Shown one piece after another: positions 1 to 64,000 of a stretch of DNA of 64,000 nucleotides. The notes under the pieces were generated by a model. The model worked only from the letters and a program-made list of their open reading frames with translations. It searched no databases and was not told where the DNA came from. Source of the stretch: Myxococcus stipitatus DSM 14675 (GTDB taxonomy: Bacteria > Myxococcota > Myxococcia > Myxococcales > Myxococcaceae). Positions within the stretch are counted from its first letter, which is position 1. Each line of letters opens with the position of its first letter. The DNA is taken from assembly GCF_000331735.1 (NCBI RefSeq), contig NC_020126.1, forward strand, positions 1,860,001 through 1,924,000. The letters run 5' to 3'. The position numbers and the translations under genes are program-made.

Positions 1-1
1 G

Positions 2-691
2 GGCATGGCCACGGGCTTCGGCGTCCAGTTCGTCGAGGCCTCCCTGGCGCTCAAGACCTCCGTGGATGCGCTGCTGCGCGCGGGGCCGGGGCACCGGCCC
101 TCTCCGCCAGTCCCCATGGTCGATGACGCCATGGCGACGCGGGTGCTGGAGGCGTACCGGATGCGGCTGACGGGGGACCACTACGCGGTGCTGGCGGTGA
201 CTCCGGACCTGGAGATGGGCGCGCTGCGTGCCCGCGCCCGCGAGGCCCGGAGCATCCTGGAGTCACTGCGCCAGCGCCCGCTGTCGCCGTCGCAGTGCAT
301 CCTGCTCGACTCGGTGCTGGGCCGGCTCCTCGAGGCGGGGGACGTGCTGGGCACCGTCACGCAGCGGGCCTTGTATGACGCCTGGCGAGGCAACCACCGG
401 GGCGTCGCGCGCTGCCTGGAGGCGGGGCTCACCCCCGAGCAGCTCGACTCCCTGCGGCGCCAGTTCCTCGCGCGGCGGCCCCAGTCCTCGGGCATGGCGC
501 GGGTGCACTACCTCTCTGGCTCGGCGCTGGAGCGCGAGGGGCAGCTCGCCCGGGCGCTGGAGACCTATGAGCGGGGCCTGGCGTTGGATCCGCTGGAGTC
601 GAGCCTCCACCTCCGCTACCGCAGCGTCCGGCGGGCGCTGGATGCGCGCGGCGCCGCGGAGCCCTCGAACGACAGGGCCCGGTCTCCCTGA
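2..691 (+). CDS. PilZ/J-like/TPR protein, 3' part (5' end outside window)
   Basis: The reading frame is open at the left edge. The first residues (GFGVQFVEAS, then a hydrophobic helix) resemble the end of a PilZ domain, so the Met at position 5 is probably internal. A roughly 60-residue helical segment follows that resembles a degenerate J-domain (the 'DHYAVLAVTPD...' stretch), and then a TPR-like pair of helices (GQLARALETYERGLALDP). Cyclic-di-GMP sensing is inferred from the PilZ fragment only. It ends in a hairpin shared with the convergent lipoprotein gene. Confidence 0.6.
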   Translation, partial: GMATGFGVQFVEASLALKTSVDALLRAGPGHRPSPPVPMVDDAMATRVLEAYRMRLTGDHYAVLAVTPDLEMGALRARAREARSILESLRQRPLSPSQCILLDSVLGRLLEAGDVLGTVTQRALYDAWRGNHRGVARCLEAGLTPEQLDSLRRQFLARRPQSSGMARVHYLSGSALEREGQLARALETYERGLALDPLESSLHLRYRSVRRALDARGAAEPSNDRARSP

Positions 692-707
692 GAGGAGCAC
701 CGGGCCC
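675..707. terminator. Hairpin between convergent genes
   Basis: A 9-bp perfect stem (GGGCCCGGT / ACCGGGCCC) with a 15-nt loop that itself contains CTCC/GGAG overlaps the stop codon at 689-691. It lies between converging genes and could terminate both. No T-run is present. Confidence 0.55.
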
Positions 708-733
708 GGAGGACTCGCGCGGGGGCGGTGGGG

Positions 734-1093
734 TTACTTGGCCGCTTCGGCGCAGTCGGGGTTCAGCTCCGCCGCCTTGTCGAAGCAGGCGCTGAACAGG
801 TCGATCCAGTCCAGCTCGCCCCCCGCCTCGCAGTTGGGCAGGTCCTTGAGGCAGTCGGCCACCTCGTTGAGCCGGTCCTTCTCCTGGGCCGAGCAGTGGT
901 CCAGCGCATTCTCGCAGACGTTCTTGTCGAACCCGCTCGTCTCATCCCCCTCGTCCGAGGTGTTGCCGCAGGACTCCACCTTCTTGCTCAGGCCCCGGTG
1001 GGCCTCGTCCAGGGCGTCGCAGGCATTCCCCCCACAGCCGGCGCCGAACATGAGAGAACCGGCGGCCATCAGGCCGAACATGAGTTTCTTCAT
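734..1093 (-). CDS. Small Cys-rich lipoprotein
   Basis: A 119-residue protein with an N-terminal signal (MKKLMFGLMAAGSLMFGAGC) that has a lipoprotein-type Cys at the cleavage site. The mature part is acidic and carries about eight Cys (VESCGN, NVCENALDHCS, DCLKDLPNC, FSACF, NPDC), suggesting disulfides in the periplasm or at the surface. The start at 1093 is chosen because it begins the signal peptide and has GGGGGA about 8 nt upstream; an upstream in-frame Met at 1240 has no signal-like context. The family was not recognised. Confidence 0.75.
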   Translation of the reverse strand: MKKLMFGLMAAGSLMFGAGCGGNACDALDEAHRGLSKKVESCGNTSDEGDETSGFDKNVCENALDHCSAQEKDRLNEVADCLKDLPNCEAGGELDWIDLFSACFDKAAELNPDCAEAAK

Positions 1094-1346
1094 TGTGGAA
1101 TTTCCCCCGCGAACGGTTGGTAGGACGGTGTGCGGCCGGACTCTCGTCGGCCCCGCCATCAGGTAGGTTCGCCCTGGAGTGGGGGCAATCTGGCCCGCCG
1201 GACGAGATGATCCAGCATCCGCCTTGACTCGCCAGAGCATCTCCCGTAAATCCGGCCGTCCTTTGCGCCAAAGGGCGGCCCGACCGTCCGAAATGCGCGG
1301 CCGATTCCACGGGTTGACCCAACCCGAAGCTGACAGGGGTTAGACG

Positions 1347-1655
1347 ATGTACGCAGTGATTCGCACGGGCGGAAAGCAGTATCGCGTCGCCGAGGGCGAT
1401 GTGCTCCGGATCGAGAAGATTGCCGGCGACATCGGTACCGAGGTGTCCTTCACCGACATCCTGCTGCTGGGCGGCACGGACAGCCCCAAGGTGGGTCGTC
1501 CGACGGTTGCCGGCGCGCGCGTCGTGGGCAAGGTGCTGGCGCAGGACAAGCACCGCCGCGTCCTCAATTTCCGCAAGGAGAAGGAGGGCTGGACCCGCCG
1601 CCGTGGTCACCGTCAGCCGTATACCGAGGTGAAGGTCACCTCCATCTCCGGCTGA
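1347..1655 (+). CDS. rplU: 50S ribosomal protein L21
   Basis: A 102-residue protein starting [14 protein letters not shown], the L21 signature, and ending with the conserved basic block ([21 protein letters not shown]). Length is normal. It is a large-subunit protein that binds 23S rRNA. It is first in the conserved rplU-rpmA-obgE order, 39 bp before rpmA, so co-transcription is likely. Confidence 0.97.
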
Positions 1656-1694
1656 GTCCGGACGGTTTCACCTCAATTTCAGGAGCAAGGTGTC

Positions 1695-1967
1695 ATGGCC
1701 CATAAAAAGGGACAGGGTTCTTCGCGGAACGGTCGCGATTCCAACCCGCAGTACCGCGGCGTGAAGGTTTACGGTGGCCAGGAAGTCTCGGCTGGCAGCA
1801 TCCTGGTTCGCCAGGTCGGCACCGTGATTCACGCTGGTGCCAATGTGAAGCTTGGCCGCGACTTCACCCTCTATTCGGTGGTGGATGGCGTGGTGAAGTA
1901 CGAGCGTCTGGGCCGCGACCGCAAGAAGGTCTCGGTCTACCCGGCTGCCGAGCAGCCCAGCGCCTGA
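1695..1967 (+). CDS. rpmA: 50S ribosomal protein L27
   Basis: A 90-residue protein beginning [19 protein letters not shown], the typical L27 N-terminus without the cleavable extension seen in Firmicutes. The N-terminus of L27 reaches the peptidyl-transferase centre. It follows rplU and precedes obgE, with a clear AGGAGCAAGG ribosome-binding site upstream. Confidence 0.97.
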
Positions 1968-2057
1968 CGGTCTCCCGGCCTTCATGGGCCGGTCCCGTAG
2001 GGCATTCACGAGCGGGTCGCTTCTCCAGTCCAGCGCCATTCGGCGTTCAGGACGTGA

Positions 2058-3569
<1,512 letters not shown>

Positions 3570-3573
3570 GTCG

Positions 3574-4254
3574 ATGTCCGGCGGCGGCCCCCGTTACGAG
3601 CGCTTCGAGAAGGTGAAGGTCGAGCCGGAGCAGTTCCTGCTCGACGTGCGCAAGGAGAAGATTGACCGCGTCGTCAGTCAGCGGACGCGCAACTTCACGG
3701 TGGTCCTCGACCGGCTGGAAGACAGCTTCAACATGGCCGCGGTGCTGCGCACCTGCGAGTCCATGGGCGTGCAGGAAGTGCACGTCGTCATCAACCCGGA
3801 AGCGCCATTCCTCCCCAACTCACGCGTGGCGCAGGGCTGTGACAAGTGGCTGGACGTGAAGCTGTACAAGTCCTTCGCGGAGTGCCGGGAGCACCTCAAG
3901 TCTCGAGGGTTCCAGCTGTACGCCTCGGCCATCCGCGAAGGGGCCACCAGCCTCTACACGCTGCGCTTCGACACGAAGGTGGCCATCGTCCTCGGCAACG
4001 AGCGCTTCGGCGTGAGCGACGACGTGCTCGACGCCGTGGACGGCACCTTCTGGATTCCGATGCGGGGCTTCAGTCAGAGCCTGAACATCTCGGCGGCGGC
4101 CTCGGCGTGTATCAGCCGGGCGATCGCCTGGCGGGATGAGCACCTGGAGGGAGGCTCGGGGGACCTGCCGCCGGAAGAGGCGCAGGCCCTGCGGGAGCGC
4201 TTCTACGTGCTGGCCATCAAACAGCGGAAGCGCCTCTTCAAGAAGCAGCCATGA
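3574..4254 (+). CDS. trmH: SpoU/TrmH-family RNA 2'-O-methyltransferase
   Basis: A 226-residue SPOUT methyltransferase. The three family motifs are visible: motif 1 with N and R (DSFNMAAVLRTCESMG), motif 2 (VLGNERFGVSDD) and motif 3 (PMRGFSQSLNISAAAS). These bind SAM in the trefoil knot. It is most like TrmH, which methylates G18 of tRNA, but the exact substrate is inferred. It begins 4 bp after the obgE stop, so the two are probably translated from one transcript. Confidence 0.85.
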   Translation: MSGGGPRYERFEKVKVEPEQFLLDVRKEKIDRVVSQRTRNFTVVLDRLEDSFNMAAVLRTCESMGVQEVHVVINPEAPFLPNSRVAQGCDKWLDVKLYKSFAECREHLKSRGFQLYASAIREGATSLYTLRFDTKVAIVLGNERFGVSDDVLDAVDGTFWIPMRGFSQSLNISAAASACISRAIAWRDEHLEGGSGDLPPEEAQALRERFYVLAIKQRKRLFKKQP

Positions 4255-4331
4255 ATGCCGGCCCCCCGGGGCGCGTCGGTATGGGGTAGATGGACGCCGT
4301 GGGCCTACCTGGCCCCCTGGAGACGCACGCC

Positions 4332-5126
4332 ATGTTCCTGGAAACCCTGCTCGCCACGCTCCTGTCCGCGCAACCCGTGACGCCGGCTCCCGCTCCCGCC
4401 GCGCAGGCTCCGGCGGCCCAGGCGGCGCCCTCGGCCACGGGCAAGCCCGCCACTCCAGCGGCGAGCACCCCGAAGGCTTCGGCGACACCTGACGCGAAGC
4501 CCGCGGCCACGAAGCCCGCGCCGCCCATGGCGCCCGAGGTGAAGTCCCTCGTGGACCGGATGCAGGCGTTCTACGAGAAGACGGGCGACTTCCGGGCCGG
4601 CTTCCGGCAGGACTACAAGTACAAGACCTTCCGCCGCACGCAGACGTCCGAGGGCGCTGTCACCTACAAGAAGCCCGGGCTGATGCGGTGGGAGTACCAG
4701 AAGCCTTCCGTGCGCACCTTCGTGCTCGCCGGGAACAAGATCTACGCGTACGACCCAGCGGCCCAGTCGCTCACGGTGGCGGGCGTGGACACCAGCCAGC
4801 TCTCCGCCTCGGTGACGTTCCTCTTCGGCCAGGGGAAGCTCGCGGATGAGTTCGCCATCTCCAAGGGCACCTGCAAGGACTGCAAGGGCACGCTGTTGGT
4901 GCTGGACCCCTTGAAGCAGGAGCCTCGCTTCAAGCAGGTGCGGCTGGAGGTGGACCCCGCGTCCGCGCAGGTGCTGAAGAGCACCGTGGTGGACCCGGAC
5001 GGCAGCGAGAACACCATCTCCTTCCTGGACCTGAAGACGAACGTCGGGCTCTCCGCGGACAGCTTCAAGCTGGATGTCCCGGACGACACGCGCGTGGACG
5101 ACTTCACGAAGCAGAAGAAGCAGTAA
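4332..5126 (+). CDS. lolA: Outer-membrane lipoprotein carrier LolA
   Basis: A LolA-type periplasmic chaperone that ferries lipoproteins from LolCDE to the outer membrane. The mature domain contains the family pattern of a b-strand-rich fold (TGDFRAGFRQDYKYKTFRR, GAVTYKKPGLMRWEY, KIYAYDPAAQSL). A 50-residue Ala/Pro-rich linker precedes it. Start 4332 (MFLETLLATLLSA, signal-like, GGAG 9 nt upstream) is preferred over the Met at 4290. Confidence 0.85.
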   Translation: MFLETLLATLLSAQPVTPAPAPAAQAPAAQAAPSATGKPATPAASTPKASATPDAKPAATKPAPPMAPEVKSLVDRMQAFYEKTGDFRAGFRQDYKYKTFRRTQTSEGAVTYKKPGLMRWEYQKPSVRTFVLAGNKIYAYDPAAQSLTVAGVDTSQLSASVTFLFGQGKLADEFAISKGTCKDCKGTLLVLDPLKQEPRFKQVRLEVDPASAQVLKSTVVDPDGSENTISFLDLKTNVGLSADSFKLDVPDDTRVDDFTKQKKQ

Positions 5127-5136
5127 CCTGCGCGGC

Positions 5137-6612
5137 GTGCGCGGCGCGTTCCTGTTCTGGGCTTGTCTGGGGTTGATGGGTGCTGGGTGTCACCGAGAGG
5201 TGGCCCCGAGCGCCTCGCGGCCCGAGGGGTTGGCGGGGCAGACCCTGCCGCTGCTGGCGTCTCCGGCGCTGCGGCTCACCGTCGCGGGGACGCTGGGGGG
5301 ACGCTCGGTCCCCGTCGTGCTGGATGTCGCTCGGCCCCTGTCGATGGTCTCCCAGGCGTGCTTCGACGGTGGAGCCCCCGCGCCCGAGGGGACCGTCCGA
5401 GCCCCCGAAATCGCGGGAGGCTTCCGCGCGTGGCCCGTGATTCCGCTGCCCGCGCTGACCGTGGGGCCGTCGCGCGTGCCCTTGGGCTCTGCGGGGCTGT
5501 CCGGGGAGAAGCCCTGCTCGGTGACGCTGGGCTCGGATGTGCTGGAGCCCTACGCGCTCACGGTGGACCCGCTGCGCCGCGAGGTGACCTTCACCGCGTC
5601 CCGCTCGCGGGAGTCCTACCTGTCGGAAGTCGCCCGCTCGGATGCCGCGCGCGAGGTCCATCGCATGGAGCTCAGCCGCGAGCCCGTGGGCGACTGGCCG
5701 CTCCTGGCGGCGCAGGTGGCGCAGGGGGACGCGGAGCTCACCGGCCCCTTCGTGCTGTCCACGCGAGAGCCCTTCTCACGCCTCGCGGTGGGGCCCGCGG
5801 AGGCGCAGGGACTCCAGCCGTTGGAGACGGCCGCGAACCTGCCGCCGAGGACGTTCGCGGTGGACGCGGTGGACCTGGCCGCGGGCGTGGGCGTCCGGCC
5901 TCTCGTCGTGGAGGCCGCGGGACGGTGGGACTCACCCAGCAGCCTGGGGCGCCTGGGGCCCGATGTCTGGGGACGCTTCACCGCCACGCTGGATGCGAAG
6001 GGCGGGGTGCTGGTGCTGCGCAGGCCTCGCGTGAGTGCGCCAGCAGCCCCTCCTCCAACGGCCGGGGCGGCACCGCCCCTCGCGCCCGCGCCGCCGTTGA
6101 CGCCGCGACAGCGCTGCTCCGATGCCCAAGGCGTCTTCAGCGAGGAGGCGTGCTACGGGCTCCACGTGCGGCGGGAGCCGGACGGCGGGGTCTCCCTCAC
6201 CGGCGCGGTGTTCAGGGACCTCCCGGAGGGAGGCCGGCTCTACCTCGAGCCCGTGAGCGCGGAAGGCCAGCGTGTGGAGTCCGGCTGCGCCGTCGGCCTG
6301 AGCTTCCCCTCGACGAGCCGAGGCCTCACGACTCAGCACCGCCTGCCCTGGCCTTCGATGGCGCAGTCACTGCCCATCTGCCACGCCGCGCTCACGCGGG
6401 CGAAGGGCTTCAAGCTGTCGCTCTTCGAGGAAGGCAGCCAGCCCGAGTGCCCCACCGCGTGTGCCTTCGTCACCGAGGCCGCCACGCGGCGCACCGTGTG
6501 CGAATGCCAACCGACGCCCCTGGGAGAAGGTGTCGCGGCGCCCTCGCGGAAGAAGACCTCGCGAGAGCCACCGCCAGAGGAGCGCGAGCTGGAGCCAGAG
6601 GACCCGAGGTAA
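5137..6612 (+). CDS. Lipoprotein with retropepsin-like fold segments
   Basis: GTG start chosen just after lolA; the first residues (RGAFLFWACLGLMGAGC) form a lipoprotein-like signal. About 490 residues. Residues around 45-80 (LTVAGTLGGRSVPVVLDVARPLSMVS) resemble the first lobe of an aspartyl-protease fold, but the catalytic D-T/S-G is replaced by DVA, so proteolysis is unlikely. A Pro/Ala linker (about residues 300-325) leads to a Cys-containing C-terminal part. The end is basic and Glu-rich. An alternative start inside lolA (5074) is possible. Function unknown. Confidence 0.65.
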   Translation: MRGAFLFWACLGLMGAGCHREVAPSASRPEGLAGQTLPLLASPALRLTVAGTLGGRSVPVVLDVARPLSMVSQACFDGGAPAPEGTVRAPEIAGGFRAWPVIPLPALTVGPSRVPLGSAGLSGEKPCSVTLGSDVLEPYALTVDPLRREVTFTASRSRESYLSEVARSDAAREVHRMELSREPVGDWPLLAAQVAQGDAELTGPFVLSTREPFSRLAVGPAEAQGLQPLETAANLPPRTFAVDAVDLAAGVGVRPLVVEAAGRWDSPSSLGRLGPDVWGRFTATLDAKGGVLVLRRPRVSAPAAPPPTAGAAPPLAPAPPLTPRQRCSDAQGVFSEEACYGLHVRREPDGGVSLTGAVFRDLPEGGRLYLEPVSAEGQRVESGCAVGLSFPSTSRGLTTQHRLPWPSMAQSLPICHAALTRAKGFKLSLFEEGSQPECPTACAFVTEAATRRTVCECQPTPLGEGVAAPSRKKTSREPPPEERELEPEDPR

Positions 6613-6654
6613 GCGGGCGCCCAGCTCGCGCGAGACAACCGAGGCCGCGGACGC

Positions 6655-8079
6655 CTACTCCATCCGCGTCGTGGGCCGAGGCATCTGCACCACCGGCACG
6701 GGGGCCGGGTGCGCGTCGCGAGCCACGTGCTGACGCTGCTTCGGGTCCGGGCGCTCCACCACGCGCGCGACGAGGTCGTAGTCGTGCGCCTCCGTCACCT
6801 CCACGGTGACGAGCTCGCCCGGGTACGCCAGGCCGTCGTTGATGTAGACCAGACCATCGATTTCGGGCGCCTGGCCCTGGTGACGGCCCACCAGCAGGTG
6901 CTCCGTCTCGGGCGCGGGGCCTTCCACCAGCACCTCCAGCCGCTTGCCCACGAGCTTCTTGTTCTGCTCGCGGTTGATGCGCTTCTGGATGGCCATGACC
7001 TCGCGCCACCGGCGCTCGATGGTCTTCTGCGGCACCTTGTCCGGCAGGTCGAACGCCGCAGTGCCCTCTTCGTCGGAGTACTGGAAGACGCCCAGGCGCT
7101 CGAAGCGCTGCGTCTTCACGAACTCCTTCAGCATCTCGAAGTCCTCTTCCGTCTCACCCGGCAGGCCGACGATGAGCGAGGTGCGCATCACCAGCCCGGG
7201 CACGCGCTCGCGCAGCTTCGTCAGCAGGCCCTTGAGGAACTCCGAGTTGCGGCCGCGCTTCATCGACAGCAGCAGCTTGTCGCTGACGTGCTGCACCGGC
7301 ATGTCCAGGTAGCGGGCAATCTTCGGCTCCGACGCCATGACGTCGATGAGCTCGTCCGGGAACACGCGCGGGTAGGCGTAGTGCAGGCGAATCCACCGCA
7401 CGTCCACCTGCGCCAGCGCCTTGAGCAGGTCGTGGAGCTTGGGCTTGCCGGGCAGGTCATGACCGTACGCGGTCAGGTCCTGCGCGACGAGGTTCAGCTC
7501 CTGCACGCCGCTGTCCGCCAGCCGCTTCGCCTCGATGACGATGTCGTCGATGGTCCGCGAGCGCTGCCCGCCGCGCAGCGTGGGGATGATGCAGAACGCG
7601 CAGGCGTTGTCACAGCCCTCGGACACCTTGAGGTAGGCCGTGTACTTCGGCATCGAGTTGACGCGCGGCGTGTTCGCGTCGTGGATGTAGTCGGGGTCCG
7701 GAATCACCTGACGCGGTGACGCCTCGGCCGCCAGCAGGTCGCCAATCTGGGCGTACGCGCTGGTGCCCAGGAAGTGGTCCACCTCCGGCATCTCCTTCGC
7801 CAGCTCCTCGCCGTAGCGCTGCGACAGACACCCCGTCACCACCAGGGTGCTGCAGCTGCCCGTCTTCTTCAGCTCGGCCATCTCCAGGATGGAGTCCACG
7901 GACTCCTGCTTGGCCGGGCCGATGAAGGCGCATGTGTTGACGACGATGACCTGGGCCTCGGAAGGCTCCTGCACCAGCGTGTAGCCACGGTGCTTCAACG
8001 TGCCGAGCATCACCTCGGAGTCCACCCGGTTCTTCGGGCAGCCGAGGGTCATCATGTAAAGGCTCTTGGTTGTTTCCAC
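6655..8079 (-). CDS. rimO: Ribosomal protein S12 methylthiotransferase RimO
   Basis: A 474-residue radical-SAM enzyme that adds a methylthio group to Asp89 of S12. The N-terminal cluster-binding Cys are in [18 protein letters not shown] and TGCLSQRYG. The radical-SAM motif is [11 protein letters not shown] (CxxxCxxC). A TRAM domain follows near the C-terminus. The tail after residue 440 is a Pro/Arg extension. It is last in the minus-strand group with yajQ and RNase J, starting 5 bp after the preceding stop. Confidence 0.95.
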
Positions 8080-8084
8080 CGCGT

Positions 8085-9197
8085 CTACCTGTTTCCGAGT
8101 TCGGTTCGCGAGAAGTGGTCACCACTCCAAGCGAAGTTGATGGTCGCGCCGTTCGAGTAACGGATGGTCAGCGTGCCCTCTTCATCCACTTCCATCGAGG
8201 TCGCACGTCCCAGGGCACAGGTGGAGACCGGCCACTCGAGCGCCCGCGTCGCCGTCTTCCCTGTCACCAGATACAGCCCCATCCGGAGCTCATGTTCGGA
8301 GTCACACCGACCCTCAACGGCATAGGGATTCTTCCCGGTGAGCACGGTAACGACCGGCCGTCCGTCCGGCAGGCTCACCGTGTCGGGCACCTTCACGTTG
8401 GCCGACTCCGCCTCCACCGACTTCGCCACGACCAGCTCGCGCAGCGTGTCGGGCGTCAGGTCCTCGTCTCCCTGGGCCCAGGCCGGGTAGCTGAGCAGGT
8501 CCCACCCCAGCCAGCCGGTGGCCGCGGACTCCAGCGCCGTCACGTTCTCGGAGGGCTTGAGCTTGAGCGCCTTGCGCACCTCGTCCGGGAGGCGGAGCGC
8601 CTCGCCCGGCATGGTGCCGCTCTGGCAGTTGGAGACGGCCACGGGCTTGCCGCCCGCGCTGTCCACGTCCTCGTAGGTGATGCACACGTCCATCACCATG
8701 GGGTCCTTCGCCGGGAAGCGGGGCAGGGCGCGCACGGGCACCGCGGCCACGAGCGACAGCGTGTTGCCCTGGCGCTCCACCGCGCCATTCACCTTCTGCT
8801 GGGCGAACTCCGGCGTGCCGCTCTCCGCCCCGGAGGCGCGCTTGCCGTCGAAGCCGAAGCGCCACGTGTAGCCCGTCGTCAGCGGCCCGGTGTCGGGGAA
8901 GTAGACGGACACCGACAGCACGTCGCCGGCGAGGAGCTGGTCGTCCTTGGCATCCACGCCCACGTAGAGCGTGTCCTTGCGGAAGCCCACCTTCGCGTTG
9001 AACGAGGCGCTGGAGCCGGGCGCGTCCAGGGACTTGAGCGCCAGCGGCGAGGTGAAGCCCTTGAGGCCCCCCTGGAACCGGGGCGGCTTCGACATGGACG
9101 GCACCGGCCGGGAGGGACGGGGCGCTTCTTCCTCCTGCGCGGAGGCGATGGCTGGAACGCAGAGCATCCAGCAGAGGGACAGGGCTGCGGCTCGCAT
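8085..9197 (-). CDS. Secreted protein of unknown function
   Basis: About 370 residues with a signal peptide ending at ASAQ. The mature part starts with Pro-rich sequence, then an ordered b-rich region ([30 protein letters not shown]) suggestive of a carbohydrate-binding-module-9-like fold; this is a guess from pattern only. ATG at 9197 is preferred because GAAGAAG sits just upstream. A TTG at 9209 would overlap the yajQ stop. Probably translationally coupled to yajQ. Confidence 0.7.
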
Positions 9198-9205
9198 GGG
9201 CTTCT

Positions 9206-9703
9206 TCAATCGCGGAAGTTGGTGAACTGCATGTCGAGCTTCAGCCGGTCCTGCTCCTTGCGGAACAGGGCCATGGCGGCCTGAAGGTCATCCCGGCTCT
9301 TGCCCGTGACACGCAGCTGGTCGGCCTGGATGGAGCCCTGCACCTTCATCTTGGAATCCTTGAGCAGCTTCACCAGCTCCTTGGACTTCTCCACGGGGAT
9401 GCCCTGCTGGAGCTTGATGACCTGCTTCACGTTGTGCAGGCCCGTCTTCTCGATGTCGCCGTAGTCGAGCGCATGCAAGCTGATGTTGCGCTTGGCCATC
9501 TTCGCGAGCAGGACGACCTTGGCCGCCTTGACGTGGTCCTCGCTGTTCGCCTTCACGGTGAGGGCCGTGTTGTCCGGGGCGATGAGGATATCCGCCTGGG
9601 CACCCTGGAAGTCATAACGGGTGCTGAGCTCCTTCTTGGTCTGGTTGACCGCGTTGTCGAGCTCGGCGAGGTCGATTTTGGAGACGACATCGAACGAGGG
9701 CAT
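9206..9703 (-). CDS. yajQ: YajQ-family nucleotide-binding protein
   Basis: A 165-residue protein beginning MPSFDVVSKIDLAELDNAVNQ and ending KLDMQFTNFRD, both strongly conserved in the family. Members have two ferredoxin-like domains; some (in Xanthomonas and Pseudomonas) bind cyclic-di-GMP. Whether this one does is not visible. It lies 24 bp after the RNase J gene on the same strand. Confidence 0.95.
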   Translation of the reverse strand: MPSFDVVSKIDLAELDNAVNQTKKELSTRYDFQGAQADILIAPDNTALTVKANSEDHVKAAKVVLLAKMAKRNISLHALDYGDIEKTGLHNVKQVIKLQQGIPVEKSKELVKLLKDSKMKVQGSIQADQLRVTGKSRDDLQAAMALFRKEQDRLKLDMQFTNFRD

Positions 9704-9727
9704 GGGCAGCAGCGGCCCTTAACACAC

Positions 9728-11374
9728 CTACACCCTGACGACCATGGGCACCACCAGGGGGCGCTTGGAGGTGTACAGCCTGAACGCACGGCGGACCACC
9801 CGGGTGAGCTCCTCTCGCACCAGGGCGTCGTCCCCCCGGAGCTGGACGGACAGCTCCTCGAAGAGGGTCCGGGCTTCCTGGGCGACCCGGGGCAGCAGCA
9901 CCTGTTCATCCACCGACAGCCCCTGCCCGGAGAGCTGGGGCCCCCCCACCAGCTTCAGGGTGTCCCGCTGGATGACGACCACCGCGGCCACGAGTCCGGT
10001 CTCCGACAGGCGCACCCGCTCATGGAGTGTGTCCGACGTCACCATTCCCCCGCCGAAGCGGTCCTTGAAGATGCGGCCGGAGGTCACGCTGCCAGTGAAG
10101 CGGCCTCGGCCCTCCTCGAAGCCGACGATGTCGCCGTCCTGGGCGAGCAGGCACTGCGCGGGCTCCAGGCCCGCCTCGCGCGCGGTGGCCAGGTGGCGGT
10201 GCAGGTGGCGGCCCTCGCCGTGGACGGGGATGAAGTGGCGGGGGCGCACCAGCTCCAGCACGCGCTTCTGCTGCGGCCGGCTGGCGTGGCCGGACACGTG
10301 GACGCCGGGCTCTATCTGCGCGTAGGCCACCCGGGCGCCGCGCCAGTGGAGCTGGTCGATGAGGGCGCCCACGCCCCGCTCGTTGCCGGGGATGGGGCGG
10401 GAGCTGAGCACGACGAGGTCTCCCGGGCCGACCTTGAGGGGCCCATCTCCCGAGGCGAGCTGGGACAGGCCCGCGCGAGGCTCGCCCTGTGCGCCCGTGG
10501 TGAGGACCAGGACCCGCTGCGCGGGCAGGATGGGCACGGTGTCCAGGGGGACGAAGAGCGAGTCGGGCACGTCCAGGTAGCCCAACTGGCGCGCCATCTC
10601 CACGTTGCGCAGCATGCTGCGGCCCTGGAGCGCGACCTTGCGGCCCAGGCGCTCGGCGAGGGCCAACAGGTGCCGCACGCGGTGCAGGTTGGAGGAGAAG
10701 AGAGCCACGACGATGCGGCCGGTGGCGTCGCGGAAGAGCCGCTCGAAGGTCTGCTCCACCACGCGCTCGCTGCCCGTCTCCTCGGTCAGCTCGGAGTTGG
10801 TGGAGTCCGACAGCAGGCACACCACGCCTTCGTCGCCCGCCTCGCCCCAGCGCTCCAGGTCCGTGCGCAGGCCGTCGATGGGATCCGGGTCCAGCTTGAA
10901 GTCACCCGTGTGGATGAGGGTGCCCTCGGGCGTGCGGACGATGAAGCCCACCGCGTCGGGCACGGTGTGGGTGACACGGCTGGCTTCGACCTTGAACATG
11001 CTCCCGACGGGGAAGGGCTCGCGCGGCTCGATTTCGCGCAGGTCCGCTTCCACGCCCAGCTCGTCCAACCGGTGGCGGGCCATGGCGAGCGTGAAGCGCG
11101 TGCCGTAGACGGGGATGGGGACGGACAGCTCGCTCAGCAGGTAGGGGAGCGCACCCAGGTGGTCTTCATGCCCGTGGGTGAGCAACACGCCCTTGAGCTG
11201 GGCGGCGTTCTGCTTCAGGTGGGTGAAGTCCGGGATGATGATGTCGACGCCGGGCATCCCGTCTGAAGGGAACATCAAGCCCGCGTCGATGAGCAGCATC
11301 TCCCCGTTGCAGGCGATGACCAGGGAGTTGAGGCCGATTTCTCCCAGGCCGCCGAGGGGAATGACTTGAAGCAT
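9728..11374 (-). CDS. rnj: Ribonuclease J
   Basis: A metallo-b-lactamase/b-CASP ribonuclease of 548 residues. The metal motif is HGHEDHLG, with GDFKLD and HVSGHASRPQQ as later motifs. The start at MLQVIPLGGLGEIG is the conserved family N-terminus; an upstream Met at 11515 would add 47 low-complexity residues and is not favoured. The enzyme has 5'-3' exo- and endonuclease activity in mRNA decay and rRNA maturation. It heads the minus-strand group ending with rimO. Confidence 0.93.
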   Translation of the reverse strand: MLQVIPLGGLGEIGLNSLVIACNGEMLLIDAGLMFPSDGMPGVDIIIPDFTHLKQNAAQLKGVLLTHGHEDHLGALPYLLSELSVPIPVYGTRFTLAMARHRLDELGVEADLREIEPREPFPVGSMFKVEASRVTHTVPDAVGFIVRTPEGTLIHTGDFKLDPDPIDGLRTDLERWGEAGDEGVVCLLSDSTNSELTEETGSERVVEQTFERLFRDATGRIVVALFSSNLHRVRHLLALAERLGRKVALQGRSMLRNVEMARQLGYLDVPDSLFVPLDTVPILPAQRVLVLTTGAQGEPRAGLSQLASGDGPLKVGPGDLVVLSSRPIPGNERGVGALIDQLHWRGARVAYAQIEPGVHVSGHASRPQQKRVLELVRPRHFIPVHGEGRHLHRHLATAREAGLEPAQCLLAQDGDIVGFEEGRGRFTGSVTSGRIFKDRFGGGMVTSDTLHERVRLSETGLVAAVVVIQRDTLKLVGGPQLSGQGLSVDEQVLLPRVAQEARTLFEELSVQLRGDDALVREELTRVVRRAFRLYTSKRPLVVPMVVRV

Positions 11375-11567
11375 GTGGAGGGAGTCTAAGGACTCAACCC
11401 GGCTTGCGCGGTGGAAAGTTGCAGGTGGGTCGCGTCCGGGAGGGCTGGCGCGGAAAAGACTCGGGGGCGTCGGTGTAGGTGTGCTGGGGGCTCGTGCGCC
11501 AGGCCGCCGAGTCACCGGAGGCCTGGCTCACACGCGAGACAGCGGGGCGGTGTACCGCCCGTGCGCC

Positions 11568-12782
11568 TCATCGGGGGATGAGCGTGATGTCATCCAGATA
11601 CAGGTCCGCCTGCGTCGTCCCCGAGTCATCCTGGAAGTAGAGGTCGCGCAGGGTGCCGGACGTCGCGCCCATGGCGTCGAGGGAGAGCGTCACCTTCCGC
11701 CACTCGCCCGCGACCAGCGGCCCGCCCAGCGCCTCCTCCAGCGAGACGGTCCCCAGCATGTCCGTGCCGTCATGAAGGACGGCGCGCACGAGCTGCCCGC
11801 CGGTGGTTCCCCCATGAACCCACAGCTCGATGGCCTGATACGAAGACAGGTCCACGCCGGGGTGATGCAGGAGCAGACCCGACCAGGTGTCGGGCGTGAA
11901 GCGGATGGACGCGGAGCCCTGGTGGACGATGCCCGTCTCCTCGAGCGAGTGCTCCGCCCAGCTCCAATCCGCGAAGCCGCTCTCCAGCGCGTCCGTGTAG
12001 ATGGCGAGCGCGGAGGCGGGCTCCGGCTCGGTGCGTCCGTCTGTCAGTGCGAGCCCTTGTGACAGCGTCACCGTGCGCAGGCCGCGCAGTTGGATGTGAT
12101 TCAGGATGGCCGCGAAGTCTTGCGTGCGGTACTGCGTGTCGCGCGTGGGGGTGCCGTCCAAGAACTCGTGGAAGACGAGGATGAGCCAGCTCTTCTCCTC
12201 CACGGCCCGGTCAATCCAACCCCTCACCGTGTTGACGGGGACGGTGCGAGCCACGTCATTGCCTCGCAGCTCATAGACGATGGTGTCGCGGAAGTTGCGC
12301 CCGGGATTCACGGTGCGGCTGCTGCCGTAGTGCTGGCGGATGTTCGTGAGCACCTGGGCGTCGTAGCGCCCGTAGGGGATGACGAAGTCGGGCACCGCGG
12401 GCAGGTTCAGCTGGGTCTGCAGCCACACCCGTGAGTCACTCAGCTCGGCGACGAGCTGGGGGCCGGTGAGCGTGGTCAGGTCGGGATGGGTGAGCGAATG
12501 GCTGGCGATGCCATTCCCCTCCGCGACCAATGTCTGGACTTGGGACAGGCTCATGTAGCCACCCCAGCCCTGCGCCAGGGCCTGGGTGATGAGCGCGTAG
12601 GTCGCGCGAATCCCTCTCGAGTTGAGCTGGGGACGCGCCTTCGTGTACTGGGTGGCCCAGCCGTCATCCAGGGTGATGGTGACCATGCCCTGTTCGAACG
12701 GCTGCGCCGCGGACGCGGACAGGGACAGCAGTATCAATGATAACGCGGCAATTCCTCTCAGCTTCTTGGACGACTCCCTCAT
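11568..12782 (-). CDS. Secreted polysaccharide deacetylase with C-terminal b-sandwich
   Basis: A 404-residue protein with signal peptide (LSLILLSLSASAA). The NodB-type catalytic domain shows TLDDGW (catalytic Asp pair), SHSLTHPDLT (metal His-x3-His) and IPYGRYD. Residues from about 265 to the end (SGFADWSWAEHSLEETG to LYLDDITLIPR) look like a carbohydrate-binding b-sandwich. It probably removes acetyl groups from extracellular or cell-wall polysaccharide. It is divergent from the next gene. The start is set by the signal peptide and AGGGGGC upstream. Confidence 0.85.
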   Translation of the reverse strand: MRESSKKLRGIAALSLILLSLSASAAQPFEQGMVTITLDDGWATQYTKARPQLNSRGIRATYALITQALAQGWGGYMSLSQVQTLVAEGNGIASHSLTHPDLTTLTGPQLVAELSDSRVWLQTQLNLPAVPDFVIPYGRYDAQVLTNIRQHYGSSRTVNPGRNFRDTIVYELRGNDVARTVPVNTVRGWIDRAVEEKSWLILVFHEFLDGTPTRDTQYRTQDFAAILNHIQLRGLRTVTLSQGLALTDGRTEPEPASALAIYTDALESGFADWSWAEHSLEETGIVHQGSASIRFTPDTWSGLLLHHPGVDLSSYQAIELWVHGGTTGGQLVRAVLHDGTDMLGTVSLEEALGGPLVAGEWRKVTLSLDAMGATSGTLRDLYFQDDSGTTQADLYLDDITLIPR

Positions 12783-13001
12783 GGACAGCCCCCTGCGAGG
12801 CGCCGCCTCATGCGGCGTCCAGGGGGCGATAGCAGACGAGTCTGATGGCAGGCAACCGTGCAGGCACGCGGACGTGAGTGGCCTGGCGAGCAGCGGGGCC
12901 ACGGGGCCCGTGCGGGGATTGTGTGGGGATTCGAGGTGGGGGTGGTGGTGTTCGTAGAAGCCGTCGCACCCATGACTCTGTCTTTGGAAAGGACACGCTA
13001 C

Positions 13002-13574
13002 ATGAAGAAGCTTGCCGCGCTTGTTGGACTGCTGGGCGTGCTGGGAGCTGCTCCCGCATTGGCCGCGGAGCTGAAGGACGTGTTCGGCAGAGAGGTCCCC
13101 ATCGGGAAGGGGCGGCCGACCGTGGTCCTGTATGCCAACAAGGGCACCCGGGATGAGCTGCGTGAGCACGCCTACCAGTTCGTCTATGACGTGCGAGCGG
13201 GCAAGCCCATCGTCGTGGTGCGGGTGGACCTGCGAGATGTCCCCGGCCTCTTCAAGGGCATGGCGAAGGGGGAGATTCGCAAGAGCCACGCCGAATCGCT
13301 CGACCTGATGCGCAATCTCTTTCAGGAGCACGGTGAGTCGCCTCCCCCCGAGCTCGATACCTCCCTCTTCATGGTCGCCGACAGCAAGGGCGAGCCTCAC
13401 GCGTCGGTGGGGCTGAAGAAGGGCTTCAAGAATGTCTATGCGCAGGTGCTGGACCCCTCGGGGCAGGAGCTGGCCAAGGGGCCCTTCCCACAGAGCGCGG
13501 GCTCGCTCGGCAAGGCGGTGGCCGAAATGACCTCCTCGCCTTCGCATGCCCGCGTCGCCGGCGTGGTCCGCTGA
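13002..13574 (+). CDS. Secreted protein, possible thioredoxin-fold without CxxC
   Basis: A 190-residue protein with signal peptide MKKLAALVGLLGVLGAAPALA. The mature part (DVFGREVPIGKGRPTVVLYANKG, then PIVVVRVDLRD) has the strand-helix pattern of thioredoxin-like proteins but no CxxC, so redox activity is not supported. AAGGA precedes the ATG. A hairpin follows the stop. Function unknown. Confidence 0.7.
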   Translation: MKKLAALVGLLGVLGAAPALAAELKDVFGREVPIGKGRPTVVLYANKGTRDELREHAYQFVYDVRAGKPIVVVRVDLRDVPGLFKGMAKGEIRKSHAESLDLMRNLFQEHGESPPPELDTSLFMVADSKGEPHASVGLKKGFKNVYAQVLDPSGQELAKGPFPQSAGSLGKAVAEMTSSPSHARVAGVVR

Positions 13575-13609
13575 AACACCCCTGTGACATGTTTCGCTGA
13601 AAACCCCGT

Positions 13610-13628
13610 CACGGAGCACGCCTCCGTG
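13610..13628 (+). terminator. Hairpin after the 13.0-13.6 kb gene
   Basis: Stem CACGGAG/CTCCGTG, loop CACGC, 35 bp after the stop at 13574. It is compatible with a terminator; no T-tract. Confidence 0.45.
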
Positions 13629-13656
13629 CCTGGGAGGCTTTGAGCGCCCTTTCGAT

Positions 13657-13685
13657 AGGACCAACCGGGTAGTTGGATTGGTCCT
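13657..13685. other. Hairpin upstream of CARDB gene
   Basis: Perfect 8-bp stem AGGACCAA/TTGGTCCT with a 13-nt loop, in the 219-bp gap before the CARDB lipoprotein. It could be a second terminator or an operator. Nothing else recognised in this gap. Confidence 0.4.
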
Positions 13686-13793
13686 GATATTCGTGGTTTG
13701 TTGTCTCCCCGCGCGCACTGCGTGAGTGCGTGTCTGGAGCCCGTGCCTGGCCGTCGGGGCAGGGCTCCACACGCGACTGCAACGGGAGACTTC

Positions 13794-16700
13794 ATGATGC
13801 GTCGAGAGTGGATGGCACCCGCCACGGGCTGGTGGGTGCTGGGATTGTTGGCCGCGGGGAGTGTCGGCTGTTCGGGAGGAGAGGCACCCTCGGGTGAGCC
13901 GGCTCCGGGAACGGCCTCGAGTGCGTTGATTCAGGGGCCTGACCTGGTCATCACCGGGATGGAGGTTCCGCCGAGCCTTCGCATGGGACCCTACTCAACG
14001 CCTGCGACGGCGTCGGTGAAGGTCTGCAACCAGGGCCTGGACCCCAGCCCGTCGACGCGTGCGCAGCTCTACGTGTCGATGGACGTGACGTTGACGCCGA
14101 TGTTTCCCGGGCCGGTGACGGACCAGGCTCCGCTGGGCTTCGTCGACGTGCCCCCGCTGGCGCCGGGGCAGTGCGCGACCCGGTCCAACACCCTCTCCGC
14201 CGCGCTCCCTCCGGACGCACAGGGCATGGTGGGCGGGTACTACGTGGGCGCCATCATCGACGAGCAGGCGTCGGTGGCGGAGTCGCGCGAGGACAACAAC
14301 ACGTTCGTGAAGGGCCTGGTGGGGATTGGGGATGGCGTGGACCTGGTCGTCACGGCCATCGGGATTCCGGAGAGCCTTCGCGCGAATGGGCCGGGGACGT
14401 CCTCGGTGCCCGCGACGGTGACGGTGTGCAACCAGGGCACGCTGTCGACGCAGTCCACCTCCGTGAATCTCTATGCGTCGATGGACGACGTGCTGATGCC
14501 GACCGGGCCGGGTCCGGGTCCTGGGTATCCGCCGGCGACGGACCAGGCCTTCCTGGGCTCGGTGCCCCTGTCGTGGCTGGACCCCGGGCAGTGCAGGACG
14601 CTCACCACGTCCATCTGGCCCATGCTGCCTCCGGACGCGCAGGGGATGAGCGGCGCGTACTACGTGGGCGCCATCATCGATGAGCAGGGCTCGGTGCCGG
14701 AGCTGCGCGAGGACAACAACATCTTCGTGAAGGGCCTGGTGGGAATGGGCCAGCGGCCCGACCTCATCATCACGGAGCTGAAGGTGGCGGAGAGCCTGCG
14801 GACGAACGGCCCGGGCTCCGCGCCGGTGACCGTGAAGGTGTGCAACCAGGGCACGGACCCGAGCCCCATGGCGCGGGCGCGCCTGTACGTGTCAATGGAC
14901 AAGGTGCTCACGCCGATGCCTCCAGGCCCCGGTCCCCAGGTCACGGACCAGGTGCTCGTAGCGGACATCCCCGTCTCGAACCTCGCCGCGGGACAGTGCA
15001 GGGTGTTCACGGACTCCCTCTGGCCCATGCTCCCTCCGGATGCGCAGGGGATGAACGGCGCGTACTACGTGGGCGCCATCGTCGACGAGCAGGACTGGGT
15101 GGCCGAGCTGCGTGAGGACAACAACACCTTCGTGACGGGGCCAGTGGGGATGGGGCAGGGGCCGGACCTGGTGGTGACGGACCTCGTCATGCCGGAGAGC
15201 TTCCGCGCCAACTCGGGGGCTTCGCAGACGCCGGCGTCGGTGTCGGTGTGCAACCGGGGCACGGAGCCCGCCCCCATGTCTCGCGTGCAGTTGTACGTGT
15301 CGATGGACGCGGAGTTGACGCCCATGATGCCCGGCCCCGGCTATCCGCCGATGGACCAGGCTCCCCTGGGGATGGTCGATATGCCCAACCTGGCTCCAGG
15401 ACAGTGCGCGACCCGGAGCACGAACGTCTGGCCCATGCTCCCACCGGATGCGACGACGCCGAATGGCGCGTACTACGTGGGCGCCATCATCGATGAGCAG
15501 GGCTCGGTGATGGAGCTGCGTGAGGACAACAACATCTTCGTGAAGGGGCTGGTGGGCATCGGGCTGGGGCCCGACCTGGTCGTCACGGCGATGGTGGCTC
15601 CCGCGAGCCTGGCCATGAACGGGCCCGGGGCTGCCCAGACGCCCGCGACGGTGACGGTGTGCAATCAAGGCACGGAGCCGAGCGCCTCGGCCAACGTGAG
15701 CCTGTATGTGTCGATGGACGCCGTGCTGACGCCGATGGGCCCGGGGCCGTTCTTCCCGGCGACGGACCAGAGCTTCCTGCAGTCGTTCCCCGCTCCGGGG
15801 CTCCAGCCGAAGCAGTGCAAGACGCTCTCGACGAGCTTCTGGCCCGTGATTCCGGCGGACGCGCAAGGCGTGGAGGGGGCGTACTACCTGGCGGCCATCG
15901 TCGATGAGCAGAGGGCCGTGCCGGAGCTGCGCGAGGACAACAACATCTTCGTGAAGGGCCTGGTGGGCATTGGCCAGAAGCCAGACCTCATCATCACGGA
16001 GGTGAAGGTCGCGGAGAGCCTTCGGACGAGCGGCCCGGGTGGCTCCTCCAGCGTGACGGTGAAGGTATGCAACCAGGGCTTCCAGCCGAGCAGCCCGACG
16101 CAGGTGGGGTTGTACGTGTCGATGGACAAGGAGTTGACGCCGATGTCGCCGTATCCGGGCTACATGGCGTCGGACCAGGCCTTCATCCGGGACATCGCCG
16201 TGTCGGGCCTCGTGCCGGGGTACTGCAAGTCGTTCACGGAGCCCTTCTGGGGCGTGCTGCCTCCAGACGCGCAGGGGCGGAGTGGCTCGTACTACGTGGG
16301 GGCCATCGTCGATGAGCAGCGCTCCGTGCTGGAGTTGCGCGAGGACAACAACACCTTCGTGACGGGGCCTATCGGCGTGGGCCAGGGGCCGGATCTGGTC
16401 ATCACGAGCCTCGTCATGCCGAACAGCTTCAAGCTGAGCGGTCCGCCCGCGCAGTCGGCGAAGGTGACGGTGTGCAACCGGGGCACGGAGTTCTCTCCGC
16501 AGTCGCGCGTGCACCTGTTCGTGTCGACGGAGGCCGTGTTGGCGCCGCAGCAGCCAGCGCAGCCCTATCCTCCGACGAGCCAGTCGCCTCTCGGATTCGT
16601 GGATGCTCCCGGCCTGGCCCCGGGGCAGTGCTCGACGCGGTCCACGTCCTTCTGGCCCGGGCTCCCGCCGGACGCGCAGGGGATGCAGGGTGGGTACTAC

Positions 16701-17969
16701 GTCGGCGCCATCATCGATGGTGAGTCCGTGGTGCAGGAGCTGCGCGAGGACAACAACACCTTCATGCTGGGGAAGGTGGCCGTGGGTGATGGCCCGGACC
16801 TGGTCGTCAACGGGATGAGCATCCCCGCGAGCGCGCAGCCGGGACAGCCGTTCTCGCTCACCGTGAGGGCGTGCAACCTGGGGACGATGCCGAGTCCTCC
16901 GACGCAAGCCCGGCTCTACATCTCCCTGGATGCCGAGCTGACGCCGATGTCGTCCGGGCCTGGGCCCGCGGCGCTGGACCAGACTCCGATTGGACAGCTC
17001 TCGGTGCCGTCGCTGGGCACGGGGCAGTGTCTGACGATTTCGGGGTCGGCTCCCGCCACGCTGCCGCCGGACGGGCAGGCCGGTGGTGTGTATTACGTCG
17101 GGGTTGTGATGGATGAGCCGTCCTCGGTGGTCGAGCTGCGCGAGGACAACAACGCCTACGCACAGAAGACGATGAGCATCGGCGTCAGGCCGGACCTGGT
17201 CATCAAGGAGGTGCTCTCGCCCGCGAGCGCGCTGCCGAACCAGTCCATCCCGCTGGGGGTCCGTGTGTGCAACCAAGGCACGCAGTCCAGCCCGTCGACC
17301 CAGGCCCGCTTCTATCTGTCGGTGGATGACGAGCTGTCGTTCGCGCTGCCTCCCGGGTCCCCGATGCCCGACCAGGCCTTCCTGGCGCAGGTGTCCGTCC
17401 CGTCGCTCCAGGTGGGGGCGTGCCTCCTGCTCTCGACGTCGGGGCCCGTGACGCTTCCCCCGGATGCCCAGGGGGATGGGCGTTACTTCCTGGGAGCCAT
17501 CATCGACGAGTCCCTGGCGGTGAACGAGCTGCGCGAGGACAACAACACCTTCGCGAAGACGGTCCTCGGGGTGGGGGCGAAGCCGGACCTGGTCATCACG
17601 GAGATGTCGGGCCCCACCACCATCCGCAAGGGAGGCTTCATCACCACCACCATCAAGGTGTGCAATCAGGGCACGCAGCTGAGCAGCGGGAGCGCCGTGC
17701 GGCTCTCTATCTCCATGGACCAGGAGCTCGCCCCGGAAGGGCCGCCGCCGGGTCCGGACCAGCTCATGTTGGCCGAGGTGTCCGTCGACGCCCTGGTGCC
17801 GGGAGCCTGCACCACTCGAGGGTGGAGCCTTCCGGCCCAGTTGCCGCCGGATGCGATGGACCCGGTGGGGGACTACTTCGTGGCCGTCTCCGTGGACCCC
17901 TACCAGCAGGTCGGGGAGCTGCGCGAGGACAACAACATCCGCTTCACCGGGCTCACCGTGACGCCGTAG
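13794..17969 (+). CDS. Lipoprotein with ten tandem CARDB repeats
   Basis: About 1,391 residues. The N-terminus (WWVLGLLAAGSVGCSGG) is a lipoprotein signal. Then ten tandem repeats of about 130 residues each begin with PDLVIT/PDLIIT-like strands, contain VCNQGT and LYVSMD, and end ELREDNN. This is the CARDB (cell-adhesion-related, Ig-like) pattern. The protein is probably anchored to the outer membrane and extended from the surface. Repeats 1-7 are most alike and 8-10 diverge. CGGGAGAC precedes the ATG at 13794. Confidence 0.88.
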   Translation: MMRREWMAPATGWWVLGLLAAGSVGCSGGEAPSGEPAPGTASSALIQGPDLVITGMEVPPSLRMGPYSTPATASVKVCNQGLDPSPSTRAQLYVSMDVTLTPMFPGPVTDQAPLGFVDVPPLAPGQCATRSNTLSAALPPDAQGMVGGYYVGAIIDEQASVAESREDNNTFVKGLVGIGDGVDLVVTAIGIPESLRANGPGTSSVPATVTVCNQGTLSTQSTSVNLYASMDDVLMPTGPGPGPGYPPATDQAFLGSVPLSWLDPGQCRTLTTSIWPMLPPDAQGMSGAYYVGAIIDEQGSVPELREDNNIFVKGLVGMGQRPDLIITELKVAESLRTNGPGSAPVTVKVCNQGTDPSPMARARLYVSMDKVLTPMPPGPGPQVTDQVLVADIPVSNLAAGQCRVFTDSLWPMLPPDAQGMNGAYYVGAIVDEQDWVAELREDNNTFVTGPVGMGQGPDLVVTDLVMPESFRANSGASQTPASVSVCNRGTEPAPMSRVQLYVSMDAELTPMMPGPGYPPMDQAPLGMVDMPNLAPGQCATRSTNVWPMLPPDATTPNGAYYVGAIIDEQGSVMELREDNNIFVKGLVGIGLGPDLVVTAMVAPASLAMNGPGAAQTPATVTVCNQGTEPSASANVSLYVSMDAVLTPMGPGPFFPATDQSFLQSFPAPGLQPKQCKTLSTSFWPVIPADAQGVEGAYYLAAIVDEQRAVPELREDNNIFVKGLVGIGQKPDLIITEVKVAESLRTSGPGGSSSVTVKVCNQGFQPSSPTQVGLYVSMDKELTPMSPYPGYMASDQAFIRDIAVSGLVPGYCKSFTEPFWGVLPPDAQGRSGSYYVGAIVDEQRSVLELREDNNTFVTGPIGVGQGPDLVITSLVMPNSFKLSGPPAQSAKVTVCNRGTEFSPQSRVHLFVSTEAVLAPQQPAQPYPPTSQSPLGFVDAPGLAPGQCSTRSTSFWPGLPPDAQGMQGGYYVGAIIDGESVVQELREDNNTFMLGKVAVGDGPDLVVNGMSIPASAQPGQPFSLTVRACNLGTMPSPPTQARLYISLDAELTPMSSGPGPAALDQTPIGQLSVPSLGTGQCLTISGSAPATLPPDGQAGGVYYVGVVMDEPSSVVELREDNNAYAQKTMSIGVRPDLVIKEVLSPASALPNQSIPLGVRVCNQGTQSSPSTQARFYLSVDDELSFALPPGSPMPDQAFLAQVSVPSLQVGACLLLSTSGPVTLPPDAQGDGRYFLGAIIDESLAVNELREDNNTFAKTVLGVGAKPDLVITEMSGPTTIRKGGFITTTIKVCNQGTQLSSGSAVRLSISMDQELAPEGPPPGPDQLMLAEVSVDALVPGACTTRGWSLPAQLPPDAMDPVGDYFVAVSVDPYQQVGELREDNNIRFTGLTVTP

Positions 17970-18021
17970 TGCGCGTGTAGATGAGGCTCGAGGGGCGGGG
18001 ATGAGACCCGCTCCCTCGGGC

Positions 18022-20841
18022 TCAGCTCCCCAGCGGAGGCTCCGCTGGGGGGCGTGAAATCCACGCGGCGATGAAGACATCCAGCTCGCCGCGCAGCACG
18101 TCCTTGACGCGAGGTGTCCCGGCGCCGGTGCGAGGGTCTTCCACACGAGGGCTGCGACCCACGTAGTAGCGCCGTGCCTCGTCCGTGGTCCCTCCCTGGC
18201 CTGCGACCACACGCGCGGCGATGTCCTTGAGCTCGTCCAGCTCTCCCGCGCCGGTGAGGGTGAGCACGCGGCCGGTGGACTCGTCCTTCACCGTCACCTC
18301 CGTGCGCACTCGCTGGAGGTAGGCGCCCTCGTGGCTCTTCACGGGACGGCCGAGCACCTCCAGCAGCTCCAGCTCGTCCTCGGCGAGCGCGCCGCCTCGG
18401 TGCACCCGCACGTAGGCCCGCTGGCGCTTCTCGTCCTCCAGACGCCGGTGCAGCCCCGCCTCGCCCGCGAGGAAGCCATACGCCCCCGGTCCGGCGATGC
18501 GCACCACCACGCGCGAGGGCTCATCCGCCTCCGCCACCGCCACCGCCTCGTAGCCGCGCCGCTGCGCCCAGCCCAGGTACATGGAGGCCAGCTCCTGCAC
18601 CCACGCCTCCTGCGTCTCCGCCGAGTCGCTCGCGCAGATATCCACCAGCGCCTCGTTGTCCTGCTGCGTGGCTCCGGACGCTTGCAGCGCCTCGGCCATC
18701 TGGACCTCGCGAGCGACGTCCTCCACCTGCCGCGCCGCGGAGGCGAGCTGCACCTCGTTCTTCGCCTCGCGCACCAGCCGGCGCGCGAAGAGGCACGCGG
18801 CCTCCAGGCGCTCCAGCTCGTTGATGTGAGCCTCCACCGTCCGGAAGGCCCGGATGACGTCGGCCGCGTGGGTGGGGTCGTCCCAGAGGTTGGGCGCTTG
18901 TGTCTCCGTCAGCAGGGACGCCCGCCGCTCCTCCAGCTCCGGCCGGCCCGACGAGGCCGCCAGCGCGCGCGCCTTGCCCACCAGCCGGTCCATCTCCACC
19001 AGCAGCGACTTGCGGTCCAGCCGCCGCTTCACCGGAGCGGCACGCGCCGACGGGAGGAGCAGCTGCGCGGTGGGCGCGGGCGGCGGCGAGGCGGGCTCGG
19101 CGACGGCCATGACCCGGCCTCCCGGGCGCGCCTCCACGCGCACGGGCGTCCCAGGGGCCAGCGGCTTGCGAGCAATCTCCACGGCGAGCGCGGCGGTGAG
19201 CGTCTTCTCGATTTCGCGCTGGAGGTAGCGCGCGCCGAACTGGGGCGAGTAGCCCCGCTCCACCAGGATGTCGACGACCTCGGGGGTGACTTCCACGTCC
19301 AGCGAGCGCGCGCGGATGCCCTCGCGCTCCAGGACCCGGCCCACCTCGCGCTGCGCGATTTTTCGGATGTCCACCTTGGACAGGGGCTGGAAGTGACAGA
19401 TGGCGTCGAAGCGGTTGAGGAACTCCGGGCGGAAGGACTCGCCGATGCGGCGGTCCACCTCCGACACCATCTCATCCGCGCGCTTCGTGCCCGCGAAGCC
19501 CATGGCGGGCTCGCGGTACACCTCGGCGCCCACGTTGGACGTGGCGACGATGAGCGTGTTGTTGCACGACACCACCTCGCCCGCGCCGTTGACGAAGGTG
19601 CCCTCGTCGAAGAGCTGGAGGAAGCGGTCATGCACGCTGCGCGCGGCCTTCTCGAACTCGTCGAGCAGCAGCACGGAGAACACCTTGCCGTCCAGGAGCG
19701 CGCTCAGCTCGCCACGCCGGGTCTCCAGCGCCGGAGCCCAGGACGCGCCGAAGGGCACGCTCTCGTCTCCGTCGTTGGGGTAGTCCGCCATGTTCAGGCG
19801 CACCAACCGGTCCGCCGAGCCGAAGAGGTACTCCGCCAGGAGCTTCGCGAGCTGCGTCTTGCCCACGCCCGTGGGGCCCGCGAACAGGAACACGCCCAGC
19901 GGTCGCCGAGGGTCGTTCAGCCCCGCCTTGAGCAGCGCCACCGAGCGCAGCACGGCCCCCACCGCGTCCGTCTGGCCCAAGAGCCGCTCGCCGAAGAAGC
20001 GCTCGGTCTCCTCCAGGTCCAGCGGCATGGCGTCGTCCACCACGAAGCGCGGCAGGCGCGTGGCGGCACAGAAGCGGGTGAGCACGTCCTCGGGGCCGAC
20101 GTGGTCCTTGGCCGCGCCCGCCGCTTCGGCCGCGGTCTCCTTCAGCAGCTCGATGGCCTTGCGCGGCATGCGCTGGGCCAGCAGGAACTTGGCGGACAGT
20201 CGCAGGGCCAGGTCACACGCCGCGGGGTCGATGGGCAACCGCAGCTCGCGCTCCAGCTCCTCGGCCACGCGGCCCACGACCCAGCGCGCCTTCTCGAGCG
20301 GCGGCTCGTGCAGGGGCAGGAGGTGCAGCCGCTCCGCCAGGGCCTCATCGGAGCGCACCAGCTCCTGGACGCGCTTGGGCTCCGTCTCGAAGATGAAGCG
20401 CATGCCGCCGGTGCGCAGGGCGCGCACGGCCACGGGCGCCAGCGGGCCACCCAGGGCCGCGGGCAGGTCTCGGATGTAGACGATGGGGCAGGCGTGCCGC
20501 GCGAGGTGCGCGAGCAGCTCCTCGAAGCTCTCCGCGGCCTGACGCTGGGTGCTGCGCGCCAGGATGTTGGCGACGGAGACCTCCACCAGTCGTGCCTGGG
20601 AGAGCTCCGCGTCCACGCGGCCCTCGGCGATGCGGCGTGCGACCTCTTGCACGAGCGCGCTCTTGCCCACGCCCGGGTCGCCCGCCAGCAGCGGGTGCTT
20701 GCCGCCTCGAGTCAGCAGACCGAGCACCTCCGTCACCGCGGCATCCACGCCGTGGGCGGCCGGCAACCGCCCTTCGCGGGCCATCGCGGTCAGGTCTCGG
20801 TCGATGAGTCTTTCCTGGTCCTCGCTCTTCCTCGTCGCCAT
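18022..20841 (-). CDS. AAA+ Clp-type ATPase fused to GGQ-less RF2-like domain
   Basis: A 939-residue fusion. Residues 1-600 are Hsp100/ClpA-like: first AAA+ with Walker A GDPGVGKS (54-61) but a degenerate Walker B (IVYIRDLP, no DE); second AAA+ with GPTGVGKT (322-329), Walker B LLLDEFEK, sensor 1 NNTLIVATSN and sensor 2 FGARYLQREIE. There is no ClpA N-domain and no ClpB middle domain. Residues about 630-930 match class-I release factor RF2: NLWDDP, SMYLGWAQRRGYE, YGFLAGEAGLHRR and the C-terminal end EDPRTGAGTPRVKDVLRGELDVFI. The SPF codon-recognition loop and the GGQ catalytic motif are both missing (SHEGAY lies where GGQ belongs). A ribosome-linked unfoldase or rescue role is inference. Confidence 0.85.
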   Translation of the reverse strand: MATRKSEDQERLIDRDLTAMAREGRLPAAHGVDAAVTEVLGLLTRGGKHPLLAGDPGVGKSALVQEVARRIAEGRVDAELSQARLVEVSVANILARSTQRQAAESFEELLAHLARHACPIVYIRDLPAALGGPLAPVAVRALRTGGMRFIFETEPKRVQELVRSDEALAERLHLLPLHEPPLEKARWVVGRVAEELERELRLPIDPAACDLALRLSAKFLLAQRMPRKAIELLKETAAEAAGAAKDHVGPEDVLTRFCAATRLPRFVVDDAMPLDLEETERFFGERLLGQTDAVGAVLRSVALLKAGLNDPRRPLGVFLFAGPTGVGKTQLAKLLAEYLFGSADRLVRLNMADYPNDGDESVPFGASWAPALETRRGELSALLDGKVFSVLLLDEFEKAARSVHDRFLQLFDEGTFVNGAGEVVSCNNTLIVATSNVGAEVYREPAMGFAGTKRADEMVSEVDRRIGESFRPEFLNRFDAICHFQPLSKVDIRKIAQREVGRVLEREGIRARSLDVEVTPEVVDILVERGYSPQFGARYLQREIEKTLTAALAVEIARKPLAPGTPVRVEARPGGRVMAVAEPASPPPAPTAQLLLPSARAAPVKRRLDRKSLLVEMDRLVGKARALAASSGRPELEERRASLLTETQAPNLWDDPTHAADVIRAFRTVEAHINELERLEAACLFARRLVREAKNEVQLASAARQVEDVAREVQMAEALQASGATQQDNEALVDICASDSAETQEAWVQELASMYLGWAQRRGYEAVAVAEADEPSRVVVRIAGPGAYGFLAGEAGLHRRLEDEKRQRAYVRVHRGGALAEDELELLEVLGRPVKSHEGAYLQRVRTEVTVKDESTGRVLTLTGAGELDELKDIAARVVAGQGGTTDEARRYYVGRSPRVEDPRTGAGTPRVKDVLRGELDVFIAAWISRPPAEPPLGS
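18028..18050. terminator. Strong hairpin between convergent genes
   Basis: A perfect 10-bp stem (CCCCAGCGGA/TCCGCTGGGG, loop GGC) overlaps the last codons of the AAA+/RF gene and lies 59 bp after the CARDB stop. It probably terminates both. Confidence 0.55.
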
Positions 20842-20967
20842 GTCTCGTCAACCGCCCCCTCGCCGGAGCACGCACTCTAACCGCTGAACCGCCGAGGTGA
20901 GTGTGCAATCCCGGCGAGGCAGCCGGATGCCCCTGGAGCGCGGGGCCGGACGGACGCGAGGTACGCG

Positions 20968-21588
20968 TCAGGGATACGGAGGAGGCGTGGGGGGCGGCGG
21001 AGTGGGCGGACTGCCCGGCTGCGCCGGGGGAATGGCCTTGAGGTACTCGTAGACGGCCCTCAGGTCCGCGTCCCGCATCTTCGAGAAGACGGGCCAGGGC
21101 ATCACCTGGAGCAGGCTCCCGTCTGGCTTCTTGCCCGTGCGGATGACGGCCAGGAACGCCTCGTAGGTGAGCCCCATGGGGAGCCCCTGCGCGTCCGGAG
21201 TGATGTTCCTGGAGACGATGCCGCCGCCGAAGCTCCGGCCTCCGGCGAGGAAGTTCGCGGTGTTGGTCTGCTCGGGCTGACCCTGGAACGGGTCTCCTCC
21301 CGCCGCGAACTGTGGGCTGGTGTGGCAGTCGCTGCAGCCACCCTGGGCGTTGACGATGTAGCTGCCCAGGCCGACGAGGTTCCGGTCCAGGCCGGTGAAG
21401 TCGAGCGTCACCGGGGAGATGGCGAGGCCTTTCTGGATGCGCTCCTGGTCCTCGGGGCCCACGGTGGTCTGTGTCTGTTGATTCTGGGAGTCACTGGAGC
21501 TGGAGTCGCAGCCCGCCAGGAGTCCTCCCGTGAGAGCGAAGACGGCCCATCCCATCGCCAGCCGGCGACCCGTCCCGAAGTTCTTCAT
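20968..21588 (-). CDS. Lipoprotein c-type cytochrome
   Basis: A 206-residue protein with lipoprotein signal (ALTGGLLAGC). The haem motif is CSDCH, and a likely axial Met lies in VMPWPVFSKM. A Pro-rich tail (PPTPPPPTPPPYP) ends the protein. It is probably a membrane-anchored electron carrier. The 126-bp gap to the next gene shows nothing recognisable. Confidence 0.85.
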   Translation of the reverse strand: MKNFGTGRRLAMGWAVFALTGGLLAGCDSSSSDSQNQQTQTTVGPEDQERIQKGLAISPVTLDFTGLDRNLVGLGSYIVNAQGGCSDCHTSPQFAAGGDPFQGQPEQTNTANFLAGGRSFGGGIVSRNITPDAQGLPMGLTYEAFLAVIRTGKKPDGSLLQVMPWPVFSKMRDADLRAVYEYLKAIPPAQPGSPPTPPPPTPPPYP

Positions 21589-21734
21589 GTGTGCTTCCTT
21601 TCCATGCGCCGGGAACCCGGGCTGGGAGGGAGGCTAGGAACGGTGGGACTCGGGGCCATGCTGTGTGAGGGGGGTAGCCTGACGTTGCCCCGTGTACAGG
21701 GGCGGGGAGGCTCGGCCCTTTGGGGCCATTGGAA
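21589..21734. other. Intergenic, nothing recognised
   Basis: The stretch between the cytochrome start and the 3' end of the first tRNA. It probably holds the cytochrome promoter; no clear -35/-10 pair was found. Confidence 0.3.
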
Positions 21735-21822
21735 CGGAAGTCGGAGGACTCGAACCTCAAGCCGGAAGGCCGGCTCGCACCCGGTAGCAGCGGGGCCTGG
21801 CGCCATCGCCAGTCCAACTTCC
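21735..21822 (-). tRNA. tRNA-Ser(GCT)
   Basis: Acceptor GGAAGTT/GACTTCC (one G-U). D stem CTGG/CCAG, anticodon loop CTGCTAC (anticodon GCT), long variable arm with AGCCGG/CCGGCT, T arm GAGG-TTCGAGT-CCTC. No encoded CCA. Anticodon-stem pair 27-43 is mismatched. Last tRNA of the minus-strand array. Confidence 0.8.
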
Positions 21823-21825
21823 AGA

Positions 21826-21911
21826 AGGAAGACAGGGGACTCGAACCCCAAGCGCGTCATGCGCTCGCATCGTTTTCGAAACGGGCCGCCGGCCTCCGGC
21901 GTTGGTCTTCC
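21826..21911 (-). tRNA. tRNA-Ser-like (CGA), irregular
   Basis: Acceptor GGAAGAC/GTCTTCC perfect; T arm GGGG-TTCGAGT-CCCC; long variable arm (AGCGC/GCGCT); anticodon loop TTCGAAA (CGA). The anticodon stem shows only about three convincing pairs and the D arm (GCC...GGC) is GC-rich and unusual. It is either a divergent functional tRNA or a decaying one. Only 3 bp from tRNA-Ser(GCT). Confidence 0.6.
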
Positions 21912-22069
21912 AGGAAAAACGCCGGCAGCAGGAGGCTCCGCCTGCCGGTGCGCGGGGAGGTCCACGGGCGGGAGGCCCGCCTCTGGCAGACCTCCTCATC
22001 CCCCAGGGATGTCACATCCCGGGGTGGGGGACGGGAGCCACCTCTGGTGGACCCCCTTCACCCGAAACC
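21912..22069. other. GC-rich structured spacer within tRNA operon
   Basis: The spacer between the HNH gene and tRNA-Ser(CGA). It contains several inverted repeats, for example GGGATG-TCA-CATCCC near 22010 and GGGCG/CGCCC around 21965. These could be processing or termination signals. No gene seen. Confidence 0.35.
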
Positions 22070-22612
22070 TCACGTCTGCAGCTCCCCATGCCAATAGGTC
22101 ACGTCCCGGAGGAACTTGGCCCACGACATGGGCATGCCCTTCTCGAAGATGAACGACAGGTGCAGCACGTCGGGCAGCTTCTTGGGCTTCACCGGCGCGC
22201 AGCGCAGCGCCATCTTGGCGTGCTCGGGCGTGCGGTTGCCCTTCTTCTGGTTGCAGGGCACGCAGGCGATGACGACGTTCTCCCACGACGTCTTGCCACC
22301 CTGGGCGCGAGGGATGACGTGGTCGTACGTCGCCTCGGCGCGAGAGACCTTCAGGCCGCAGTACTGGCAGCGGCAGTGGTCACGCATGTAGACGTTCTCG
22401 CGGCTGAACTTCACGCCCTTGGGGCCCTTGCGCTGCCCGCGGAAGAAGCGGATGACGGAGGGCATGCGAATCTCGACCGTCACCGAGCGCACGAAGCGGT
22501 CCTCGTACTCCTCGACCACCTCGACCTTGCCTTGGAAGATGAGCATCACCGCGCGCTGCCAGGAAATCCGCGCGACGGGCTCGTAGGACTGACTGAGGAC
22601 CAGCGTCTCCAT
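22070..22612 (-). CDS. HNH endonuclease inside the tRNA array
   Basis: A 180-residue protein with the HNH pattern: CQYCGL, DHVIPRAQGG, ENVVIACVPCNQKKGN, with two CxxC pairs binding a structural zinc. The N-terminal region (METLVLSQSYEPVARISWQRAV) is typical of the widespread single-domain bacterial HNH family (COG1403). It starts 20 bp after the 3' end of a tRNA and is followed by two tRNA-Ser genes on the same strand, so it is probably co-transcribed with tRNAs. GAAAGG is the likely ribosome-binding site. Confidence 0.85.
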   Translation of the reverse strand: METLVLSQSYEPVARISWQRAVMLIFQGKVEVVEEYEDRFVRSVTVEIRMPSVIRFFRGQRKGPKGVKFSRENVYMRDHCRCQYCGLKVSRAEATYDHVIPRAQGGKTSWENVVIACVPCNQKKGNRTPEHAKMALRCAPVKPKKLPDVLHLSFIFEKGMPMSWAKFLRDVTYWHGELQT

Positions 22613-22632
22613 GACGCACTGCCTTTCGTGTG

Positions 22633-22706
22633 TATCCGCGGCGAGAGTCGAACTCGCACTGAGCCGGGTTTGAGCCGGCGGCCTCTCCCGTTTGGGCTAC
22701 GCGGAC
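22633..22706 (-). tRNA. tRNA with CAA (Leu) anticodon, short variable loop
   Basis: Acceptor GTCCGCG/CGCGGAT (G-U at 1-72), D arm GCC/GGC, anticodon stem GCCGG/CCGGC perfect, loop CTCAAAC (anticodon CAA, Leu UUG codon), T arm GCGAG-TTCGACT-CTCGC, discriminator A. The variable loop is five nucleotides, whereas bacterial tRNA-Leu is normally class II with a long variable arm. Isotype therefore uncertain. Confidence 0.75.
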
Positions 22707-22759
22707 GGACTTCGGGAGCTGCTTCGGACCGGACTTCGGTCGTTTGACTGCGACAACAG

Positions 22760-22833
22760 TGCCGGTGGCGAGGGTCGAACTCGCAACCTCCAGATTCTCG
22801 ACCTGGCGCCTCTACCAATTGGGCTACACCGGC
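22760..22833 (-). tRNA. tRNA with GAG (Leu) anticodon, short variable loop
   Basis: Acceptor GCCGGTG/CACCGGC perfect, D arm GCC/GGC with AATTGGTAGA, anticodon stem CCAGG/TCTGG, loop TCGAGAA (GAG; position 33 is C instead of the near-universal U), T arm GCGAG-TTCGACC-CTCGC, discriminator A. Five-nucleotide variable loop, unlike normal tRNA-Leu. Confidence 0.72.
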
Positions 22834-22842
22834 GATGAGGAG

Positions 22843-22915
22843 TGCACGCCCCGGGAATCGAACCCGGCGATGACGGTATGTGAGACCGTTGCCTTCTCCA
22901 GTTGGCTCTGCGTGC
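22843..22915 (-). tRNA. tRNA-Val(CAC)
   Basis: Anticodon stem ACGGT/ACCGT perfect, loop CTCACAT (CAC). T arm CCGGG-TTCGATT-CCCGG. Acceptor GCACGCA/GGCGTGC with the seventh pair mismatched (A-G). No encoded CCA. Confidence 0.85.
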
Positions 22916-22923
22916 GGGAAGAG

Positions 22924-22994
22924 TTGCGGAGCAGGGAGTCGAACCCTGGTTGCCAGGCTTATGAGGCCCGGTGGGGCACCAGCCCCTCCCCGCA
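22924..22994 (-). tRNA. tRNA-Met(CAT)
   Basis: Acceptor TGCGGGG/CTCCGCA, anticodon loop CTCATAA (CAT) on a stem CGGGC/GCCTG, T arm AGGG-TTCGACT-CCCT. The D loop is short (D arm GGGG-CTGGTG-CCCC). It does not begin with the C1-A72 mismatch expected of initiator tRNA, so elongator or Ile-CAT; not distinguishable here. Confidence 0.8.
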
Positions 22995-23013
22995 GGAAGA
23001 TGTGAGACGTGTG

Positions 23014-23088
23014 TGCTCCCGACAGGACTCGAACCTGTGACCGTGCGCTTAGGACGCGCCTGCTCTGAATCCACTGAGCTACGGAAGC
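23014..23088 (-). tRNA. tRNA-Arg(CCT)
   Basis: Acceptor GCTTCCG/CGGGAGC, D arm GCTC/GAGC, anticodon loop GTCCTAA (CCT), T arm ACAGG-TTCGAGT-CCTGT, discriminator A. Confidence 0.88.
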
Positions 23089-23109
23089 GGATGACACGGA
23101 TGAAGCGAG

Positions 23110-23183
23110 TGCCCCTGGCAGGGATTGAACCTGCGACCTCACGGTTCGGAACCGTGCGCTCTCATCCACTGAGCTACAAGGGC
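23110..23183 (-). tRNA. tRNA-Arg(CCG)
   Basis: Acceptor GCCCTTG/CAGGGGC, anticodon stem CACGG/CCGTG perfect, loop TTCCGAA (CCG), T arm GCAGG-TTCAATC-CCTGC. Confidence 0.92.
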
Positions 23184-23189
23184 ATGAAG

Positions 23190-23261
23190 TGGATCCGCCG
23201 GGACTCGAACCCGGAACCCCTCGGGTGCAAACCGAGTGCTCTCCCATTGAGCCACGAACCC
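23190..23261 (-). tRNA. tRNA-Ala(TGC)
   Basis: Acceptor GGGTTCG/CGGATCC, anticodon stem CTCGG/CCGAG, loop TTTGCAC (TGC), T arm CCGGG-TTCGAGT-CCCGG. The acceptor starts GGG and lacks the G3-U70 context in standard form (third pair is G-T, which does give G3-U70). Only 6 bp from the preceding tRNA. Confidence 0.9.
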
Positions 23262-23287
23262 ATGTGACGACCGCGTGCTGCGTGAAG

Positions 23288-23361
23288 TGCCCCCGGTCGG
23301 GTTCGAACCGACGACCTCTGGTTTACGAAACCAGCGCTGCTGCCAGCTGAGCTACAGGGGC
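23288..23361 (-). tRNA. tRNA-Thr(CGT)
   Basis: Acceptor GCCCCTG/CGGGGGC, D arm GCTC/GAGC-like, anticodon stem CTGGT/ACCAG, loop TTCGTAA (CGT), T arm GTCGG-TTCGAAC-CCGAC. Confidence 0.9.
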
Positions 23362-23369
23362 GAAACGAG

Positions 23370-23437
23370 CAGGCCGCCAGGGAGTTGAACCCCGCGCGCT
23401 CGGATTTGGAGTCCAAGCTGCTCCCGGAGCGCGGCCT
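23370..23437 (-). tRNA. tRNA-Trp(CCA) with miniature D arm
   Basis: Acceptor AGGCCGC/GCGGCCT perfect, anticodon stem TTGGA/TCCGA, loop CTCCAAA (CCA), T arm CGGGG-TTCAACT-CCCTG. Only 14 nt separate acceptor and anticodon stems, and they form GCTC-CGG-GAGC with a 3-nt loop that lacks the usual D-loop GG pair. Total 68 nt. Confidence 0.75.
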
Positions 23438-23460
23438 ATGTGAGTGAAGGTGTTGCGGAG

Positions 23461-23533
23461 TGCCGACCCTCGGAATCGAACCGAGTCCTCCCGCTCTTCA
23501 GACGGGCGCGCGGACCACCTACGCCAGGTCGGC
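23461..23533 (-). tRNA. tRNA-Phe(GAA)
   Basis: Acceptor GCCGACC/GGTCGGC, D arm GCG/CGC, anticodon stem CCCGT/GCGGG, loop CTGAAGA (GAA), T arm CTCGG-TTCGATT-CCGAG, discriminator A. Confidence 0.9.
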
Positions 23534-23546
23534 AATGATGAAGATG

Positions 23547-23617
23547 AGGCCAGTACGGGAGTCGAACCCGTCCCAAACGGTTTTGCAGACCGTTGCCACC
23601 CCCGGGCGGAACTGGCC
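23547..23617 (-). tRNA. tRNA-Cys(GCA)
   Basis: Acceptor GGCCAGT/ACTGGCC, discriminator T (U73 is the main cysteine identity base), anticodon stem ACGGT/ACCGT, loop CTGCAAA (GCA), T arm ACGGG-TTCGACT-CCCGT. First gene of the closely spaced block. Confidence 0.9.
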
Positions 23618-23876
23618 ATGACGTGTGACATGAAAGCTCTCCAAGAGAAACACTGCGCGAACTCGTTCTCGGCGTCTCTCTAAAGAGTGCGACGAGAAAC
23701 ATGAAAAACATCCTGGGGTTAGATGAAGTCAGGAAATTTCGGGGCCCGATTGGTGGGCCGCGAACCTCTGTAGACAGGCTTTGCTCGTGCTCCTTCTGAG
23801 TAAGGTCTTGCCGGTCTCATTGTGCGATGGCTCGTGATGCGATGTGGCGGCGAGCACCAAGCTACGTGCTTGAGTA

Positions 23877-23962
23877 TGGGGACGCTGGGAGTTGAACCCA
23901 GCGGGCCCTGTCGGGCTCGGGCTCTACAGGCCCGCGCGTCTTCCCTAACGCTCTACGTCCCC
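23877..23962 (-). tRNA. tRNA-Tyr(GTA), copy A
   Basis: Acceptor GGGGACG/CGTCCCC, anticodon stem CGGGC/GCCCG, loop CTGTAGA (GTA), long variable arm (GCCC/GGGC) as expected for bacterial class-II tRNA-Tyr, T arm CTGGG-TTCAACT-CCCAG, discriminator A. Separated by 259 bp from tRNA-Cys; downstream of the 52-codon ORF. Confidence 0.93.
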
Positions 23963-23988
23963 TGAGGGAGCAGGAGCCCTGAAAGCCG

Positions 23989-24023
23989 AGAGGCCAAGTC
24001 CCCTGGATGGGAGCCCGGCCTCT
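23989..24023 (-). other. Conserved hairpin between small ORF and tRNA-Tyr
   Basis: Stem AGAGGCC/GGCCTCT with inner TCCC/GGGA pairs, 26 bp upstream of the mature tRNA-Tyr. It is also present in copies B (about 35966-36000) and C (about 60626-60659), with changes in C that keep or lengthen the stem. It may be a processing site, attenuator or terminator. Confidence 0.5.
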
Positions 24024-24058
24024 GCGTGGCTTGGCGCGCCGGTGAAGGAGCGCGAGCT

Positions 24059-24217
24059 TCAGCAGGGGACGGGCGGAGGGCCGCCACGCCGGTCAAAGCC
24101 CGCGGGGGACTTAGAGGCGAAGCTCACAAGGGAGCAGGAGGCGGCGTCGAGCTGGGTCCAGAGGCTGTTGCGATAGCTGCGCTTCATCGGGTTCGTCTGC
24201 ACCGTCAACGTCGTCAT
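24059..24217 (-). CDS. Conserved 52-residue ORF upstream of tRNA-Tyr, copy A
   Basis: ORF starting MTTLTVQTNPMKRSYRNS and ending PPPVPC, preceded by AAAGGAGC 8 nt before the ATG. Two other copies (36036-36194, 60696-60854) keep the same start, length, Shine-Dalgarno sequence and most residues, which supports coding. No known domain; N-terminal half basic and polar, C-terminal end Pro-rich with a terminal Cys. It lies just upstream of tRNA-Tyr on the same strand and may share its transcript. Confidence 0.55.
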   Translation of the reverse strand: MTTLTVQTNPMKRSYRNSLWTQLDAASCSLVSFASKSPAGFDRRGGPPPVPC

Positions 24218-24269
24218 GGTTGCCGCTCCTTTCTCCGGGGACCTACGGTTATTGAACTTCGTCCCTGAC

Positions 24270-24443
24270 AAACGTGGATATTCAATGGCCTGACAAGGAG
24301 CCTGTGAAGGTGGTCTGTTCGGGGGTGGTGTGGGTTTTTGGAGCTTGCCGAGTCAAGCAAGATCTCTCTTACACGTTGCGAGGGTGCGAGCCGCGTACTG
24401 CTGCCGGGCAACGGGGCCGTTCCTACGAATATGCTCCGCCTCG
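24270..24443. other. Island left boundary and promoter region
   Basis: Sequence after the repeat A end (CGTCCCTGAC) becomes AT-richer and leads to the NTPase gene. It probably carries divergent promoters for the small ORF and the NTPase; none could be pinned. Confidence 0.3.
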
Positions 24444-27400
24444 ATGACTAAGAAGGCCCATCGACTTACTCCACTCCAGTCCGTACAGATCCAGCTGGCC
24501 TATCTGTCTGGCAATCAGTGTGCGTTTCCTGGATGCACCAACCTGATGATGGATCTGGCTGGAAACTTCATAGGCCAAGTCTGTCATATCGAAGCAGCTG
24601 AGTATGGGGGCGAGCGCCACAACGATAAGATGTCGAATGAGGACCGTCGCTCATTCGAGAACCTAATGGTGATGTGCTACGAGCACCACCGTATTACGAA
24701 CGATGTCGAGCAGTACCCGGCTGCGCGGCTGCGTCGAATCAAAGAGGACCACGAGCGACGTTTCGCTGGCCCTGAGCGCGAGGATTTGGAGAGGCGTTTT
24801 GCTCTCGCTGCTCAATCTTTCAACGAAGATAACTACCTGCAGAGGCATTGTCTTCCGCCACCTGCTTGCGTGGAACTCACCGCACAACCCACCACGATTC
24901 CGCCCAACGTGGACTCTCGACCACTCGTTGAGCCAATCCGATCTGGCAGCGACGACTCCGGGGCAAAGAACGAGAGTCACGCAGTGTCGCTGACGCAGAT
25001 GCTGATGACTGTCGCCATTGGCAAAACCATACTCGTCGTTGGAGATGGCGGTAGCGGGAAAAGCACGACACTGAAAATGGCACTTGCTGCAGCAGCAGAG
25101 AGGCGTCGGAATGATCGTTCGGCCCCCCTCCCCATCCTGCTTGCGCTTTCCCGATTTCGTGGCGATCTGAATGCGCTGATAAACGAGAGCCTCGGGATCG
25201 CCCAGGGGGACTGGAGAACGCTGCCTGGAACCTTTCTGGTGTTCTGTGATGGTCTGAACGAGTTGCCGCTCGATGAGATGGCTTCCTTTGGGGACGCACT
25301 TGAAACGCCCCAGAGGAGGGACCGAGTTGCTCTCGTCGTTAGTGTTCGTGGGGGAGGGGTGAGGGGTCGTACCCAGCTTCCTAGTATCGACAGGGTACTT
25401 AGGTTGTCTCCCCTCAATAAGGCCCAGATGATCAAGATGGCGCAGCAAGCTCTCGGCATGGAAGATGCCCTCGGCCTTCTGGACCATCTCCGCGACCGTA
25501 TGCCATCACGGCGACTCAACTTTGCCCGTTTGCCATTTGGCTTCGTGGCAATGCTAGATGAATTCCGAGATAAGAAGGTGCTCCCTGTAACTGATGCTGC
25601 CGTGATGGAGGCATTTCTTAGGAAGCGACTTCTTCGTGCGCGTGAAGCACCCAAGGAGCTCGCATTCATTGGCGACCTTGCAGACGAGTTGCTCGTAGGT
25701 CTTGCTGTCGGGATTGCCCTCGAGCTTCGGCTGAACAAGCACCTGTCCTCGATGCGACGTCCCGACGTGCAGTCGGTCTTGACCAGCGTCTTGCGCAAAG
25801 CGCAGCAGGACGGCCTGTTTGGCGCCGATGCTATTACCAGTGTTCAGGCATTTGCATGGATGCGCCATGCTGAGTTGTTGATCCTCTCGGCTGATGACTG
25901 GGTGTCCTTTCGCCACGACCTCATAGCAGATTATTTCGCTGCTTTGGCGCTGGCGAAGGACTGGGAGAGGTATGTTGGTGTGCTCAGGCGAACGTACGTC
26001 ACTGACGACGCGTGGCTTTTGCGAGTGAGCAGATCCGAGCTGAACGCATGGCGTCGCTCAAGCGTGTTTGCGGCGAGCTGTCCTGGCTGCGCAGTGTCTC
26101 TTTGTCTTGGCGAGGCGTCTCAAGGTTTGGTCATCGATGCTGCGCGAGATGCTGCTGAGCGTGGAAATGAGCTCGCCATGCTTGAGGCCATTTCGGTCAT
26201 GCGTACGATTGGCAATGAGGATAGCCTCGACTGGCTCCGTGAATGTGCCGTTGGAATCGACCGCAAGCAACTAATGGATAGTCGAGTAGGGTTTAATCTA
26301 CTGCGAGCACTTGCCTACCTGGGCGATGAGTCTGTGCTTGGTTGGCTCCTTGAGGATAGCTCGCATGGCGCCCTGCAGATTTGGCAATATGCGAACCCAG
26401 AACGCGCCCTGGCCCTTTCGCGGGAGTATCTTGCGAGAAATGGAGAATGCGAGTTTGCGCGCATGAATCTATGCCTGGACACGCTCGTGCAGTATGGGGA
26501 CAGTCGGGATGTGCTTCTCCTGTCGAAGATCATCCAGGGCTTGCCAAATCCCTACCTGGTTGTTCACGCGTTCCGGGCTCTTTTTGGCATAGAGCCGACG
26601 CTTGCTCTAGGGTGTCTTAGGCCGCGGTACATGGAGAGTCCTGACGACTTGGGCATATATCTTAGGGCGATTGCTGAGACCGGAACTCCGCTCGATTCCA
26701 GGATGCTCATTCAGTTTGTTTTCTTCGGATTTCACGATGTGAAGCCCGGCAAGAAAACGGATGCCGAGTATCACATCGATATCAAAACGCGCGAGCCGGC
26801 AGCAAAGTTCCTCGAGTTGTGCCAAATCGATAGTGCGGATGTGGATTTGCTTCTTGCTGGATATGAGTTGCATCCGAGGAGTCGGCACTTCGTCTGGTCT
26901 ATTGCGCAAGCGCATCAGTTGGCTGCGTTCGATAGGCTTGCTATTCAAGCCGTACTATCAGGCGGAGCGGCCGAACTCGGCTCAGTCGTAGAGTTCGCAC
27001 GAGTGCGTAGCTGGGGTCCGGCGATTCGCAACGAGTTTGATAGAGGGCTGCTCCATCGAGTCGAAACGGATTCGACTCTGATGAGGATGACGTTCAGTTG
27101 CTACAGGGTGCTTCGTTACTTGGCGGAGCATGGAAATGGAGCCCTTGCGGCCTCAGTGGTAACGGACCGGGTGGCGCAACTTGGGGCCGCGTACGAGAAA
27201 ATTAGTGTCAATGAATCTGTGTCGCTGCCATGGGGGGATCCTGAGTCGGACTTCCATCTGAAGATAGTGTCTGATGTTTCTGTTGAGTGGGAGTTTGCTG
27301 CGTTGCTGCCAATCGCGTCGGCGGTGGCTGACTTGTTGCCGGAGGACACGATTCGGATTTGGTTGAGGGTCGATACATCGCGGTTTAGTGGGGGCGAACA

Positions 27401-27848
27401 GCAGCTTCAGTCGATCTATGGTCGGCTGAGGGGGGATGAACTTGATGAGAAGCTTTGTTCGTTCGAGAATGAAGTGTCCGCCGCTCACTTCTTGTTGGTT
27501 CTCGTAGAGTTGGGTATTACGCGTCGCCGCGTCGATGCATTCTCAAGGCTGCTTGTTTTTGGAATGTGGGACTTGAGAGTGTGCTTTGCTCTTCTGAAGG
27601 TGCTGCCAATTCTGTGGCGCAACGATGCCGATGAGGTTGCTCGAATTGTGGTTGATGTGGTTGCGAGATCGCCGATCAGTCAATTTCAGCTTCATGCGGA
27701 GTTTGTCGATGAAGTGCTTGGGAGAATGACAAGGAGGATAGCAGAGCGCGTTGTGGGGCCTGCGCTGGTTGCTGCCCGCGACCCGCTGTCGAGGGAGATT
27801 CTTCAGTTGTGGTACGACAAGGGAATGCGACTCCGCAGCGTGGATTAG
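24444..27848 (+). CDS. HNH-NACHT/STAND NTPase, probable phage-defence protein
   Basis: A 1,134-residue protein. Residues 20-90 hold an HNH nuclease: CAFPGC (26-31), CHIEAAE (His48), ENLMVMCYEHH (Asn73, His81/82). Residues 195-275 begin a NACHT-type NTPase: Walker A GDGGSGKST (200-208), Walker B FLVFCDGLNEL (264-274). The rest is helical and repeat-like (HEAT/ARM-like sensor by analogy). The layout nuclease-NTPase-repeat sensor fits bacterial NLR-like (Avs/bNACHT) defence proteins; target unknown. Base composition is less GC-rich than flanks, supporting transfer. The start is chosen at MTKKAHRLTPLQ. Confidence 0.82.
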   Translation: MTKKAHRLTPLQSVQIQLAYLSGNQCAFPGCTNLMMDLAGNFIGQVCHIEAAEYGGERHNDKMSNEDRRSFENLMVMCYEHHRITNDVEQYPAARLRRIKEDHERRFAGPEREDLERRFALAAQSFNEDNYLQRHCLPPPACVELTAQPTTIPPNVDSRPLVEPIRSGSDDSGAKNESHAVSLTQMLMTVAIGKTILVVGDGGSGKSTTLKMALAAAAERRRNDRSAPLPILLALSRFRGDLNALINESLGIAQGDWRTLPGTFLVFCDGLNELPLDEMASFGDALETPQRRDRVALVVSVRGGGVRGRTQLPSIDRVLRLSPLNKAQMIKMAQQALGMEDALGLLDHLRDRMPSRRLNFARLPFGFVAMLDEFRDKKVLPVTDAAVMEAFLRKRLLRAREAPKELAFIGDLADELLVGLAVGIALELRLNKHLSSMRRPDVQSVLTSVLRKAQQDGLFGADAITSVQAFAWMRHAELLILSADDWVSFRHDLIADYFAALALAKDWERYVGVLRRTYVTDDAWLLRVSRSELNAWRRSSVFAASCPGCAVSLCLGEASQGLVIDAARDAAERGNELAMLEAISVMRTIGNEDSLDWLRECAVGIDRKQLMDSRVGFNLLRALAYLGDESVLGWLLEDSSHGALQIWQYANPERALALSREYLARNGECEFARMNLCLDTLVQYGDSRDVLLLSKIIQGLPNPYLVVHAFRALFGIEPTLALGCLRPRYMESPDDLGIYLRAIAETGTPLDSRMLIQFVFFGFHDVKPGKKTDAEYHIDIKTREPAAKFLELCQIDSADVDLLLAGYELHPRSRHFVWSIAQAHQLAAFDRLAIQAVLSGGAAELGSVVEFARVRSWGPAIRNEFDRGLLHRVETDSTLMRMTFSCYRVLRYLAEHGNGALAASVVTDRVAQLGAAYEKISVNESVSLPWGDPESDFHLKIVSDVSVEWEFAALLPIASAVADLLPEDTIRIWLRVDTSRFSGGEQQLQSIYGRLRGDELDEKLCSFENEVSAAHFLLVLVELGITRRRVDAFSRLLVFGMWDLRVCFALLKVLPILWRNDADEVARIVVDVVARSPISQFQLHAEFVDEVLGRMTRRIAERVVGPALVAARDPLSREILQLWYDKGMRLRSVD

Positions 27849-27979
27849 GGTGGCGAAGAATGTGCTTGAGTCCTGGGCATCTGACACCGAACCGGTGGCG
27901 AGGCGGTTGGATGAGCGCGGGCCCGAGCGGGCGCTTCATTAGTCGAGTCGGATGTGTGAGATGGGTTTGTTGGATTTGG
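27849..27979. other. Spacer before IS66 element
   Basis: 131 bp between the NTPase stop and the left tip of the IS66 composite. Nothing recognised. Confidence 0.3.
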
Positions 27980-28084
27980 GTAACCGTCCGGGTTTGGCTG
28001 TCGTGAGGACAAACGAGCCCCACCCCGGACCAGGGTCAGTGGACGGGTAACGCTCGTGGAAGGCCAACCGGTCCGCAGCGTGCG

Positions 28085-29487
28085 TCAGGAGGTGTTCGCG
28101 GCGAGGCGACGACTCCAGGGGCCTGGTAGGAGCTCATCCAGGCGGCTTGCCGGGTGGTACTGCACGCGAAGCAAGACGTCGGAGAGGTACTCACGCGGAT
28201 TGACGCCGTTCGCCGAGCAGGTAGCCACGAGCGAGTAGAGCCCCGCGAGGTTGCGGCCCGCGCGGTCATGCCCGACAAACAGAAAGTTCTTCCGCCCGAG
28301 AGCCGCGACGCGCAGGGCTCGCTCCGAGGCGTTGTTGTCCAAGGGGAGCCGCACGTCCTCGACAAAGCGGGTGAGCGCGTCCCATTGGCCGAGCGCATAC
28401 GAGATGGCCGTGCCCAGCGGGCCGCGAGGTGGGTGTAGAGGCTTGTTCCCCTCGAGCCAGGAGCGGATTGCGGCCAACGCCTGGGAAGACTGCTCCTTGC
28501 GCATGGCCAGATGGGCGGCCGTCCCAGCCAGTCCCGCCTCTTTCACGGCGGCCTCCACCCGGTAGAGCTGGAGGATGAGCTTCAGCATCTCTTGCGCGGC
28601 AGGATGAGGGCGCGCCTCGAAGAAGCGGCGGCGCACGTGGGCCCAGCACCCGACGCGCGTGCGGCCTTCTGGCGTCGTCACCCGGTTGTAGCCGGTGTAG
28701 GCATCCACGACGAGAGAGCCACGACTGCTCCCGAGGACCTCCATGGGGGTGGTGCCAGCACGGGTGGGGCTGAAGCAGTAGGCGATGAGCGAGTCGTGCG
28801 AGGCCTCCTCCTCGGAGAGGAACGTCCACAGGTAGCCCGTCCTTGCCTTCTGCGGGGCCAGCACCTTCAAGGGCGTTTCGTCCGCCTGCACCACCTGCTG
28901 CGCGGCCACCTGCTTGAGCAGACAGTCGGAGACTGGAGCGAGCTCCGCGGCGGCGCGGTGGAAGAGGTCCGTCATGGTGCTGCGAGCCACCGGGAGGCCC
29001 TCTCGCGCCAGTGCCTTCTCCAGCCGATGCAGGGGCAGGGAGTCAGCGCACTTCGAGGTGACGAGGTGGGCGATGAAGCCGGAGCCGTAGCCCGTCTTCT
29101 CGGCGACGCGGGGTGGCCCCAGGGCCGTCACGACACTCTCGCCGCACGCGCAGACGAGGGTTTCCCGCACGTGCACCTGCTTCTCGAAGCGGCCTGGGAT
29201 GTACTCATACAGGACGCTCGGCCGACCCGGCCCCAGCGGATGGAAGTCCGTCCCGTTGCAGCGAGGGCAGCGCTGGTGCTCGCGAGGGACTGGGTGGAAG
29301 ACAGTGCGCGAAGGCAGTTGCTTCTTCACGCCGGCGCGCTCGCGGCGCTTCATGAGTGCTGCCTCCGCCTGCTCCTTCTTGTCGCGAGGGGTCTCCCTGC
29401 GTAGCTCCTCCTCGGGTGGAGGCAGCTTCTCCGACTTCTTGCCGAAGACGGTGCGGGTGAGAGTCGCGACCTGCTGCTCGAGCGCGG
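28085..29487 (-). pseudogene. tnpC: IS66 TnpC transposase, inverted copy lacking its N-terminus
   Basis: Nearly the same protein as 30140-31624 from QQVATLTRTVFGKKSEK to the C-terminal RRLAANTS. The first about 30 residues of the normal protein are missing; upstream frame is read from antisense tnpA sequence. Catalytic-domain features (VQADETPLKV, VVDAYTGYN, DNNASERALR) are intact, so activity could survive if a start codon is available. Confidence 0.8.
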
Positions 29488-29744
29488 CGAAGGCCGTCTC
29501 GGTGAGCACGCTGCAGTTCTGGTTGTACAAGCTGAGGCGAGAGGCCAGGCGAGCGAGCGCCCCTCCCGTGCTGCTGCCGGTAGAGGTAGTAGACTCCGCC
29601 GCGCCTTCAGCGCGGCGGGGAGGTCCCCCTGCAGGCGGCGCACCCGGCTTGCTGGAAGCCGCGCTCCCCTCTGGCGTCGTGGTGCGCTTCCCGGCGGGGA
29701 CAGACGTGGCGTACCTGCGAGCAGTCCTGGCGGGGCTGGGTTGA
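29488..29744 (+). pseudogene. tnpA: IS66 TnpA (OrfA), 3' part
   Basis: Encodes VSVSTLQFWLYKLRRE, then LPSGVVVRFPAGTDVAYL near the end, typical of the C-terminal region of IS66 TnpA. The N-terminal HTH part is lost at the junction with the inverted copy. Confidence 0.75.
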
Positions 29745-29745
29745 C

Positions 29746-30135
29746 GTGCTCCTGCTGCCGCGCGCAGTCCGCATCCATCTGGCGACTGAGCCGGTGGACA
29801 TGCGCAAGTCCATCGACGGTCTCTTCGTCCATGTGCAACGCGTCCTGGTAGCTGACGCGTACTCCGGCCACCTCTTCGTCTTCGTCAGCAAACGGCGAGA
29901 CAAGGTGAAGGTGCTGGCGTGGGACGGCGGAGGATTCCTGCTTCTGTACAAGCGGCTGGAGGCGGGCCGCTTTCGGATGCCTGACGTCGCGGACGACGCC
30001 ACATCGGTGCAACTGGACTCCACCCAGCTGGCCATGTTGCTCGACGGTATCGACGTCTCGCGCGTACGTCGGCCCGCCCGCTGGCAGCCACCCGGGCAGC
30101 CAGCCGAGGCCCAGGGCACCTCGGCTCGGCGGTGA
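29746..30135 (+). CDS. tnpB: IS66 TnpB (Orf2)
   Basis: A 129-residue protein with the family block VDMRKSIDGLFVHVQ, LFVFVSKRRDKVKVL and DGGGFLLLYKRLEAGRF. GTG start 2 bp after the tnpA stop. It is an accessory protein of IS66 elements. The 3' end is a few bases before tnpC. Confidence 0.9.
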   Translation: MLLLPRAVRIHLATEPVDMRKSIDGLFVHVQRVLVADAYSGHLFVFVSKRRDKVKVLAWDGGGFLLLYKRLEAGRFRMPDVADDATSVQLDSTQLAMLLDGIDVSRVRRPARWQPPGQPAEAQGTSARR

Positions 30136-30139
30136 GTAA

Positions 30140-31624
30140 TTGGGTGGCATGGCTCGTGAGCTGCCAATGGACCACCACTGCCCCTGGCGAGAGGAGGCCG
30201 AAGAGCTTCGTGAGCGGCTGACCGCGCTCGAGCAGCAGGTCGCGACTCTCACCCGCACCGTCTTCGGCAAGAAGTCGGAGAAGCTGCCTCCACCCGAGGA
30301 GGAGCTACGCAGGGAGACCCCTCGCGACAAGAAGGAGCAGGCGGAGGCAGCACTCATGAAGCGCCGCGAGCGCGCCGGCGTGAAGAAGCAACTGCCTTCG
30401 CGCACTGTCTTCCACCCAGTCCCTCGCGAGCACCAGCGCTGCCCTCGCTGCAACGGGACGGACTTCCATCCGCTGGGGCCGGGTCGGCCGAGCGTCCTGT
30501 ATGAGTACATCCCAGGCCGCTTCGAGAAGCAGGTGCACGTGCGGGAAACCCTCGTCTGCGCGTGCGGCGAGAGTGTCGTGACGGCCCTGGGGCCACCCCG
30601 CGTCGCCGAGAAGACGGGCTACGGCTCCGGCTTCATCGCCCACCTCGTCACCTCGAAGTGCGCTGACTCCCTGCCCCTGCATCGGCTGGAGAAGGCACTG
30701 GCGCGAGAGGGCCTCCCGGTGGCTCGCAGCACCATGACGGACCTCTTCCACCGCGCCGCCGCGGAGCTCGCTCCAGTCTCCGACTGTCTGCTCAAGCAGG
30801 TGGCCGCGCAGCAGGTGGTGCAGGCGGACGAAACGCCCTTGAAGGTGCTGGCCCCGCAGAAGGCAAGGACGGGCTACCTGTGGACGTTCCTCTCCGAGGA
30901 GGAGGCCTCGCACGACTCGCTCATCGCCTACTGCTTCAGCCCCACCCGTGCTGGCACCACCCCCATGGAGGTCCTCGGGAGCAGTCGTGGCTCTCTCGTC
31001 GTGGATGCCTACACCGGCTACAACCGGGTGACGACGCCAGAAGGCCGCACGCGCGTCGGGTGCTGGGCCCACGTGCGCCGCCGCTTCTTCGAGGCGCGCC
31101 CTCATCCTGCCGCGCAAGAGATGCTGAAGCTCATCCTCCAGCTCTACCGGGTGGAGGCCGCCGTGAAAGAGGCGGGACTGGCTGGGACGGCCGCCCATCT
31201 GGCCATGCGCAAGGAGCAGTCTTCCCAGGCGTTGGCCGCAATCCGCTCCTGGCTCGAGGGGAACAAGCCTCTACACCCACCTCGCGGCCCGCTGGGCACG
31301 GCCATCTCGTATGCGCTCGGCCAATGGGACGCGCTCACCCGCTTTGTCGAGGACGTGCGGCTCCCCTTGGACAACAACGCCTCGGAGCGAGCCCTGCGCG
31401 TCGCGGCTCTCGGGCGGAAGAACTTTCTGTTTGTCGGGCATGACCGCGCGGGCCGCAACCTCGCGGGGCTCTACTCGCTCGTGGCTACCTGCTCGGCGAA
31501 CGGCGTCAATCCGCGTGAGTACCTCTCCGACGTCTTGCTTCGCGTGCAGTACCACCCGGCAAGCCGCCTGGATGAGCTCCTACCAGGCCCCTGGAGTCGT
31601 CGCCTCGCCGCGAACACCTCCTGA
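30140..31624 (+). CDS. tnpC: IS66 TnpC transposase, complete copy
   Basis: A 494-residue DDE transposase with leucine-rich N-terminal coiled coil (EELRERLTALEQQVATL), zinc-finger-like Cys (RCPRCNG, CACGE), and catalytic region ADETPLKV ... VVDAYTGYN ... NNASERALR. Confidence 0.92.
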   Translation: MGGMARELPMDHHCPWREEAEELRERLTALEQQVATLTRTVFGKKSEKLPPPEEELRRETPRDKKEQAEAALMKRRERAGVKKQLPSRTVFHPVPREHQRCPRCNGTDFHPLGPGRPSVLYEYIPGRFEKQVHVRETLVCACGESVVTALGPPRVAEKTGYGSGFIAHLVTSKCADSLPLHRLEKALAREGLPVARSTMTDLFHRAAAELAPVSDCLLKQVAAQQVVQADETPLKVLAPQKARTGYLWTFLSEEEASHDSLIAYCFSPTRAGTTPMEVLGSSRGSLVVDAYTGYNRVTTPEGRTRVGCWAHVRRRFFEARPHPAAQEMLKLILQLYRVEAAVKEAGLAGTAAHLAMRKEQSSQALAAIRSWLEGNKPLHPPRGPLGTAISYALGQWDALTRFVEDVRLPLDNNASERALRVAALGRKNFLFVGHDRAGRNLAGLYSLVATCSANGVNPREYLSDVLLRVQYHPASRLDELLPGPWSRRLAANTS

Positions 31625-31729
31625 CGCACGCTGCGGACCTGCTGCCCCTCCACGAGCGTTATCCGTCCACTGACCCTGGTCCGGGGCGGGGCTCGTTTGT
31701 CCTCACGACAGCCAAACCCGGACGGCTAC

Positions 31730-31993
31730 TTTCCTTCGCAAGTGGGCGCGACGGTTGAGGGGTGCATTCGTCCAGCCCTGGGCTGGGTCAACGAACAGTA
31801 CAGCGGAAAGACGAAGTAGGAACCCACTGGAGGCCAGCCCCGAAACCGACTTCGTCCGGGTGGCGAAGGACGGAGCGGGCTGATGGGGCAGGTACCTCTT
31901 GGGGTAGCAGTCAGGATACTTGCCGCATTCCAGGGGCGGAGGCCTTCGTGGCAAAGGCGAAAGCAATCCAATTTCGCCTCGGACCGGATAGGA
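31730..31993. other. Intergenic, nothing recognised
   Basis: 264 bp between the IS66 right tip and the next gene's stop; no gene or clear structure. Confidence 0.3.
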
Positions 31994-33182
31994 TCAAATC
32001 TTCAGCCCCGGATATGCGGATGCAAGCGCTGCTCGATGTTCGCTTGTCATGCCAGCCGCCTCAATCCCTTCAAGCCAGGCGAGTAGTTCGCCCCAGTTGT
32101 TGAGGTTGAATGTTTTCACGCTGTGTCGCGATTCCAACGCCACAGTTGGCCTGGTGACGAGCTCAGCCATGGGCTGATCCATGACAAACGCATCGACGTA
32201 GGGTGCATAGGTCGCGATGTGCTTTAGATCAAAGAAGAAGCCGCGCAGGCGCTTCAACGCCTTCTCGCGCTTCTTGTAGGCGCCCTCATTGACCATCATC
32301 TTCAATGTTGCAAGCATGTGTGCGTTGACCCACTGATACGGTGTCTCCTTGAAGTGGTCGGAGAGAAGAAACTCAAGGCACTTGCTGAGACGCTGGTCTG
32401 CAGGAATCTCCGGCGGAATGACTTGGAGCATGGATTGGACGATCTTTGAGATTATGGGTGCGTCAAGAATGGCCGCATAGTCGCGACGGGCAATGCGCTC
32501 CCGATACTGAAGATAGAAGTCCATGTATGACCGTCCCATGGCCACATACTCGGCCTTCAGGTCATCCTCGAAGGAGGTTTTTGATTCTCGCCATTTGCCA
32601 AGCAGGTCAACCAAGCCTTCAGCCGACTCGCGCTTGAGATCGCGGACGAGGTCGATATTCCCGAAGTACTTTCCGACATCAATGCGCAGGTAGCCGCCCC
32701 ATCCATGAATGTCGTCGCTCAGCGCATCGCTTGGTTCTAACCGATACGGCGCGGGTTCCCCTGCCAGCCATGCTTGGAAAGCCTTGAGTAATTGTGTGTG
32801 CTCAACTTCGTATGCGGGCTCAAACTCTTCCCCCCTGGCTGTGGCCTTGATGAATTTGAGCAGTTCATCGCGCTTTTCCCATTGATTCGTCTCGTCCTCG
32901 TGAATGGATGAGTACGGAACAACAAGTAGCTGCAGGGAGGTTAGCTTGCGATACGGTCGGCCGCTCCAGGAAACGGTCATCGCCGGAGCGGAATGCACTC
33001 GAAAAGAAGAATTGGTCTAGATAAAGCACCTGCTTCTTGATTGCGGGCAGGGGCACACGTTCACGATGTCGGCAGCGTTTGCAGCCACGGTAGATGTGGG
33101 TCTTGTGCACGCTCACGTTGCCGAAACTGTCTTTTGTGCCGCACCCAGCGCAGTCCCCAAGCACATACGTCACAATCGCCAT
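31994..33182 (-). pseudogene. Zinc-ribbon/PIN-like protein split by a frameshift
   Basis: The N-terminal frame (start 33182, MAIVTYVLGDCAGCGTKD) has CAGC ... GCKRC, a zinc-ribbon, then VLYLDQFFFSSAFRSGDDRF. The frame changes at about 32958-32963 (CGGCCG) and continues as RKLTSLQLLVVPYSSIHEDE to the stop at 31994. Joined, about 395 residues. The YLDQ...SSIHEDE layout resembles a PIN-like nuclease core; that is inference. A +1 shift (one extra base) is needed. Decay or programmed frameshifting cannot be told apart here. Confidence 0.65.
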
Positions 33183-33569
33183 CTCAACTCTCCGGTGCCG
33201 AATAGGGCACTGTTGACATAAAGACCTGACCACTAGAGGGTTACTGCTTACCCGTACCTAGTCATTCTCCTCGTAGCCTCAGCGATTCTCTGAGGGAACG
33301 TCCCTCGACGAATAACCGAAAGAGCATAAGAAAAATGGGAGGCCGGTTGAAGGCGATGGCTGGGGTGGAGGGGCCGAGGAGGGCCACGGACGAGAGTTGC
33401 CCGAACTGTGAACTGTGGGCCGGGCCCATATCCGGAGCTGAGCCCCCCGTAGGGCACACTGCTGCCCAGGGGCCACCCTCCCATCAGGGCGCGGCAAAGC
33501 CTGCGCTGGGCCTGTGGGTTGTCTTGAGCGCCTCAACACCGCACGGCCTGGGGAGTCCTCGCGCCGGGG
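33183..33569. other. Intergenic, nothing firmly recognised
   Basis: 387 bp upstream of the zinc-ribbon gene, ending at the left MITE-like element. A plus-strand ORF here has no recognisable domain or ribosome-binding site. Confidence 0.3.
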
Positions 33570-33656
33570 CTAGTCCTCTGACGTGGAGGAGACTAACGCG
33601 AGACCCCGGCGAGGTTCGGCTATGACCCACCAAGCTTCTCTCGGTCAGCGGACTAG
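33570..33656. repeat. MITE-like palindromic element, left copy
   Basis: 87 bp with terminal inverted repeats (CTAGTCCTCTGAC ... GTCAGCGGACTAG). The reverse complement occurs at 34882-34969 with few differences. The pair bracket the ParA gene. Confidence 0.8.
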
Positions 33657-33724
33657 GAGGCCGAATCCGAATGTGCTCACGAACGCGATTTGACGGTCGC
33701 GATTCAAAGTCGGCGCGGAACGTC

Positions 33725-34750
33725 TCATATCCCAGTGAGCGCAATGACGCTCTTTGCGAGTCCTTCAAAGGTCTTGTTAAAATCGTCCCTGCTCTTCTTC
33801 ATGTTCTCGAGCACCTCGCCTCCCACCTGTAGCTCAAAGTCGGAGAGCGCAAACGGCGGCTTCTGGAGTGCTTGAGAACGTGCGATCAGTCCGTTGAAGT
33901 CTGCGATATTCGCCAGGTTGAACGGGGTATCGCCACACCCCGCGCTCTCGAACTGCTTCGCGGTAACCGACATTTGCTGAGCAGCAAGGGCGGGCACGAG
34001 GCTAGAACCCACGCGAGTTTTGACAACATCAATCCAATGCTGGAACGCCTTCGCCGGGCTTCCGTTTCTCGGTCGATACTTCTGCGAGATCATTCCAATG
34101 AAGGTGGGCCCGTTCGGAGGAAGGGGATAGGTAACTCCAGAGCGGAAACTCGTAGCACCTGCATTCCACTTCGGGAGCACTTTCGCTAGCGAGTCGACTG
34201 CGAGAAGGCAGAAATAATCGGGGCTAGTGGGCACAAAGAAAAAGTCTGAGCCAAGGAATACCGCTTGATTGAATGCTCCGATGCTTGGACTCATATCGAC
34301 GAGGACGACATCCACGGCGTTCTCTTGCGCTGTCATCCGAAGAAGCGCGCCAACAGAGCCCGGCAAGTTGCGAAGGGCGGGGAGAGCTACGGGCGTGGTG
34401 AACGCCACCGCCATTTGCGCTTCGTAGTCCGCGAGGTCGATATGGCCGGCGAGAAGCTGCATACCGGGCTTCGTCGTGGCTACAACTCTCGCTGGCGCGA
34501 GTGCTTGCTGCGATGCGAAGACGGGGGCCAAACCAGCACAGAGGTTCGCGTCTGGGTTCTGAGTGTAGAAGACGTCGAAATCAGACTTCCCGTCGAACCC
34601 GAGGACCATTCCCGTCAGGTTGCACTGCGGGTCCCCATCGACCAGCAGGACTCGCTTTCCGAGCGAGGCAAGCGCCCAGCCAAGGTTGAACGTCGTGGTC
34701 GTCTTGCTGACGCCGCCCTTGTGATTGAACAAGCTGACGATCTTCGCCAT
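33725..34750 (-). CDS. Orphan ParA/Soj-type ATPase
   Basis: A 341-residue deviant-Walker ATPase: HKGGVSKTTTTFNLGWALA (deviant Walker A), VLLVDGDPQCNLTGM, VVLVDMSPSIGAFN. These proteins dimerise on DNA and move cargo. No ParB or parS is visible next to it, so it is not an obvious partition locus; it may be a remnant or part of an element or defence unit. It sits alone between two inverted 88-bp repeats. Confidence 0.88.
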   Translation of the reverse strand: MAKIVSLFNHKGGVSKTTTTFNLGWALASLGKRVLLVDGDPQCNLTGMVLGFDGKSDFDVFYTQNPDANLCAGLAPVFASQQALAPARVVATTKPGMQLLAGHIDLADYEAQMAVAFTTPVALPALRNLPGSVGALLRMTAQENAVDVVLVDMSPSIGAFNQAVFLGSDFFFVPTSPDYFCLLAVDSLAKVLPKWNAGATSFRSGVTYPLPPNGPTFIGMISQKYRPRNGSPAKAFQHWIDVVKTRVGSSLVPALAAQQMSVTAKQFESAGCGDTPFNLANIADFNGLIARSQALQKPPFALSDFELQVGGEVLENMKKSRDDFNKTFEGLAKSVIALTGI

Positions 34751-34861
34751 TGTGCACTCCTTGCCAACCGCTAAACGTAGGCGATTATCGCGGCGGAGTG
34801 GTGAAGTTTCCGCAATCCTCCACTGACGACGCTGACGCCCCTCGCTTGAGGGTGAGGGTCT

Positions 34862-34878
34862 CGGCTCAAGCTGAGCCG
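34862..34878. other. Short perfect hairpin upstream of parA
   Basis: CGGCTCA-AGC-TGAGCCG, 7-bp stem, between the parA start and the right MITE-like copy. Possibly an operator or terminator. Confidence 0.35.
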
Positions 34879-34881
34879 TAA

Positions 34882-34969
34882 CTAGTCCTCTGACCGAGAG
34901 AAGCTTGGTGGGTCATAGCCGAACCTCGCCCGGGGTCTCGCGTTAATCTCCTCCCGGTCAAAGGGCTAG
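34882..34969. repeat. MITE-like palindromic element, right copy (inverted)
   Basis: 88 bp; reverse complement of 33570-33656. Ends CTAGTCC ... GGGCTAG are themselves inverted repeats, as in a MITE or REP-type element. Confidence 0.8.
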
Positions 34970-35338
34970 TACTACCTGGTCAGATTGCGGGATGGCCCCT
35001 GACGCCTTGACCTGCGAGCCTGGCACCCGCTTCCCCAGAGTGGAGATCCCTCAGGACTGCGAAACGCGAGCCTCGGGCGTGCGAGGCCGGAGTCGCGGCG
35101 GACCCTGCTGGGAGCGATTGTTCCCGGGGCCGCGCGAGGATCGGTGGCGCTGCGGGAGTTGGGTCCGCCGGGGCCGCCGGGCAGGAGCGCGCAGGTCGGC
35201 CCGCCGCAGGGGCCCCGTAACCGCCTTGCGACTCCTCTTTGGAAGCCTGCAAGGCATGTAAGAGGCGAAACCCGAAAGCAGAGAGAGCGGCCGTCCTGGA
35301 AACCCAAGAGCGGAGAAATAAGACTTGCAGGAAATTGT
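34970..35338. other. GC-rich spacer, nothing recognised
   Basis: 369 bp between the right MITE-like copy and the GTTAAC-rich segment. ORFs on both strands overlap and look like GC-bias artefacts. Confidence 0.3.
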
Positions 35339-35370
35339 GTTAACCGGTGCCCCAACGGTTAACAGCACCT

Positions 35371-35620
35371 GTTAACCGCTCTCGGTTGTTCTCTCCCCAA
35401 ATTGGACGAGAGAGAGCCCCAGAAAGTCCAAGCCGCGGCCGAATGGATGGGCAATCGCGTTCTGCGTGGCAGAGCGCAGAGAGTGTCCTCTGAATCGTCG
35501 CAGAGCAAAATCCCTTGTAATTCAGGGGCTTAAGCTCGCGTGTCTGGTTCAATCCATCACGCGACTCGTGTTAACCGAAACGGCTCTGCCAGTTTGCAGG
35601 CGCTTTCAATCAGCTCCCCA
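35371..35620. repeat. GTTAAC-rich conserved segment, copy B
   Basis: 250 bp collinear with 59745-59994 (begins GTTAACCGCTCTCGG in both, ends TCAATCAGCTC). The shared order is GTTAAC, CTCTCCCC, CTTAAGC, a hairpin (CGCGTG/CACGCG here) and CGTGTTAAC. Two further GTTAAC sites lie just upstream (35339, 35358). The segment before the tRNA genes in block C looks like this; here it joins copy B of the tRNA-Tyr module instead. Confidence 0.75.
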
Positions 35621-35853
35621 AGAGAAAGTCTGCGCGAACTCGTTCTCGGCGTCTCTCTAGAGAGAGCGACGGGAAACATGAGAAACATCCTGGGGTTAGA
35701 TGAAGTCAGGAAACTTCGGGGTCCGATTGGTGGGCCGCGAACCTCTGTAGACAGGCTTTGCTCCTGCTCCTTCTGAGTCAGGTCTTGCTGGTCTCATTGT
35801 GCGATGGCTCGTGATGCGATGTGGTGGCGAGCACCAAGCTACGTGCTTGAGTA

Positions 35854-35939
35854 TGGGGACGCTGGGAGTTGAACCCAGCGGGCCCTGTCGGGCTCGGGCT
35901 CTACAGGCCCGCGCGTCTTCCCTAACGCTCTACGTCCCC
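35854..35939 (-). tRNA. tRNA-Tyr(GTA), copy B
   Basis: Same sequence as copy A: loop CTGTAGA, class-II variable arm, perfect acceptor GGGGACG/CGTCCCC. No other tRNA lies next to it. Confidence 0.93.
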
Positions 35940-36035
35940 TGAGGGAGCAGAAGCCCTGAAAGCCGAGAGGCCAGGTCCCCTGGATGGGAGCCCGGCCTCT
36001 GCGTGGCTTGGCTCGCCGGTGAAGGAGCGCGAGCT

Positions 36036-36194
36036 TTAGCAGGGTACGGGCGGAGGGCCGCCAAGCCGGTCAAAGCCCGCGGGGGACTTCGAGGCGAAGC
36101 TCACAAGGGAGCAGGAGGCGGCGTCGAGCTGGGTCCAGAGGCTGTTGCGATAGCTGCGCTTCATCGGGTTCGTCTGCACCGTCAACGTCGTCAT
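36036..36194 (-). CDS. Conserved 52-residue ORF upstream of tRNA-Tyr, copy B
   Basis: Differs from copy A at one residue by reading (Leu for Arg in GFDRLGGPPP) and ends in TAA instead of TGA. Same AAAGGAGC ribosome-binding site. See copy A for properties. Confidence 0.55.
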   Translation of the reverse strand: MTTLTVQTNPMKRSYRNSLWTQLDAASCSLVSFASKSPAGFDRLGGPPPVPC

Positions 36195-36374
36195 GGTTGC
36201 CGCTCCTTTCTGCGAAGAGCTACGAAGATTGAGGTTCGTCCCTGACGCGATTTTCTTTCAAGGGCCTCGCCACGCTCTATCTGCTCGTATGAGGTGCCCC
36301 TTGCGCCTGAGGAGTTCTCGTCCTGCTCATTCGCCTTGGATTAGGCCTTCAGTCGAATGGTCGAATAGGGGGGC

Positions 36375-36977
36375 TCATTCGCAGAAGCCGTTACATTGAT
36401 AGCGCCCCATGTAGCCACACCCAGGAAGGACCATGCACGATGCTGCCCTGCATTTGAGCTTCCCACAGAATGCGCTTCTAGGATTGCATTCACAGGTGCC
36501 TACCGGAGACCCTTGGGCATGCAGTGACTCCGGCGGACCAAGGGTGGCCACGATGAGACGAGCCTCTTCTGGACCGAAGGCCGCCTTTACGGCAGCCTCT
36601 AGTCGTAGAAGTTCGGGAGTGATGTCTGATGAGAATAGCTGGGGATTGATGGATGCGATGACAAGCTCGAGCACTTCGCGCTGCTTTGCGCCGACTGAAG
36701 GATGGCTCGCGATGTACTGGCGAACGTGCTCCCTCCAGAGGTCGGCCTTCTGCTTAGAGGGCAGTGCCTCCACGATGGCCCGGCGGTACGCCATTGGATA
36801 GCGACTCACCTCTTCCAGTGTGGTTGGTAGTCTGTCTTCATTTTCTTTGATCCATGCCTGGACCCTTGCATGTGCCTCAGCACAATCGTCGCCTGCGAGC
36901 ACCCGCGTAGGGAATCCTAGCGCGAAGGTTCCGGCAAGTACGGCAATCGCAAGTGACGCCATTTTCATTCTTTTCAA
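36375..36977 (-). CDS. Bacteriocin fulvocin C-related precursor
   Basis: About 200 residues with signal peptide (ASLAIAVLAGTFALGFPTRVLA), a helical pro-region, and a Cys-rich C-terminal domain: GTCECNPRSAFC, KLKCRAASC, LPGCGYMGRYQCNGFCE. Cys order and the GCG/Tyr/CNG pattern match fulvocin C of Myxococcus fulvus, a four-disulfide bacteriocin. Start: TTG at 36977 has AGGAG 8 nt upstream; ATG at 36968 is the alternative. No dedicated processing or immunity gene was recognised nearby. Confidence 0.8.
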   Translation of the reverse strand: MKRMKMASLAIAVLAGTFALGFPTRVLAGDDCAEAHARVQAWIKENEDRLPTTLEEVSRYPMAYRRAIVEALPSKQKADLWREHVRQYIASHPSVGAKQREVLELVIASINPQLFSSDITPELLRLEAAVKAAFGPEEARLIVATLGPPESLHAQGSPVGTCECNPRSAFCGKLKCRAASCMVLPGCGYMGRYQCNGFCE

Positions 36978-37252
36978 GGACAAGTCTCCTGTTCCTGTGT
37001 GGGCTAGTTCACATCAGTTGGCATCCAACACCGCGGTGATGAGGTCGCGATCCTCGCGCTTCGAGCGCGGGCCGGTCCTGGAGCTCAAGACAGCTCAATG
37101 CGGCTCCACTTGGCATCGCGCAGCTCATGTCGGCGCATGGGCCTGCGCTGAACATCCAGGCTCCCTGCCAGCAACCTCGCTCGACAGGGAGTTGGCCGAA
37201 CTGCTCATCCGGCCTATGGATTTGTTTCCTGGGGACGAGATCGGGGACAACC
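36978..37252. other. Spacer between secreted-protein genes
   Basis: 275 bp; no supported ORF or clear terminator. Confidence 0.3.
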
Positions 37253-37600
37253 CTAGAAAGCTCCGAAGAGGCATCCCCCGCATGCGTACTTCGAGCAGCT
37301 GCGCCATTGTCCATTGGCTTGGTAGGAACCGTTGTCGCAGATGAGTACGACGCCAAGGCACATGGTCTTGGTTTGGAGGGCGGGACACGTTGGCATGTCG
37401 TTTCGACAGAGGGTCTTGTGGCCCGACCAGCAGTACCCGCCATCGCCTACCTTGCTCTGCGTGATTTCGGTCTCTCCCGGCAGGCATCCGCCGTCGCAGA
37501 ATGGCGCGGTTCCTCGCCAGGTGTCTGCATGCGATGCACTCGCAGAGAGCAATCCGACTATGAATAGGGTCAAGCTCAGTCCATGATTGTTTCGGCGCAC
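37253..37600 (-). CDS. Small secreted Cys-rich protein
   Basis: A 115-residue protein, GTG start with CGGAG 7 nt upstream, signal peptide (LTLFIVGLLSASASHA). The mature part has ten Cys (PFCDGGCLPGE, GYCWSGHKTLC, MPTCPAL, TMCLGVVLIC, WRSCSKYACGGC). The FCDGGCxxGxTE ... CWSGHKxLC pattern recurs in myxobacterial secreted proteins as I recall; function unknown. Same strand as the fulvocin-related gene. Confidence 0.7.
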   Translation of the reverse strand: MRRNNHGLSLTLFIVGLLSASASHADTWRGTAPFCDGGCLPGETEITQSKVGDGGYCWSGHKTLCRNDMPTCPALQTKTMCLGVVLICDNGSYQANGQWRSCSKYACGGCLFGAF

Positions 37601-37915
37601 TATGGTTCTCCGTTTCACATAGGGGTAGACGGCGGGATCAAAGAGTCGGGTTGAGAGTGGGCTGTGTTTTTTTGTGGGGCAGTTGGGAGATTGGTGCTTG
37701 TGCCTCTCTTCTTGAAGGACAGGCGCGTCTCGAAGCCACCAACACGCGCCATGCGCTCGATGCCACTCGCGTCGTTGCTGAATCCAGCGAGCGACGGTTC
37801 GCCATATGGCGAACCTCGTCGACAAAATTCAGGCCGAGTTGAAGCGAAGTCCCGTTGTCACGCATCGCCTCACTGTCATGAACTCAGGGGGTAACAGAGG
37901 CGACCCTATTCCACC
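37601..37915. other. Intergenic, nothing recognised
   Basis: 315 bp; presumably carries the promoter of the Cys-rich gene. Short ORFs on both strands have no coding support. Confidence 0.3.
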
Positions 37916-38722
37916 TCAGTCGGTGACAGCCTTGTAGATACCGTAGCCCACACAAATGACGCTTGCGATCCGCACCGCCGCGATGATGGCGAGTGCAACC
38001 GGAACAAGGTTCATGTTTGCATTCGCAGAGGCGTCGAGCGCCTGGCGAAGCTCGCGAGCAATCTCCGCCGCGGCATCCTCCAGATTCGCCTTCGTGGGCT
38101 CCGCCTTCGAAGGCGGCACCGGAATGCCAGCCCCCAGTGCGTATCCCAGCAGCAGCGTCGCCATGGAGAGGGCCTCCGTTTGGGCGTCCTCCCAGTCCTT
38201 GGAGCCGGGCTCGCGGAGCCTGGGGGAAAGGCGCTCGAAGCGCTGAGCCAGATCGCCAAGGAATCCGAGCGGTGCCTGAAGTTGCCCACCATCAGTTGGC
38301 ACAACCCCCTTCGGCCCGACCACCAAACCCATTCCGGGCATCCAGGTTAGCGGGGGCAGACCGACGGGCCAGCAGCCAATGGGCGGAGGATAGGGGATGG
38401 GAGGGAAGTCGATGAACGGCGGAAACCGAGGGGGAAATGGAAGAAACGAGTACATGCAGACATCTCCGTTGGACGACGAGGAGCACTTTGTTTCGTCGCA
38501 CCACAGAGCAACCGACGTGCCACTGGGATTGGCGTGCCGTCCTTCAGTGAGGACATCCCCAGGAGTCCCTCCCTTGTGAGCAGGAACTGCACAGGAGAGC
38601 AAAGGTTGCTCTGCCAGAAGCCCTCCGCGAAGCAGGAAGGCCGTGCGTGGCGACCATGATTGCTTCAGAAGGAGGCCGAAAACGCCAGAGGCACCCTCGA
38701 CTGCACCACGGAACCGGTCCAC
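37916..38722 (-). CDS. Hypothetical Pro-rich protein with C-terminal membrane segment
   Basis: Up to 268 residues (GTG at 38722; a later start is possible). A central Pro/Phe-rich segment (FPPFIDFPPIPYPPP) is followed by a charged helical region (AAEIARELRQALDASAN) and a C-terminal hydrophobic segment (LVPVALAIIAAVRIASVICVG). No family recognised. It may be a secreted or membrane-inserting protein in the bacteriocin neighbourhood. Confidence 0.5.
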   Translation of the reverse strand: MDRFRGAVEGASGVFGLLLKQSWSPRTAFLLRGGLLAEQPLLSCAVPAHKGGTPGDVLTEGRHANPSGTSVALWCDETKCSSSSNGDVCMYSFLPFPPRFPPFIDFPPIPYPPPIGCWPVGLPPLTWMPGMGLVVGPKGVVPTDGGQLQAPLGFLGDLAQRFERLSPRLREPGSKDWEDAQTEALSMATLLLGYALGAGIPVPPSKAEPTKANLEDAAAEIARELRQALDASANANMNLVPVALAIIAAVRIASVICVGYGIYKAVTD

Positions 38723-38761
38723 GGAGTGGTTCAGGGCAAGGCTGGGCGGAACGTCCCTCGC

Positions 38762-41700
38762 TCAGGGAGCGGCTTGTCGCGGCATCAACTGCCGCAACCG
38801 CTCGCGTGCCGTCATCACCTCGGGCAGGGTGAGATCCGCTTGACCCCAGTACCCGAGGAAGGCCTCGTACTCGCGCCGCGAAGACTCCTGTTGGCCCATC
38901 GCTCGCAATAGCTCCGCACGATGAAAGCGAACCAGGACTGAGTGCACCGGAGAAGGGCTCGAATGCGGGTCCAAGGAGAACAGCCGGATGGGCTGTACCC
39001 TCGAGAACGTGGTCATCGCGAGCTCGGGAACGCCAGCCCGAGCCGCGCATTGCCCGAATCGCAGGAGGGAGACGGTGAAGTCTTCGTTGGGTGCCGAGCC
39101 CTCGCGGATGACTGCCTGACATGGCACACGCGAGTCCTCCGCCAGGGCCCGGAGAATGTGTTTGCGAGCGGTCTCTCGGACAGGCCCAGGCGTAAGCTGC
39201 GCGAGCAGCGAGTCGAGGTCACAGCAACTCTCGGTGCTTGGCTGGGCCAGTATCGCTTCCGCTCGCAGCACCGCCGCGCTCCCCTGGTCATCGACCTGTG
39301 CGTACATATCCGCGAGTTCGTTGGAGAGCCGCGAGAACTCCACCTTGGAGCGAAGCCCCGCCACGTGCCTTCGGATCTCGAAGGCCTGAGGAACCTCCCC
39401 CGGAGGCAGGCCCTCTTTCAGTGCCATCACGAGGGCCTCCTCCGCGCTGGAGAACTGCCCTTCGAGAATGGCGAGCACTCCTCGACGCAGATGTCCTTGC
39501 GCGCGCTCGGTGGGGGATTCGCTCTCCATCATACGCAGTGCCACCCAACGAGCGTCCCTGAGCTGACCAGCGCTGATGAGAACGTCACACAGTAGGGACC
39601 GGCGATGAGGTGTCTCGCCAAAGAAGAGGAGCAGGTCCCGCGCCAGGTGCACCGCCAGCTCGAGGTGACCCACCTCCGCCCTCCAGCTCACTTGCGCCGC
39701 AGTGGCTTGTTCGCTCGACGGAGCTCTCTCGAGCCAACGCTCGAGGACCTCCTGGACCTCCGCGTGACGACCCGTCTTCCGCAGTAAGGCCGCCACATCG
39801 GCGCCGAACTGAAGCTCGGGATTGGCCTCGTGGAGCCTGTGCATGACGGCCAGCGCCTCATCGAGGCGCTGAAGCCAGAGCAGCGAATCCGCGAGCAGCC
39901 ACGACGCAAAGACATCGTCAGGGGCGCGTCGGACGAGCGACTCCAGTGTGGAGACGGCAAGTTCCCGCTCCCCAGCTTGAATCTGCATCAGCGCCCGCAG
40001 GATGTCCTGCCCTTCAGCGTCCCGCTGGCTGTCCACCACCCGCATGGCATGCGCGAGGGCCTGTTTGGCCTCCGGGGTCGTCATGCCCTCATGTGCGATG
40101 AGGAGGGCATGAGCATGAGCCCAGCCTGGGTCCGAACGAAGCAACTCCCCCAGGTCCCTGGCGAGCAGCTGCCGGTCGGAAACTACCGTCCGGAACTCGC
40201 GCTGCACAATGCTCAGATATGACTGAGCTGCATGGGCATTCGCAGCCCCAGCCTCAGGCGCGGCGGCGGACTTGCGTGGCGGCGACGCTCCGTTATCGGG
40301 GGCTCTCTCCAGGTGGGGCTGGATGTCACGCCGGACTAGGTCCCAGACTTCGACAACCGACCGTCCTTCTCTTGTGAACGAACCGGTGGGTAGGCCCCAT
40401 CGTGGACGAAGCCCTGCCTGCAGTCGCACCCCGGTGGAGGTCCTCGTGAGCTCCACTTGGAGCAGGACATTTGCCTGTCCGGGATCCGTGACCACCTGTG
40501 TTCGTGCTGCCCCGAGGTCACGGATGGTGTCGCTCGCGAGCTGTGCTGTCGCCTTCTCCAGCCATGAGTCGTTGCGCGGAGTCTCTTCGGGTCCGCGTTC
40601 ATCGACGAGGACCACGACGGAACGCGTCCCCCTGGGCAGATGACGCAGCTCGTGGAGGAGCCCCACCAGGACGAACACGCTCGCAGCGCCCCAAATGGCC
40701 CACGCCTTTCTCCAGGCGGGCCGCGCCTCTGCCTGTCCTTTCAGCGCCACCGCCAGCGCACTTGCTGACGGGAAACGTGACTTGGGCTCGGCATCCAGGC
40801 ACCGGTGAAAGACCCATTCAAGGTCCGCCTTCACTCGGGCACGAGGCCGCTCGACGGATATCGGCGTGGCACCTGGCCGATGTCCCCTCGAGGCTTCGAA
40901 TAGGACGACGCCAAGGGCATAGATGTCAGACGAGAAGGTCGCGGGTTCCCCTCGGAGCTGTTCCGGGGCCATGTAGGCGGGAGTCCCCGGCGCCTGCTCC
41001 TGGGTGATTGATGCCGAGTGCCCCTCTCCCCGAGCCACTCCGAAGTCCATCAGCACGGCGCGAAGGCCTTGTGCCCCTCGAACGAGCACCACGTTGCTGC
41101 TCTTCACGTCCCTGTGGACGATGCCCGCCCGGTGACACGCGGAGAGCCCCTCCGCCACCTCTGCACCGATGGAAGCAACGTCGACGAGAGGAAGGTGTCC
41201 CTCGCGAGCTAGTCGCGCCGCCAGGGTCTCGCCGTCGAGCAGCTCCATCGTGATGAAGAGGAGTGGTGAGTCACTAGAGCCCACCACATGCTGCCCTAGG
41301 TCGAATACGCGGCAGACGTTCGGATGGGCCACGCTCCTGGCCAACTCGACCTCTCGAACGAACCGAGTCATCCACTCCGGATCGGACGCACGGCCGCGCT
41401 GCAGCACCTTCATGGCAACGTGCGTCCCGGACAGGACGAGGTCTCGTGCTTCGTAGACTTCGCCAACGCCACCTGCCCCCAAGAATCGAACGATGCGGTA
41501 CCGGTCGGCAACCAGCTCCCCCGTCGCGAAAACCCGTTGCGACGCGCCGTCCTCGCGGCGCGCGTCGTTCGTGGGCATGCGCCCTGCCTGACTCTTGGTG
41601 GAGGCCAGAGGGTCCTGAGCCATGTGTCCGTGTCCCTCAGGTGGTCGTCTTTCGGCGCCCTTCAGCTTCGAAACAAGCGTACGCCGAGGCATGCCAAGGA

Positions 41701-43402
41701 GCTCGGCGGCTCGAGTCTGGACTCCCCCAGTCGCAGCGAGTGCCTCGTCGATTCGACGGAACTCCAGCTCCTCAAGCTCCTCCTCAAGGATGCGAAAGCG
41801 CGGAGAGGCCCGTTCCGAGGGCCTCGAATGCTCCTGTCGCGGAGCAACCCAGCCCGGCAGGTGGGACGGCTCCAGCACGGAAGCATCCACGGCCAGCGCG
41901 GCGGCCACCTCCATGGCGCTCTTCAGCTCTCGGACGTTGCCGGGCCAGTCGAACGTTTCGAGTAGCCGCATCGCCGCGGGGGAGATGGGGATGTGCGAGC
42001 GGCCCTGCCGAGCCAGGGTCGAAGCGAGGAATGCCTGAGCCAGCACCGGGACATCTCTCGGACGGTCGCGAAGTGGCGGGAGGACGACCGTGGCGGCGCG
42101 GAGCCGATAGAAGAGGTCCTCGCGGAATCGCCCCTGCTTGACCTCCTGAGGTAGATCGCGATGGGTGGCTGCGACGAGCCTCACGTCGACGCGGCGCTCT
42201 TGGGTTCCACCGACACGCCGGATGCGGCGCTCTTCGAGAGCGCGCAGAAGCTTGGGCTGGGCTTGTGGAGAGAGCTCTCCAATCTCGTCGAGGAACAACG
42301 TGCCCCCAGCGGCCTGCTCGAAGAGCCCCTTCCGCTCGGACACTCCGGTGACAGCCCCCTTATCCACGCCAAACAGCTCGGACTCGACGAGGCTCTCCGG
42401 GATGGCTGCGCAGTTCACTGGAATGAAGGGTCCATTTCGTCTCTCCGACCAGTGGTGGACCGCGAAGGCCGCATTCTCCTTACCAGAGCCAGACTCGCCA
42501 AAGACGAGGACAGGGAGGTTCGTTGGAGCAACTCGCCTCAAGAGGTCATAGACCGCGCGGATGGAGGCGTCGCAGTAGAGCACCGTGCGGTCACCCAATC
42601 GTTCCTCGAAGGGGGCTGTACTCACGACCTCCCCGGGCGAGGACTTGTGAACAGCCCCCCGGGATTGATTGAGCAGCATCTCGGCATCACTGCCATCCTC
42701 GGGGCACGATGCGACCCCCGCGCGTGCGGATGGATCGTGCTCGCGAACCAGGTCGGCGAGCCCCTTCATTGTCATAAGCGCACTCGCCCGAGAGAGCTCC
42801 GGCAGCAGAACCCTGAGTTCGCGCTCTCCATCCCAGCCCAGGAGGTCCATGGGGCGCAGCCCTTGGATGATAGAGCGGAGATCCCTTGGCAGGCGCTCAG
42901 GAGTGGACAGCTCAATCATTCCTACACTGAAAACCCTTCCGTACTCGAGCGAACGAGCCACTTCCGCCGTCAACCTCTGGCGGAAATGCGTGAGCGACAC
43001 CGGTCGGACGTCGCTGGCCGAGCGTGGGGGGGCGTGCAGGACGAGCAACGTTCCTGGTAGGGAAACCGCATCTCCCGGGAACAGTCGAGTCGTTCCTTGC
43101 ACTGGAAGGTCATTCACTCGAGTGCCATTGTGGCTGCCAAGCTCGACCAGGGACACACCGTCCCCTTCAATGACCAGACTCGCGTGTCGGCGACTCACGC
43201 CCTCGTCACGAAGCTGGATGGCACAGTCAGGAGCCCTCCCGATGTCCAGCTGACCGGAAGCCGGCAACTGCACGACGAAGCAGGAGTGGTCTTCAATGAC
43301 CATCACGTAGGCATTCGCGGGGGGCACGCTCCCCTCAGGCGACATGGTGCGAGTCTGCTCTTTAGAGGCGGCGGTCATCATCACCGAGCATGCCCCGGGC
43401 AT
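38762..43402 (-). CDS. FHA-(GGDEF-like)-sigma54 activator-Ser/Thr kinase-TPR fusion
   Basis: 1,546 residues in one frame. FHA (about 30-125: GRAPD, SRRH, SHNGT). A degenerate GGDEF-like domain (135-255: LGWDGERELRVLLPEL, ARAGVASCPEDG). Sigma-54 AAA+ (275-520): Walker A GESGSGKE (302-309), GAVTGV where GAFTGA is usual, Walker B GGTLFLDEIGEL. Fis-type HTH (about 550-585). Kinase (about 630-880): GAGGVGEVYEA, VAMKVL, HRDVKSSN, DFGVARGEG, APE. A membrane segment (AIWGAASVFVLVGLL) and about 600 residues of TPR-like helices follow. A Met at 41623 with GAGGGA upstream could be a former kinase start. Start codon uncertain. Confidence 0.85.
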   Translation of the reverse strand: MPGACSVMMTAASKEQTRTMSPEGSVPPANAYVMVIEDHSCFVVQLPASGQLDIGRAPDCAIQLRDEGVSRRHASLVIEGDGVSLVELGSHNGTRVNDLPVQGTTRLFPGDAVSLPGTLLVLHAPPRSASDVRPVSLTHFRQRLTAEVARSLEYGRVFSVGMIELSTPERLPRDLRSIIQGLRPMDLLGWDGERELRVLLPELSRASALMTMKGLADLVREHDPSARAGVASCPEDGSDAEMLLNQSRGAVHKSSPGEVVSTAPFEERLGDRTVLYCDASIRAVYDLLRRVAPTNLPVLVFGESGSGKENAAFAVHHWSERRNGPFIPVNCAAIPESLVESELFGVDKGAVTGVSERKGLFEQAAGGTLFLDEIGELSPQAQPKLLRALEERRIRRVGGTQERRVDVRLVAATHRDLPQEVKQGRFREDLFYRLRAATVVLPPLRDRPRDVPVLAQAFLASTLARQGRSHIPISPAAMRLLETFDWPGNVRELKSAMEVAAALAVDASVLEPSHLPGWVAPRQEHSRPSERASPRFRILEEELEELEFRRIDEALAATGGVQTRAAELLGMPRRTLVSKLKGAERRPPEGHGHMAQDPLASTKSQAGRMPTNDARREDGASQRVFATGELVADRYRIVRFLGAGGVGEVYEARDLVLSGTHVAMKVLQRGRASDPEWMTRFVREVELARSVAHPNVCRVFDLGQHVVGSSDSPLLFITMELLDGETLAARLAREGHLPLVDVASIGAEVAEGLSACHRAGIVHRDVKSSNVVLVRGAQGLRAVLMDFGVARGEGHSASITQEQAPGTPAYMAPEQLRGEPATFSSDIYALGVVLFEASRGHRPGATPISVERPRARVKADLEWVFHRCLDAEPKSRFPSASALAVALKGQAEARPAWRKAWAIWGAASVFVLVGLLHELRHLPRGTRSVVVLVDERGPEETPRNDSWLEKATAQLASDTIRDLGAARTQVVTDPGQANVLLQVELTRTSTGVRLQAGLRPRWGLPTGSFTREGRSVVEVWDLVRRDIQPHLERAPDNGASPPRKSAAAPEAGAANAHAAQSYLSIVQREFRTVVSDRQLLARDLGELLRSDPGWAHAHALLIAHEGMTTPEAKQALAHAMRVVDSQRDAEGQDILRALMQIQAGERELAVSTLESLVRRAPDDVFASWLLADSLLWLQRLDEALAVMHRLHEANPELQFGADVAALLRKTGRHAEVQEVLERWLERAPSSEQATAAQVSWRAEVGHLELAVHLARDLLLFFGETPHRRSLLCDVLISAGQLRDARWVALRMMESESPTERAQGHLRRGVLAILEGQFSSAEEALVMALKEGLPPGEVPQAFEIRRHVAGLRSKVEFSRLSNELADMYAQVDDQGSAAVLRAEAILAQPSTESCCDLDSLLAQLTPGPVRETARKHILRALAEDSRVPCQAVIREGSAPNEDFTVSLLRFGQCAARAGVPELAMTTFSRVQPIRLFSLDPHSSPSPVHSVLVRFHRAELLRAMGQQESSRREYEAFLGYWGQADLTLPEVMTARERLRQLMPRQAAP

Positions 43403-44136
43403 GCCCGAAGGGGAAAGACGGCTTCGGTAATCCGTTTTCGCGACGCTTTTCGAGGCCCATCGTCAGCTATCGAACACTCCTCCATTCTCTTCCTTCACGC
43501 ATGAGGTCTCCGATGTGCCTTACCCCTCGACCCGCGGAGGAAAGCGAAATCCGACGGCCGTTCGCTCACGCCATCGCGTTATTGAGGCAGGCAATCACTC
43601 CATGCCAAATCAGGATGTAATCGCACGCAGTCCGACCAGCGAAGCGCTCACTGACAAAATAAGACAAACGACGCAGCGCCGCAAAAGCCCTTGCTGGAGA
43701 CGACCTTCAAGAAGCGTGGGGCATGGCGCCGTGAGAGTCCGGAGAAGCGCGGGATTGGAGGGCCGCGCGGAGGCGCTCGAGGTGCCGAAAACTAGCGGCA
43801 GGGATGCCTTGGGCCACGCTGGGCTGTAGCAGTGGACCAGATGAGCGACCTGGGGGAAGGCCAGGCCGCCGGCTAAATGGAGTCGCTACCTCTCCGCGAC
43901 AGGCCGAAACAGGAGGCGCCCGTGTCACGAAACCGTCCACCCAGAGACCCGGGTGCACGAGCTTCGAGAGCGAGATTGCCGCTATGGCGGGGAGAAATTC
44001 TGGCTCTGTCGAAGGTGCGACAGGGGGTAGGGGGCAGGGGAGCCGCGAAGTGCGTTGCCCCCTAGCGCTGAGTGCCCAGTGGCGTGACGCGAGCCGCTCC
44101 GACGCGCGCGAGTGCGGGGCATGGCGTCCTGTTCTC
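43403..44136. other. Non-coding region with a degenerate repeat
   Basis: 734 bp upstream of the signalling fusion. The only structure noticed is the segment shared with 61060-61200 (listed separately). ORFs on both strands look like GC artefacts. Confidence 0.4.
43705..43856. repeat. Degenerate repeat shared with 61060-61200
   Basis: Shares GCGCGGGATTGGAGGGC, GGCGCTCGAGGTGCCGAAAA and GCCTTGGGCCACGCTGGGC with the later copy, in the same order and spacing. Probably a relic of a common mobile or coding sequence. Confidence 0.7.
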
Positions 44137-45519
44137 CTACCGCCGTCCTGCGGGAGGACTGAGCACGCCCTGGATGAGCTGAACGGCCGCTCGGAGGTCC
44201 ACGGAAACACTCCAGAATGCACTGGTCCGCCACCTTCGCGCGGTGGGCAGGTCCTCTTCGGGCCCGTCGAAAACCGAGCCCTCTGTGAGGCCTGACTGCG
44301 GGTCAATGACCGTGACTCGCCCCACATGGACTCCGCCAGTAATGAGGACTCCGTCGAAGAGGTCCAGGCTGATGCCTGCAAGTGCATTGTCCAATGGGTC
44401 GTTTACTACGAGGCCCACGCTGGGGTTGAAGTGCCGGAAGAGGGAGAGCGCCTCAAGGCTTCGGCCTCGCTCGAACAAATCCGAGAGCAGCGCCGGCTCC
44501 TTTTCCATGTCGCGACGCCCCCAGATGAAGGGCGTCAGAAGCACGGCGTAGAGAAGTCGATGCGAGCCCACCTCGCCGCGGCTAATGAGCGTTCCTCCTG
44601 GGGTGGACACGGTCCCAAACATCGGGTCGTTGAGGCCCGTCCATACCGCGCCGAAGGAGAGCATGCCGCGGTAAAGGGGGTGAACGTTGAACTCGATGAG
44701 TCCTAGCCGGGTGAATTCTCCATTGGTCTCGCGCCGCGCGATTTCAATCTGCCCCACTCCCGGGTCGAAATCCTGCACTGTCGCCGTGAAGACAACACAA
44801 TCCGTGACGGATTGCGGCCGCACCTGTTGCCCGCCCAGGAGGCGGAACGCCGTGACGTCCCGAATCGGGGAGATGCGACGGACGGCGAGACTCGAGAAGT
44901 TTTCTCGAGTGGTTACGACATTGACGCGGACGGTATCGTTCTCATCTACCTGGGACAGATCGCCAGAGAGGACGGTTCCGTTCTCGGTGCTGACGATTTC
45001 CGCGCGGTTCGCCTCGGCCGAATAATCCGCGGCATCTGCCGCTGCCCGTGCCTCGCAAGGAAGGGGGCGATTCCCGCCTCCTCTGTTCTCTCCCCTGTCC
45101 TCCGCCGTATCGGCTACGGTGACATCGAAGCTCACAAGCGTCGAGCCCAGTTTCTCTCCCGGAAGGGTATTGATGACGTCCACTTTCGCGGACGCGCCTG
45201 GGATCCGCAAATCGGCCGTTAGACGTGTGCTGGTCGGCGAGCCATTCACCGCCCATCCGAGTGCCTGGCGCACCGTAGTGCAATCCGACTGGGCGATGGC
45301 GGAGTCACATTCTGCCGTGATGGTATTTCCTGCCCCAGTGCCTAGGGTTACGGAGTTTGCTCCTCCCAATGTTTGGAGCTCCACCTTGAAGGTCGCGGCA
45401 CCCACCGTGACCTCATTGGGTATGCTCTCCGGCGACGACACTCGCGAAATCATGACAGCCTTGGCCGCTGGTGGAGTTGCGGCCGCAAGAACGAGCAATG
45501 CAGTCATTGGAAGCAACAC
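44137..45519 (-). CDS. Secreted protein of unknown function, pairs with protease
   Basis: 460 residues, GTG start with AGAGGTGAAGC upstream, signal peptide (MTALLVLAAATPPAAKA). The mature part is b-rich with few Cys and aromatic-rich stretches late (HPLYRGMLSFGAVWTGLNDP, LLYAVLLTPFIWGRRDME), suggesting a b-barrel or large b-sandwich. No family recognised. It starts 3 bp after the protease stop, so the two form an operon. Confidence 0.7.
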   Translation of the reverse strand: MLLPMTALLVLAAATPPAAKAVMISRVSSPESIPNEVTVGAATFKVELQTLGGANSVTLGTGAGNTITAECDSAIAQSDCTTVRQALGWAVNGSPTSTRLTADLRIPGASAKVDVINTLPGEKLGSTLVSFDVTVADTAEDRGENRGGGNRPLPCEARAAADAADYSAEANRAEIVSTENGTVLSGDLSQVDENDTVRVNVVTTRENFSSLAVRRISPIRDVTAFRLLGGQQVRPQSVTDCVVFTATVQDFDPGVGQIEIARRETNGEFTRLGLIEFNVHPLYRGMLSFGAVWTGLNDPMFGTVSTPGGTLISRGEVGSHRLLYAVLLTPFIWGRRDMEKEPALLSDLFERGRSLEALSLFRHFNPSVGLVVNDPLDNALAGISLDLFDGVLITGGVHVGRVTVIDPQSGLTEGSVFDGPEEDLPTARRWRTSAFWSVSVDLRAAVQLIQGVLSPPAGRR

Positions 45520-45522
45520 GCT

Positions 45523-46509
45523 TCACCTCTTGGCAATAGTGCAACCGAGTTTGTAGAGGACCCTCATGGCAGGTGTGCCAAGTGCGAGGTCAACTCCGTC
45601 CACAGTCACCCGTCCGACGAGGAAGCCGACAACGAGGCCCTTCCAGTCGAGGATGCCGGCACCGGAATCACCCGGCTGCGTCTCCATGCTCACGGTAAAG
45701 CAACCGGTCAATCCCTCTTTTGGAAAGTCTAGGATCAGGTTCTGAATATACCCAGTGGCGAGCGTCGTCATCGCTCCGCGCATTTGGACGAAAGTGCCCA
45801 GGTCTGACGGATAGAGTAGGTATCGCGCTCCTCGGGCTTCAGCCGAAGGCAGTACAGCTTGAGGTGCGTCGACTGATACCTTCGCCGCATCAATGTCCGT
45901 CATTGTCCCCCGGAGCAGTTGCCCAATGCGAGCCGATGCCCTGTCCACCATTGGGCTAGGGGAGTAGAAGATAGGGGCCTCGGAGTCACCCTCCGAGAAT
46001 TCGGTCAAGCCGGTGACGTGCATCGCCGTGATTGCCACCAACTTCTGCCTGTCACGCGCGAACGCCCCGAGTGTTGCTAGGCCGTCTGCTGGCCCCACAC
46101 TGCTACCCGGGCGCAACTGCCTTCGGACGGCACCTACTTCCCGTACATCCACAGCCAGCTTCCGGCCTCCGTACTCAACGTACTTGCGCACTGGCTCGAT
46201 GCTTTGGCGAGCGAGCTCCCGAGAAGAGAGCTTCCGAGGAACGAGAACTAGGGCGGCGGGGCGGCCTGTGTCCTTGTTCCTTGTGACCTTCGTCCCGAGT
46301 CCGAGAGCCAATATGTTCGTGGGCGAGAGTTCCGGCCGGCGCTTGTGGAGAATGCGGTGCATCCACGCAGAGCCCTGCTCAAAAACGACTGCGTTGTCGG
46401 AGGGACGGCTCAACCGGGCCAAATCGTCAAGGTCCTCGGCTACGCGCTGCCGCGCGCGTGCAAGCGAGCGGACGATCTGCTCCAGCGTTCGCTTCCTCCG
46501 GCCGGCCAT
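45523..46509 (-). CDS. Trypsin-like serine protease (no signal peptide seen)
   Basis: 328 residues. Chymotrypsin-fold triad candidates: His in AITAMHVTG, Asp in DIDAAKVSVD, Ser in QPGDSGAGIL. About 130 residues of charged N-terminal sequence precede the catalytic domain. No signal peptide, so cytoplasmic or exported by another route. Start: ATG at 46509 with GGGGGAC upstream. Likely acts with the secreted protein encoded downstream. Confidence 0.75.
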   Translation of the reverse strand: MAGRRKRTLEQIVRSLARARQRVAEDLDDLARLSRPSDNAVVFEQGSAWMHRILHKRRPELSPTNILALGLGTKVTRNKDTGRPAALVLVPRKLSSRELARQSIEPVRKYVEYGGRKLAVDVREVGAVRRQLRPGSSVGPADGLATLGAFARDRQKLVAITAMHVTGLTEFSEGDSEAPIFYSPSPMVDRASARIGQLLRGTMTDIDAAKVSVDAPQAVLPSAEARGARYLLYPSDLGTFVQMRGAMTTLATGYIQNLILDFPKEGLTGCFTVSMETQPGDSGAGILDWKGLVVGFLVGRVTVDGVDLALGTPAMRVLYKLGCTIAKR

Positions 46510-46639
46510 GGTGTCCCCCGCCAATGACGCCAGTTGAACACTACCAATTCAAAGACAAGCGATGCAACCGCGAACTCGACACGCCCCTCTTGTAGAGGCA
46601 ACTGCCACCGGGTGTACTTGTACCCAGGTGCCTGTGAGC

Positions 46640-46803
46640 AGGTGCGGGGCTGCTTGGTGTAGTTGCCCTGTCAGCTCGGAAACGCTCTGTCCGTGGGCCA
46701 TCGTCTCCTCCGGAGTCCGGCGCTTCTCATCCGCACTGAATCGTCGACGACGTCCTGCGCGAGCTGGCTGGATGATCTTTACTTCATGTGTCTTCGCGGC
46801 CAT
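46640..46803 (-). pseudogene. Transposase OrfA remnant (IS66/IS3-like HTH)
   Basis: Encodes RRRRFSADEKRRTPEETMAHG and QSVSELTGQLHQ, matching the N-terminal HTH region of IS66/IS3 OrfA proteins (RR(x)FSxEEKxxIVEE...GxSVSExAR). The C-terminal part and partner genes are gone. Confidence 0.6.
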
Positions 46804-47145
46804 TCCTAGGCTGGTCCTATGCGTTAGCGAGCTGTCCGTTTGAAATGGGGGCTACGCCACTTGGCGCCGCTGAAATGTACTCGCTAGGTGGGGCAATCCG
46901 CCGCGCTGCGGCGGATTGAACCCATGAAAGTGTGATTGGGCAGGGAAATGCGTTGCCGTCCTACTCCAGGAGTGGCTGGAGTTCGATTGCCCATGTCCAA
47001 CCTCTCCATGGCTATTTCGTCCGTCGCTATCGCCTGCTGCCGCGAGCACACCGACGCGCCAGTCGCAAGACTATGCGCCATGAGTCCCTCACGCATGTCC
47101 AGGTGCCCGTTGCGCTCAGCAGGCATTCGCTAGGTCGGTGAGGTG
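46804..47145. other. Intergenic, nothing recognised
   Basis: 342 bp between the transposase remnant and the interrupted secreted-protein gene; it probably contains that gene's promoter. Short overlapping ORFs on both strands show no coding support. Confidence 0.3.
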
Positions 47146-47514
47146 ATGACTCCTGTTCGTCCAGTACTGCTTCTCGCATGTGCCGCACTCGCCGCTGGGG
47201 GTGTGCATCTGACGTCCTCCGTGGACACGGAGTTGCCCCAATCCCCGAGGGGGGCGCATCTGGCGCGGCCTCCTGAGGTGGAAGACGGTGCTGTTGTGCA
47301 GCGCGAGGCGGTTGCCGCGCGTGCGGAGGTGGCGGACGAGCCAGGCGCCCTCTTCGTGCGGGCATGCCAAGCTCTCGAGGAGGGGGCCATCGACAAGGCG
47401 GACGCAATCGCAGCTCGGCTTCGAGCCGCGGCCCCTGGGCGTCCAGAGGTTGCAATGCTGGTCACGCTCATTTCGCAGCGCCGCCAGAAGCCAGAGCGCA
47501 ACTGGGTGGTTGCG
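47146..47514 (+). pseudogene. 5' part of a secreted protein gene cut by IS21-type element
   Basis: Signal-like N-terminus (PVRPVLLLACAALAAGG), then about 100 charged helical residues (GALFVRACQALEEGAIDKADAIA). The frame runs into the IS tip at 47515 and stops 6 codons later. The 3' part probably resumes at 50222. Start ATG 47146 with GTGAGGTG upstream. Confidence 0.6.
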
Positions 47515-47665
47515 TGTCGTAGCTCGGCGTAACAGGTCCTCCGGAGTTCGGCGAACCCGGTCTGGGTGAGTTCGGCCAAACCGGTCCGCGCCGGTTCGGC
47601 CAAACCGGTCCACTCGGGACTCTCGCCGACAGGCCACGCTGGCTTCCCTTGGAAAGGGAAGTGGC

Positions 47666-49258
47666 GTGAGTAACCGGAGAGTGGAGATGGACCGGCTGCA
47701 GGAATTGGTGCGGTTGCACCGCCTGGGCACCCCCGCGAGGCAGGTGGCCCGGGTGCTGCGCATGGGCGTGGACGTGGAGCGCAGCTACCGGCGCGTGCTG
47801 GAGGCGGCGGGGCTGCTGCGGGGTGACGAGCAGGTGCTGCCCGAGCTCGAGGTGCTCAAGGCCGCGGTGCTGGCCGCGCGACCCTCGGCCCCGCCAGTGC
47901 CCCAGCAGACGTCGCGCCTGGAGGCACACCGGGGGCAGGTGGAAGCGTGGGTGGCCAAGGGCCTGCAACCGCAGGCCATCTTCACCCGGCTGCAGATGGA
48001 GGCAGGGGTGCCGGCAGGCAGCCTCTCGGCGGTCAAACGCCTGGTGGGCAGCGTGCGTCGGGCCCAGGGCGTAAGTGAAGAGGACGTCGCAATCCCCGTG
48101 GAGACGGCCCCTGGCGAAGTGGCGCAGGTGGACTTCGGTGAAGTGGGCCGGCTGTACGATGCGGAGGCGGGGACGCTCCGACGCGCCTGGGTGTTCGTCA
48201 TGGTGCTCGGCTACAGCCGCCACCTCTTCGCCACGCTGGTGTTCGACCAGCGCGTGGAGACGTGGCTGCGCTGTCACGAGGCCGCATTCGCGTACTTCGG
48301 TGGCGTGCCGCATTGCCTGGTGCCCGACAACCTCAAGGCGGCGGTGGTGCGCGCTGCCTTCGGAGTGGACGCAGAGCGGGCCCTGCAGCGCAGCTACCGC
48401 GCGCTGGCGCGCCACTACGGCTTCATCGTCGACCCGGCTCCGCCCCGGGCCCCTGAGAAGAAAGGCAAGGTGGAGGCGGGCGTGCGCTACGTGAAGGGCA
48501 ACTTCTTCGCCGGGAGGGCCGGAGAGGACGCGCGCGAGTGTGAGGCCGCTCTGCAGCGCTGGCTACGCGACGTGGCGTCGGTGCGCGTGCACGGCACGAC
48601 GGGGCGCCAGCCGCGCCTCCTCTTCCAACAGGCCGAGGTGGCGGCGCTGCGCGCGCTGCCGGCGGCCGCGTGGGTGCCCGAGGTGTGGCACGAGGCCCGC
48701 GTACACCGCGACGCCCACGTCATGTACGGCCGACGTCTGTACTCGGTGCCGTGGCGTCTCATCGGTCAGCGCGTCTGGCTGTGCGTCACGGCCCACGACG
48801 TGCGCGTGTACGCCCAGGACGAGCGCGTGGCCACCCACCCCCTCCGTGGCGAGGTCCACCGCAGCACCGTGGAGGCCCACCTGCCCGAGGCACGCGCGGC
48901 CCTGCGCCACCGCAGCCGCAGCCACTGGGAGACGCGGGCGGCCCGGCTGGGCCCTCACACCGAGGCTTACGTGCGCGCCGTCTTCGACGCGGATGATGTC
49001 CTCAGCCAGCTGCGCTGCGTGCAGGCCATGGTGGTGCACCTGGAAGGCTTCCCGCGCGAGCGAGCCGAGGCCGCGTGCCGCCGGGCGCTGCACTTCGGCA
49101 ACCTGCGCTACCAAGGCCTCAAGGACATCCTGCGCCGCGGCCTGGACTTGCAGCCGTTGCCCCAGGACGGGCACCTGGCCATCGCCACGCCCGCCGCCAC
49201 CGCTACGCTGCCGGCTCCCCGCTACGCGCGCGACGTGCGCACGCTGCTGCTGCGTTAG
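47666..49258 (+). CDS. istA: IS21 transposase IstA
   Basis: 530 residues, GTG start. HTH near the N-terminus (GTPARQVARVLRMG). DDE core: AQVDFGEVG, VPDNLKAAV, and EKKGKVEAGVRYVK. Complete. Confidence 0.93.
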   Translation: MSNRRVEMDRLQELVRLHRLGTPARQVARVLRMGVDVERSYRRVLEAAGLLRGDEQVLPELEVLKAAVLAARPSAPPVPQQTSRLEAHRGQVEAWVAKGLQPQAIFTRLQMEAGVPAGSLSAVKRLVGSVRRAQGVSEEDVAIPVETAPGEVAQVDFGEVGRLYDAEAGTLRRAWVFVMVLGYSRHLFATLVFDQRVETWLRCHEAAFAYFGGVPHCLVPDNLKAAVVRAAFGVDAERALQRSYRALARHYGFIVDPAPPRAPEKKGKVEAGVRYVKGNFFAGRAGEDARECEAALQRWLRDVASVRVHGTTGRQPRLLFQQAEVAALRALPAAAWVPEVWHEARVHRDAHVMYGRRLYSVPWRLIGQRVWLCVTAHDVRVYAQDERVATHPLRGEVHRSTVEAHLPEARAALRHRSRSHWETRAARLGPHTEAYVRAVFDADDVLSQLRCVQAMVVHLEGFPRERAEAACRRALHFGNLRYQGLKDILRRGLDLQPLPQDGHLAIATPAATATLPAPRYARDVRTLLLR

Positions 49259-49307
49259 CGCTCCCCTCGCTTTCCCCGCAGTCCCCCGCTCAAGGAGTGC
49301 CCCCCGA

Positions 49308-50090
49308 ATGAGTGCGTATGACGAACTCGTCCCCGTACTGAAGAAGCTGCGCCTGTCCGGGCTATTGCAGTCCCTCGAGGTGCGCTGCCGCGAGGCGGCC
49401 GACGCCAACCTGTCGCTGACGGAATTCCTCTACCGACTGCTGGCCGACGAGGTGGAGCGGCGCGACGGCAAGCAGTTGGACGTGCGCATGCGCCGCGCCG
49501 CCTTCGAGCGGCCCAGCACCCTGGAGGACTTCGACTTCTCCTTCAACACCTCCGTCCCGCGCACCAAGGTGCTGGAGCTGGGCACCTGCACCTTTGTCGA
49601 GCGGCACGAGAACGTGCTGGTGGTAGGCCCAGCGGGCGTCGGCAAGAGTCACCTCGCCCAGGCGCTGGGCCAGCGTGCCTGTCGTGCCGGCCACGCCGTC
49701 CTCTACGTGAGCGCCCACGACATGCTCACACAGTTGCGAGCCTCACGCGCCGACAACAGCTACGAGCGACGCCTCCTACGCTTCACTACTCCAACCCTGC
49801 TCATCATCGACGACCTTGGACTGCGACCACTCACGGGCGAGGAGGGCATCGACCTGTACGAGATTGTCCGCCGTCGCTACGAGCGCACGGCCACTTGCAT
49901 CACCTCCAATCGCGCCATGGAGGAGTGGCCGCCTCTATTTGGTGACGCCCTGCTGGCCAGCGCCGCCATGGTCCGGCTGCTGCACCACGCCCATGTCCTC
50001 ACCATCGAGGGCGACAGCTACCGCAACCCACCGCCCGCCAAGCGCACCCGCGCACCGCGCTCGGCTCAGGTCGAGACCATCGAACGCTGA
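49308..50090 (+). CDS. istB: IS21 helper ATPase IstB
   Basis: 260 residues, AAA+ with Walker A GPAGVGKSH and Walker B LLIIDDLGL, sensor TSNRAMEEW. AAGGAG precedes the ATG. Follows istA by 49 bp. Confidence 0.93.
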   Translation: MSAYDELVPVLKKLRLSGLLQSLEVRCREAADANLSLTEFLYRLLADEVERRDGKQLDVRMRRAAFERPSTLEDFDFSFNTSVPRTKVLELGTCTFVERHENVLVVGPAGVGKSHLAQALGQRACRAGHAVLYVSAHDMLTQLRASRADNSYERRLLRFTTPTLLIIDDLGLRPLTGEEGIDLYEIVRRRYERTATCITSNRAMEEWPPLFGDALLASAAMVRLLHHAHVLTIEGDSYRNPPPAKRTRAPRSAQVETIER

Positions 50091-50221
50091 CACCCAGTGG
50101 AGCTCCTGTCGGACCGGTTTGGCCGAACTCGCTCGGACCACTCCACCGCGATTGCTGGGCGCTTCACGTCCGGACCTGATTGGCCGAACCGAACAGCGAC
50201 CTGATTGGCCGAGCCTTGACA

Positions 50222-51144
50222 CACAGGCGCTGCTGATGGAGGTGGCCCGCCGGGAAGCGGCCGAGGCCGCGTCGACACGGGGGCTCCCGGAGAGCACTCC
50301 TGAGGCAGCCCCCGCACGAGGCGCTCCGGCAGAGGCGCTGCGAGCCGCGCCGACCAAGGGGAGTGTCGCGAAGCGCAGTGGTGGCTCGGGCCAGTTCTCC
50401 CAGAGCGCAGAGATCTCCACGGCCGAGGCCGCGAAGGAGAAATATCGCCAAGCTGAGCTTGAGGCACCGGACGCACGCCTCCCGAAGGATGTGAAGTTGC
50501 TCCGGAAGTTGGCACCCAAGCTCAACGAGCCACCACCAGGCGTCGAAAAAGGTGCGGCGCGCTGGCGCGACTACGTGGCCTACCGCAAGAACCGGCTGAA
50601 GGAGATTCGAGATGGAGAGCCCGTCAAGGGGCCCCTGAAATGGGAGGGCTACGAGGAGATGCGCAACCTCCATGCCAGGGGCATGGAGTTCGAGAGGAAG
50701 ATGGTTGCGATTCTGGAGGAGGATGCGGCGAAGCCGCGGGCCGAGCGGACATGGCTCAAGGACTTCGAGCAGCCGCGCATCGAGACGCACGTCGGTGTCG
50801 CGAAGGTGGACTTCCGCTATGCGGACGTGCTCGTCATCGAAGGGCAGCCTACCCCGGGGCAGCCCGTTCGGGTGGAGGCGTTCAGCTTCAAGAGTCGGGA
50901 CCTCAGATTCTTGAAGAGTCAGGAGTTGGAGGTGCGGGTGAATACGGATGCGAGCAATGCGATGAAATACTACGGTGGGTCGCTGAGGATTCTGAGGGAT
51001 CGCATGCGGCAGCAGGCGGACGTGCAGAGGGTGCGTCTTATCTATGATGGGCAAGAGCTTCTGCCCAAAGAGCTGAAGTTGTTTTCTGATGCGGCAAGGA
51101 TAGCGGAGAAGAAGATCAAGGGCGTGGAGGTAGAGTATCAATGA
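50222..51144 (+). pseudogene. 3' part of IS21-interrupted gene; possible toxin domain
   Basis: About 300 residues in one frame after the IS tip. Ala/Glu-rich linker, then an ordered C-terminal domain (WRDYVAYRKNRLKEIRDGEP, KVDFRYADVLVIEGQP, VEAFSFKSRDLRF, YGGSLRILRDRMRQQA). VDFRYADVL followed by VEAFSFKS loosely resembles a PD-(D/E)xK nuclease core, but the Glu of ExK is not in place. The stop overlaps ATG 51141 of the next gene, as in toxin-immunity pairs. An ATG at 50236 could start a truncated protein. Confidence 0.55.
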
Positions 51145-52472
51145 AACTATTGACAGCGCATGACCTGAACAGGGCGGATAGCTTCAGCTTCACTTTCGAG
51201 GGAGTGCTCGACGCAGCCGAAGGATTAGAGGGTGCATGACGCCCTTTTGACTCCCTTGAGAAGCATGCCGAAGGCTGGATGCCTACAATTGTCAAGTCTA
51301 GGCGGAAGCGAAAGTATTCCCGAGATGCCGTGTGGCGTGCTCTGGAGGAACAGCGCGATGAGTATGGAGCCGTCATAGGGCTCTACCGACCTGACAATCC
51401 TGCGGTGTCGCTCTCCCTCAATTTTGTGCTTGCGCAGGAGGAGTCCTGTTTTCACTCCCGTCTTGATATGCAGCCGCTCCGCTTCTTCTCGGGGGTGGAG
51501 GCCTGTCGCATGTTTGTGAGCTTGGCCCGTGATTGGGCCACTCGGTATCCCGCTCCGTACGCCTCGGCTCACAGCATCGCGGACGAGCAGTTGACTGACT
51601 CCCCTAGGTTTGGCCGAAAGGAACGAGATGCGCGAAGGGATGGCTTCGACAAAGTCTACGAGTTGTTCTGGCTGAACGTCTTCGGCCCGAAGTTGGTGGA
51701 GTCCGTAGGTCGCGAGCGAATGCTCTCAACCCCTGCGCACCTCGTGGAGGAGTTGCCCAATGGCTCTGTCCTCCTCGTGCTGTGGCCTACTCCCACCGAA
51801 TTCGCGAGTGACGAGGCGCGTGTCGCCCAGGCCCGCGCGCATGTTCACCTACGGCCAGACCTCGACTTCGACACGGTGCTGCGCACTCTGAGGGAGCGCA
51901 GTGCTGCTCTCGTCCCTGTCGAGCCACAATTCCATCCCGACGTCGCGCCGCTCCTGTCGCGACTTCCAGACGAGTTCGCAATCAGCACGCGGCAGCGAAA
52001 GATTGCCGAGCTCAACGCCTTCCGGCCCCCCGTGCCGGAGGAGTGGATGCCAGTCGCCTTGCCGTCAGACGTGGTGAACCCGGAACTCGTCCGCAGCCAC
52101 TATGACGACCTGTCAGAGGGCCTCGTTGCCGCGCTGCACACCAAGGTCCCCGCCATCATGGAGGAGACGGCTGAGTCGCTCACCGACTTGGACTTCTACT
52201 TCTGGCGGGACAACTTTCCGGAGCGATACGCACGCGAACTCATCGACAGCCATACAGCCCCAGCGCTTGGTGCCTATCTAGGAGATGTCCTGGTGCGGCG
52301 GTTGGGCGGAACGTGGGTGCTGCGCGAGAAGATGGAGGAGTCCCAGGTGCGAGTGGGTAAGCGCGTCTGGCTGCCATTCCTTCGGGCTCGACGATACATG
52401 CAGTCCCGTCAGTCCCTGCTGGAGTACTCGCTCACGCAGTACTTCAAAGAGGTGGAGCGGTACCGACCCTGA
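51141..52472 (+). pseudogene. Putative immunity gene with in-frame stop at codon 33
   Basis: ATG 51141 overlaps the previous stop (ATGA). Codons 1-32 read MKLLTAHDLNRADSFSFTFE..., then TGA at 51237-51239, then the same frame continues RPFDSLEKHAEGWMPTIVK to 52472. The part from ATG 51279 alone encodes 397 residues (LYRPDNPAVSLSLNFVLAQE, LDFYFWRDNFPERYA, MEESQVRVGKRVWLPFLRA). No named domain recognised. Either a nonsense mutation or a shorter gene starting at 51279. A fragment of a paralogue lies at 53727-53874. Confidence 0.65.
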
Positions 52473-52692
52473 GTGCTGTAGCCGGGGCGGTGAGTCACAA
52501 GGAAAAGAGGGGAGGGCGCCTGCTGGCGGGTGTGGCTGGTGACTCCGCGCACGCCTTCCTGTGCATGGAGTCTCCTCGCCCTCTCCGGATGCATATGGAC
52601 TACTCGCCCACCCCAGGCCTCCCTGGCGAAACGGTTCCCGGCGAAGGGCGAGTGTCTCGGTACGAATGAGTATCGTTTCTTGAGTGGGGGAT

Positions 52693-53499
52693 ATGAAACA
52701 TCCAGGAATGGCGGCAATTATCGCCATGGCCACAGTGGTCGTGGCGGGAGTTTGGCTCATGCCGAGGCCTCAAGACGGGGCAGTCGGATGGGGCGAGGTG
52801 GCGCTACTTCTCATCCTCTTTGTTGGCTTGGTTCGCTACATGTCGTGGCGATTTCAGAAGTGGGAGGGGCTCCTGGTGCAGGGCTCCGCACTGCTAGCAG
52901 CTGGGGACTTGGGCGATGCTCGACGCGTAATCGAGGAGTCGGCACGCTATGCACTGCGGGCCCCAGAGCAGGTGCTGACGCGCGTGCACCTTGGATGCTG
53001 TGCGTTGTTCCAAGGAGGGGTGGACACTGCGCGCTCGGAGCTCCTGGCGCTCTCCCGTTGGTGGCGCACCAAGGAAGTACCCGACGTATACGCTGCCGCC
53101 CCCGAGATGTTGGCGGCCTGTCTCGCTCTCCAGGGAGACATGGGTGAGGCACGCCGCTGGCTGGAAGTAGCCCATCGTCGTCGTAGGCCAGGCGCTGCGA
53201 ATATTTCGCTTGGAGAGGTGCTCATTCTATGCCGGGAGGGGCGCTACAGCGCGGCGGTGAAGCTGGTCGATGACCGCCTGGACGTGCTTGCGAAATCCCA
53301 GGTGCATGTCCGCAAGCTTCTTGTGGTGCTTCGGACGTTTTCCTTGGATGCGCTCGCGGCGGAGGGCGGGGCCGCGGTCGCGGGGCCGGGGGACCTGGAG
53401 TCAATTCGGCCTGGCGAGTTCAGCTACCTGGGGAGCCAGTGGCCGGCAATGGAGGTCTTCCTTCGCGCCCGCGGCCTGGGGGCGAAGGAAGCTGCCTGA
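52693..53499 (+). CDS. Membrane-anchored TPR-like protein
   Basis: About 268 residues. Two N-terminal membrane segments (AAIIAMATVVVAGVWLM and ALLLILFVGLVRYM), then helical repeats with TPR-like spacing (LLAAGDLGDARRVIEESARYAL, ACLALQGDMGEARRWLEVAHRR, CREGRYSAAVKLVDDRLDVL). GTG at 52684 is an alternative start. Located between a putative immunity gene and a fragment of its paralogue, so it may belong to the same toxin-related locus. Function unknown. Confidence 0.65.
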   Translation: MKHPGMAAIIAMATVVVAGVWLMPRPQDGAVGWGEVALLLILFVGLVRYMSWRFQKWEGLLVQGSALLAAGDLGDARRVIEESARYALRAPEQVLTRVHLGCCALFQGGVDTARSELLALSRWWRTKEVPDVYAAAPEMLAACLALQGDMGEARRWLEVAHRRRRPGAANISLGEVLILCREGRYSAAVKLVDDRLDVLAKSQVHVRKLLVVLRTFSLDALAAEGGAAVAGPGDLESIRPGEFSYLGSQWPAMEVFLRARGLGAKEAA

Positions 53500-53726
53500 C
53501 GCCGCGCCGCGGGCTTCATGTAGATCCACGAGCGCGGCCTCGCGGAAGCTCACCTCACGATGCGGGGGCTTCAGCCCGGGATGCGTGGTTTCGAGACTTG
53601 CGAGGCCTGGAGGCCGTGTCTCGCGGAGAGGTCCACGCGCGAACGCATCAACCGTCACGCAGCTCGACCACTCGGTGCCTACTGGGAGGGGGGCCTGGAG
53701 CGGCGGCTGAGTGGGATGTGGGGGGC
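53500..53726. other. Spacer with decayed sequence
   Basis: 227 bp before the paralogue fragment; no gene recognised. Confidence 0.3.
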
Positions 53727-53874
53727 GCGAGAAGATGGAGGAGTCCCAGGTGCGGATTGGCGAGCGTGCTTGGCTGCCCTTCCTCCGTGCGCGCCGGTAC
53801 ATGCAGTCCCGCCAGTCGCTGCTGGAGTATTCGCTCACCCAGTACTTCAAGGAGGCGGAGCGGTACCGAACGTG
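53727..53874 (+). pseudogene. C-terminal fragment of a second immunity-gene copy
   Basis: Encodes EKMEESQVRIGERAWLPF, then LRARRYMQSRQSLLEYSLT and a stop, matching the last about 49 codons of 51279-52472 with few changes. The rest of this copy is gone. Confidence 0.8.
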
Positions 53875-53996
53875 AGGCGGCGGAGCGTTTGACCAGTAGT
53901 GGACGCTTCCGGATTCTGCCGCTGACGTTGGGACGCTATCTGCGGCTTCGCAGCCGGTAGGTTTCGTCCCGGCGAATGCACTGAGTAGGAGACGCG

Positions 53997-54944
53997 ATGT
54001 CTGGGGTAGAGCCGAACGACGAAGTCAGCAAGCTGATCGCAGAGCGGATGATGCGCGTGCAGGACGTCCGGCCTCCAGAAGGCCACTCGTACTACGTCAT
54101 CGAGGCGCAGACCGCTGCCAGCGAGTGTGCAGGCCTGTTCTGGATGCCGGGGACCGAGGGTGGTGTCCCTGTTTTTCAGAGCCGGGAGTTGGCGACAGAA
54201 GCGTTGCAGTTCATCCCCCCTCCACAGGTATTTGGGCTCGATGAGGCGGCGGTGGGATGGGGCGTACGGCCTCTGCCTGCTGAAGAGTTCCTCTCCCTGT
54301 TCATCAACCCCAGCCTGACGTTCTACGTCGTCGTTGAGGTCAGCGACTCCGGCATGGAGGCCCAGCCGTTGACAGATCCGCGGAGGGTGCTGCCTCTCGC
54401 TTCGCCACCTGGTGCGAGTGGCCTTCCGCGGTCCAGTTTGGAGTCAGCTCCAACGCAGACGCCTGAAGGGGAGCTGGCGAATGTTGAGACGCGGCTCACC
54501 CGCGCGAGCGTCGAGGGGCTTTCTCCTGGTGAGCGTCTTTGGAAGCTCATGGAGCCTGCCTTCGACCATGACGCGATGAGGGGGACGCATGGCCAACAGG
54601 TGCTCGCCTTGCCGACGTTCTTCATCCGAGACGTGGACAACGGAGGGCTGGACCAAGCGCTCTACAACTTCACCCCGGCCGCCGTGGACTTCGTGCTGAA
54701 GGCCTTCGATGAGGTTGGCGCGGACGAGCATGCCGCGACGGTGCAGTCCGGCATGCAAGCTCTCTTCGGCGCTACCCCTCCAGCGACACAAAAGGAGCGT
54801 CGCCAGATACTCGATACGCGCCCGCGGGCTTGGCTGGACAAGCACATCGATCCGCTGAGCGACCGCCTCATGGGTGAGGAGCGGCTGCAGGACTGCTTCC
54901 TGCGCTACGTCGACGCTCACCCGTCCGAGTTCTTCCGCGACTGA
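53997..54944 (+). CDS. DUF4375-containing protein
   Basis: 315 residues. The C-terminal half has the DUF4375 (DMP19-like) pattern: ALPTFFIRDVDNGGLDQALYN and AAVDFVLKAFDEVGADEH. The N-terminal half (SKLIAERMMRVQDVRPPEG, FFVFQSRELATEAL-like) is not recognised. DUF4375 proteins often occur near toxin systems; here the role is inference from position. Confidence 0.7.
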   Translation: MSGVEPNDEVSKLIAERMMRVQDVRPPEGHSYYVIEAQTAASECAGLFWMPGTEGGVPVFQSRELATEALQFIPPPQVFGLDEAAVGWGVRPLPAEEFLSLFINPSLTFYVVVEVSDSGMEAQPLTDPRRVLPLASPPGASGLPRSSLESAPTQTPEGELANVETRLTRASVEGLSPGERLWKLMEPAFDHDAMRGTHGQQVLALPTFFIRDVDNGGLDQALYNFTPAAVDFVLKAFDEVGADEHAATVQSGMQALFGATPPATQKERRQILDTRPRAWLDKHIDPLSDRLMGEERLQDCFLRYVDAHPSEFFRD

Positions 54945-55476
54945 GACTTGAGGTCAGGCAACATCTCCTAGAGTGCTCGACAACCGAATGTGACACCTCC
55001 TATCAGTAGGTTAATTTGTTTTGCTTTGATTTACTCGTTCTGCACCGTCGATGGCTGCTACTCCAGTGGGCATTAATGGGAATGCAATTTGCGCCGGATT
55101 GTCGAGGAGACCGTACGACCGTTGATTGCCCATCCATGCGTATTCTTCCGTTCCTGATGCGGAGAGTTCATGATTGCGGTGGCTCTCAGGATTCCTGATG
55201 CTCTCTTGATGATGTCCCCTCTAAAGTGGCAGTGTGGCTCGGTTTTACGTTTGGCGAACCTGTGCTGACCTTGTGCTACATCATGCTACGTCCCTGATTC
55301 CTATTGATGGGACAGCGCAACCTCCTGAATCTGCTGGGCCTCAGCGCGGCCTTGGTTTCGGTAGAGAGAACTTCTTGACCAAGGTCGCAGGGCTACTGAG
55401 GATCTGACATCCGTCGATGGAACGCCTACTTCTGAGTACTCAGCCCGACCCTGTGAATCATCCGTGGAGCGCAGAA
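54945..55476. other. AT-richer intergenic stretch
   Basis: 532 bp between DUF4375 and the deaminase-like gene. Lower GC than the core. No gene, tRNA or clear repeat found; presumably carries a promoter. Confidence 0.35.
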
Positions 55477-56145
55477 ATGCCCCTTAGCGACAAAGAGATA
55501 AAGAGCGCGCTCGAGGCTGGGGCGCTCAAAATTGAGCCGATTATCGACGAGAACATTCGGCCATCGTCGTATGACGTAACCCTCGGGAATGAGTTGGCCT
55601 ACTTTGTAGGAAACGAGCCGATTGATCTGTCGGTTGATCCGTCACCACGGACTGAGCGTCATGACTTGACGGTGTCGCCATACGTCATTCCGCCGAATGG
55701 CTTTGTGCTTGGCTCGGTGCGTGAATGGATCGAGTTTGGTCCATACTGCGGCTTTATTTCTACGCGAACAACGTATGCGCGGATGGGGTTGCTCTTCTCT
55801 GTTTCGAATTATGCCAATCCGGGATACAAGGGAAATCTGCCGCTCGCGATAGCCAACTTGAGTGGACTGCCAGTTACACTCACGAAAGGGTTGAGGGTTG
55901 CTCAGGTAGTCTTTCTTCGGACTGGCGAAGTGGAACGACCATATAGCCAACTGCCAGATGCGAAATATTTGGGTGAGCGGGGAGTGAGCTTGCCTAAGCC
56001 GCACTTGGATAGAGAGATTCAGCAGGCTCTGTCGTCTTTGGGGTTGCGTGGCTGGCGAATGCGCGAAGCGCAGCGTTTGATCGACGAGAAGACTGATAAG
56101 ATAGCGGAGACAGTTGTTGGTCAGTTCACTCGTTCAGTGGAGTGA
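55477..56145 (+). CDS. dCTP-deaminase/dUTPase-like protein lacking the catalytic Glu
   Basis: 222 residues. Dcd features: IRPSSYDVTLGNELAYF, RTTYARMGL (for RSSLARLGL in E. coli Dcd), NPGYKGNLPLAIAN, LRVAQVVF, PDAKYLGERGV. By alignment to E. coli Dcd the catalytic Glu138 (VLEF) falls at Ala124 (PLAI). A C-terminal helical extension (EIQQALSSLGLRGWRMREAQ) is extra. GGAGCG precedes ATG 55477. It is followed 6 bp later by a membrane protein gene. Dcd proteins can act in phage defence; whether this one hydrolyses nucleotides is doubtful. Confidence 0.75.
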   Translation: MPLSDKEIKSALEAGALKIEPIIDENIRPSSYDVTLGNELAYFVGNEPIDLSVDPSPRTERHDLTVSPYVIPPNGFVLGSVREWIEFGPYCGFISTRTTYARMGLLFSVSNYANPGYKGNLPLAIANLSGLPVTLTKGLRVAQVVFLRTGEVERPYSQLPDAKYLGERGVSLPKPHLDREIQQALSSLGLRGWRMREAQRLIDEKTDKIAETVVGQFTRSVE

Positions 56146-56151
56146 ATTGTC

Positions 56152-56775
56152 TTGAGTGGATTTGATAAGAGAGAGGAAGAGCTTAAGAGACTTGTTAGGG
56201 AGGATGTGGTCGAAAAGGCCCTGGATAGGTTTATTGCGAACCACAAGACTCGGACAGGGAAGCAGCCTCCCGCCAAGGCGGTGGAGGAATTTCGCCAGGT
56301 ATTGGCTGAGATGCCTGGTCTTGATTCTGTTGCTGAGTCTGTGGTTGGTGAGGTTAGTCGGCACGGCGGGCGGCAGATGGCTTGGGATCTTGTTGGCGCT
56401 GGCGTGCTCATTAGCGCGGCTGTGAATGTTTTTGCTGCGTATGTGTGGGAGGCTTTTCGGGGATATGCCCCTCTTCTTGGGGGTCTTTTTTTCGCCAGCG
56501 GAGCCGCGATCTATTTTCGGGAGCGATTGTCGTCTCGCTTGGTCGGAAAGTGGAGGACTGGTGTCGTTGTGCTTCTCGTTTTGTCTGTCTTTTTGGGGGC
56601 GAGCTGGGTGATTTGGGGACGCTGGCAAGCCCATCTCGCCACTGATCAGAAGTCGGGAGGACATGCTCGGGATGTGCGAACATCTGAGAATACCAGGGCT
56701 CCGTCTCCTGAGGACGTAACCGAGTTGGATGGCGGAGTTGACGGTGGTGTAGTTCAGAGCCCGAAGTCGAATTAG
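56152..56775 (+). CDS. Two-segment membrane protein paired with Dcd-like protein
   Basis: 207 residues, TTG start. An amphipathic N-terminal region (REEELKRLVREDVVEKALDR), hydrophobic segments about residues 80-125 (LVGAGVLISAAVNVFAAYV, LLGGLFFASGAAIYF) and 137-155 (VVVLLVLSVFLGASWVIWG), then an acidic tail. No known family. Closely spaced after the Dcd-like gene, so same operon; possible membrane effector, inference only. Confidence 0.65.
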   Translation: MSGFDKREEELKRLVREDVVEKALDRFIANHKTRTGKQPPAKAVEEFRQVLAEMPGLDSVAESVVGEVSRHGGRQMAWDLVGAGVLISAAVNVFAAYVWEAFRGYAPLLGGLFFASGAAIYFRERLSSRLVGKWRTGVVVLLVLSVFLGASWVIWGRWQAHLATDQKSGGHARDVRTSENTRAPSPEDVTELDGGVDGGVVQSPKSN

Positions 56776-56893
56776 GCTGCGATGTCTCTCGTCGAGACTA
56801 TTGCGTCAATCATGTGATGCTCCATTGGTTTGCTCCGCCAATGTGTGGACATGGTATTCTTGGAATGGGCTCCAATTGACGCCATGGCGCTTA

Positions 56894-57793
56894 GAGCCTA
56901 TTTCGGTAGGGAAGAAGGTCGGCCTCCTGCCGGGTTGAAGAAGCAGGAGGACGCGGCCATGGGGTAGTGAAGAAGGATGACGGCTGGCGGGTGCCAGACG
57001 AGTTGTGGCGACGCATCGAGCGGCTGCTTCCTGCTCGGCCGGAACACCCGCTGGGCTGCCACAACCCACGAGTGCCCGACCGGCAGGCCCTGGATGGGAT
57101 TCTCCTGGTGCTGCGCACGGGGTGCAGTGGGGCGCGTTGAAGGCCACGGGCCTATGCCATCCGTCCTCCGCCTACCGACGCTTCCGGGAATGGTTGACCG
57201 CAGGCGTCTTCCGCGAGTTCTGGCGCCAAGGGCTGATTGCCTACGACGGCCTGGCGCGGATTGATTGGCGCTGGCTGGCGCTGGACGGGACCCAGGGCAA
57301 AGCGCCGCTGGGCGGGGGAAAAACGGCCCCAATCCCACCGACAGAGCGAAGCGGGGGGCACCAAGCGCAGTCTGCTGACAGATTCGCGCGGCGTCCCCCT
57401 CGGCCTCGTGGTCGCTGGAGCCAACACGAACGACTTCAAGCTGGCGCACTCCACGCTTGAATCGATTCCTGTCCGACGGCCCCTGCCAAGTCAGGGCCGT
57501 CGCCAGACACTGTGCGTCGACCTGGGGGTATGCCTTCAGGTCCGCGCGCGAGCTGGCCCAGGAGTATGGCTTCACGCTCCGGGCCCCCAGACGACGCTCC
57601 CAGGTGAGGCCCCGGTGCGCACAACGTCGACGCCCTTCGCCGCGATGGGTCGTCGAGCGAACCCACTCCTGGCTCAACCGCTTCCGACGTCTGCTGGTGC
57701 GATGGGAGAAGCGAGAGGACACCTACGTCGCGATGCTGCACTTCGCGCTGGGCATCATCACTTGGTTCCACTCGCTCCTACCGAAATAGGTTC
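56894..57793 (+). mobile_element. Decayed IS5-family element with TTA target duplication
   Basis: 900 bp. Inverted tips GAGCCTATTTCGGTAGG and GAACCTATTTCGGTAGG, flanked by TTA at 56891-56893 and 57794-57796. The transposase frame (DELWRRIERLLP, WLALDGTQGKAPLGGGK, VVERTHSWLNRFRRL) is broken by at least three frameshifts (about 57124, 57325-57345, 57460). Confidence 0.85.
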
Positions 57794-57805
57794 TTAGCCG
57801 ACTAG

Positions 57806-59069
57806 CAGGGTGTTGAGAAACCCCTCCGAGGGATCGACACCCCGCACTGTGACGTGGTGTCCTCCGCGCATCGGAGGCAGCGATGCGCGGACGGCCCAAG
57901 CAGCAGACGACGCTGTTCAGCTTGAGGACGCCGGGAGACCGAGTCCCGGCGGCCCATCCGCTGCGCAGGGTGAAGGACATGGCGGACGCCGCGCTGGCGG
58001 CGCTCTCGCCGACGTTTGATGCGATGTACAGCGACACCGGCCGGCCGAGCATCCCGCCGGAGCAGTTGCTGAAGTCCTGCTTGCTCATGGCGTTCTACTC
58101 GGTGAGAAGCGAGCGGCTCTTCTGCGAGCAGCTCGACTACAACCTCCTCTTCCGGTGGTTCCTCGACATGGGGATGGAGGACGCCTCCTTCGACCACAGC
58201 ACCTTCTCGCAGAACCGGGACCGGCTCCTGGAGCACGACGTCGCCCGGAGATTCTTCCTGGCGGTGATGAGTCAGGCGCAAAGCGCGGGGCTGACCAGCA
58301 GCGAGCACTTCAGCGTGGATGGCAGCCTGATTGAGGCCTGGGCATCCCTGAAGTCGTTCCGCCCGAAGGACGAGAAGAAGGAGCCGCCCGACGACAAGGG
58401 CAACCCGACGGTGAACTTCCACGGGCAGAAGAGGGGCAACGCGACGCACGCCTCGACAACGGACCCGGAGGCAACGCTTGCGCGCAAGGGCAACGGCAAG
58501 GAGGCGCGGCTGGCCTACAGCCTCAATGGCGTCATGGAGAATCGCAACGGGCTGCTCGTGGACCTCGCGGTGATGCCGGCGAATGGCTTCGCCGAGCGCG
58601 ACGCGGCGGTGATGATGCTCGAGGGGCTGAAGTCCCGAAACGCGCGCGCTTCGGTGGGGGCGGACAAGGGCTACGACACGGCGGACTTCGTCGCGGACTG
58701 CCGGCGCATGGGAGTGACGCCTCACATTGCGCAGACGACGGATACTCGACGGCGCTCGGCCATCGACAGGCGAACGACGAGGCCTGCCGGATACGCCCTC
58801 AGCCAGCGGATACGGAAACGAATCGAAGAAGTCTGGGGCTGGATGAAGACGGTGGGCGGCTTCCGTAAGACGCGCTTCAAAGGCAGGGAGCGGACGGAAC
58901 TGGCGGCCTACCTGGTAGGCGCCGCGTACAACCTGGTGCGGATGGCGCGGCTGGTTGCCGCATAATAGGCGCCCTTCGCCCTCCGCCTCGCTTGGATGAC
59001 AAGGTTGAGAACGAAGGGCACGGAGAGGCCCGGTCTCATGCCTTCAAACCGGGCTTCTTCAACACCCTG
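57806..59069 (+). mobile_element. IS5/IS1182-type element flanked by CTAG
   Basis: Inverted tips GCAGGGTGTTGA(G/A) at both ends, with CTAG on both sides (57802-57805 and 59070-59073). It carries one complete transposase gene. Inserted just right of the decayed IS5 copy. Confidence 0.85.
57883..58965 (+). CDS. IS5/IS1182-type transposase
   Basis: 360 residues. An N-terminal helical domain (SIPPEQLLKSCLLMAFYSVRS, DASFDHSTFSQNRDRLLEHD), then catalytic Asp in FSVDGSLIEAW, Asp in GADKGYDTADF and Glu in RIRKRIEEVWGWMKT. Apparently intact. Confidence 0.9.
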   Translation: MRGRPKQQTTLFSLRTPGDRVPAAHPLRRVKDMADAALAALSPTFDAMYSDTGRPSIPPEQLLKSCLLMAFYSVRSERLFCEQLDYNLLFRWFLDMGMEDASFDHSTFSQNRDRLLEHDVARRFFLAVMSQAQSAGLTSSEHFSVDGSLIEAWASLKSFRPKDEKKEPPDDKGNPTVNFHGQKRGNATHASTTDPEATLARKGNGKEARLAYSLNGVMENRNGLLVDLAVMPANGFAERDAAVMMLEGLKSRNARASVGADKGYDTADFVADCRRMGVTPHIAQTTDTRRRSAIDRRTTRPAGYALSQRIRKRIEEVWGWMKTVGGFRKTRFKGRERTELAAYLVGAAYNLVRMARLVAA

Positions 59070-59073
59070 CTAG

Positions 59074-59744
59074 GGGGAGTGTTCGGGCTGGGACATATCG
59101 GATGGTTGCGAGCCAGACCGAGTTTGGCGCTGGGCTCATGGTTGTGAAAGGCGAGACTGATAACCTTGGTCTTTCCTGTTGTGGAATCAATGTTGGTTTC
59201 CACAGAAGGGGCTGGGTTTCCTGCTGGAAGCTCTCCTGCGCCGTCAATGGATGACGGCCGTGGTTGGGTCGATGGTGAATGGTCCGAGCGAGAACTCGAA
59301 CCGTCCCGTTGCCGCAGAAGTTCAGTAAGTGGCGGAATGGCGCACTCCTCCCGTGGCAGCAGCGAAGTCATGGCAGGCGCGAGCGGCTCTGGTCTTGAGT
59401 GTGTGAAGCCAAGGTGCTCGCACAGCTCGAGATGTCGAACGCCGTAGGAACCGGAGGACTGTCCGCTCTCCTCCCTGTCCAGGAGACCCAAGCCAGGAAG
59501 TAGCGGACGGTGGGGACAGATCTGTGCTGGTCGAGACGCGCTGCCGAGGCCGCGCAGCGCGTCTATCCTGCCCTGCGCGACGAATTCGTGAGCACCCAGT
59601 AAGGCCTGGCCGAGCTTTCACTCTCTCGGTTAACAAGTCGCTCGTTTGGGCATTCTGAAAAAGGGAAGAGGCGTAACCCTGGAAGGTACGACATCGAAAT
59701 CCCCGAACTGTCAGACTGGCCTGCCCCGGCGTTCAACAAGACTT
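59074..59744. other. Non-coding stretch before the second tRNA block
   Basis: 671 bp. A minus-strand ORF across 59036-59491 runs into the IS and has no recognised domain. A GTTAAC site is at 59629. Perhaps decayed sequence. Confidence 0.35.
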
Positions 59745-59987
59745 GTTAACCGCTCTCGGCCACTCTCTCCCCAGATTGGAAAGAAGAGAGCTTTCGACAG
59801 GCAATTGGAGGGCGGAGACGGGCGGGTGTCTCGCTCTGAGCGGCGGAGAGCAGAGAGTGCTCTCTACATCGCTGCGAGGAAAAATCTCTTGAGATTCAGG
59901 GACTTAAGCACGAAGGCCCCGCGATTTTCATCGCGAGGCCCGTGTTAACTCTGAAGGCTCAGCCAAGTTGCTTGAACCTTCAATCAG

Positions 59988-59994
<7 letters not shown>
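59745..59994. repeat. GTTAAC-rich conserved segment, copy C
   Basis: 250 bp collinear with 35371-35620. The hairpin between CTTAAGC and CGTGTTAAC here uses CGCGAT/ATCGCG (59915-59940), a different stem from copy B, so structure rather than sequence is kept. It directly precedes tRNA-Asn. Confidence 0.75.
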
Positions 59995-60059
<65 letters not shown>

Positions 60060-60081
60060 ATGTGCTGCGTGAGAAGGAAAG

Positions 60082-60153
60082 AACCGGAGGCAGGCTTTGC
60101 ACCTGCGCCTGCGGAGTCAGAGTCCGCCATCCTGCTGATTAGACGACTCCGGT
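60082..60153 (-). tRNA. tRNA-Gln(CTG)
   Basis: Acceptor ACCGGAG/CTCCGGT, anticodon stem GCGGA/TCCGC perfect, loop CTCTGAC (CTG), T arm GCAGG-TGCAAAG-CCTGC. T loop TGCAAAG is again unusual. Confidence 0.85.
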
Positions 60154-60166
60154 AGGAGAGAGAGGA

Positions 60167-60237
60167 AGCGGGTGACGGGATTCGAACCCGTGTCGCTGGT
60201 CTGGGAAACCAGCATCCTGCCGCTGGACGACGCCCGC
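60167..60237 (-). tRNA. tRNA-Gly(CCC)
   Basis: Acceptor GCGGGCG/CACCCGC (one C-A mismatch), D arm GTCC/GGAT-like, anticodon stem CTGGT/ACCAG, loop TTCCCAG (CCC), T arm ACGGG-TTCGAAT-CCCGT, discriminator T. Confidence 0.87.
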
Positions 60238-60251
60238 GCTGCTGCTCGAGA

Positions 60252-60322
60252 TACCTCCGGAGGGATTCGAACCCTCGCCGTCCGCTTAAGAGGCGGATGC
60301 TCTTCCAATGAGCTACGGAGGC
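60252..60322 (-). tRNA. tRNA-Lys(CTT)
   Basis: Acceptor GCCTCCG/CGGAGGT (G-U at 1-72), D arm GCTC/GAGC, anticodon stem TCCGC/GCGGA, loop CTCTTAA (CTT), T arm GAGGG-TTCGAAT-CCCTC, discriminator A. Confidence 0.9.
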
Positions 60323-60330
60323 GTGTTGTC

Positions 60331-60357
60331 TGCCGTCCCCACTGAGAGCGGACGGCA
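60331..60357. other. Hairpin between tRNA-Lys and tRNA-Ile
   Basis: Perfect 8-bp stem TGCCGTCC/GGACGGCA with an 11-nt loop in the 79-bp gap. Possibly a processing or termination signal inside the tRNA transcript. Confidence 0.45.
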
Positions 60358-60401
60358 TGAATTCACCACGACGATTCAGTTGTCAGTGAGCCTGTGACAG
60401 T

Positions 60402-60470
60402 CGGGGTACTCGGACTCGAACCGAGATTTCTCGCGTATCAGACGAGTGCCCTGCCCTTGAGCGATACCCC
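60402..60470 (-). tRNA. tRNA-Ile(GAT)
   Basis: Acceptor GGGGTAT/GTACCCC, D arm GCTC/GGGC with short loop, anticodon stem CTCGT/GCGAG, loop CTGATAC (GAT), T arm CTCGG-TTCGAGT-CCGAG, discriminator G. 69 nt, slightly short. Confidence 0.83.
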
Positions 60471-60515
60471 GTGAGGTGTGTGAGGCGGAGCGGAGTGGAC
60501 CCCGCTCGTGCTGCA

Positions 60516-60601
60516 TGGGGACGCTGGGAGTTGAACCCAGCGGGCCCTGTCGGGCTCGGGCTCTACAGGCCCGTGCGTCTTCCCTAACGCGCTACGTCCC
60601 C
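60516..60601 (-). tRNA. tRNA-Tyr(GTA), copy C
   Basis: Nearly identical to copies A and B; loop CTGTAGA and class-II variable arm kept, a few substitutions in the D region (CGCGTTAG). Here the other five tRNA genes follow downstream on the same strand. Confidence 0.93.
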
Positions 60602-60695
60602 GGAGGAGAGGGGCCCAGAAAGCCGAAAGGCCGGGTCCCTTGGATGGGAGCCCGGCCTCTGCGTGGCTTGGCGCACCGATGTCGGAGCGCGAGCG

Positions 60696-60854
60696 TCAGC
60701 AGGGTACGGGCGGATGACCGCCAATCCGGTCAAATCCCACGATGCAGTTCGAGCCAAAGCTCATGAGGGAGCTGGAGGCGGCGTCGAGCTGGGTCCAGAG
60801 ATAATTGCGATAGCTACGCTTCATCGGGTTCGTCTGCGCCGTCAACGTCGTCAT
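60696..60854 (-). CDS. Conserved 52-residue ORF upstream of tRNA-Tyr, copy C
   Basis: MTTLTAQTNPMKRSYRNYLW..., about 80% identical to copy A by eye, with changes spread over the ORF, no frameshift, same AAAGGAGC site and same length. That pattern supports coding. See copy A. Confidence 0.55.
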   Translation of the reverse strand: MTTLTAQTNPMKRSYRNYLWTQLDAASSSLMSFGSNCIVGFDRIGGHPPVPC

Positions 60855-60906
60855 GGTCGCCGCTCCTTTCCCTGGAGACCTACGGTGGTTGAATTTCGTC
60901 CCTGAC

Positions 60907-61487
60907 ATGGACATGACGCGATTTTTGCGAGCTTGCTCCTATGGCCCGCATTCCAGTGGTGGGCGACAGCCCCTTCTGTGAGGGAAGTCGGTGCCTCGGC
61001 CGAAGCACCTTGCTCGTCTTGACGCGCTGCCCATGGTTGCCTTGATGTATGGAGACGCCCTTCAAAAAGCGCGGGTCTTGGAGACGCGCGGGATTGGAGG
61101 GCTGCGCAGCGGCGCTCGAGGTGCCGAAAACCAGCGGCCGGGGAGCCTTGGGCCACGCTGGGCCGCAGAAGTGGACGAGAGGAGCAAGCTGGAGGAAATC
61201 AAGGTCGCCTGGCGAATAGCTCTTGAAGGTCGCATCCATCCGCCATCGTAGACAATCTCGTGCATGAGAGATGGCTTGTCCGCCGCACCAGCAAGCCTCG
61301 TCCCTCCGACCAGGACCAAGAACTCGACGCAGCCCGGTCCAACTCCCCCTGCACTGACGGCCGGCAAGCGTCGCGCTCACGTGACCGCTCCGTCGGCCGT
61401 CCCGTTTCCAGCTCCGGGCGGGGCCGTGGCTTTCACTGATGCCTCCTGGATAATATAGGGAACCACGTAAAACAGGAGAGTTCCCCG
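60907..61487. other. Non-coding/decayed stretch right of module C
   Basis: 581 bp. It contains the degenerate repeat 61060-61200 shared with 43705-43856. A minus-strand ORF over 60880-61380 has no recognised domain. Confidence 0.4.
61060..61200. repeat. Degenerate repeat shared with 43705-43856
   Basis: See 43705-43856; shared blocks in the same order, about 140 bp. Confidence 0.7.
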
Positions 61488-61802
61488 ATGAAGCGTCTGA
61501 TGATTTCTTCCCTGGCAGTCTTTTCCCTCCAGATGGCGGGCTGTGGCGCTGGAATGGAGGAGAGCGAAACCCAGACTCCTCCCACGCCGGCTGTGGATGA
61601 CACGACCCAGCAGGGCCCCATCGGTGGCCGCCTGTATGGGACGCGTGAGCACTACTACGCCGACCGCTCCATGACGGTGCTGGTGGGCATCCGTGAGTGG
61701 GGCTGCCAGTATCGGCCCATCGACATCAACTGGGGCGAGACGTCCAGCTACTTTCTCACCTCGAAGATCCTCTGCGCGCAGGAGCCGCAGCAGGTGCAGT
61801 AG
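61488..61802 (+). CDS. Small lipoprotein (DUF6289-like pattern)
   Basis: 104 residues. Lipoprotein signal (SSLAVFSLQMAGC), a Thr/Pro/Glu linker, then GTREHYYADRSMTVLVG and WGCQYRPIDINWGETSSYFL, with two Cys. The YY-D...VG...C...WG pattern resembles the small secreted DUF6289 family; weak assignment. AGGAGAG precedes the ATG. Confidence 0.7.
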   Translation: MKRLMISSLAVFSLQMAGCGAGMEESETQTPPTPAVDDTTQQGPIGGRLYGTREHYYADRSMTVLVGIREWGCQYRPIDINWGETSSYFLTSKILCAQEPQQVQ

Positions 61803-62399
61803 TGCGAACAGCTTTCGCGGCCGTTACGAACTCACGAGGGCGTGACGGCCGTACTCCAATTCGACGCGCCAGGAGGCTTCATGACCCTCCTGGTCCTTCT
61901 GTCCACTTCCGACATTGCCAAGCCGAGCCTGAGATTGCCCCGAGTCGGTGGACAGGTGGTTTGTGCAGCCACCTTCCGCTGTGAGGCTGCTTGCGCATAC
62001 TCCACTGGGCTGACTTGGGGGGCTGGGCGAGCATGGTGTCTCACCCTCCGCCACCGACCCCTCGCACGCAAACTCCTTTGGTTTCAGTGACGCATGATGC
62101 GTTCGCCTTGGGACTTGACCCCCACCACAGCCAGCACGCACACACTCTCGCTTCGATGTCACTGAACGATCTACTTGCCGCGCTTCGTGGTCCCTCGGGC
62201 CTCGGCCCGCCGCCGGGAGTCGCGCTCGCGGCGGTGGCCGGCTGTGAGTACCTCCCGCCGAAGAAGGTCGCGCGTGTCGATCTGGGTCAAGTCCCGAATC
62301 GTGTGTAGTTGGTTCGGAGGGGGGACGGGGGAGGAAGGCTCTTTGGCTGCATCATTCGGCGGTGTCTGGGGTTGAGGTCAGCAGGGCCATGTCGTGGGA
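61803..62399. other. Non-coding, nothing firmly recognised
   Basis: 597 bp; only short ORFs without domains. Confidence 0.3.
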
Positions 62400-62600
62400 T
62401 CGATGGTCATCCCGATGCCGGTAACTTCATCCAGGTAGAGGGAGGGGAGGGGCTGGGTGCGAAGGCCCCAACCAGGCTTCGAACCTCCTCTTCCAGCAGC
62501 ATCTCCAGCGCCATGCGGATGGCTCCCAGGAAGAGAGCGCGCACCTCGGTGCGCACCTCTTCGGCTCCCCTGCCAGGGGAAGACCGTCTCGGTTGGTTTC
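62400..62600 (-). pseudogene. IS256/Mutator transposase N-terminal remnant
   Basis: Minus-strand frame reads EVRTEVRALFLGAIRMALE and MLLEEEVRSLVGAF, like the N-terminal region of Mutator-type (IS256) transposases. It then loses similarity. No start codon or catalytic core. Confidence 0.5.
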
Positions 62601-62806
62601 ACCGAGGAGCCTCCCACTTTCCCGCTCGTCCCTGTTCACCGGCTACACACTGAGAGGGACACGACCCTCAGTGCCCGGGCTTCGGGGTGGCAGAGTCTGC
62701 TCCCACCCAGCCCCTTGCTGCGCTCCGGTGGCGCGGCCCCTCTTCTTCTTGGAGAAATCCGCGGTTAGGGACTCAACGGACTTCGCTCTACGGTGTTCTC
62801 CTGCCG

Positions 62807-63397
62807 ATGTCCGAGCGAAATCCAAGAATGTTCGTCGTGCCGCCTCCAGACAGGCCGGTCGAGGAGCGCACTGACGCGGAGCTGATGCTCCTGGCCAGCG
62901 CGGGGGCAGAGGACGCCTTCGCGGCTCTCGTCCGGCGGCACCTGGCGCAGGTTCAGCAGTTCGCGACCCGCTACCTGGGCGACGCCGCCGCGGGGGCGGA
63001 GACCGCGCAAGAGGCCCTCCTCAAGGTCTGGCATGCGCGCCGGGAGTTCCGGCCAGCGCGTCCCTTCTCCGTCTATCTCTACACGGTGGTGCGCAACCTC
63101 TGTCGCAATCAGTATCGCGACCGCGTGCGCCGCAAGCGGCACCTCACACAGGAGGAGGGCGTCACTGCCGACTCCCCCCTCGACACCCTCCTCGACGTCG
63201 AGCGCCGCCGCCGCACCCTCGTGGCCCTGCATGAGCTGTCTCCCAAGCTGAAGGAGGCCGTGCTGCTGCGATTCAGCCAGGGGCTCGACTACCCCGAGAT
63301 TGCTCGGATCCTCGATGTGCCTGTCAGCACCGTCCGCTCGCGCGTGTTTCTCGGCATCCGCCAACTGCGCGCGCACACCCAGGAGGATGGCGAATGA
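62807..63397 (+). CDS. ECF RNA polymerase sigma factor
   Basis: 196 residues. Region 2 (EDAFAALVRRHLAQVQQFAT, AETAQEALLKVWHARREF, LYTVVRNLCRNQYRD) and region 4 (LHELSPKLKEAVLLRFSQG, YPEIARILDVPVSTVRSRVF). Directs transcription of a small regulon after release from the downstream anti-sigma. Start at 62807 (MSERNPRMF); an earlier Met at 62687 is less likely. Overlaps the next gene by ATGA. Confidence 0.9.
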   Translation: MSERNPRMFVVPPPDRPVEERTDAELMLLASAGAEDAFAALVRRHLAQVQQFATRYLGDAAAGAETAQEALLKVWHARREFRPARPFSVYLYTVVRNLCRNQYRDRVRRKRHLTQEEGVTADSPLDTLLDVERRRRTLVALHELSPKLKEAVLLRFSQGLDYPEIARILDVPVSTVRSRVFLGIRQLRAHTQEDGE

Positions 63398-64000
63398 GCG
63401 CCCCCTGTCCCGACCCCATGGAGCTGCTGGAATGGCTGGATGGCGAGAGCACCCTCCATCGTTCCCGGTGGCTCGAAGGCCACCTGTCCGGCTGCGCGTC
63501 CTGCCGCCAAGAGATGAACGCACAGAAGCAGTTGGTGGCCCGGCTGAGCGCGCCACCGCCCCCCGTGGATGAGCGCGATGTCCAAGCCCTCATGGCCCGT
63601 CTCAAGGACAAGCCTCTCCGCCACCCCGGGGCCTGGTGGGCACCAGGCTGGCGCGCGGGACTCGCCACGGCATGCCTGGCGGTGACAGGCGTCTTGTGTG
63701 GATATGTGGTGCAAGCGTTCTCCCCCCTCCGGCCGGAGTTCGCCGCGCGTGGCGGGCCATTCGTCGCGCCACTCCAACGGTATGTTGGCGTGGATCTGCT
63801 CTCCGCCGGCAGCCCACCCGTGCTGCTTCGTCCCGGAGCGGTCCTCTCGCCGTCGACCCCGCTCTTCGCGCGCTTCCGCAACCTGGGCGAGACGCCCGCT
63901 TTTCTCCTCCTCTTCGCCAGGGACGCAGCCGGCGAGCTTCACTGGCTCTACCCCGCGTACCTCACGCCGGGGGAGGACCCTCGCTCGGTCGAGCTTCCGC
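63394..64000 (+). CDS. Anti-sigma factor, zinc-finger type (3' end outside window)
   Basis: Starts MSAPCPDPMELLEWLDG. Contains the HxxxCxxC zinc motif of anti-sigma domains (HLSGCASC), a membrane segment (GLATACLAVTGVLCGYVV) and then an extracytoplasmic domain that runs off the window. The ATGA overlap with the sigma gene indicates co-translation. It probably sequesters that sigma factor. Confidence 0.85.
   Translation, partial: MSAPCPDPMELLEWLDGESTLHRSRWLEGHLSGCASCRQEMNAQKQLVARLSAPPPPVDERDVQALMARLKDKPLRHPGAWWAPGWRAGLATACLAVTGVLCGYVVQAFSPLRPEFAARGGPFVAPLQRYVGVDLLSAGSPPVLLRPGAVLSPSTPLFARFRNLGETPAFLLLFARDAAGELHWLYPAYLTPGEDPRSVELP

What the first reader, a model, noticed from the sequence alone, without database searches (positions are those of the whole stretch)
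24444..27848. HNH-NACHT NTPase as a probable phage-defence gene
N-terminal nuclease, central NACHT with intact Walker A and DGLNEL Walker B, and a long repeat-like C-terminus match NLR-like bacterial immunity proteins. The gene is AT-richer than its neighbours and lies between tRNA repeats.
Basis: partly seen in the sequence, partly recalled or inferred. Interest (0 to 1): 0.6.

Follow-up and report, generated by a model that had tools for sequence, protein, structure and literature searches.

The report
HNH nuclease–NACHT immune-type gene
A large accessory bacterial gene joins a DNA-cutting HNH domain to a NACHT switch and a long helical region, the build of bacterial relatives of animal and plant immune receptors, and it sits in a mobile-DNA hotspot inside a tRNA gene cluster; its phage-defence role is likely but untested.

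Summary
Window 24444-27848(+) is one intact 1134-aa gene, 55.5% GC in a 64.8% GC window, 174 bp from a duplicated tRNA-Tyr unit. Residues 14-108 are an HNH domain matching defence nuclease effectors (PADLOC up to 1.7e-23), with six motif residues invariant in 13 of 13 aligned HNH stretches. Residues 180-533 are a NACHT module with winged helix (hhalign 99.1%, E 1.7e-18 against ten NACHTs of its genus; C-terminal control 1.2%). The rest is predicted all-helical. This is the effector-switch-sensor layout of bacterial NLR-related (bNACHT-type) proteins.

The only relative found over switch and sensor is in Methylophaga (plasmid and MAG), where an Mrr-type nuclease replaces the HNH and a SLATT gene follows. 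None of 194 other genomes searched in its phylum showed the full protein, so it is accessory, not housekeeping. The site is a tRNA array that mobile DNA splits repeatedly in this genus; at the matching junction one relative carries an HNH-plus-short-Argonaute pair, but 20 of 27 leader-side ORFs scanned match no defence model.

New variant of a known kind. DNA cutting, trigger and defence are inferred, not shown.

The parts
24444..27848 (+). HNH-NACHT-helical protein, 1134 aa, whole gene with stop
24483..24767 (+). HNH nuclease domain, residues 14-108; C26, C31, H48, N73, C78, H82 invariant in the alignment
24981..26042 (+). NACHT switch with helical and winged-helix part, residues 180-533
25041..25067 (+). 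Walker A GDGGSGKST, residues 200-208
25236..25265 (+). Walker B LVFCDGLNEL, residues 265-274 (D269, E273)
26031..27845 (+). C-terminal region, predicted all-helical (presumed sensor), residues 530-1134
23635..24269 (-). left copy of the 635-bp direct repeat with tRNA-Tyr (23877-23962) and its leader
35612..36246 (-). right copy of the 635-bp direct repeat with tRNA-Tyr (35854-35939)
60515..60907 (-). third leader plus tRNA-Tyr copy (88%) heading Ile-Lys-Gly-Gln-Asn
27980..29487 (-). IS66 copy (transposase ORF 28085-29530) 131 bp behind the gene
30222..31729 (+). inverted IS66 copy, 99.5% identical

Best explanation
The gene encodes a single-protein, NLR-like immune receptor. In the resting state the NACHT module holds nucleotide and keeps the protein inactive. 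The C-terminal helical region senses an intruder product, or a host protein disturbed by it. Binding lets the NACHT module exchange nucleotide and oligomerise, which brings the N-terminal HNH domains together; these cut DNA, of the phage, the host or both, and stop the infection. Shown here: the HNH and NACHT domains, their conserved motif residues, the accessory distribution and the mobile context. Inferred from the family: nucleotide switching, oligomerisation, DNA cutting, sensing by the C-terminus, defence.
For: HNH matches defence nuclease models within residues 6-108 and solved HNH proteins; six motif positions are invariant in 13 of 13 aligned HNH stretches. NACHT plus winged helix by profile-profile comparison, control negative; residues 169-521 match, 25% at E 9.6e-5, a genus relative whose NACHT scores 60.9 bits. 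A relative with the same switch and sensor carries a different nuclease (Mrr_cat) at its N-terminus and is followed by a SLATT gene, so the effector looks like a swappable unit. None of 194 other phylum genomes showed it full length; lowest GC of 303 windows; third codon positions 60% GC against 93% and 94% in two core-like genes. At the matching site G121 holds an HNH protein followed by a short pAgo gene, the latter ending 101 bp from the leader. The layout with a nuclease effector is established for bNACHT25/32, where the nuclease is needed for defence (passages of PMC12169576).
Against: No direct functional evidence. PADLOC and NCBIfam have no model that covers the whole protein, and Pfam lists no HNH family for it. 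NACHT is below Pfam's curated cut-off, and PDB profile hits to NLRC4 vanish when two myxobacterial relatives are left out of the profile. One of the ten NACHTs in the positive comparison (L015) is the relative that also matches directly. Structure models are poor (pLDDT 43.7 and 61.9). Of 27 ORFs hand-picked beside tRNA-Tyr leaders in 16 loci, 7 match any PADLOC model and only one locus is a clear known defence system. The closest HNH relatives are stand-alone proteins of unknown role, so the HNH alone does not prove defence.
Confidence: 0.78

Rival explanations
1. A STAND-type conflict or self/non-self protein of a social bacterium: it senses a signal of rival kin or a delivered toxin rather than a phage and kills or halts the cell by DNA cleavage.
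For: The host is inferred to be a myxobacterium. All 27 genus genomes searched have a NACHT match at E<=0.001, 26 over the cut-off; but so do 11 of 14 control genomes, 3 over the cut-off. Published analyses tie STAND NTPases to conflict systems enriched in multicellular bacteria (passages of PMC7159879 and PMC8195603).
Against: The nearest relative is in Methylophaga, on a plasmid and in a MAG, not a social genus (recalled). No secretion or kin-exchange gene was recognised among the neighbouring ORFs scanned, which were a selection.
Confidence: 0.12
2. A selfish or stabilising cargo of a mobile element (an addiction or anti-competitor gene of the island) whose activity serves the element against other elements.
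For: Duplicated tRNA-Tyr leaders and IS66 copies flank it. One stand-alone HNH relative (L004) lies beside a gene that also occurs in the prophage-like stretch of L057 (by eye).
Against: No antitoxin, integrase or transfer gene was recognised among the six other ORFs of 24270-35611 that I scanned (five, one; transposases and a ParA-like ATPase were found; small ORFs were not scanned). The tripartite layout is typical of infection sensors.
Confidence: 0.08
3. A degenerate passenger: a once functional gene, now silent and drifting.
For: An IS66 copy sits 131 bp behind it; no clear ribosome-binding site by eye upstream of the ATG.
Against: Full-length frame, HNH and NACHT motifs intact, C-terminus colinear with the Methylophaga protein to near its end.
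Confidence: 0.06

Closest known systems
Bacterial NLR-related bNACHT proteins, in particular clade 6 bNACHT25/32 (PD-(D/E)XK nuclease-NACHT-NCH1)
   Same: N-terminal nuclease, central NACHT, C-terminal helical region in one protein (passages of PMC12169576)
   Different: HNH instead of PD-(D/E)XK; the C-terminal region was not tested against NCH1 or SNaCT, and no sequence comparison with bNACHT25/32 was made
Methylophaga Mrr-NACHT protein WP_330109631.1 (plasmid NZ_CP143310.1) and its MAG copy
   Same: 26% identity over residues 185-689 and a second colinear segment 882-1131
   Different: Mrr-type nuclease at the N-terminus; followed by a SLATT gene
HNH-SAVED effectors of CBASS (Cap5-like; label recalled) and SduA with N-terminal HNH
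   Same: Related HNH domain
   Different: No match to the SAVED or DUF4263 part; NACHT switch instead
HNH-associated short Argonaute pair (SPARHA-like; label recalled), seen at the matching site in G121
   Same: Related HNH domain and the same kind of genomic site
   Different: Argonaute partner gene instead of a fused NACHT and helical region
Stand-alone HNH proteins in G075, G098, G120, a Rhizobiales genome and an Enterobacter plasmid
   Same: HNH 56-58% identical
   Different: ORFs of 283-424 aa with another C-terminal part; tblastn matched the HNH part only
Conflict proteins with exchangeable N-terminal domains, HNH and REase among them (TRADD-N and EAD10-type systems)
   Same: HNH and restriction-type nucleases exchange at the N-terminus (passages of PMC8195603)
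   Different: Other central and C-terminal domains in the passages seen

Membership tests
Bacterial NLR-related (bNACHT-type) proteins | Central NACHT module with Walker A, Walker B, sensor arginine and winged-helix histidine | tested here: met
   hhalign 99.1%, E 1.7e-18 over 316 columns, control 1.2%. G203, G205, K206, D269, E273 and R302 are invariant in a five-row alignment (H491 is not, as L061 lacks it); all of these and H491 align with invariant columns of the ten-row NACHT set. Pfam score below cut-off
Bacterial NLR-related (bNACHT-type) proteins | N-terminal effector domain | tested here: met
   HNH, residues 14-108
Bacterial NLR-related (bNACHT-type) proteins | C-terminal sensor region | tested here: inconclusive
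   Predicted all-helical at low to medium confidence; ligand unknown; Z up to 12.1, within the range the tool gives for helical models
Bacterial NLR-related (bNACHT-type) proteins | Protects against phage | not testable with these tools
   needs an experiment
Bacterial NLR-related (bNACHT-type) proteins | Placement in a described clade (NCH1, SNaCT and others) | not tested
   the defining paper (PMC10294775) is not held
CBASS HNH-SAVED effector | SAVED domain behind the HNH | tested here: not met
   SAVED_HNH profile PDLC01997 matched only at positions 8-107 of 368
Shedu (SduA) | DUF4263 nuclease domain | tested here: not met
   SduA profile matched only at positions 14-114 of 326
HNH-associated short Argonaute systems | Adjacent short pAgo gene | tested here: not met
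   the neighbours are a tRNA-Tyr leader on one side and an IS66 transposase on the other
AVAST (Avs) | Avs-type STAND and sensor, recognition of phage proteins | tested here: inconclusive
   no Avs model among the 16 PADLOC families listed up to E 1; no direct comparison with Avs was made

The most novel reading that the evidence does not exclude
The gene founds an undescribed NACHT receptor lineage whose sensor is shared between distant bacteria while the nuclease is exchanged (HNH here, Mrr in Methylophaga with a SLATT partner). It rides on islands that break into a conserved tRNA operon and keep the severed half expressed by adding their own copy of the operon leader and tRNA-Tyr gene, so immunity cargo can enter an essential tRNA operon at no cost.
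Probability: 0.2. Interest if true: 0.6.

Novelty: new variant of a known kind. Interest (0 to 1): 0.42.

Why it matters
It would add an HNH effector and a rare helical sensor to the bacterial NLR-like receptors, and it shows the same switch and sensor paired with different nucleases, which makes effector exchange testable by domain swap. Its location points to a tRNA operon in this genus that is split again and again by mobile DNA, a place to look for further accessory and immunity genes.

Tried and rejected
Structure prediction of the full protein with a two-row alignment: pLDDT 43.7, not used for fold search. C-terminal half alone: pLDDT 61.9; Foldseek had no match at E<=0.001, and VIA-align gave importin/HEAT-like solenoids at Z up to 12.1, which the tool's own note calls possible for any helical repeat; I read only 'helical solenoid likely'.

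NLRC4 matches of the five-row NACHT profile were dropped as evidence because they disappear without the two relatives L015 and L061.

Relatives in viral contigs: none confirmed in three scans; phage records: no match at E 1e-5; genome contigs: first scan none, second four loci, of which one is a Methylophaga switch-and-sensor relative and three match in the HNH only. These contig scans need short exact patterns and can miss relatives.

'Defence island' as the explanation of the site was rejected as too strong: cargo beside leaders in other genomes includes a transposase, RCC1 repeats, NlpC/P60, a cytochrome c and a peptidase. The ORFs scanned there were hand-picked by length and position from the list, not a random sample; some lie beside unsplit arrays (L053); no control set was scanned. 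PADLOC limits were 1e-5 and 1e-3.

A codon-usage gene finder trained on typical genes missed this AT-rich gene and was not used.

Literature: searches for HNH with NACHT or NLR, bNACHT, HNH with short Argonautes, tRNA array with Myxococcus (0 papers) and Myxococcus, tRNA, hotspot, defense (212 papers, 12 listed) showed no paper on an HNH-NACHT protein or on this tRNA site among the titles and abstract starts listed. Most lists were cut short and the key bNACHT paper is not held, so I do not claim that either is unpublished. Of PMC12169576, PMC13092281, PMC7159879, PMC8195603 and PMC10952713 I saw passages only.

Full report
The window is G000:C1:1860001-1924000 of a one-contig genome of 10.35 Mb. 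'Phylum', 'family' and 'genus' below are the kin groups that the genome search uses.

The gene. The frame is open from a GTG at 24330; the ATG at 24444 gives 1134 residues and is the likely start, because the closest HNH relatives begin at the same point. A run of 1134 stop-free codons has a chance of 9e-21 at the local composition, and the other five frames carry 14, 28, 36, 46 and 60 stops. The gene has 55.5% GC against 64.8% for the window; none of 303 gene-sized windows is lower. Its third codon positions are 60% GC, against 93% and 94% in two neighbouring core-like genes. It is the only match in its own genome.

HNH effector. PADLOC nuclease models match within residues 6-108: PDC-M68A 1.7e-23, 'Effector, Endonuclease' 9.1e-19, SduA 1.2e-17, SAVED_HNH 4.3e-16; two weak matches elsewhere are to the P-loop. 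Pfam lists no HNH family for it at E<=1. The best solved structure is an HNH endonuclease, 9om4, E 1.9e-9, followed by three SAVED-domain proteins. In an alignment of 13 HNH stretches C26, C31, H48, N73, C78 and H82 are invariant; by general knowledge of HNH nucleases (recalled) H48, N73 and H82 would be the catalytic set and the cysteines metal ligands. The closest stretches, 56-58% identical, belong to ORFs of 283-424 aa in three genomes of its family (G120, G075, G098), a Rhizobiales genome and an Enterobacter plasmid; a Burkholderia plasmid follows at 52%. A more distant one (47%, Zunongwangia MAG) is a 624-aa protein next to what looks by eye like an SNF2-type helicase.

NACHT switch. Pfam's NACHT model covers profile positions 2-158 but scores 19 bits against a cut-off of 26.7, so I tested it further. 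A profile of residues 180-533 with the two Methylophaga relatives aligns to a profile of ten top-scoring NACHT modules of the genus with 99.1% probability, E 1.7e-18, over 316 columns; the C-terminal region of the same proteins gives 1.2%. One of the ten, L015, also matches the protein directly (25%, residues 169-521, E 9.6e-5). Walker A, Walker B (D269, E273), R302 and the winged-helix H491 align with invariant columns of that set; in a five-row alignment H491 is not invariant because L061 lacks it. NLRC4 appears in a PDB search only when two further relatives are in the profile, so I do not count it.

C-terminal region. Residues 530-1134 are all-helical in a 61.9 pLDDT model, most confident around residues 560-720. 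Fold comparison gives solenoids of the importin/HEAT kind at scores that are ordinary for helical repeats. By analogy with NLRs this is the sensor; nothing here shows what it senses.

Relatives. In 195 genomes of the phylum (own included) 15 have any match; outside its own genome no reported match covers more than 353 residues, and most are HNH alone (the best three candidates per genome were scored). Searching with residues 180-1134 gives 2 of 193, own included. Plasmid records: 94 with matches, none covering 80%; among the 20 listed best first, only Methylophaga thalassica NZ_CP143310.1 reaches beyond the HNH into switch and sensor, with 26% identity over 185-689 and a second colinear stretch 882-1131. 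Its N-terminus is Mrr_cat (4.8e-7), its NACHT 2.2e-5, and a SLATT gene follows after 32 bp. A second copy is in a Methylophaga MAG. There is no match in 50,697 phage records and none confirmed in three viral-contig scans. The gene is therefore accessory and rare, and its nuclease looks exchangeable. Exchange of HNH and restriction-type nucleases at the N-terminus of other bacterial conflict proteins is already published (passages of PMC8195603).

Context. The gene begins 174 bp from a repeat unit made of tRNA-Tyr and about 307 bp of its leader. Copies: 23877-24269 and 35854-36246, both inside 635-bp repeats 95% identical, and 60516-60907, 88%. Nine relatives (L050, L051, L053, L058, L073-L077) have one long array, for example in L058 Tyr-Ile-His-Lys-Gly-Gln-Asn-Cys-Phe-Trp-Thr-Ala-Arg-Arg-Met-Val-Leu-Leu-Ser-Ser (in L074 no Tyr was called), and each of these genomes has a single leader match of at least 180 bits. 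Here the array is broken between Asn and Cys by 36 kb, and the severed Cys-to-Ser part is headed by an extra leader and tRNA-Tyr. In 12 of 27 genus genomes, own included, the leader occurs at least twice at 180 bits or more; 14 have one such match and one has none (my count). Four other genomes (G114, G121, G124, G130) also have a leader with tRNA-Tyr heading the Cys part. In G121 this junction carries an HNH protein that also matches pAgo-associated models, followed by a short pAgo (468 bits) that ends 101 bp from the leader, and further off a 1126-aa protein with AAA_22 and LmuA-like matches. Overall the cargo is mixed: of 27 ORFs picked by hand beside leaders in 16 loci, 7 match any PADLOC model (5 of 10, 1 of 10, 1 of 7), and others are transposase, RCC1, NlpC/P60, cytochrome and peptidase genes. 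I read the site as a general integration hotspot that sometimes holds defence genes. How the leader is duplicated is not known; no element with its own tyrosine or serine integrase was recognised in the window ORFs scanned, only transposases.

Mechanism. The layout matches bNACHT25/32, where a nuclease-NACHT-helical protein degrades DNA after phage sensing and needs its nuclease for defence (passages of PMC12169576). By analogy: the C-terminus senses, NACHT switches and oligomerises, HNH cuts DNA. The domains are shown; sensing, switching, oligomerisation, cutting and defence are inferred.

Verdict. It is a new variant of a known kind: HNH effector, rare sensor lineage, unusual site. Interest is moderate because nuclease-NACHT proteins are already established as antiphage proteins.

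Noticed in passing
23635-24269, 35612-36246, 60515-60907; relatives L041-L077: A conserved tRNA array is split repeatedly in this genus; a duplicated tRNA-Tyr plus leader, holding a conserved small ORF, heads severed parts. 12 of 27 genomes have two or more leader copies at 180 bits or more.
   Followed up: partly
18022-20841 (-): One ORF joins a ClpB-like AAA unit (AAA_2, ClpB_D2-small) to a release-factor PCRF domain at 637-799 (E 2.5e-15), an odd fusion.
   Followed up: partly
38762-43402 (-): A 1546-aa ORF combines FHA, sigma-54 activator AAA, Fis-type HTH, Ser/Thr kinase and TPR, two signalling outputs in one protein.
   Followed up: no
55417-56145 (+) and 56152-56775 (+): AT-rich dCTP deaminase (TIGR02274, 124 bits) followed by an unknown 207-aa ORF between the second and third tRNA-Tyr copies; dCTP deaminases can be antiphage (recalled).
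   Followed up: no
22070-22612 (-): Another HNH gene (PF14279, PF01844) lies inside the tRNA array between tRNA-Leu and tRNA-Ser, with core-like codon usage.
   Followed up: no
L057 12456-13679: A tyrosine integrase sits directly beside a tRNA-Leu of the array in G121, followed by ORFs that look by eye like phage DNA polymerase and methylase.
   Followed up: partly
33570-33656 and 34882-34969: Inverted repeats of 87-88 bp, 92% identical, around a ParA-like gene at 33725-34750.
   Followed up: no
L042 6886-9987 and 10100-12445: Two caspase-domain proteins, one with WD40 repeats, about 3 to 9 kb from a leader copy in G120.
   Followed up: no
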